Shown: positions 1 to 23,608 of the stretch, in pieces
Layout: each line of letters begins with the position of its first letter
Numbering within the stretch: position 1 is the stretch's first letter
Source of the DNA: a virus
IMG/VR virus record: IMGVR_UViG_3300031669_000236
Span: 1 to 23,608 of that record
Length of the DNA stretch: 23,608 bases
Reading direction: 5' to 3' (one strand)
Translations under genes and position numbers: made by a program
Notes under the pieces: model-generated
What the model saw: the letters and a program-made list of their open reading frames with translations, nothing else
What the model was told of the DNA's origin: nothing
Databases searched by the model: none

Positions 1-101
1 CTAACGTAAAGTTGAGCGCCGGGGAACGGCGCGAGGAGAAACCATGATCGAAGCTAAAAACGACCCCGCCGTTACCCGTGCGCTCGAACGCCGGGTTAGA
101 G
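1..101 (+). other. attC site 1 (left end cut by the window), long form with embedded mini-ORF
   Basis: The site starts inside R'' (CTAAC) and ends with R' GTTAGAG at 95-101. L'' is GTTGAGC and L' is GCTCGAAC, which pair except for one extra G, as in canonical attC sites. The variable middle is long. It contains a GCGCCG/CGGCGC hairpin and a strong AGGAG followed by ATG at 44. Crossover is expected between G95 and T96. Confidence 0.85.
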
Positions 102-112
102 GTTGGCTATGA
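44..112 (+). CDS. 22-residue leader ORF inside attC site 1
   Basis: AGGAG at 34-38 lies five bases before ATG 44. The frame encodes 22 residues (MIEAKNDPAVTRALERR onward). It reads through L' and R' of the attC site and stops with TGA at 110-112, overlapping the ATG (109) of the first cassette gene in an ATGA arrangement. This is the classic layout for translational coupling. The first bases (ATGATCGAAGCTA, then AACGACC) closely resemble the start of the ORF in the other long attC site (ATGAACGAAGCTA, then AACGACC at 1483). I infer a translation leader carried by the recombination site; the peptide itself may have no function. It is very short, so coding status is uncertain. Confidence 0.45.
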   Translation: MIEAKNDPAVTRALERRVRGWL

Positions 113-300
113 TCGTAGCTCGTGGGATACATCAAGGCGGGATGCAGGTCGGGTATGCGGGAACGCCATCGCAAGCGGTGCATCAACAAAAGCAAGACGT
201 GGAAGGCGCGGTGTTGGCGCAACGCTGGAACTTTGAGCGGGCGGAGGAAGAAACCCAAAAAGCGATTAAGCGCATGATGGGAACGACCTCTAACGTGTAG
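109..300 (+). CDS. cassette 1 protein, 63 residues, unknown function
   Basis: Start ATG at 109 is preceded by AGAGG (98-102), which overlaps the R' end of attC site 1, so the recombination site supplies the ribosome binding site. An in-frame TTG at 103 has no better support. The product is small and soluble, with a glycine-rich first third (GIHQGGMQVGYAGTP) and a charged, probably helical second half (FERAEEETQKAIKRMM). There is no signal peptide or membrane segment. The stop TAG lies inside the next attC site, giving the C-terminal Asn-Val shared by many genes of this array. I do not recognise the family. It is the sole gene of its cassette and may also be translated by coupling from the 44-112 mini-ORF. 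Confidence 0.6.
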   Translation: MIVARGIHQGGMQVGYAGTPSQAVHQQKQDVEGAVLAQRWNFERAEEETQKAIKRMMGTTSNV

Positions 301-350
301 TTGAGGGGCGCGACGCTTTACCAGCGTCCCGCTCGAACGTAAAGTTAGGT
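288..350 (+). other. attC site 2
   Basis: R'' CTCTAAC (288-294), L'' GTTGAGG, stem GACGCT/AGCGTC, L' CTCGAAC with an extra G, and R' GTTAGGT (344-350). Its body is nearly identical to sites 7 and 9. R'' complements the first bases of the preceding cassette (TTAGAG at 96), as expected for cassette 1's own site. Confidence 0.9.
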
Positions 351-351
351 T

Positions 352-506
352 GCTGAAATGAGTAGATCGAGTTGGACGGGCAGCACAATTTTAATTGTGT
401 CGGCAGTACCCGCAGGGCCATCTTAAATGATGGTGCGAGAGCTGGAATGCCAGAGGTGCGAATCCTCTCTAGCGCAAGGTTCGGACTTCTTCTACTCATC
501 TGAGCA
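352..506 (+). ncRNA. cassette 2: gene-poor, structured cassette, candidate RNA
   Basis: This cassette (345-564) has no ORF like its neighbours but is dense in complementary segments. They are a closing pair ATGAGTAGA (358-366) with TCTACTCAT (491-499), CACAAT/ATTGTG (384-399), CCATC/GATGG around 419-433, CTGG/CCAG (442-453), and AGAGG-TGCGAAT-CCTCT (452-468). The last resembles a tRNA T arm with G in place of the second T. I could not fold the whole into a tRNA, and it matches no RNA family I recognise. Alternative: one frame reads ATG 358 to TAA 426 (22 residues), then ATG 427 to TGA 519 (30 residues with a CQRC motif, ending Pro-Asn-Val). This could be a small zinc-protein gene broken by one in-frame stop. 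Strand is assigned from the array direction only. Confidence 0.4.
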
Positions 507-519
507 ACCTAACGTGTGA
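427..519 (+). CDS. possible 30-residue ORF in cassette 2 (or 3' part of a broken gene)
   Basis: ATG 427 (or 430) to TGA 517-519 encodes 30 residues beginning MMVRELECQRCESSLAQG. It contains a Cys-x2-Cys pair and ends Pro-Asn-Val, like the real genes of this array, with the stop inside attC site 3. There is no clear Shine-Dalgarno site. The same frame is open upstream from ATG 358 to a TAA at 424-426 directly before this ATG, so a single stop separates two halves of what would be a 53-codon gene. The region is also rich in inverted repeats, so coding status is doubtful. Confidence 0.25.
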   Translation: MMVRELECQRCESSLAQGSDFFYSSEQPNV

Positions 520-570
520 GGTAAGGGGTCACGCGCTTCTAGCGGCTCCCGCTTCACCGATGGGTTGGGC
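507..570 (+). other. attC site 3
   Basis: R'' ACCTAAC (507-513) sits in a 10-base match GCAACCTAAC (504-513) to the complement of the cassette 2 start (GTTAGGTTGC). R' is GTTGGGC (564-570). L'' (GGTAAG) and L' (CTTCACC) pair with one extra base. Confidence 0.87.
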
Positions 571-585
571 AACGAAAGGATTAAA

Positions 586-939
586 ATGAACGGAACTGTA
601 ACATCAATTGATTATGCGTTATCTATAATTCGCAATCCATACGGATTTGACGAAGATACGCAACGATGGGCACGATTAAAAATCGCTGATGCGTATGAGG
701 AACTTGTAAAAACTTCATCACTTGAAATTGAAAAATTGTGCGATGAAATTAAAAAGCGTGATAAGTGCGCTTTCATAGGGGCAATGCGAGATTGTCCTAC
801 ACACGGGGAAAGCGCAGAAATAAAGAGACTGCAAAAACTTGCAACATGTGAATGTGGCGATGAGTTTACAGAGCATGATCCAGGAACTTGCGCAAATTGT
901 TTAATTCCGCCCAACGTAGAGTTAACCGGCTCGCTTTAG
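586..939 (+). CDS. cassette 3 protein, 117 residues, Cys-rich C-terminal half
   Basis: ATG 586 follows AAAGGA with good spacing. The frame is also open from a TTG at 565, but that is simply the first base of the cassette. The N-terminal half is helical and charged (IADAYEELVKTSSLEIEKLCDEIKK region). The C-terminal half carries Cys-x-Cys (CECGDEF) and Cys-x2-Cys (CANC) plus further Cys and His, which suggests a small zinc-binding module. The stop TAG falls in the loop of attC site 4, adding a short tail (NVELTGSL) encoded by the recombination site. This is the largest protein of the array. I do not recognise the family; a small phage or host regulatory zinc protein is possible. Confidence 0.75.
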   Translation: MNGTVTSIDYALSIIRNPYGFDEDTQRWARLKIADAYEELVKTSSLEIEKLCDEIKKRDKCAFIGAMRDCPTHGESAEIKRLQKLATCECGDEFTEHDPGTCANCLIPPNVELTGSL

Positions 940-967
940 CGAGTCCGAGTTGAACGCCGGGTTGGGC
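909..967 (+). other. attC site 4
   Basis: R'' GCCCAAC (909-915) and R' GTTGGGC (961-967). The central stem GGCTCGC-TTTA-GCGAGTCC and the L' GTTGAAC make it nearly identical to site 8. R'' complements the TTGGGC start of cassette 3. The stop codon of the cassette gene lies in the hairpin loop. Confidence 0.9.
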
Positions 968-999
968 TGAAACGTAACTACGAAGAAAGGAAGCATAGC

Positions 1000-1224
1000 A
1001 TGAGTAAAATTTCCGAGATGATGGACTATTTAGCTGCCGCAACAGATGAAAATGGTAGCCCTGTTTTACAACATGAATATGACAGGTTGAAGGCTTTTGA
1101 ACAGATGATATTAGAAGCTAAACCTGCCGCATGGATGAATGTGGATAAACATGGCGGTGCTATGTTTTTTCGTTCTCCAAACACAATGAACGCCGTGCCA
1201 TTAATTGTAGTGCCCAACGTGTGA
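1000..1224 (+). CDS. cassette 4 protein, 74 residues, small phage-type protein
   Basis: ATG 1000 is preceded by GAAAGGAAGC, a good ribosome binding site. The product has a helical N-terminus (MSKISEMMDYLAAATDENG), then a Pro-Ala-Ala-Trp-Met segment followed by GGAMFF and a hydrophobic end (VPLIVVPNV). Small early proteins of enterobacterial and other phages often carry a P-x-A-W-x core followed by a Gly-rich turn and an xPLx end, so I infer relation to that poorly characterised group. The function is unknown. The C-terminal Asn-Val and the TGA stop come from attC site 5. Confidence 0.72.
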   Translation: MSKISEMMDYLAAATDENGSPVLQHEYDRLKAFEQMILEAKPAAWMNVDKHGGAMFFRSPNTMNAVPLIVVPNV

Positions 1225-1269
1225 ATTAAGGCGCGCCGATAGGCGTCGCGCTTGAATGATGGGTTAGGC
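1212..1269 (+). other. attC site 5
   Basis: R'' GCCCAAC (1212-1218) and R' GTTAGGC (1263-1269). The body has GCGCG-type pairing (GGCGCGCC with GGCGTCGCGC), and an extra base in L' (CTTGAAT). R'' matches the start of cassette 4. Confidence 0.86.
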
Positions 1270-1302
1270 ACTCACCCTTGACGAGTGCGCAGGAGAAAAA
1301 AC

Positions 1303-1449
1303 ATGGGATTCAGCCTTAAACAAATGATTGCCGACCTTGAGCAAATTATCGCGCTCGAAACAAACCCAACTGGCATTTTGCCAGAACTCACCGAGCGACT
1401 GGCTTGGTGGAAAAATTACGCAAAAGAATGTGGGCAACTGAGGGCCTAA
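1303..1449 (+). CDS. cassette 5 protein, 48 residues, unknown
   Basis: Strong site GCAGGAG at 1289-1295 precedes ATG 1303. The product is 48 residues (MGFSLKQMIADLEQIIALE onward), predicted mostly helical, with a Trp-Trp pair and one Cys near the end. It has no signal peptide or membrane segment. It stops with TAA (1447-1449), formed by the R'' sequence GCCTAAC of attC site 6, so the recombination site supplies the stop codon. The gene fills its cassette apart from the attC site and a short leader. I do not recognise a family. Length, ribosome site and position argue that it is real. Confidence 0.68.
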   Translation: MGFSLKQMIADLEQIIALETNPTGILPELTERLAWWKNYAKECGQLRA

Positions 1450-1566
1450 CGTGATAGGTGAGGCGCTGCCAACCGCAAAAGGATGAACGAAGCTATGAAC
1501 GACCAGACACAGATGCAGGATGAACGAAGCGCTTCAGGGCAGTCGCTCTCGACCGCCGGGTTGGGG
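1444..1566 (+). other. attC site 6, long form (123 bp) with embedded ORF start
   Basis: R'' GCCTAAC (1444-1450) and R' GTTGGGG (1560-1566). The arms GGTGAGGCGCTGCC (1457-1470) and GGCAGTCGCTCTCGACC near 1538-1554 pair with a few unpaired bases. The variable middle holds ATG codons at 1483 and 1495 in a sequence resembling the mini-ORF of attC site 1. Unlike site 1, the frame runs unbroken through R' into the next cassette gene. Confidence 0.8.
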
Positions 1567-1779
1567 GACGGATGGATAAGTTTAGCGGAACGGCTGCCAA
1601 CCGAAAGAGTGGACATGCTTGTGGCAACAAGACATGGGTGGGAGAAGGCAAGCGTGATCGCCCCTGTGCTAGTTACAGATGGGACTCTGATCGTGGAAGG
1701 CATTTTCAATGACATCGGCGAGGAATATTCCAGCGGAATTGATGCGACACACTGGAAGCCCAAGTCCCCCAACGTGTAG
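1483..1779 (+). CDS. cassette 6 DUF551-domain protein
   Basis: The product is a DUF551 protein, a small family common in phages and prophages and of unknown role. The family pattern is visible: GWISLAERLPTERVDMLV at the domain start, a variable middle, and ATHWKPKSP near the end. The domain itself begins at about residue 30 (base 1570). The preceding 26 residues are encoded by the attC site: ATG 1483 or 1495 lies in its variable loop, after AAAGG at 1478-1482. If translation starts there, the protein is a fusion of an attC-encoded leader to the cassette domain. The only in-frame alternative before the domain is TTG 1561, the first base of the cassette, which has no good ribosome site. It stops in attC site 7. 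A second DUF551 protein is encoded in the early operon at 7631. Confidence 0.8.
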   Translation: MNEAMNDQTQMQDERSASGQSLSTAGLGDGWISLAERLPTERVDMLVATRHGWEKASVIAPVLVTDGTLIVEGIFNDIGEEYSSGIDATHWKPKSPNV

Positions 1780-1829
1780 TTGAGGGGCGCGACGCTTCAC
1801 CAGCGTCCCGCTCGAACGGAAAGTTAGGC
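1767..1829 (+). other. attC site 7
   Basis: R'' CCCCAAC (1767-1773) and R' GTTAGGC (1823-1829). The body is nearly identical to sites 2 and 9. The 10 bases GTCCCCCAAC complement the start of cassette 6 (GTTGGGGGAC). Confidence 0.9.
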
Positions 1830-1853
1830 TGATTTTTAAAAGAGAGGTGCGTG

Positions 1854-2048
1854 ATGATTTGTAGTACATGTGGAGGAATCGTAATTTGGAAAGGCCCGTT
1901 CAGCGCATTGACACACACAGAATGCCAGCAGTGCGGTGCAATAAATAATCAAGTGGTAGCAGAGCCTAATTGTGAATATTGCGATGGAACTGGCGATGTT
2001 CATAGGGCTGATGGAGAATATCTTGGAAAGTGTGATTGTGGAGCCTAA
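1854..2048 (+). CDS. cassette 7 zinc-ribbon protein, 64 residues
   Basis: AGAGAGG (1841-1847) precedes ATG 1854 by six bases; the GTG at 1851 is a poorer choice. The product carries four cysteine clusters: CSTC, CQQC, CEYC and CDC. The last two sit in a CEYCDGTGDVHRADGEYLG segment typical of small phage-encoded zinc proteins. It probably binds two zinc ions and folds as a small zinc-ribbon or DnaJ-like zinc domain. The target is unknown; protein or nucleic-acid binding is plausible. The stop TAA is formed by R'' GCCTAAC of attC site 8. Confidence 0.8.
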   Translation: MICSTCGGIVIWKGPFSALTHTECQQCGAINNQVVAEPNCEYCDGTGDVHRADGEYLGKCDCGA

Positions 2049-2101
2049 CGTAAAGTTAACCGGCTCGCTTTAGCGAGTCCGAGTTGAACGCCGGGTTGTG
2101 C
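2043..2101 (+). other. attC site 8
   Basis: R'' GCCTAAC (2043-2049) and R' GTTGTGC (2095-2101). The body, with hairpin GGCTCGC-TTTA-GCGAGTCC, differs from site 4 by only one or two bases. Confidence 0.9.
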
Positions 2102-2126
2102 GTCAACTTTCAACGGAGATATTAAC

Positions 2127-2390
2127 ATGGAAGAAAAATGTTTTAAAAATATAGTGGAACGATGCAGGTATATGGCGCAAGTGGCTAAAAGTGAAGTGAT
2201 GAGAAATTCATTTACCGCAGCGGCAGATGAAATAGAACGATTGATGAATGTAAACCATATCGAGCATAACCTCGTAATGGTTACCGAGCGTCTTGCATGT
2301 GCTGATAGAGCAGACGCAGAGTTAGAAGATAACGGTGCGAATATTCGTGATGCAGTACGAGATGCAATTATGATGACGCACAACGTGTAG
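2127..2390 (+). CDS. cassette 8 protein, 87 residues, helical, unknown
   Basis: GGAGA (2115-2119) precedes ATG 2127. The protein is predicted almost wholly helical (MEEKCFKNIVERCRYMAQVA; FTAAADEIERLMNV), with acidic and basic residues spaced as in a helical bundle or coiled coil. It has three Cys but no zinc motif, and no membrane segment. It ends His-Asn-Val with the TAG inside attC site 9. I do not recognise the family. Size and helical character resemble many phage early proteins that bind host factors, but that is only a guess. Confidence 0.75.
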   Translation: MEEKCFKNIVERCRYMAQVAKSEVMRNSFTAAADEIERLMNVNHIEHNLVMVTERLACADRADAELEDNGANIRDAVRDAIMMTHNV

Positions 2391-2440
2391 TTGAGGGGCG
2401 CGACGCTTCACCAGCGTCCCGCTCGAACGGAAAGTTAGCC
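2378..2440 (+). other. attC site 9
   Basis: R'' GCACAAC (2378-2384) and R' GTTAGCC (2434-2440). The body is nearly identical to sites 2 and 7. GACGCACAAC matches the complement of the cassette 8 start over 10 bases. Confidence 0.9.
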
Positions 2441-2456
2441 ACCAGATCGGAGAAAT

Positions 2457-2699
2457 ATGAGTACAGATTGCCAAAAAGAAAACAACAATGGTCGCTGCTG
2501 CTGCAATTGCGCATGGCATATTGAAGATTTTCACCACTGCACAACAGCGTGGGAGTTACGTAAAGAAAAGCATGGATGCGTATGCCAAGAACATAAAGGA
2601 TGGATTTGCATGCCTCCAGAGTTTGATGGAGCCGCATATTCGGGATGGGTAGAACATAGTTTGTGTGAGTGCCACGAATTTAAGGCGGCTAACGTGTAG
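2457..2699 (+). CDS. cassette 9 cysteine-rich protein, 80 residues
   Basis: CGGAGAA directly upstream of ATG 2457 is a good ribosome site. The product has eleven Cys and seven His, including CCCNCAWH, HHC, CVCQEH and CECHEF. A small multi-zinc or metal-binding fold is likely. The order C-x2-C, H-x-C, C-x-C, C-x-C does not match a family I can name with confidence. Trp residues next to Cys (CAWH, GWIC) suggest a compact structured core. The stop lies in attC site 10, giving the Ala-Asn-Val end. Its role is unknown. Confidence 0.75.
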   Translation: MSTDCQKENNNGRCCCNCAWHIEDFHHCTTAWELRKEKHGCVCQEHKGWICMPPEFDGAAYSGWVEHSLCECHEFKAANV

Positions 2700-2749
2700 T
2701 TGAGGCGCGCCGCGCTTTTGCGGCGTCGCTCTCGAACGTAAGGTTAGAG
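2687..2749 (+). other. attC site 10
   Basis: R'' GGCTAAC (2687-2693) and R' GTTAGAG (2743-2749). L'' GTTGAGG and L' CTCGAAC have the extra base; the stem is GCCGCG/CGGCGT-like around a CTTTTG loop. R'' complements the cassette 9 start. Confidence 0.9.
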
Positions 2750-2770
2750 CGCATTTTATTGGAGGAAAGC

Positions 2771-2977
2771 ATGAGCTTTGCAGACTGGAAAAAACGAAGC
2801 AAGTTGTACCAAACATTCAAGAGCCGCGCGGAGCGTTTCGGTATTGGATACGATGAAGTTGCACAGGCCGCATACAAGGCAGGCGAACGCGATGGGCGCA
2901 AGCAGGCCGAAGCGGTTGCAGTGCAGGCGATAAAGCTGCGCGAACTCATGCGCTCTAACTTAATGTTAGACACCTAA
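2771..2977 (+). CDS. cassette 10 protein, 68 residues, helical, unknown
   Basis: TTGGAGGAAAGC gives a strong ribosome site (GGAGG 2761-2765) before ATG 2771. The product is basic and helical: SFADWKKRSKLYQTFKSRAE, then GIGYDEVAQAAYKAGERDG, then a long Ala- and charge-rich helix. It has no Cys and no membrane segment. The pattern xxxAYKAGxxDG resembles repeats in short phage proteins of unknown role. The stop TAA is in the loop of the divergent terminal attC site, so the last residues (SNLMLDT) come from that site. This is the final cassette before the phage regulatory region. Confidence 0.75.
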   Translation: MSFADWKKRSKLYQTFKSRAERFGIGYDEVAQAAYKAGERDGRKQAEAVAVQAIKLRELMRSNLMLDT

Positions 2978-3001
2978 ATCGGTGTATAACTCAATTTAAA
3001 G
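2953..3001 (+). other. attC site 11, divergent terminal site
   Basis: R'' CTCTAAC (2953-2959) matches the cassette 10 start over 12 bases (ATGCGCTCTAAC). The arms GTTAGACACC and GGTGTATAAC pair with one mismatch or unpaired base. The body is shorter and AT-richer than the other ten. The position expected for R' reads TTTAAAG (2995-3001) instead of GTTRRRY, so this looks like the junction between the last cassette and the phage backbone. Confidence 0.72.
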
Positions 3002-3047
3002 GCATAATTACACCTATTTTAAATAAATTCGAGCTTCGAAAGAGGCT

Positions 3048-3121
3048 CAACAATGATCTGCATTATTCCACTGGTTTTCTGGTGGTAATCGACTTGCAAG
3101 TAGTAGTGCAGATCATTGTTG
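3048..3121. repeat. 15-bp perfect inverted repeat enclosing 44 bases
   Basis: CAACAATGATCTGCA (3048-3062) is exactly complementary to TGCAGATCATTGTTG (3107-3121). Between them lie smaller pairs: CCAC/GTGG around a 10-base loop, and the palindrome ACTTGCAAGT. As RNA this would be a stem with two side hairpins; as DNA it could form a cruciform or be a two-site operator. Intrinsic terminator features are absent because no T run follows. Confidence 0.6.
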
Positions 3122-3141
3122 GTAGTTGTGTATCGCTATAG

Positions 3142-3241
3142 GACGCTATGGCTACTCGGGCGGCATATCCGGTGCCCGTCCTGAAATAAACAGCAAGGGA
3201 TTAAGCAAGGAATCGAACCTTAAGGATTAAATGTTTACGAA
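3142..3241. other. non-coding stretch with a GC-rich hairpin and a tRNA T-arm-like segment
   Basis: No credible gene lies between 2978 and 3440. CGGGC/GCCCG forms a hairpin near 3158-3180. On the minus strand, 3206-3222 reads AAGG-TTCGATT-CCTT, a textbook tRNA T stem and loop, but no matching acceptor or anticodon arm follows. It may be the 3' part of a tRNA gene retained in a phage attachment site, or chance. A GGATTAA repeat flanks it (3199 and 3224). Confidence 0.3.
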
Positions 3242-3262
3242 CTTGAAGTATATTAAGGCTAA

Positions 3263-3298
3263 AACATAGTTGACACACACGGCAATAACATAGTTGAC
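3263..3298 (+). promoter_or_regulatory. tandem 12-bp direct repeat, probable operator over the -35 box
   Basis: AACATAGTTGAC occurs at 3263-3274 and again at 3287-3298, 24 bases apart. The second copy contains the -35 element of the promoter at 3294. Such paired direct repeats at a promoter usually bind a regulator; which one is not shown by the sequence. Confidence 0.5.
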
Positions 3299-3322
3299 GA
3301 TAACTAAACGATGTAGGATAAT
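3294..3322 (+). promoter_or_regulatory. sigma70-type promoter upstream of the rha leader
   Basis: TTGACG (3294-3299), 17-base spacer, GATAAT (3317-3322). Transcription would start near 3329 and give a leader of about 110 bases before the rha gene. Confidence 0.75.
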
Positions 3323-3352
3323 ACAACTTGGCTTGGTCGCCAATTAACAGCG

Positions 3353-3431
3353 GGGCTACACATACATCCTGGCGGCGCTGTCCGTTCGACCAACACCGAA
3401 AGGTGAGGATGTATCTGTAGCCCTTTTTTTT
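3353..3431 (+). terminator. branched terminator or attenuator directly before rha
   Basis: GGGCTACA (3353-3360) pairs with TGTAGCCC (3416-3423). After one C/C mismatch, ATACATCC (3362-3369) pairs with GGATGTAT (3407-3414). Eight T follow (3424-3431). Inside the stem lie CACC-GAAA-GGTG (3394-3405), a GNRA-loop hairpin, and TGG/CCA pairing, giving a three-way junction. The ribosome site GGGG of rha starts at 3432, immediately after the T run. The promoter at 3294 could therefore make either a roughly 100-base small RNA or, on readthrough, the rha operon message. I infer attenuation or a small-RNA gene. Confidence 0.65.
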
Positions 3432-3440
3432 GGGGTAAAT

Positions 3441-4112
3441 ATGTATCCAGTTTTAAGCGAAGTAAAAACAATGTCAAGCCGTGAAATTGCAGTAATTGCA
3501 GAAACTTCACATGACAGTGTATTAAAAACTATTCGGGAATTAATCAAACGAGGTATCGTTTCTGGGAACGAGACCACATACAAGCATATCCAGAATGGTC
3601 AAGTTTATCCTGAATTTTTGCTTACATTCAGAGATACAATGGTTGTTGTAGCAGGGTATAGCGCCGAAATGCGCGCAAAAATAATCGACCGCTGGCAAGA
3701 ACTCGAAGCAAAGCAGCAATTCAACATCCCTACTACCCTATCAGGCGCACTACGATTGGCCGCAGAGCAAGCGGAAACAATCGAAGCTCAAACCCTACTC
3801 ATTGAGCAACAAAAGCCCGCCGTCGAGTTTATGGAGCGTTATGTTGACTCATCCGGCAGCAAAGTATTCCGTGACGTTTGCAAACTACTCAAAGTCAAAG
3901 AGCCAGAATTCCGCGAATTCCTGATTGACAAAAAAATCATGTATCGACTTGATGGAAAGCTGACGCCATATGGAAATCACCTAGACGCCGGCCGGTTTGA
4001 AGTCAAAGCCGGTATTAGCGAAAACGAGCATGCTTACAATCAGGCCAAGTTTACACCTAAAGGAATTCAGTGGGTAGCCGGGCTTTGGATGGTTGAAAAA
4101 CTTAAGGCCTGA
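3441..4112 (+). CDS. Rha/KilAC phage regulatory protein (antirepressor type), 223 residues
   Basis: Residues 11-95 match the Rha family of phage regulators: MSSREIAVIAETSHDSVLKT, a helix-turn-helix-like start, then YPEFLLTFRDTMVVVAGYS. Residues 120-220 match the KilAC (ANT) domain found in P1/P22-type antirepressors: KPAVEFMERYVDSSGSKVF, VCKLLKVKEPEFREFLIDKK, YRLDGKLTPY. Such proteins bind DNA or repressors and influence the lysis-lysogeny choice or early gene expression. Start ATG 3441 has GGGG five bases upstream; M11 lacks a ribosome site. It is the first gene of the early operon and lies directly behind a branched terminator, so its expression is probably controlled by readthrough. The replication gene follows one base after its stop. 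Confidence 0.88.
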   Translation: MYPVLSEVKTMSSREIAVIAETSHDSVLKTIRELIKRGIVSGNETTYKHIQNGQVYPEFLLTFRDTMVVVAGYSAEMRAKIIDRWQELEAKQQFNIPTTLSGALRLAAEQAETIEAQTLLIEQQKPAVEFMERYVDSSGSKVFRDVCKLLKVKEPEFREFLIDKKIMYRLDGKLTPYGNHLDAGRFEVKAGISENEHAYNQAKFTPKGIQWVAGLWMVEKLKA

Positions 4113-4113
4113 T

Positions 4114-4941
4114 ATGCATTATTACCAGTTCAATATTGGAAACTACCGAAGGCGCACAGGGCATTTAACCATGTTAGAACATGGAGCATACCGTGCGCTA
4201 CTTGATACCTACTATCTTGAAGAAAAGCCACTATGCGCAGACGATGCTCAGCTTATGCGTTCGCATTGCGCTCGCACTACGGATGAACAGCAGGCGCTTA
4301 AAAATGTACTTCGTGATTTTTTTGAGCTACGTGAAGATGGGTATTTTCACAAAGACGTAGAGGAAAAACTTGTTAATTATCGGAAAAAGTCCGAGAAAGC
4401 AAGCCTTTCAGCCAAGTCAAGATGGGAGAAAGATGCGAACGCAATGCGAACGCATAGCGATGGCAATGCTAACCATAAACCAATAACCAATAACCAAGAA
4501 CCAATAACCACTAACCATAAAGAATCAAAACCATTGTCGGGCAAACCCGACGAGTCAGCGCCCAAAACTTCAAAACCTAAAACCAACGGCGCAGAAACAT
4601 CCGAGGTTATTTCATATCTCAACGAAAAGGCGGGAACAAACTTCCATCTAGTCGAGGCGAACACGAAGTTGGTCGCGGCACGGTTGAGGGAAGGCGCAAC
4701 ACTTGCGGAGATTAAGCGGGTTATTGATTTCAAGGTAAGCGAGTGGAGCGCAGATTCAAAAATGCGTGATTATCTGCGACCTGCAACACTGTTCAATGCT
4801 GAGAAGTTCGCGCAGTACGCCGGACAGGTTGCAGTGGTAGCGGTTTCTGTCGCTCTAGTCTGCCCAACAGGATACCCATTCAGCCAGTGGAAAGCCTCCA
4901 GCCCAGCAGAGCGTGCCGAGATTATCAGGAGGCAGGCATGA
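4114..4941 (+). CDS. phage replication initiation protein (DUF1376 plus phage C-terminal domain), 275 residues
   Basis: The N-terminal residues 1-90 (MHYYQFNIGNYRRRTGHLTM, ALLDTYYLEEKPL, DGYFHKDVEEKL) are DUF1376, also called YdaU-like. Residues 165-240 (ISYLNEKAGTNFHLVEANTK, IKRVIDFKVSEW, MRDYLRPATLFNAEKF) are the conserved phage replication C-terminal domain. The family is taken to recognise the phage origin and recruit the helicase, like lambda O. A low-complexity linker (residues 118-140, PITNNQEPITTNH) is encoded by AT-rich repeats that may be the origin itself. ATG 4114 follows AAGG with seven-base spacing; the in-frame TTG 4093 lies inside rha. The end overlaps the next start by ATGA. 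Confidence 0.87.
   Translation: MHYYQFNIGNYRRRTGHLTMLEHGAYRALLDTYYLEEKPLCADDAQLMRSHCARTTDEQQALKNVLRDFFELREDGYFHKDVEEKLVNYRKKSEKASLSAKSRWEKDANAMRTHSDGNANHKPITNNQEPITTNHKESKPLSGKPDESAPKTSKPKTNGAETSEVISYLNEKAGTNFHLVEANTKLVAARLREGATLAEIKRVIDFKVSEWSADSKMRDYLRPATLFNAEKFAQYAGQVAVVAVSVALVCPTGYPFSQWKASSPAERAEIIRRQA
4470..4520 (+). repeat. AT-rich AACCATAA/AACCAATA repeats, candidate replication origin
   Basis: Within the replication gene, AACCATAA, ACCAATA, ACCAATA, ACCAAGA, ACCAATA, ACCACTA and AACCATAA follow one another at roughly 7-base intervals. A repeat tract in the linker of an initiator gene recalls the lambda origin inside gene O. It could equally be codon repetition in a flexible linker. 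Confidence 0.42.
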
Positions 4942-5363
4942 GTAACAAACTGGATAACTTCGTTTCACGGCTACAGAAAGCAAAGCGCACCGGAACAGAT
5001 TCATGGATAGCCTGCTGCCCCGCACACGATGACAAAAGCCCGTCAATGACGATCAGGGAAGTGGACGAAGGAAAAATCCTTGTCCATTGCTTCGCTGAGT
5101 GTTCAGTTGAAAACATTGTTGGTGCGCTTGGATTGTCACTGAGCGACCTGATGCCAGACCGTGCACCGGACGAAGTGCGTAAGCCCAGGAGGATGCCATT
5201 CAACGCCGCAGACGTGTTGGCCTGCTCAAAGTCGGATGCCTCGCTGATCTACGTTGTGATGTGCGACATCGACAAGGGCGTGCAGCTAACGCAGGAACAG
5301 ATCACCAGCGCGAAGAAAGCCGCTGGGCGCATCTACTCAGCCGCACAGATGGGAGGCCAGTAA
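4938..5363 (+). CDS. CHC2 zinc-finger primase-like protein without a Toprim domain, 141 residues
   Basis: WIACCPAHDDKSPSMTIRE and ILVHCFAECSVENIVGAL show the CHC2 zinc-binding module of DnaG-type and phage primases: Cys27, His30, Cys51 and Cys55. In phages this module reads template trinucleotides for primer synthesis. The catalytic Toprim domain is missing; the rest (residues 75-141) is short and has no primase signature. It may act as a DNA-binding partner for the helicase, with host primase or another phage protein providing catalysis. Start ATG 4938 has AGGAGG five bases upstream and overlaps the previous stop. The next gene also overlaps its stop, so the three replication genes are coupled. 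Confidence 0.85.
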   Translation: MSNKLDNFVSRLQKAKRTGTDSWIACCPAHDDKSPSMTIREVDEGKILVHCFAECSVENIVGALGLSLSDLMPDRAPDEVRKPRRMPFNAADVLACSKSDASLIYVVMCDIDKGVQLTQEQITSAKKAAGRIYSAAQMGGQ

Positions 5364-6298
5364 TGGGCAGCGCAGATCGTGGCAGAGAGCAGATTGAAGA
5401 GGCGATGATGAATTTCTCAAACATCATCCCGCCAGAAATAGACCTGACCGACTTCATGCGCGACGAAGAAAAGGTGCGGGTGCGTGATGCAAGCCATTTC
5501 AAGCAGATGGTGCGCGACATGATGGAGGGAAAAACAGACAAGGGTTACGCCCTGCCGTTTGCGCCCTTTCACGGCAACTTCGAGTTTCGCCCGTCTGAAA
5601 TGACGGTGTGGGCTGGGTATAAGGGGCATGGCAAATCAAGCCTTATTTCGCAAGTGCTGCAAAGCATGATTACGGAATACGCGCACAAGGTTTTCATTAT
5701 TTCGCCTGAGTTCCCAGCGCATAAGGTGATTCATAAACTCATGGTTCAGTTTCTGGGTTCGCGTTATCCAGAAGAGAGAGATTTTAATTCCTTCTTCGAA
5801 GTGATGAGCAAATGCCTATGGCTGTATGACCAGCAGCGCAGCGTTAAGCCTGACACGGTGATCGCGCTATGCCGCTTTGCGATTGAGAAGCTTGGCGTTA
5901 AACACATCCTGATTGACTCGCTGATGAAGTGCGGCATTGCTCCCGATGATTACGGCAAACAGAAAGACTTTGTGGATCGCCTGCAAAACGTGGCGCACAT
6001 CACAGATGTTCATATTCACCTCGTAGCCCATGCACGCAAAGGCCGTGACGATAGCGTTATAGGTTCCATCCATGACATTAAGGGCGCGTCTGAGATTGGC
6101 GACATGGTGGAAAACGTGATCTTTACTTGGCGCAATAAGGCCAAGGAGTTAAAGCCTGGTGATGCTGAGTTGGGGCATGAGCCTGACGCAATAATGAAAG
6201 TTGAGGCGCAGCGCAACGGTGATGGATGGATAGGCGAAGTAAACCTGAATTACGACCGCAACAAAATGGTTTTCTTTGATTGGAAAGAGGGGATATAA
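5363..6298 (+). CDS. DnaB-like replicative helicase, ATPase domain only, 311 residues
   Basis: It has a RecA-fold ATPase of the DnaB/Twinkle/T7 gp4 class: Walker A GYKGHGKSS (residues 85-93), Walker B HILIDS (181-186), a following VHIHLVAHARK strand (216-226), and IKGASEIGDMVENVIFTWRN, which corresponds to the DnaB arginine-finger and loop region. The DnaB N-terminal domain is absent; about 60 residues precede the ATPase core. It should unwind DNA 5' to 3' as a hexameric ring at phage forks. ATG 5363 overlaps the previous TAA and has GGGAGG upstream; the frame is open further upstream, but only as a shadow of the CHC2 gene. Confidence 0.9.
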   Translation: MGSADRGREQIEEAMMNFSNIIPPEIDLTDFMRDEEKVRVRDASHFKQMVRDMMEGKTDKGYALPFAPFHGNFEFRPSEMTVWAGYKGHGKSSLISQVLQSMITEYAHKVFIISPEFPAHKVIHKLMVQFLGSRYPEERDFNSFFEVMSKCLWLYDQQRSVKPDTVIALCRFAIEKLGVKHILIDSLMKCGIAPDDYGKQKDFVDRLQNVAHITDVHIHLVAHARKGRDDSVIGSIHDIKGASEIGDMVENVIFTWRNKAKELKPGDAELGHEPDAIMKVEAQRNGDGWIGEVNLNYDRNKMVFFDWKEGI

Positions 6299-6301
6299 AA
6301 A

Positions 6302-6472
6302 ATGACAGCTAAAGAACTGAAACAGCTAATCGAAGATCAACAGTTTATCCGTCAATGGTTGACGCGCATCAAAGAAACGGACGATCAGATCATTAACGAA
6401 GTTATGGACTTGATGCGTACAACAGAGGGATACCGTGAATTTATTGTCGGCTATGCGAGGGGGCAAGCATGA
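6302..6472 (+). CDS. small unknown early protein, 56 residues
   Basis: ATG 6302 lies behind AGAGGGGAT, three bases after the helicase stop. The gene ends with TGA overlapping the next ATG (ATGA at 6469). The product (MTAKELKQLIEDQQFIRQWL onward) is helical and charged and has no recognised domain. Tight packing on both sides and a good ribosome site support it as a real gene. Confidence 0.7.
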   Translation: MTAKELKQLIEDQQFIRQWLTRIKETDDQIINEVMDLMRTTEGYREFIVGYARGQA

Positions 6473-6753
6473 AACAACTATCCGCCCACAAACAAACCAG
6501 CGCCAAAATCCGCGAACTGTTCACCGCTGGAAAGACGAAGCAGGAAATAAAGCTTGAGCTTGGCGTAACCGGACGTAGGGTAAACAGCGCACTTGACTAC
6601 ATGCTGAGAAAAGAAAAAGCAGCACGTAATCCATGTGTAAAACAATCAAGTGCACCCGTAGTACCGTATGCCGAGCGTGATGCGCAGATGCGCGAATTTT
6701 ACAGCTCACTCAACACCAAGGGCGCATTGTCGATGTGCCACGTAAATTTTTGA
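6469..6753 (+). CDS. small helix-turn-helix-like protein, 94 residues
   Basis: Residues 10-48 (SAKIRELFTAGKTKQEIKLE, then LGVTGRRVNSALDYML) look like a helix-turn-helix of the kind that reads resolvase- or sigma-like sites. A basic tail follows. It may be a phage transcription regulator. Ribosome site GAGGGGG precedes ATG 6469, overlapping the previous stop. The C-terminal 30 residues are not conserved in any family I recognise. Confidence 0.65.
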   Translation: MKQLSAHKQTSAKIRELFTAGKTKQEIKLELGVTGRRVNSALDYMLRKEKAARNPCVKQSSAPVVPYAERDAQMREFYSSLNTKGALSMCHVNF

Positions 6754-6779
6754 CAAAATCAACCAACCAAGGGGGAAGC

Positions 6780-7115
6780 ATGAGCGATAAATTCGAAATC
6801 CTAGCAAAACTACACGGCCTAGACGTGAACAAAAACGAGCACAACTACCTGAACCATACAACCGAAATGTGCCACGCATTTTACACGGCCAATCAATCTG
6901 AGAATTTGCAAATGTCAATCGACATTGCACAGGCAGCATGTTGTTTTGATGATCTGCAAAGCTCACCAATGAGCCGGGTTATCTGGCCAGATTCAATGGA
7001 TGGCGTTGTGGCTCATGTTGCCGTGCTGCACGATATTGCGATCAAGCTGGCTGGCGATCAGGTGGATGAGGTGTATAGCCCGGATGATGCGGAGAAAGAG
7101 GCGGTGGCGGTGTGA
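6780..7115 (+). CDS. unknown early protein, 111 residues
   Basis: GGGGGAAGC precedes ATG 6780. The open frame extends upstream from 6735, but that part overlaps the previous gene and lacks a ribosome site. The product is acidic and soluble (MSDKFEILAKLHGLDVNKNE onward; VDEVYSPDDAEKEAVAV at the end) with Cys pairs too dispersed for a zinc motif. No family recognised. Its stop overlaps a GTG start of the next small ORF. Confidence 0.68.
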   Translation: MSDKFEILAKLHGLDVNKNEHNYLNHTTEMCHAFYTANQSENLQMSIDIAQAACCFDDLQSSPMSRVIWPDSMDGVVAHVAVLHDIAIKLAGDQVDEVYSPDDAEKEAVAV

Positions 7116-7249
7116 GTATTATTCCTAAATTTATTTCCGCGCTGCGTAAATTGGCTTCGCTGTGTATGTATTGGTCACAACGTTGCAATCAGCAAAAAAG
7201 CTCAAAACATCCGATAGCCTTTATGCAGAGCAGGGGGTTTTTATTATGA
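7112..7249 (+). CDS. small basic protein with GTG start, 45 residues
   Basis: GTG 7112 overlaps the TGA of the previous gene (GTGA), and its own TGA (7247-7249) overlaps the ATG of ninB (ATGA). This double overlap is typical of coupled phage genes and makes the ORF credible despite its length. The product (MSIIPKFISALRKLASLCMY onward) starts with an amphipathic, possibly membrane-associating helix and is basic. No family recognised. Confidence 0.5.
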   Translation: MSIIPKFISALRKLASLCMYWSQRCNQQKSSKHPIAFMQSRGFLL

Positions 7250-7638
7250 AAGATGGAGAATGGAAAGACAGTGGTGACGGGAAGGCTACTCGCGTCCAGC
7301 TCAATCTTTTTAATGCTGCATGTGGAGACTTATCTAGCCAAATTAGATGGCACGGATTCAGATTAAGTCGCGATGATTGGCGGCATATGTTAAGCGGCAC
7401 GGTTCTGGGTTGGAGAATGATGCCCGCTGTAGATCGTGGAGAAGGTGCGGCAGGTTTAATTATGCTGGGCGGCAGTAGTCTGGATTTAAGCAAGGATCAA
7501 TGCACAGACGCGATTACACAGGCTTTTTTGATTGGGGATGATCCAAGTACACAAGGGTTGAAATCGCAGCCTGTGAGGTGGTGCCGCAGTGTCATTGGAG
7601 CGCGGTGGATAACTGACGAGGTGATAAATCATGAATAA
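7246..7638 (+). CDS. ninB: NinB recombination protein, 130 residues
   Basis: It matches the NinB (Orf) family, which aids lambda Red recombination by binding single-stranded DNA and replacing RecFOR functions. Visible family segments are LSSQIRWHGFRLSRDDWRHM, then MMPAVDRGEGAAGLIMLGGS, the SLDLSKDQCTDAITQAFLIG helix, and RWCRSVIGARW near the end. Length is a little below lambda NinB (146). ATG 7246 has AGGGGG nine bases upstream and is coupled to the 45-residue ORF. A GTG at 7162 would add 28 residues but has no ribosome site. The N-terminus is the least certain part. Confidence 0.82.
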   Translation: MKDGEWKDSGDGKATRVQLNLFNAACGDLSSQIRWHGFRLSRDDWRHMLSGTVLGWRMMPAVDRGEGAAGLIMLGGSSLDLSKDQCTDAITQAFLIGDDPSTQGLKSQPVRWCRSVIGARWITDEVINHE

Positions 7639-7873
7639 GAACGAATGGCAACCGATTGAAACCGCGCCGAAGGATCAAAGAATTATTCTCTGTTATGAAA
7701 CGTGCATTTTTACAAATATATTTTCAGCGTGCGGGAAATGGAACGATGACCAATATTCAAACAACCCAAAGCCATACTGGACTCACGACATGGAGAAAAT
7801 ACTTGGGGTACGTGAAACACGAGGACAACAACCTATTGCATGGATGCCACTACCGGAAGCGCCAACAAAATGA
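7631..7873 (+). CDS. DUF551-domain protein, 80 residues
   Basis: EWQPIETAPKDQRIILCYET at the start and PIAWMPLPEAP at the end are the two conserved parts of DUF551, a small phage/prophage family of unknown function. Ribosome site GAGGTGAT precedes ATG 7631, which overlaps the end of ninB. The next gene overlaps its stop. A second family member sits in cassette 6 at 1483, with different sequence, so the two are not recent copies. Confidence 0.85.
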   Translation: MNKNEWQPIETAPKDQRIILCYETCIFTNIFSACGKWNDDQYSNNPKPYWTHDMEKILGVRETRGQQPIAWMPLPEAPTK

Positions 7874-8190
7874 GCAACCCTACAAAATCAGACAAGCAAT
7901 ACTGGATCGCCCTTGCTGAAACAATTGGCTGTATCGCGTGCCGCATTGATGGTCATCACAATCCGGTAGTAAGCATCCATCACTGCGATGGTCGCACCAA
8001 GCCAGGAGCGCATCGGAAAGTATTGCCACTATGCGCAGAGCATCACCAGACAGGCGGGCAGGATGCGCCGAGTATTCACCCTTGGAAATCTAGATTTGAG
8101 GCGAAATATGGCACTCAGGAATATCTGATGGATAAATGCAATGAGCTGCTGAAATCTGCCAGCTGCAAATTTGAAAGAATGTTTTCATGA
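7870..8190 (+). CDS. Ref-like HNH nuclease (RecA-dependent nuclease family), 106 residues
   Basis: It resembles the phage P1 Ref family: a CIAC pair (residues 21-24), SIHHCDGRTKPGAHRKVLPL (35-54), CAEHHQTGG (55-63) and HPWKSRFEAKYGTQEYL (70-86). The two zinc-like Cys clusters and the HH/HH pairs form the metal-binding HNH core. P1 Ref cuts DNA within RecA-made displacement loops; here a role in recombination together with NinB is plausible. ATG 7870 overlaps the previous stop. The P1 N-terminal extension is absent, as in most short phage members. Confidence 0.82.
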   Translation: MSNPTKSDKQYWIALAETIGCIACRIDGHHNPVVSIHHCDGRTKPGAHRKVLPLCAEHHQTGGQDAPSIHPWKSRFEAKYGTQEYLMDKCNELLKSASCKFERMFS

Positions 8191-8513
8191 GTAAATACGG
8201 TGCCAAAAAGACCACAATCGACGGGATTACTTTTTCGAGTAAAGCTGAGGCTAACCGATACCTGCAACTCATCATGCTGGGTAAGGCGAAAAAGATAACC
8301 GAATTGCAGCTACAGGTTAAATACGAACTCGCTCCGTCCGTGGTGATACAAGGCCGCAAGCGACCGCCTATCCGTTACGTAGCTGACTTCGTGTATATGC
8401 AGGATGGGAAACGGGTCACAGAGGATGTAAAGGGCATGGAAACTCCTGTGTACCGGCTGAAGCGGCACTTGATGGCAACTGTACACGGGATTGAAATATT
8501 GGAGACAAGATGA
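8187..8513 (+). CDS. DUF1064 phage nuclease (PD-(D/E)xK type), 108 residues
   Basis: DUF1064 signatures are clear: KYGAKKTTIDGITFSSKAEA (3-22), PIRYVADFVY (61-70), EDVKGMET (79-86). The residues E21, D67 and D80-V-K82 form the PD-(D/E)xK-type active site related to T7 endonuclease I. It probably resolves branched DNA made during phage replication and recombination. Start ATG overlaps the end of the Ref-like gene, and its stop overlaps the next ATG. The set NinB, Ref-like, DUF1064 is a recombination cluster. Confidence 0.86.
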   Translation: MSKYGAKKTTIDGITFSSKAEANRYLQLIMLGKAKKITELQLQVKYELAPSVVIQGRKRPPIRYVADFVYMQDGKRVTEDVKGMETPVYRLKRHLMATVHGIEILETR

Positions 8514-8599
8514 CTGATTATTGGCTTTATACAGCAAGGAAATTACGCAGGGCGCTGGCAATCTCGGCTATAAAACGGCAGTCTTTTTTCAGAGGATAG
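8510..8599 (+). CDS. 29-residue basic peptide
   Basis: GGAGAC precedes ATG 8510, which overlaps the stop of the DUF1064 gene. The peptide (MTDYWLYTARKLRRALAISA onward) is strongly basic and probably one amphipathic helix. Good ribosome site and ATGA coupling support translation. The next gene starts three bases after the stop, so it may also serve as a leader. Confidence 0.5.
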   Translation: MTDYWLYTARKLRRALAISAIKRQSFFRG

Positions 8600-8601
8600 C
8601 A

Positions 8602-8874
8602 ATGACTCCCCTCCAGATAAGCTACAAGGCCGCACGCAAGCTAGACGAGGAAGCCATAGCAGCGCTGGTCACTGCAATCATGCCAACGCTGCCCACTGGA
8701 CTTCACAACCGGCGCGGCATACAGAAGCTGGTGCGCGTCTATTTCGGGCAGCAGATCACGGATGTGTCGATACGGACAGACTTCAGGTGCAAGCAGGCGG
8801 GTGTCGAAGTTTACCGGGCGTCGGTGCGGGGGTTTCTGTGCGAGATTCGGACTTCGTTGAAGCGGATCGCGTAG
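8602..8874 (+). CDS. unknown early-operon protein, 90 residues
   Basis: AGAGGA (8591-8596) precedes ATG 8602. The frame is open from 8521 but that stretch belongs to the 29-residue ORF in another frame. The product is basic and contains helices (ISYKAARKLDEEAIAALVTA) followed by a strand-rich part (VRVYFGQQITDVSIRTDFRC). As last gene of the early operon it occupies the place often held by an antiterminator or late regulator, but no such motif is seen. Convergent with the minus operon, four bases apart. Confidence 0.65.
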   Translation: MTPLQISYKAARKLDEEAIAALVTAIMPTLPTGLHNRRGIQKLVRVYFGQQITDVSIRTDFRCKQAGVEVYRASVRGFLCEIRTSLKRIA

Positions 8875-8878
8875 TAAA

Positions 8879-9166
8879 TTAGCGTAAAAAATTCTTAATC
8901 CGCACCGAATCGAATACCCCCCAATCCTCCACGCTGTATTCGCCATTTGCCGGCATGGTGTTGTCGCGGCGCCAGGTGATGAGCACGCCGTATTGCTCGC
9001 GAGCGTTGGAGATCATGCGCATCACGGTGGCGCGTGACAAGCCCAGCTCACCGCACAGCTCTGGAACCGCTACGCCATGATGCTGCGAGATATACGCGAG
9101 CATGGCGAGCAACAGCCTCGCGTCGACGCGGCTGGTACCGGATTTTAATTTATTTGATTTGCTCAT
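8879..9166 (-). CDS. small winged-helix-like DNA-binding protein, 95 residues
   Basis: LLLAMLAYISQHHGVAVPEL followed by CGELGLSRATVMRMISNARE is a clear helix-turn-helix with the winged-helix pattern, and the C-terminal YGVLITWRRDNT/EYSVEDWGVFD would form the wing. This start (ATG at 9166) is two bases after the stop of the upstream minus gene, giving coupling. The frame is open further upstream (to 9298) but only as a shadow of that gene. It probably regulates phage transcription or host takeover. It is the only evident minus-strand regulator in the window. Confidence 0.72.
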   Translation of the reverse strand: MSKSNKLKSGTSRVDARLLLAMLAYISQHHGVAVPELCGELGLSRATVMRMISNAREQYGVLITWRRDNTMPANGEYSVEDWGVFDSVRIKNFLR

Positions 9167-9167
9167 A

Positions 9168-9416
9168 TCAGTCAGGATCGCGAGGTTCGAGGGTGAGCCC
9201 CGCTTGATAGCCGTGCCCCAATGCTGCGCGGCTCTCGTCATTCGAGAGAGCGGCAGATAACCACATTTCATGCTCTGCCTGGGTGCCGAAATTATCACCG
9301 TGGTGGGCGCGGCGCAGACCCTTTATGTAGCCTGTCCACCACGCCTCATGCAGATAATTTGTTTCGATGCGCCGCATCGTATCGGCGCGGCGCATCAGAG
9401 ATTGAAAATTACTCAT
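9168..9416 (-). CDS. unknown minus-operon protein, 82 residues
   Basis: Middle gene of the minus operon, its ATG overlapping the stop of the preceding gene (ATGA) and its stop two bases before the next ATG. The product (MSNFQSLMRRADTMRRIETN onward) has a central EAWWTGYIKGLRRAHHGDN segment and an acidic C-terminal end. Helical, no membrane segment, no recognised family. Confidence 0.68.
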   Translation of the reverse strand: MSNFQSLMRRADTMRRIETNYLHEAWWTGYIKGLRRAHHGDNFGTQAEHEMWLSAALSNDESRAALGHGYQAGLTLEPRDPD

Positions 9417-9739
9417 ATATATTTTTTAGCGATTTGAATTTTACTGAGAGGAGCGCGGTAGAAATCCTTGTCGTCGCGAATATATTGCTCGAACTGAATT
9501 TCATCATTAAGCGCGGTTGCGTCGAAAAATTCCCCATCAATTTCAAGCCACGAACTGCCGCATCCGATATTTCCGTATCCGCGAATGTTCGACTGGCGCT
9601 CTTCATACAGTGCATCCAGCGCTTTGAGCAGATTGGCAGGGCCGCAATTCCAATTGCGGACAGTCACATCCTGACCGCCCCCATGAGATTTGTAGATTCC
9701 GGAATTCAGACGTGTGTGCAATGTGATTTGGGATTTCAT
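9413..9739 (-). CDS. unknown minus-operon protein, 108 residues
   Basis: First gene of the minus operon. On the minus strand GAGGAG lies about nine bases before ATG (9739), better than the GTG five codons upstream. The product is mixed alpha/beta (MKSQITLHTRLNSGIYKSHG; NWNCGPANLLKALDALYEER) with a Gly-rich stretch (RGYGNIGCGSSW). No recognised family. It is expressed from the strong minus promoter at 9818-9846, so it is probably an early product, possibly anti-host. Confidence 0.7.
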   Translation of the reverse strand: MKSQITLHTRLNSGIYKSHGGGQDVTVRNWNCGPANLLKALDALYEERQSNIRGYGNIGCGSSWLEIDGEFFDATALNDEIQFEQYIRDDKDFYRAPLSKIQIAKKYI

Positions 9740-9817
9740 TTTTTTACTCCTCACCGGGCTAACTGGCCGATGTCAGAACTCTGGGGCGGTAGAGTTATTC
9801 CGTAGTGCATGGTTATC

Positions 9818-9846
9818 ATATTAGGCTCATGTTTTGATGTTGTCAA
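9818..9846 (-). promoter_or_regulatory. strong sigma70-type promoter of the minus operon
   Basis: On the minus strand TTGACA (9846-9841), 17-base spacer, TAATAT (9823-9818). This is near consensus and points into the three-gene minus operon, with a leader of about 70 bases. Confidence 0.8.
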
Positions 9847-9849
9847 CAA

Positions 9850-9893
9850 AAGTTATCCACAATTTGTACGAAATATTTTGAAAGTTATCCACT
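9850..9893 (+). promoter_or_regulatory. two DnaA-box-like repeats in the divergent spacer
   Basis: TTATCCACA (9853-9861) is a perfect consensus DnaA box and TTATCCACT (9885-9893) differs at one base. Both lie in AAAGTTATCCAC-type repeats 32 bases apart, about three helical turns, in AT-rich DNA. Either host DnaA acts here (as an origin or transcription regulator), or a phage protein uses the same sequence. Confidence 0.55.
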
Positions 9894-9901
9894 GTTTAGG
9901 C

Positions 9902-9929
9902 TTGATTTTTATTCAAATTACGGTAGAAT
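9902..9929 (+). promoter_or_regulatory. probable promoter of the lysis module
   Basis: TTGATT (9902-9907), 16-base spacer, TAGAAT (9924-9929), about 30 bases before the holin-like gene. It diverges from the minus promoter; the two DnaA-box-like repeats lie between them. Confidence 0.55.
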
Positions 9930-9960
9930 TTTAGTGAATAAATGAATTCAAGGGGGCTTC

Positions 9961-10425
9961 ATGAGCGCGTTAATATCTTTTCTGGGTGGTTCAGTTTTCC
10001 GCATGGTCTGGGGCGAGGTATCGGCCTACATGACCAAAAAGCAGGATCACGAACACGAAATAGAGCGCATGAAGTTACAGGGCGAGGAAGATGCAGCGCA
10101 GCACGCACGCAACCTTGAATCCATTACGGTGCAGGCTGGACTCGGGGTTAAAACAATTCAGGTGCAATCTGACGCCATTACTAGCCAGCTTGAAACCGGT
10201 GCCTGGGCGCAAGCCGTGACCGACGTCGGCAAACAAACCGGCATCAAGCTAATAGATATCTGGAATGGCGCAATCCGCCCATGGCTGGCAACAGTGGCCA
10301 CTGTGATGGTAATAGTTCAGTTCGTCCAGCACGGCTTTGTCATGACCGATTGGGATAGGGAGCTGGTCGGGGCAATCCTCGGCATCTATGTTGCAGATCG
10401 CTCATTGAAGCACAGGGGCAAGTAA
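9961..10425 (+). CDS. holin-like membrane protein (GTA/3TM holin type), 154 residues
   Basis: The C-terminal 50 residues hold two hydrophobic segments (WLATVATVMVIVQF; ELVGAILGIYVADRSL), preceded by the IWNGAIRPW motif often seen in phage holins of the 3TM/GTA type. The N-terminus has a weakly hydrophobic first helix (SALISFLGGSVFRMVWGEVS), then a charged coiled-coil spacer. It would form the inner-membrane hole for release of the lysozyme encoded next. AAGGGGG precedes ATG 9961. Its stop overlaps the lysozyme start. Confidence 0.72.
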   Translation: MSALISFLGGSVFRMVWGEVSAYMTKKQDHEHEIERMKLQGEEDAAQHARNLESITVQAGLGVKTIQVQSDAITSQLETGAWAQAVTDVGKQTGIKLIDIWNGAIRPWLATVATVMVIVQFVQHGFVMTDWDRELVGAILGIYVADRSLKHRGK

Positions 10426-10898
10426 TGAATGTGAGCCTTGCAATCGAAGTTGCTGCTGCGCTATGCCGCCGCTTCGAAGGCTTTTATTCAACCCCATATT
10501 TGTGTCCTGCCGGAGTTCCGACTATCGGCTATGGGGCAACTTTTTACCCTGACGGACGCGCCGTACAATTAACAGATCAACCAATCACCCGCCAGCAAGC
10601 CGAAGATATGCTGCTCTGGATGATCCGCACAAAATACCTCCCCGCTGTACTCAAGCTCTGCCCTAACATCGACAATCCTGATCGGCTGGCGGCAATTATC
10701 GACTTCACCTTCAACCTCGGCAGCGGCAACCTGCGCATCAGCAACCTGCGCAGGCGCATTAATTCAGGTCGATGGGATGATGTGCCAGCGGAGCTGATGA
10801 AATGGGTTAAGGGTGGCGGAAAAGTTTTAAGCGGGCTAGTTAAACGAAGAGCTGCCGAAGCATATTTGTGTCTAAATGCCTGCACGGAGCGTAAGTAA
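10425..10898 (+). CDS. phage lysozyme (GH24, T4/P22 type endolysin), 157 residues
   Basis: [20 protein letters not shown] is the active-site loop of the GH24 muramidases. Catalytic Glu18, then position 27, then Thr33 have exactly the 9 and 6 spacing of T4 lysozyme E11-D20-T26, but position 27 is Cys instead of Asp. Cys here is known in some phage lysozymes and in active T4 mutants. Later [40 protein letters not shown] confirm the family. There is no cleavable signal peptide, so release depends on the holin-like protein. Its end overlaps the next gene. Confidence 0.9.
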
Positions 10899-11251
10899 TG
10901 CCGCACGAGGATAACGAATTGATCGCATATCGCCTAAGCAATCTCGAACGGATTACAGCAGACATGGCGATCGCGGTTAAAAGTATCGCTGAATCGTTGA
11001 CGACTCTGGCCAGACTGGAAGTAAAGCACGAGGAAACCCGAGAAGCGCTGGGCCGGGCATTTACTGAAATTGAAAAGAACAGAATTGAGCAGGCAGCGGT
11101 AAATAAGGACATTGAGACCCGCACCAGGAAGATTGAAGAGGATATGCCCGCATTGAAGATGACCAGTAGTTGGACGGTAACTGGCGCGCTCGGCATTGTG
11201 GCGATGGTCGGATTGGCCGTTGTAGCGCTGGTTATTCATAAAGGGGCTTAG
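10898..11251 (+). CDS. coiled-coil protein with C-terminal membrane anchor, 117 residues
   Basis: A long charged helix (residues 5-90) is followed by one hydrophobic segment ([20 protein letters not shown]) and a short HKGA tail. This is the layout of XhlA-like or Rz-like lysis accessory proteins, a coiled coil tethered to the inner membrane. With the holin-like and lysozyme genes it forms the lysis module. The exact role, holin helper or spanin part, cannot be decided. Start ATG overlaps the lysozyme stop. Confidence 0.6.
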
Positions 11252-11272
11252 TTATCGCGAATAGGTGATATT

Positions 11273-11359
11273 ATGGAAGCAATCGGCATAATGTTTGAAT
11301 GGATAGCCATAAGTTTAGCCGTATGGATAACAATTTTCTATTTTTGGATGAAAGGGTAA
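11273..11359 (+). CDS. 28-residue membrane peptide
   Basis: AGGTGAT precedes ATG 11273. The peptide (MEAIGIMFEWIAISLAVWIT, then IFYFWMKG) is one hydrophobic transmembrane helix rich in Trp and Ile, with a Lys at the end. Its place right after the lysis genes suggests a tiny holin, antiholin or pinholin-type accessory; this is inference. Confidence 0.55.
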   Translation: MEAIGIMFEWIAISLAVWITIFYFWMKG

Positions 11360-11362
11360 ATC

Positions 11363-11698
11363 ATGGACATGCCAGTACCTCAGCCGCAACAAATCCCTCA
11401 GCCACAAATGCAACCGCCCCAACCAGGGCCAAATATGCAGGCCACGACGGGGCAACAACCGCCACAACAACCAATGGGACAAGGCCCTTTAGGTTCAGGA
11501 ATGGCAAATAACGCCATGATGCTGACTAAATTCCGTGAGCCGTATATGCAAATGGCAACCCAGATGGCGATGGACGGTCAAGAACCACCTCCCTTTGAGC
11601 AATGGGTGCAAAGTCAAACACAACAACCGCAAGAACAAGCCCCGCAAGATCGTAGAGGGATGTTGACTCGTTTGATAAGTAGCTTAAAAGGTACTTAA
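11363..11698 (+). CDS. Pro/Gln-rich protein, 111 residues
   Basis: GAAAGGG precedes ATG 11363. The N-terminal half is a run of Pro and Gln (MPVPQPQQIPQPQMQPPQPG), the middle a Met-rich stretch, the end short and basic. It is probably disordered, perhaps a structural accessory or an internal virion protein. No family recognised. A second frame over the same stretch (11299-11511) is a shadow. Confidence 0.65.
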   Translation: MDMPVPQPQQIPQPQMQPPQPGPNMQATTGQQPPQQPMGQGPLGSGMANNAMMLTKFREPYMQMATQMAMDGQEPPPFEQWVQSQTQQPQEQAPQDRRGMLTRLISSLKGT

Positions 11699-11731
11699 TC
11701 ACTTAAATGGCGAGAATCACGCCTCCTATCA

Positions 11732-12181
11732 ATGGCCCTAACATCAAAACAAGAAAGATTCTCGCAAGAGGTTGCAAGCGGGAAGAATCAATCAGACGCT
11801 TATCGTGTAGCCTATGAGGTAAAGCCTGGCACAAAGCCTTCATCAGTAAACGTGAGTGCTGCAAAACTTATGGCAATGCCTAATATTGCACAAAGGGTGG
11901 CTGAGCTACGTAAACCAATAGTAGAAATTGTTCAAATCACGCTTGAAACACACCTAGCACGGCTTGAACATCTTGGGAAAATGGCGGAAGCTTCAGAGAA
12001 ATGGGACGCAGCTATAAAAGCTGAAATCGGCAGGGCAAAGGCCGCCGGTATTGTTACTGATAAAATCGAAGCGAAATTATCTGGAGGGTTAGAAATTGGA
12101 GTTTCTGCCCGTCCAAAGTTAACTAAAGAGGAATGGTTAAAACTACATGGTTTGGGAACCACAGGCAGGCCCACAGAGTAG
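11732..12181 (+). CDS. terminase small subunit, 149 residues
   Basis: LTSKQERFSQEVASGKNQSD, AYRVAYEVKPGT and VNVSAAKLMAMPNIAQRVAE are the classic Terminase_2 family features (helix-turn-helix for pac recognition). The C-terminal half is helical and charged and presumably contacts the large subunit. The ribosome site is weak. A mini-hairpin GGCG/CGCC lies just upstream (11709-11723). The large subunit gene overlaps its end by 35 bases, as usual for coupled terminase genes. Confidence 0.85.
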   Translation: MALTSKQERFSQEVASGKNQSDAYRVAYEVKPGTKPSSVNVSAAKLMAMPNIAQRVAELRKPIVEIVQITLETHLARLEHLGKMAEASEKWDAAIKAEIGRAKAAGIVTDKIEAKLSGGLEIGVSARPKLTKEEWLKLHGLGTTGRPTE

Positions 12182-13631
12182 CGCTCTTTTAGCTGACTGG
12201 TGCGATGAGCTCTTTTATGGTGGGGAGCGCGGCGGTGGGAAGTCTGATTATCAGCTTGGTTATCAAGAGGATGGAGCTCTAAATTATAACGGGAAGTCAC
12301 GTGGGATTATGTTCCGCAAAACTTATGCAGAACTAGAAGAACTACAGGCTAGAGCATGTGAGGTATTCCCTCAATCCGGCGCGATATACAAAACACAACC
12401 TAGCTCAAGCTATCCTTTTTCAAACTGCTGGTATTGGCCCAATGGGGCAACAGTTAAGATGAGATTTATTGAGCATGAGCGAGATTACGGCAGGTATCAC
12501 GGCCATCAATACACGCATATCAGCTTTGATGAGGTGACCGAATACCCAACCCCAGCGGGATTGCTTAAAATGCTATCAACGCTGCGAAGCCCAAACGGCG
12601 TACCATGCACGATGAGGGCTACAGGGAATCCGGGAGGTATAGGTCATGGATGGGTAAAGGAACGATACGTTTCTAATGGCGAATATAAACCATTTAAAGA
12701 CCCTGATACTGGCTTTGTGAGAATGTTCGTCCCCTCCAAAACAACAGATAATCAAATTCTTTTAGTTAGCGATCCAGAATATAGAAATAGAATCAAGGCC
12801 GCAACGGGTGGTAATGATGCGTTGCGGAAAGCATGGCTAGAGGGTGATTGGAATATAGTAGCGGGGGCATTTTTTGATTGCTGGAGCCAATCTCGACACG
12901 TTATTAGGCCATTTGCGATACCTGGACACTGGCTTAAATTTAGGTCTGGAGACTGGGGGAGTGCAAAACCATTCTCTTTTGGATGGTGGGCTGTTGTATC
13001 AGATGATTACCGGACACATGAGGGCTTAACCTTGCCTAGAGGGTGTATGGTTAGGTATAAAGAATGGTACGGGGTTAAAAAAGATGCTTACGGGACTATA
13101 CAATATAATGTAGGCATTAAAATGGTGGCTGAGGACGTTGGCGCTTCAATTGCACAAAAAGATGGATATGACGAAATATCATACTCAGTGCTTGATCCCG
13201 CTGCATTCACGGCAGATGGTGGTGAAAGTCTCGCTGAACGAATATATACTGGCAGCGGCTCAAAAGTTATTTTTCGTAGGGCTGATAATGCTAGAGTAGG
13301 CCAAAGAGGTGCAATGGGCGGATGGGATGCAATGCGATCTAGGTTAATTGGGGAGGATTCTGATCGGCCTATGATTGTTTGTTTTTCAACTTGCACTGAG
13401 TCAATTAGAACAATACCTGTGCAACAGCACGACAAAGACAGGATAGAGGATATTGATACAGATGGGGAAGATCATGCAGCAGATGAATGGCGTTATGCTT
13501 GCATGTCTAGGCCGTGGGTAAATGATAAGCCTAAAGGAGTTGAAGCAATAAGAGGTATAACAGTAGGCCAGCAAACAGTAAGTTTGGAGGAAATGTGGAA
13601 ATCAACCCCAACACCAAGGAGCAGAATTTAA
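12147..13631 (+). CDS. terminase large subunit, 494 residues
   Basis: ATPase Walker A is GERGGGKS (residues 26-33); Walker B SFDE (126-129) follows the THI strand. Nuclease-domain acidic residues sit in FRSGDWGS (265-272), in the SVLDPAAF region, and at DEW near residue 455. Order and spacing fit the two-domain packaging motor of tailed phages that cuts concatemers and threads DNA into the capsid. ATG 12147 gives the expected N-terminus close to Walker A. The start lies inside the small subunit gene in another frame. Confidence 0.93.
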   Translation: MVWEPQAGPQSSALLADWCDELFYGGERGGGKSDYQLGYQEDGALNYNGKSRGIMFRKTYAELEELQARACEVFPQSGAIYKTQPSSSYPFSNCWYWPNGATVKMRFIEHERDYGRYHGHQYTHISFDEVTEYPTPAGLLKMLSTLRSPNGVPCTMRATGNPGGIGHGWVKERYVSNGEYKPFKDPDTGFVRMFVPSKTTDNQILLVSDPEYRNRIKAATGGNDALRKAWLEGDWNIVAGAFFDCWSQSRHVIRPFAIPGHWLKFRSGDWGSAKPFSFGWWAVVSDDYRTHEGLTLPRGCMVRYKEWYGVKKDAYGTIQYNVGIKMVAEDVGASIAQKDGYDEISYSVLDPAAFTADGGESLAERIYTGSGSKVIFRRADNARVGQRGAMGGWDAMRSRLIGEDSDRPMIVCFSTCTESIRTIPVQQHDKDRIEDIDTDGEDHAADEWRYACMSRPWVNDKPKGVEAIRGITVGQQTVSLEEMWKSTPTPRSRI

Positions 13632-13641
13632 CAAAAAATTG

Positions 13642-13704
13642 CATTTATTTGCACATTTATGCAAAATTAAGCATATAATCAGCTTAACTAGTTCGCCGTG
13701 AGGC
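13642..13704 (+). promoter_or_regulatory. probable promoter and hairpin before the structural genes
   Basis: TATAAT (13674-13679) is a perfect -10. The -35 is less clear (TTGCAC with 19-base spacing, or GCACAT at 17). Repeats TTGCA, TTGCA, TGCAA recur about every 11 bases upstream (13639-13665). The hairpin GCC-GTGA-GGC follows at 13695-13704 and recurs before the scaffold gene at 16927-16936. Confidence 0.5.
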
Positions 13705-13717
13705 AGAAGGGTGATTT

Positions 13718-14026
13718 ATGTCAGGAATCAATTTACCATATCGTTATCAATACGAGCACGTTGCGGCAAGTCAAACGGCACAAGTTTTAGGTGGAACGGG
13801 CGCAACAGGAGATTATTTGCATCGTGTAGCTGTAACAGTTTCAACAGCAGCCACAAGCGCAGTGCAGCTTAATGACAGTGGGGTTTTAGTTCATACTCTA
13901 GTGCCAGCTAATACACCAATTGGTTGTTATTCGATCGAGCTTAATATGAGTTCTGCAACTGGCGCTTGGTCTATTACCACAGCTGCTGGTGTGGAAGTGA
14001 TGGCAGTTGGCATATTTAGCGCATAA
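13718..14026 (+). CDS. small structural-type protein, 102 residues
   Basis: Ribosome site GAAGGGTGA precedes ATG 13718. The product is rich in Thr, Ser, Ala and Gly with alternating beta-strand pattern (VAVTVSTAATSAVQLNDSGV), typical of virion decoration or neck proteins. It lies between the terminase and portal genes. No family recognised. Confidence 0.68.
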   Translation: MSGINLPYRYQYEHVAASQTAQVLGGTGATGDYLHRVAVTVSTAATSAVQLNDSGVLVHTLVPANTPIGCYSIELNMSSATGAWSITTAAGVEVMAVGIFSA

Positions 14027-14028
14027 TC

Positions 14029-16176
14029 ATGGCTAGAAAATCAGCCAAAGAAGTAAACGACCCCGCACAGCAATGGATCAAAGTCATTGCTACTTATGAG
14101 CGCGAATTCAGTAAATGGGAAAAGCGCACAGAGAAGATTCTTAAGCGTTACCGTGATGACCCTCAAAACTCACGGGGTTATAATCTAGCCAAATTCAATA
14201 TTCTGTGGTCTAACGTACAGACAGTCATCCCGGCTGTGTTTTCGCGTTTGCCAAAGCCCGACGTATCTCGCCGTTTTAAAGACAATGATCCAGTAGGTAG
14301 AGTAGCGGCAATGATCCTGGAACGTGCTTTAGAGTACGAGATTGACCATTACAGCGATTATCGTGCGGCTATGGATCAATCTGTGTTTGACCGCTTCTTA
14401 GGTGGTCGTGGCACTTCATGGGTACGCTATGAGCCACATATTACGACTGTTGATATACCGGAAGACGGTTTAGAAGTTACTGAAGATGCTGACGAAGCCG
14501 AGGATGAAACCCCCGAACAAAACGAACAGATCGAATACGAGTGCGCCCCTTGTGATTATGTTCACTGGAAAGACTTTGGGCATACTATCGCCAGGACTTG
14601 GGAAGAAGTAACAGCGGTATGGCGTAGAGTTTATATGTCCCGTGACGCTCTAAATGAGCGCTTTGGTGAAGAGATCGGCGGAAAAGTACCGCTTGATACA
14701 AAGCCTGAAGATATGAAAAAGTCAGCAGGTGACGGTGATATGTACGAAGCCGTAATCTATGAGATATGGGATAAAACATCAAATAAGGCTTATTGGTTAA
14801 GTAAATCACTCGGGCAGATCATTGATGAAAAGGAAGACCCATTAGAGTTGGAGAACTTTTGGCCTTGTCCCAAACCTCTGTATGCCACGCTAACCACTGA
14901 TAACCTCATTCCTACGCCTGATTTCGCTCTATATCAAGACCAGGCTAATACCCTTGACATTATTTCAGACCGTATTGAAGGATTAGTAAAGGCTTTACAG
15001 GTTAAAGGTGTTTATGATGCTTCTGTTCCTGAACTCGCTCGGGTATTCACTGAAGGCGAATCGGGTTCAATGATCCCTGTTAAGAACTGGGCGGCATTTG
15101 CTGAAAAGAACGGACTGAAAGGTGCAATTAACCTGATTGATCTTGTGCCGATATTCCAAGCGTTACAAGCCTGTTACCAAGCCGCTGAAGAACAGAAAAA
15201 GCAGATTTACGAAATCACCGGAATGGCGGATATTATCCGTGGATCAACCGAAGCTGGGGAGAGTGCAACTGCACAGAAGCTAAAATCGCAGTTTGGGTCT
15301 ATGAGGCTTCGCGCTCAGCAGATGAAAGTAGCTCAGTTTGCTACTGAACTACTACAGATCAAAGCGCAGATTATCTGCAAACACTTCCAGCCTGATACAA
15401 TTATCAAGATTGGCGGGTGTCTTGAACTATCCGAACAAGATCAATTAATAGTCCCTAAAGCCATTGCTCTGTTGAAAGACGCTGATACTTCATCATTCAG
15501 GATTGAAGTCGCTGCTGATTCCATGGTGCAGATGGATGAGATTCAAGAAAAACAGGACAGAGTTGAGTTTTTGGGTGCTGTGAGTTCATTCCTTGAAAAA
15601 GCACTACCCGTTGGACAGCAATCACCTGAACTTGTACCTTTAATGATGGAAATGCTTAAATTCGGTGTAACTGGATTTAAAGTTGGTAAGGGCATGGAAG
15701 GGCAATTTGATGAAACAGCCGAGAAATTAAAACAAATGGCTGCACAACCTAAACAACCCCCTGTTGACCCTGAAAAGACTAAAGCAGATGCGCAAATTCA
15801 AGTCGAACAGATGAAATCACAACTTGCTGACCAGCAACATCAGCGTGAATTAATGGCTAATCAACAAGCAGAACAAGCTAATGCACAAAGAACAATGCAG
15901 CTTGAGCAGCATAAACAGGAAATGCAAGCCCAGCAAATCCAACATCAAAATCAAGTTGAAGCGCAAAGATCACAACTACAAGCCCAGCAGGATGCACAGC
16001 TTGAGCAATTACGCATGGCTAATGATGCAAAATTAGAACAAATGCGCCATAACCTTGAGTTGATGATAGCTAATATGAACAACCAGGCAAAAGTAGAAGT
16101 GGCAGAAATAGCTGCTAATACTACATTGCAAACGGCTCAAATCACTGCCGCGCAAGCTGCACAAGGGGCTGAATGA
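14029..16176 (+). CDS. portal protein (P22-like), 715 residues
   Basis: Length (P22 portal is 725), position after the terminase and the sequence fit a P22-type portal: FSKWEKRTEKILKRYRDD near the start, IPAVFSRLPKPDVSRRF, the ATLTTDNLIPTPDFALYQDQ core, and the EITGMADIIRGSTEAGESAT loop. From about residue 585 the protein turns into a Gln/Ala/Met-rich helix of about 130 residues (QQAEQANAQRTMQLEQHK and more), corresponding to the long helical barrel of P22 portal. Twelve copies form the vertex ring for packaging and tail attachment. The next gene overlaps its stop. Confidence 0.92.
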   Translation: MARKSAKEVNDPAQQWIKVIATYEREFSKWEKRTEKILKRYRDDPQNSRGYNLAKFNILWSNVQTVIPAVFSRLPKPDVSRRFKDNDPVGRVAAMILERALEYEIDHYSDYRAAMDQSVFDRFLGGRGTSWVRYEPHITTVDIPEDGLEVTEDADEAEDETPEQNEQIEYECAPCDYVHWKDFGHTIARTWEEVTAVWRRVYMSRDALNERFGEEIGGKVPLDTKPEDMKKSAGDGDMYEAVIYEIWDKTSNKAYWLSKSLGQIIDEKEDPLELENFWPCPKPLYATLTTDNLIPTPDFALYQDQANTLDIISDRIEGLVKALQVKGVYDASVPELARVFTEGESGSMIPVKNWAAFAEKNGLKGAINLIDLVPIFQALQACYQAAEEQKKQIYEITGMADIIRGSTEAGESATAQKLKSQFGSMRLRAQQMKVAQFATELLQIKAQIICKHFQPDTIIKIGGCLELSEQDQLIVPKAIALLKDADTSSFRIEVAADSMVQMDEIQEKQDRVEFLGAVSSFLEKALPVGQQSPELVPLMMEMLKFGVTGFKVGKGMEGQFDETAEKLKQMAAQPKQPPVDPEKTKADAQIQVEQMKSQLADQQHQRELMANQQAEQANAQRTMQLEQHKQEMQAQQIQHQNQVEAQRSQLQAQQDAQLEQLRMANDAKLEQMRHNLELMIANMNNQAKVEVAEIAANTTLQTAQITAAQAAQGAE

Positions 16177-16520
16177 TGGATATTAGTGCATGTGGAGCGA
16201 TTAAAGACGAATGGTTAAGGGAATGGAACATCAAGCCTGAAGATCAAGAGTCAGTCTGGAAGGCTAAACTTGCCCTTGATGAAAAAGCGATGGCTCAAAC
16301 AGGACAAATCAGGCCTAATTTTGGAATTATTCCAGATATAAAACCATATACTAGTCAAATAGATGGAAGTGTGATAGAGTCACGATCACAACACAGGAAT
16401 CACCTAAAACAGCACGGGTGTATTGAAGTAGGTAACGAGAAGCAGCAACAGCGGAAACCTGAAGAACCCAAGGGACTGAAGGATGTAATAGGCCGCGAAG
16501 TTTATAGACATCTAGGATAA
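16173..16520 (+). CDS. conserved phage head-region protein, 115 residues
   Basis: The segment FGIIPDIKPYTSQIDGSVIE, then RSQHRNHLKQHGCIEVGNE, is one I recognise as recurring in a small protein next to P22-type portal genes. The order IPDIKPY and HLKQHG is its hallmark, without an assigned function. Charged, soluble; a start at 16173 or 16176 is possible. AAGGGG precedes it. Confidence 0.7.
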   Translation: MMDISACGAIKDEWLREWNIKPEDQESVWKAKLALDEKAMAQTGQIRPNFGIIPDIKPYTSQIDGSVIESRSQHRNHLKQHGCIEVGNEKQQQRKPEEPKGLKDVIGREVYRHLG

Positions 16521-16532
16521 AGGAGTAATATT

Positions 16533-16907
16533 ATGGCACTTTCTAAAGATTTGATGGGTGGTGGATTCTCGGCTGGTCAAGCGCATGCGCTCGGTGGTGG
16601 TTATGCTGCAATCACCGCAGCAGGTTCTACCCAAGCAGATGCCGCCACATTGACAGCTTCTAACTGTGTGGTTGCCAGTGCAGACGGCACTAATGGTGTA
16701 GTTCTGAACGGTGATATTGGTGACACGGTTTTGGTGTTTAATAACTCTGGCTCAACCCTTAAAGTCTATCCTAACGTTGGTGCTGCTATTGCAGTAGCTG
16801 GTACAGGATTAGGTTCTGCGAATGCGGCTTTTAGCCAGTTGACATATAAATTGACACAATACAAGAAGTTGACCACTACTCAATGGGTGGCTTTGACTAC
16901 GGCTTAA
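16533..16907 (+). CDS. beta-rich virion protein, 124 residues
   Basis: AAAGGAGTAAT precedes ATG 16533. A Gly/Ala-rich start (GGGFSAGQAHALGGGYAAIT) is followed by alternating small and hydrophobic residues, then QLTYKLTQYKKLTTTQWVAL. Probably a capsid decoration or structural accessory; position between portal and scaffold supports a virion role. No family recognised. Confidence 0.68.
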   Translation: MALSKDLMGGGFSAGQAHALGGGYAAITAAGSTQADAATLTASNCVVASADGTNGVVLNGDIGDTVLVFNNSGSTLKVYPNVGAAIAVAGTGLGSANAAFSQLTYKLTQYKKLTTTQWVALTTA

Positions 16908-16926
16908 TATTGAAATTAACTTAAAT

Positions 16927-16936
16927 GCCGTGAGGC
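16927..16936 (+). other. GCC-GTGA-GGC mini-hairpin before the scaffold gene
   Basis: The 10-mer GCCGTGAGGC is identical to that at 13695-13704. A GNRA-type loop on a three-base stem, 14 bases ahead of the ATG. Preceded by ACTTAAATG, also found before the small terminase gene at 11701. Confidence 0.4.
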
Positions 16937-16949
16937 TATTGGAGTAAAT

Positions 16950-17978
16950 ATGGAACCGCAAACCACTTTGCGCGACACGATAGAAGCAAGTTTTGACAAG
17001 GTAGAATCTGAACTACCTCAAGAACAGATTCAAGAAGTTGAAGTTAAAGAGCCAAAACTCAGGGACGAATCAGGAAAGTTTGCTACTGACAAGGTAGAAA
17101 TTAAACCTGAAGTTACTCAGGAAGAAAAGCCGGAAGTAACACAAGAAGAAAAGCCAGCTTTAATGCGGCCTACTACTTGGAAAAAAGAATATCTCCCTAT
17201 TTGGGACAAGTTATCAAAAGGCGAACAATTAAGCCTTGAAGAAAGCGCAAAATTAGCGGCTTACAGCAACCAGCGTGAAAATGAATATAAGACTGGTGTT
17301 TCTACCTATAAAGCAGAAGCCCAGCAAGCAAAGATGCTACAAGATGCCATTGCGCCTTTTGTACCAGACTTGCAAGCGCAGAACATACCGCCTGGGCAAT
17401 TCATCCAGAATTTAGGCAATGCGCACATGATGCTAACAAAGGGAACACCGCAACAAAAGATTGCGTTGTTTTCAAAGTTAGCACAGGATTATGGTATTCC
17501 GCTTAACATGGTTGCTACACAGCAACAAGGCGGGCAACCTAATCAAGAAATAATGCAGTTAATGCAAGAACTTCAGACTATCAAAAGTCAAGTTTCTGGC
17601 GTAACTGGTTGGAAAGATCAGCTAGAGAACCAACAGGTTCAACAGCAATTATCAGAATATTCGGATGCGTCAAAGTATCCATATTTTGAAATGGTACGAG
17701 GCAACATGGCTCAACTCCTTGAGTCAGGAAAAGCTCAAACCTTAAAAGAAGCCTATGAAATAGCTTCTGAACCACTTGAAACGATGCTCAACCAAAGACT
17801 AGAACAAGTCAAGGTTCCATCGCATGTGAATCAGGATGCTGTTAAACAGGCTAAAGCCAAAGCGGTATCGACCAAGTCATCCACACCTAGTGGATCAGTG
17901 TCTACAGGCTCGGCAAAGGATAGACGCGCTCTATTATCTGAAGCGGTGGATAATTTAATGAGCGGGTCAAGAGTTTAA
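16950..17978 (+). CDS. scaffolding protein, 342 residues
   Basis: It lies immediately upstream of the major capsid gene, is highly charged, Gln/Glu/Lys-rich and mostly helical, and has a disordered N-terminus with a tandem repeat KPEVTQEE (2 copies, residues 52-68). Scaffold proteins of P22-type phages have this nature and organise coat subunits, then leave. The C-terminal end (AKDRRALLSEAVDNLMSG) is a helical basic segment, the usual coat-binding part. Start ATG 16950 has TTGGAG upstream, behind a GCC-GTGA-GGC hairpin. Confidence 0.8.
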   Translation: MEPQTTLRDTIEASFDKVESELPQEQIQEVEVKEPKLRDESGKFATDKVEIKPEVTQEEKPEVTQEEKPALMRPTTWKKEYLPIWDKLSKGEQLSLEESAKLAAYSNQRENEYKTGVSTYKAEAQQAKMLQDAIAPFVPDLQAQNIPPGQFIQNLGNAHMMLTKGTPQQKIALFSKLAQDYGIPLNMVATQQQGGQPNQEIMQLMQELQTIKSQVSGVTGWKDQLENQQVQQQLSEYSDASKYPYFEMVRGNMAQLLESGKAQTLKEAYEIASEPLETMLNQRLEQVKVPSHVNQDAVKQAKAKAVSTKSSTPSGSVSTGSAKDRRALLSEAVDNLMSGSRV

Positions 17979-17998
17979 CTTGATTCTAGGAGAATATT

Positions 17999-18994
17999 AT
18001 GGCCTTCGCCAATAGCGCAATTACGGACATTATCGCAACAACCATCCAGTCACGTTCGGGAGAACTGGCTGATAACTTGACTAACAACAACGCCCTTCTG
18101 CGCCGTTTGAAAACAAAAGGCAATGTGCGTCCTTTCTCAGGCGGTAACGTGATCTTGGAAGAGATTATGTATAACGACACTACCACTAACAATGCTAACT
18201 CATATAGCGGTTATGAACTGATTAACATCAGCCCTGACAGCCCTATCAGTGCAGCGCAATACGCTATTACTCAATATGCCGATGCAGTAACAATGTCCGG
18301 CCTTGAAGGTTTGCAAAATAGCGGCAAAGAACAGATTATCGACTTGCTTGATGGTCGTATGAAAGTTTCTGAAGCTCGTCTGCTTAACCGTATCGCGGGT
18401 GACATTTATCTGGATGGTACAGGTAACGGTGGTAAAAACATCACTGGTCTGGCTGCTGCTGTGCCTGATGCCCCTAGCTCTGGTACTTATGGTGGTATCA
18501 ACCGTGCTACTTGGTCTTTCTGGCAATCTCAGAAATATTCAGGTGCGACAGACGGTGGTGCTGCGGTGAGTGCTTCTAACATTCAGCAATACATGACTAC
18601 CTTGGCATTGCGTCTGGTACGCGGTAACGATAAAGCGGATTTGATCGTGGCTGACGGTAACTACTATGGACTGTATGTCAATTCTCTCCAAGCTATTCAA
18701 CGTATAACATCAGACTCTGATGCTGCCGCAGGCTTCGCATCACTGAAGTTCTACGGTGGTGGTATGAGTGCTGACGTTGTAATGGATGGCGGTATCGGCG
18801 CATCAGCAACAGCTAACCATATGTGGTTCTTGAATACAAATTACATCTTCCTGCGTCCGCATAAAGATCGTAACTTTGTGCCAATTGGCGGAGAACGTCA
18901 GGCAGTTAACCAAGATGCTATTGTTAAACTGTATGGCTGGGCTGGCAACTTGACCACTTCAGGCGCTCAGTTCCAAGGCGTTTTGATAGCCTAA
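17999..18994 (+). CDS. major capsid protein, 331 residues
   Basis: N-terminal ITDIIATTIQSRSGELADNL and LLRRLKTKGNVRPFSGGNVI, then the SGLEGLQNSGKEQIIDLLDG helix and the late NYIFLRPHKDRNFVPIGGER block mark the HK97-fold coat family common in podoviruses. It follows the scaffold gene with AGGAGAATATT as ribosome site. The residues are well structured with no insertion. Codon use appears more biased than in the early genes, as expected for the most abundant protein. Confidence 0.92.
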   Translation: MAFANSAITDIIATTIQSRSGELADNLTNNNALLRRLKTKGNVRPFSGGNVILEEIMYNDTTTNNANSYSGYELINISPDSPISAAQYAITQYADAVTMSGLEGLQNSGKEQIIDLLDGRMKVSEARLLNRIAGDIYLDGTGNGGKNITGLAAAVPDAPSSGTYGGINRATWSFWQSQKYSGATDGGAAVSASNIQQYMTTLALRLVRGNDKADLIVADGNYYGLYVNSLQAIQRITSDSDAAAGFASLKFYGGGMSADVVMDGGIGASATANHMWFLNTNYIFLRPHKDRNFVPIGGERQAVNQDAIVKLYGWAGNLTTSGAQFQGVLIA

Positions 18995-19017
18995 CAACAA
19001 AAGAAAAGGAGAATATT

Positions 19018-19569
19018 ATGACTTATTCCGTAACTACCCCTCAATTGGGTTTCTTGCAAATTGCCAACGTTGACGCTGGATATTTGCCCCCTAGTTCGGT
19101 ATCTAGTGGTAGCACTACTACTTACCCAACTGCGCCAGCATATCCTGGCATGATTATCGAAGCGTCTGATCCTACTTATGGGACTGCTGAATTCATCATG
19201 CTGGCTGGTGTTGCCTCAACTGCTGTAGGTTCTGTTGTTACCTATAACACAACCAGCTTCACTACTACGCTGGCTGCTGTAGGTACTAACAAGCCTCAAC
19301 CTATCGCCATTGCTATGTCTGCAAATACCGCCGCAACAACTTGGGGCTGGTATCAGATTAGCGGTGTTGCAGTGGTTAAAAAGACTTGCACTGTATCGCT
19401 TGCTGCAAATGCCGCTGTAGGTGTGCTGACTATCGGCCTGATTGCCGGTACAGGTTCAGGCAAAGAAGTTCAGGGTGCATTGGTTTCCGCTGTAGCTTCG
19501 GCTACTGCCGGACGTACTACTGTGCAAGTAGTGCTTAACAGGCCGAACATGCAGGGAAGGGCCTCATAA
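19018..19569 (+). CDS. beta-rich head accessory protein, 183 residues
   Basis: AAAGGAGAATATT precedes ATG 19018, almost the same leader as that of the capsid gene. The product is rich in Ser, Thr, Ala and Gly (SVSSGSTTTYPTAPAYPGMI) with alternating beta pattern, probably a decoration or fibre-like capsid protein. Its place after the capsid gene fits. No family named with certainty. Confidence 0.7.
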   Translation: MTYSVTTPQLGFLQIANVDAGYLPPSSVSSGSTTTYPTAPAYPGMIIEASDPTYGTAEFIMLAGVASTAVGSVVTYNTTSFTTTLAAVGTNKPQPIAIAMSANTAATTWGWYQISGVAVVKKTCTVSLAANAAVGVLTIGLIAGTGSGKEVQGALVSAVASATAGRTTVQVVLNRPNMQGRAS

Positions 19570-19586
19570 GATGTAAAAGTATTCAG

Positions 19587-19601
19587 CCCCTTTTCAAGGG
19601 G
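19587..19601 (+). other. short hairpin between structural genes
   Basis: CCCCTT (19587-19592), loop TTC, AAGGGG (19596-19601). No T run follows, so it is not a proper intrinsic terminator; it may stabilise the capsid message or partly shield the next gene. Confidence 0.45.
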
Positions 19602-19629
19602 GTTGAGTAAATTTACAACTGGAGCAAAA

Positions 19630-20994
19630 ATGCAACTCCCATACAGTAATTTGCAAATAACACATCACAACCCGGGCGCAAAGAATCCTTTGATTTTGCC
19701 TATCAATGTTATCTGTAATACAGATGACGAAGTAATAAACGAAAACATCCGTATTAACTCACGCAGACAAGGCAAATGGCAACGTCTTGAAGCTGAACAT
19801 AGTAAAATCGCAATCCTATGCGGAAGTGGCCCAAGCCTTGCGGATAATCTTGAACAAATACGACGAGCACAAAAAGATGGCGGAGTTGTATTTGCCATGA
19901 ACGGAGCCGCAAAGTTTCTTGATGAGCATGGGATTCTTGCCGATTATCAAGTAATGATTGATGCGCGAGAAGTAACCGCTGATCTTGTTGGCCCAGCTAA
20001 AAAGCATCTTTTTGCCTCACAAGTTAGTTATAAATGCTTTGAAAAAGCGCCCGATGCTATTGTATGGCACCTTCAAATAGAAGGCATCGACAAACTTCTA
20101 CCAGATTATGCGAATGATTACTGCTTGATTGGTGGGGCGGCTTCTGTAGGCAATACTGCAACATGCCTAGCGTATGCTATGGGATACAGAAAACTTGAGA
20201 TTTACGGGTATGACTCAAGCAATAAAGGCGAAAACTCACATTCTTTTCATCAAAAAATTAATGATGGCGAGCCGATGGCCTCTGTAAGGTTTGGCGGTAA
20301 AGACTATATTTGCAGCTTAACCATGAAGCTTCAAGCAGAAAAGTTTATGGATACTGCCCGTGCGCTTATGGGATATGGGGTCAAAATCAACGTTCATGGT
20401 TATGGGCTTCTTCCTGATATGTGGGCCGCATGGGATAACATCGTAGAGCTTGGTGAGCAAGCGAAGTATGAATTGATGTGGACTCATCCAGAATATAGAG
20501 AAGTTGCGCCAGGTGAGTTATGCGCAGATAAATTTATCACCATGTTTAAACCTAAAGGTAAGGTAATTGACTTTGGATGCGGTACAGGGCGAGGCGCATT
20601 GAAGATTAAGGAATCTGGATGTGACGTTCTATTATTGGACTTTACGGACAATAGCCGCGATCTTGAAGCAAAGACATTACCATTTAAGCGCGTTGACCTT
20701 ACCCAGCCTATTGATATAGAGCCAGCAGAATATGGCTACTGTACCGATGTTATGGAACATATTGAGCCTGAAAAAGTGCAAGATGTAATCACAAATATCA
20801 TGGATAAATGCGAAAAATGTTTTTTTCAAATTTCCACTGTACCGGATGTTATGGGTGAATTAATTGGGCAAGACTTGCACCTAACTGTAAAACCTTTGGC
20901 ATGGTGGGAACATTTATTTAAAAGTTTGAGCTTCAATGTTGAATGGTCAGAAGATCAAAACATTGCGGCTCTTTTTTATGTATCAAAGGCGTAA
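19630..20994 (+). CDS. DUF115 (MAF/MptE-like) domain fused to SAM methyltransferase, 454 residues
   Basis: Residues 50-265 show the DUF115 pattern: IAILCGSGPSLADNLEQI, FAMNGAAKFLDEHGILADYQ, YCLIGGAASVGNTATCLAYA, LEIYGYDSS. This domain occurs in motility-accessory (Maf) sugar transferases and MptE-like pyrophosphokinases. Residues 300-454 are a class I methyltransferase: VIDFGCGTGRG (motif I, 312-322), VLLLDFTD (motif II region), GYCTDVMEHIEPE (motif IV region). It lies among virion genes. Modification of a virion or host glycan, or of a small molecule, is possible; the substrate is unknown. ATG 19630 follows GGAG; a TTG 27 bases earlier has no usable ribosome site. A CCCCTT/AAGGGG hairpin lies at 19587-19601. 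Confidence 0.83.
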   Translation: MQLPYSNLQITHHNPGAKNPLILPINVICNTDDEVINENIRINSRRQGKWQRLEAEHSKIAILCGSGPSLADNLEQIRRAQKDGGVVFAMNGAAKFLDEHGILADYQVMIDAREVTADLVGPAKKHLFASQVSYKCFEKAPDAIVWHLQIEGIDKLLPDYANDYCLIGGAASVGNTATCLAYAMGYRKLEIYGYDSSNKGENSHSFHQKINDGEPMASVRFGGKDYICSLTMKLQAEKFMDTARALMGYGVKINVHGYGLLPDMWAAWDNIVELGEQAKYELMWTHPEYREVAPGELCADKFITMFKPKGKVIDFGCGTGRGALKIKESGCDVLLLDFTDNSRDLEAKTLPFKRVDLTQPIDIEPAEYGYCTDVMEHIEPEKVQDVITNIMDKCEKCFFQISTVPDVMGELIGQDLHLTVKPLAWWEHLFKSLSFNVEWSEDQNIAALFYVSKA

Positions 20995-20996
20995 TT

Positions 20997-21014
20997 CTGA
21001 CCGCCCCCAGTCAG
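20997..21014 (+). other. short hairpin before the coiled-coil virion gene
   Basis: CTGAC (20997-21001), C-rich loop of eight bases, GTCAG (21010-21014), directly after the stop of the DUF115 fusion gene. No T run follows, so it is not a clear terminator. Confidence 0.35.
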
Positions 21015-21040
21015 TTAACCTAACTACTTAGGAGATTCAA

Positions 21041-21700
21041 ATGATAGCTTCAGACGCAGACAATCCTAATTTCACAGGGGCGCATAACCCTGATTCACGC
21101 CTGGCAGTACGGTTTTATGTAAAGCCTGTTCCTAATAACTTTGAAACAGCCGCGCAAGGTAGACCAATTTTTACAGATGTTGATTTTGTGGAAATATTTG
21201 TCCCGGGTGATAATAATACGATCATAGATCAACCAGTACGCGAAGATCACAAAAAACGCTTCCCGCTACAGTGGGCACATTTTGTGAACAAACACTCTAA
21301 TGATGCACGCGAAATCGGAACGCCTCTATCTCAATGGCCTCAAGTATCTGCAGCCCAAGTTGAAGAATTCCGCGCTATGAAGTTCTTTACGGTTGATGCT
21401 GTTGCGAATGCTTCAGATCAAAATATTCAAAGAATCGGTATGATCGCAGGAATGTCACCCTTTGCCTTCCGTGAAAAAGCACAACAATATCTTAAAATTG
21501 CTAGTGGCGTGGCGGTTGCAAATGAAGCTGAAAAACATTATCAAGAAGCAGAAGCAAAGAATCAGGAATTAACTAGACAACTTGCTGAAAACAATGCTAA
21601 GATTCAACTAATGCAAGAACAAATGGCTCAACTCCTTGAGTCCTCAGTGAAACCAGCTAAACGTGGCCCCAAGCCAAAGGTAAAAGCTGAAGAGGTATAA
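21041..21700 (+). CDS. virion-associated protein with C-terminal coiled coil, 219 residues
   Basis: The N-terminal half (RLAVRFYVKPVPNNFETAAQ; VDFVEIFVPGDNNTII) is beta-rich. Then a helical part, and from residue 165 a coiled coil (EAEAKNQELTRQLAENNAKI), ending in a Lys/Pro-rich tail (KRGPKPKVKAEE). It is located between the DUF115 fusion gene and the tail-neck genes, so probably a structural or assembly protein. TAGGAGATTC precedes ATG 21041. It shares a 20-base identical stretch with the scaffold gene (see findings). No family recognised. Confidence 0.7.
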   Translation: MIASDADNPNFTGAHNPDSRLAVRFYVKPVPNNFETAAQGRPIFTDVDFVEIFVPGDNNTIIDQPVREDHKKRFPLQWAHFVNKHSNDAREIGTPLSQWPQVSAAQVEEFRAMKFFTVDAVANASDQNIQRIGMIAGMSPFAFREKAQQYLKIASGVAVANEAEKHYQEAEAKNQELTRQLAENNAKIQLMQEQMAQLLESSVKPAKRGPKPKVKAEEV

Positions 21701-21711
21701 AGGAGTGATTT

Positions 21712-22617
21712 ATGAGTTCAACAATGCTTCAATTAGTACAACAAGCCACAGGAGAAATGGGGCTTAATGTACCAACTTATGTAGCTGGCAATACACAGCA
21801 GGACGTAGTACAACAACTAGCATTGTTGAACGCTTGCGGACGTGAAATCTCACGCGCTTATATCTGGCAAGCTCTAGCTAAACAGAATTTAATCACTGTT
21901 TCATACACTTCAATAACTGGAGATACCGTCTCTGGTTCTTCTAGTTTAACAAACTGTTCCTCAATCTCAGGAATAGACACAACTTATCAAATTTCAGGGT
22001 CAGGAATAAATCAGGCTACTTATGTGGCTTCTGCTCCTTCCGGTTCAACAATCACCCTTTCCCAGCCTGCTACATCTACTAATACCGGAGCGACTTATAC
22101 GCTTGGAAAAGTAAAGTACTCAATGCCTTCTGACTACGATAGACAAATTGACAGAACTCATTGGGATAAGTCTAAACATTGGGAAATGTTAGGTCCGGAA
22201 ACTGCTCAACAGTGGGAATGGTTAATATCGGGGTATATCTCGACTGGCCCCCGTATTCGCTACAGAATATTTCAAAGTTATTTTCAAATATGGCCTTTGG
22301 TTACCACTGCTGAAGTTTTGGGATTTGAGTATATTTCAAATGGCTGGGTGAATAATGCAGCAGGTACGGCTAAAACATCTTTTACGGATGATACTGATAC
22401 ATGCATTTTCCCTGATAACTTGATGGTATTGGCTTTGAAAAAGAAATACTTTGAAGTTAAGGGTTTTGATGCCGGCGCGTTTACACGTGATTACACAACC
22501 GAAATGTCTATTGCTAAAGCCAATGATGGAGGGTCGCTGACACTATCTATGAACCCTCGCATTAGTACAATATTGATCGGGTGGGAACAGATACCCGATA
22601 GTAATTTTGGGAGTTAA
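21712..22617 (+). CDS. tail accessory / head-tail adaptor protein (P22 gp4-like), 301 residues
   Basis: The helical N-terminus (MLQLVQQATGEMGLNVPTYV, VQQLALLNACGREISRAYIW) and the C-terminal part (YSMPSDYDRQIDRTHW, YRIFQSYFQIWPL, DNLMVLALKKKYFEV) are typical of the gp4-type adaptor ring that seals the portal. A Ser/Thr-rich beta stretch (residues 65-135) forms an insertion, which explains the length of 301 against about 166 in P22. AAAGGAGTGATTT precedes ATG 21712. Confidence 0.75.
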   Translation: MSSTMLQLVQQATGEMGLNVPTYVAGNTQQDVVQQLALLNACGREISRAYIWQALAKQNLITVSYTSITGDTVSGSSSLTNCSSISGIDTTYQISGSGINQATYVASAPSGSTITLSQPATSTNTGATYTLGKVKYSMPSDYDRQIDRTHWDKSKHWEMLGPETAQQWEWLISGYISTGPRIRYRIFQSYFQIWPLVTTAEVLGFEYISNGWVNNAAGTAKTSFTDDTDTCIFPDNLMVLALKKKYFEVKGFDAGAFTRDYTTEMSIAKANDGGSLTLSMNPRISTILIGWEQIPDSNFGS

Positions 22618-22619
22618 AT

Positions 22620-22664
22620 ATGCGCCCATCTAACTTTGCTTTTAATTCTGGATACGGTTCATAA
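22620..22664 (+). CDS. possible 14-residue leader peptide
   Basis: GGGAG precedes ATG 22620, the peptide is MRPSNFAFNSGYGS, and its TAA overlaps the next ATG (22664). It may be a coupling leader for a gene that lacks its own good ribosome site, or a remnant. The length makes function doubtful. Confidence 0.3.
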   Translation: MRPSNFAFNSGYGS

Positions 22665-23047
22665 TGGATACCTCTACTAGATTGTTAATGGCTCAAGCAT
22701 TAAGAAATCCAGATAATCAAAAATTATTTAATGAAGTAAATCAAGATAACAATAATTTAAATATGAATAGTTCAAATCCTTATGTTGCGTCTAATCCATT
22801 GAATAATCAAAATGGGCTAAATACTGGATATGGATCGATAGATATAAATCGTAATCAAGTTTCATTGCAAAAAAATGGACAAATTGGAGACGGTGGGTAT
22901 CACGCAGAATTAACAAAACCTTTTAATGGTGATCCTTCTGGTAAGTTACAGTATATTTTGCCGCATAAGAATGGTTATTTTGAAGCAACAGGGAATGTAT
23001 CACCACAAGAAAAATCATTATATGTTAACTACAAGACTAATTTTTAA
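22664..23047 (+). CDS. Asn-rich protein in the neck region, 127 residues
   Basis: Start ATG 22664 overlaps the 14-residue leader stop. The N-terminal half is Asn-rich and probably disordered (NPDNQKLFNEVNQDNNNLNM); the C-terminal half has beta character (GKLQYILPHKNGYFEATGNV). It lies between the adaptor and the gp10-like gene. The end overlaps the next ATG. No family recognised. Confidence 0.68.
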   Translation: MDTSTRLLMAQALRNPDNQKLFNEVNQDNNNLNMNSSNPYVASNPLNNQNGLNTGYGSIDINRNQVSLQKNGQIGDGGYHAELTKPFNGDPSGKLQYILPHKNGYFEATGNVSPQEKSLYVNYKTNF

Positions 23048-23608
23048 TGGCAGCTAAATCTACCTCTATACCAGCACCTGTTGGCGGCTGGAATGCAAGG
23101 GATTCTATTGCGGATATGGACGCAATAGATGCAGTGACATTAAATAATTTCTTCCCGACTACAACAGATGTAGAGGTAAGATTGGGTTATGCACAATTTG
23201 CAACAGGAATGGCTAGTCAAGTTGAAACGCTTGCAAATTATTCTGGTGGCGCGTCAGATAAAATGTTTGCCTATACTGCTGATGGAAAAATTTATGATGT
23301 AACTGCTGGCGGTGCAGTTGGTGCAGCGGTGGTAACCGGCTTAAGTAATGGACGTTCAGAATATCAAAATATCGCCACTTCTGGCGGTAATTTTTATATG
23401 AGCGTAAACGGAGCTAATAAACTAAAGGGTTACAACGGGACTGCATGGTGGACTGATGGTGATGGAACCCATGATATAACAGGATTTGATACTGCAACAG
23501 CTTCAAATATTACGCTCTTTAAAAACAGAATATGGTTCATTCAGAAAAACACATTGAATGCGTGGTACTTGCCAACATCTTCTATAGCTGGTGCCGCTAG
23601 TCAATATC
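23047..23608 (+). CDS. packaged DNA stabilisation protein (P22 gp10-like), right end cut
   Basis: The N-terminal PVGGWNARDSIADMDAIDAV and TLNNFFPTTTDVEVRLGYAQ segments are seen in P22 gp10-like/hub proteins of podoviruses, followed by repeated beta-propeller-like blades (FAYTADGKIYDVT; FYMSVNGANKLKGYNGTAWW; NRIWFIQKNTLNAWYLP). It forms part of the tail neck below the adaptor ring and keeps the DNA in the head. The gene runs off the right edge after 187 codons. ATG 23047 overlaps the preceding stop. Confidence 0.8.
   Translation, partial: MAAKSTSIPAPVGGWNARDSIADMDAIDAVTLNNFFPTTTDVEVRLGYAQFATGMASQVETLANYSGGASDKMFAYTADGKIYDVTAGGAVGAAVVTGLSNGRSEYQNIATSGGNFYMSVNGANKLKGYNGTAWWTDGDGTHDITGFDTATASNITLFKNRIWFIQKNTLNAWYLPTSSIAGAASQY

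Follow-up and report, generated by a model that had tools for sequence, protein, structure and literature searches.

Phage genomes are mosaic, and the joining of small accessory genes in them is usually attributed to illegitimate or homologous recombination. The contig considered here, a 23.6 kb phage record from IMG/VR (23,608 nucleotides, analysed as a whole and hereafter called the window), raises the question of whether such genes can also be joined by a site-specific route, as a cassette array fills its first 2.75 kb. The preliminary description of this DNA had seen eleven attC sites and ten small-gene cassettes embedded in a phage genome, and had proposed an attC covariance-model search as a check. 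That search detected ten sites, all in the same orientation, at E values from 1e-17 to 5e-3; the eleventh is only a remnant, read from the sequence, which the model did not detect. Since the model was trained on eight of the ten window sites, the long sites 1-101 and 1444-1566 are independent detections, and phage loci of Rha relatives, about 1 Mb in all, gave 0 matches to the same model.

1-101, + strand: attC site 1, 23.4 bits (E 0.005), outside the training set; the contig starts within its R'' box
288-350, + strand: attC site 2, 81.7 bits, training set
507-571, + strand: attC site 3, 67.8 bits, training set
909-967, + strand: attC site 4, 65.2 bits, training set
1212-1269, + strand: attC site 5, 60.4 bits, training set
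1444-1566, + strand: attC site 6, long, 31.8 bits, outside the training set; the cassette 6 ORF starts within it
1767-1829, + strand: attC site 7, 83.6 bits, training set
2043-2101, + strand: attC site 8, 60.3 bits, training set
2378-2440, + strand: attC site 9, 79 bits, training set
2687-2749, + strand: attC site 10, 75 bits, training set; over 58 bp it shares 95% identity with the chromosomal attC site of a betaproteobacterium
2952-2971, + strand: degenerate terminal site, made of R'' GCTCTAAC, five bases and an R'-like GTTAGAC, without L boxes or body

The window sites possess R'', L'', L' and R' boxes, with R and L boxes intact at all ten and the expected unpaired base present in L', and their helix L is paired in 100% of cells and shows compensatory changes. 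Folding of individual sites as single-stranded DNA gave mixed results, probably because the R'' and R' of one array site come from different cassettes. The long loop of site 1 contains a mini-ORF with a Shine-Dalgarno sequence and ATG (44-112); its stop codon and the start codon that follows overlap in ATGA (109-112), and a long site closely resembling this one is found in another phage contig, G002.

The cassettes defined by these sites are listed below. Nine are complete, each lying between two full attC sites, and the tenth has matching ends and closes at the remnant site, so that the number first given stands; its description as ten small-gene units does not, as cassette 2 has no convincing ORF.

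96-344, + strand: cassette 1, ORF 109-300; own-end run of 8
345-564, + strand: cassette 2, no convincing ORF; structured RNA at 344-513 (fold z -5.5); own-end run of 10
565-961, + strand: cassette 3, ORF 586-939; starts with the leader TTGGGCAACGAAAGGATTAAAATG
962-1263, + strand: cassette 4, ORF 1000-1224; own-end run of 6
1264-1560, + strand: cassette 5, ORF 1303-1449; homologue in phage contig G035
1561-1823, + strand: cassette 6, ORF 1483-1779, DUF551 (PF04448), phrog_924
1824-2095, + strand: cassette 7, ORF 1854-2048, small Cys-rich protein with weak family matches only
2096-2434, + strand: cassette 8, ORF 2127-2390; own-end run of 10
2435-2743, + strand: cassette 9, ORF 2457-2699; homologue in the complete phage G001
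2744-2958, + strand: cassette 10, ORF 2771-2977; its two ends agree over about 11 bases (inverted repeat I2)

Each cassette was said to begin and end with matching bases, and this is borne out: the own-end match runs over 6-10 bases (mean 7.6) as against 2.9 for the neighbor's end, a degree of matching reached by 0 of 10,000 shuffles, and 75 cassettes from other phage contigs show the same complementarity (again 0 of 10,000 shuffles). A near-identical form of the cassette 3 leader also opens cassettes in other phages. A tRNA in cassette 2 was rejected, the relaxed ARAGORN matches being chance-like, as was a known RNA, with no Rfam match at the gathering score and only chance-level ones at a permissive threshold; the core pattern of this cassette was not found in IMG/VR.

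The remainder of the contig beyond the array is a podovirus-like phage without intI, and its virion hallmark genes include those for TerL, portal, head and tail proteins.

3441-4112, + strand: Rha/antirepressor (PF09669, PF03374, phrog_63), the first core phage gene past the array
4114-8513, + strand: replication and recombination genes (primosomal protein, primase fragment, DnaB-like helicase, NinB, HNH, Holliday junction resolvase)
10425-22617, + strand: endolysin, TerS, TerL, portal, major head protein and tail

The placement of the array inside a phage genome is seen on one flank only, where phage genes follow and base composition shows no break across the junction, but the second flank lies outside the contig, which begins inside attC site 1. 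Promoter and terminator scans stayed at chance level. The phage probably infects a betaproteobacterium. A CALIN comprises at least two close attC sites in DNA lacking intI; the window holds ten in 2.75 kb, and no match to intI (TIGR02249) was found within the 23.6 kb record, which truncates the array on its 5' side at position 1. As regards the features of an integron, the attC boxes with their unpaired base and the matching cassette ends are present and the intI gene is absent. The earlier reading of an integrase-less array in phage DNA is supported.

Such arrays had been thought to be undescribed in phages, which is not supported, as Qi et al. 2023 (PMC9892861) had reported 17 CALINs, three complete integrons and one In0 among 10,705 phage genomes, and the window array is hence a variant of a type already known. 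Their survey was confined to phage genomes in GenBank; it yielded functional attC sites in phages other than the present one, for which attC x attI1 recombination was demonstrated. Like the window, their phage CALINs TJE1, PH101 and P12002L are attC clusters without intI and with unidirectional cassettes, occurring in temperate as well as virulent phages and carrying small unknown or methyltransferase genes as cargo, although TJE1 has three sites as compared with ten intact ones here. What goes beyond that work (PMC9892861) is the occurrence of the same cassettes in unrelated phages, of shared cassette-start leaders and of arrays in many environmental phage contigs, together with phage attC sites that are near-identical to betaproteobacterial ones and yet carry different cargo. 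The complete phage integrons (Vibrio anguillarum p16, a P1 isolate and Shewanella M16-3; PMC9892861) have intI and cassettes on phage DNA, the p16 integron being a fragment of the adjacent host integron and P1 carrying class 1 integrons. Unlike these, the intI of contig G022 lies between terminase and portal and that of G493 on a circular phage contig, whereas the window has none; IntI occurs together with terminase or portal genes in further phage contigs.

The likely explanation, in our judgment, is a phage-borne CALIN whose cassettes are mobilized by an IntI that comes from the host or from another phage. Each unit would combine a small phage gene with an attC site of the betaproteobacterial chromosomal-integron kind; during infection the attC bottom strand would fold as single-stranded DNA, and IntI from the host chromosomal integron, or from a co-infecting IntI-encoding phage, would excise or insert cassettes at G|TT. 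Phages could thereby swap small accessory genes as ready-made cassettes, some of them probably counter-defense genes. We infer IntI action in trans, current mobility with ongoing cassette shuffling, transcription from phage promoters and a benefit to the phage.

Among the sequences searched, relatives were found for two of the ten window cassettes: cassette 5 shares 86% nucleotide identity with G035, beginning exactly at the G|TT crossover, and cassette 9 shares 84% nucleotide and 85% amino acid identity with G001, whose portal and head proteins are only 27-36% identical to those of the window. An array captured once and now fixed as an ordinary gene block, its attC sites no longer recombining, appears rather unlikely against this recurrence in unrelated phages, the ten sites at which both the R and L boxes and the end matching of each cassette are intact, and a cargo that differs from that of bacteria. 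It accords, nevertheless, with the lack of intI in the window and with the near-identical phage pairs G012/G026 and G024/G028, which carry identical arrays without cassette gain or loss; the degenerate last site and the half-attC sites at junctions in G001 speak for it too and indicate that part of these arrays is decaying.

That positions 1-2970 are host DNA, with phage only beyond, the window spanning a point where a prophage adjoins a chromosomal integron, is suggested by the array's position at the contig end and by the sites themselves, which match betaproteobacterial chromosomal ones at up to 95% identity. A Vibrio anguillarum prophage with attC sites flanking its excision points (Qi et al., PMC9892861) is comparable. 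In one order of betaproteobacteria, such sites occur in 55 of 120 genomes and intI in 49 of 120, often near each other, which also speaks for the phage-borne CALIN proposed above. These sedentary chromosomal integrons resemble the window in attC sequence and structure and have many sites near intI, but their cassette bodies differ, and the window is phage DNA: a blastn comparison of the array with 399 genomes of that order matched almost only attC stretches and left the cassette bodies unmatched, two of which recur in phages. Moreover, the complete circular contigs G001, G008 and G023, with terminase, portal or tail genes, hold similar arrays between phage genes on both sides (exact 127-bp terminal repeats with internal arrays are found in these three and in G015), and this, with the continuous base composition, makes a host junction improbable. 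Chimeric joining of a bacterial array to a phage contig, to which repeated attC sites are prone, can hardly be maintained when the junction at 2970-3440 is not attC sequence and the same kind of arrangement recurs in independent assemblies.

That the array is a trait of this phage's lineage, as had been supposed, is not supported. Cassettes recur in other phages, but attC sites were absent from 50 related phage records, including some with a terminase up to 82% identical, which weighs against the explanation proposed above, and from Rha and TerL relatives in IMG/VR; the array therefore cannot be traced along the phage's own lineage, and arrays are carried by phages whose heads are unrelated. 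As a nucleotide query the array found no match in phage and plasmid collections, and the near DNA search with the first 12 kb gave one 33-bp match only. The suggested storage of early genes beside a regulatory switch is likewise not general, as other phage arrays have replication genes on one side and lysis genes on the other, or terminase on one and portal on the other. Cassettes of other phages encode, among other things, DNA methyltransferases and a Mom-like protein.

It is quite possible, though we advance it tentatively, that betaproteobacterial environmental phages have a cassette economy of their own, in which accessory and counter-defense genes, packaged as integron cassettes that bear phage-type leaders, pass among unrelated phages via host IntI or the IntI in the structural modules of some phages. 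Since many unrelated phages carry arrays, some with their own integrase, integrons probably serve phages, too, as a means of trading genes. Intact attC arrays offer a site-specific joining route with a defined crossover point that is directly testable. If this holds, phages would be carriers as well as users of integrons, and host integron activity would be tied to phage gene content, including possible counter-defense genes.

The cassette array fills the first 2.97 kb of the window, which spans the whole of an IMG/VR record of 23,608 bases classed as linear, and it was examined by a covariance-model search, the type of check that the preliminary description had proposed. The model, built on the R and L helices from an alignment of eight typical window sites, recovered ten attC sites, all on the + strand and all within the first 2.75 kb, with zero matches in the other 20.8 kb; the sites at 1-101 and 1444-1566 were detected though they lay outside the training set. 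All cells (100%) of helix L are paired, four of its pairs show compensatory changes, and L' has the additional unpaired base that an attC site should have. An eleventh site, counted in the preliminary description, is only a remnant (2952-2971). The loop of attC site 1 holds a mini-ORF (44-112) whose stop overlaps the start of cassette 1, and the start codon of cassette 6 (1483) sits inside attC site 6.

With an E limit of 0.1, the attC model gave zero matches in roughly 1 Mb of phage loci carrying Rha relatives; it also gave zero in 50 related whole phage records. A stronger test, independent of this model, is provided by the cassette ends. A circular cassette holds both halves of its own attC, and its first bases should therefore match its own last bases rather than those of its neighbour. 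For the window cassettes, the own-end match averages 7.56 bases, versus 2.89 with the next cassette, and none of 10,000 shuffles reached as high a value. Across 75 cassettes on other phage contigs, the mean own-end match is 5.57, versus 3.10 in shuffles (maximum 3.75).

The array had been described as embedded in a phage genome; a phage flank is indeed seen on one side, while the other flank is not visible in the window. The interval before rha and the phage genes to its right comprise:

3048-3121: long hairpin
3264-3298: two copies of the ACATAGTTGAC repeat
3353-3430: attenuator-like hairpin with a T run after it
from 3441 rightwards: Rha/antirepressor, primosomal protein, DnaB-like helicase, NinB, Holliday junction resolvase, endolysin, TerS, TerL, portal, major head protein, tail

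Pattern searches of IMG/VR yielded 34 further viral contigs with such attC sites and, since some could be misfiled bacterial DNA, hallmark genes and completeness were examined in the array contigs. Four (G001, G008, G015, G023) end in exact 127-bp repeats, as circular assemblies do. In G001, TerL and portal lie close to opposite contig ends, in the same order as in the window, and the array (~10.3-18.5 kb) is flanked by replication/repressor genes on one side and by an endonuclease VII gene on the other. A terminase is present in G003, G008, G010, G013, G025, G026, G028 and G030, terminase and tail proteins in G023, and terminase and portal in G035; the phage nature of G015 is less certain, because its only hallmark is a weak head-decoration match. 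TerL families and portals differ among these phages, and the arrays are thus scattered over phage diversity. Terminase relatives of the window (up to 82% identity) lack attC arrays, and hence the trait has been gained and lost. One array-bearing contig, G031 (L266-L268), carries 17 tRNA genes.

Cassettes are shared between these phages. The homologue of cassette 9 in G001 is 84% identical in nucleotides and 85% in protein, with portal and head protein only 27% and 36% identical to their window counterparts. Its left boundary is less sharp, because the preceding G001 site is a decayed half-site. Cassette 5 has an 86% identical homologue in the unrelated phage G035, the identity starting at the first base past the G of the crossover point G|TT and stopping in the variable attC centre, and a third cassette is common to G001 and G007. 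No cassette presence/absence was found between near-identical phages, both such pairs carrying identical arrays. Therefore, these sequences support exchange of cassettes between phages, but not a present rate of exchange. Half-attC junctions in G001 (L079:10265, 12773, 16343), with R'' and L'' running straight into the next gene, look as if arrays were decaying to fixed gene blocks. A methyltransferase-like gene of the window (19603-20994) is 64% identical to that of G001, with portal and major head protein at about 30%.

A betaproteobacterial MAG, G004, carries the window's attC type in its chromosome as well. Among 120 genomes of its order, 55 have attC sites at E up to 0.001 and 49 have an intI that passes the curated cut-off; attC and intI often lie only a few kb apart. 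By blastn, the window array has matches in 57 of 399 genomes of this order, nearly all of these matches being restricted to attC stretches, at up to 95% identity; cassette bodies were unmatched in these genomes except for three short weak matches. The host group of the window phage is therefore probably betaproteobacterial, judging by sequence identity and not by contrast with other bacterial groups, and the host could be the source of the integron integrase, IntI.

Some phages encode IntI themselves. In G022, TerL is followed by five attC sites, a methyltransferase, a full IntI (464.7 bits versus a cut-off of 265) and then the portal gene. As a query, this IntI retrieved 60 IMG/VR loci; 45 of 48 records tested exceeded the cut-off, and seven of eight fetched contained terminase homologues (G484, G487, G493, G512, G522, G524, G531), most with attC sites as well. 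Among them, the phage contig G493 (L368-L369), 36 kb long and circular with a 127-bp terminal repeat, combines IntI and attC with terminase and tail genes; G023, related to it through terminase, carries arrays but gave no IntI match. G501, an IntI record without a hallmark phage gene, may be bacterial. At L275:6246-10377 (IMG/VR 3300009031_000034), a complete integron of five attC sites and IntI lies between phage terminase and portal genes. Unlike class 1 integrons, where intI is divergent, intI is downstream of the attC sites on the same strand in L275 and in bacterial G113:C1, G110:C11 and G117:C12.

Almost all window cassettes are functionally unassigned. Cassette 6 is a DUF551 protein, a family also found among PHROGs. 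No convincing ORF is present in cassette 2, but its sequence folds much more strongly than shuffled versions do, into a strong rod-like RNA (344-513) closed by the cassette ends. The 61 cassette ORFs of these phages include DNA methyltransferases (G015, G007, G024), a Mom-like DNA modification protein (G035) and an N4 gp49/Sf6 gene 66 protein. This cargo thus makes counter-restriction plausible as a theme, though not proven. At cassette starts of unrelated phages, two short leaders that include a ribosome-binding site are found repeatedly, ahead of different ORFs:

window: 564-588 and 1263-1285
other loci: L248, L270, L171 and L258

One leader is essentially absent from the 399 betaproteobacterial genomes, with a single match at three mismatches.

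The general chemistry of integron recombination is established. Most likely, IntI would insert and excise cassettes in trans at G|TT, its substrate being the folded single-stranded attC, and phage promoters would drive cassette expression; for the window phage, we infer IntI action, transcription and benefit. In assays of attC sites from three other phages, 5 of 6 recombined with attI1 (PMC9892861). The preliminary description knew of no phage lineage with such arrays; CALINs (attC clusters without IntI) and integrons have, however, been known in phages since Qi et al. 2023 (PMC9892861). No survey of environmental viral contigs was found in the open literature, subscription papers and preprints lying mostly outside this scope. 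Beside the known phage CALINs, what is new is the large array, the cassettes common to unrelated phages, the host-type attC sites carrying different cargo, and IntI encoded within the structural module of phage contigs.
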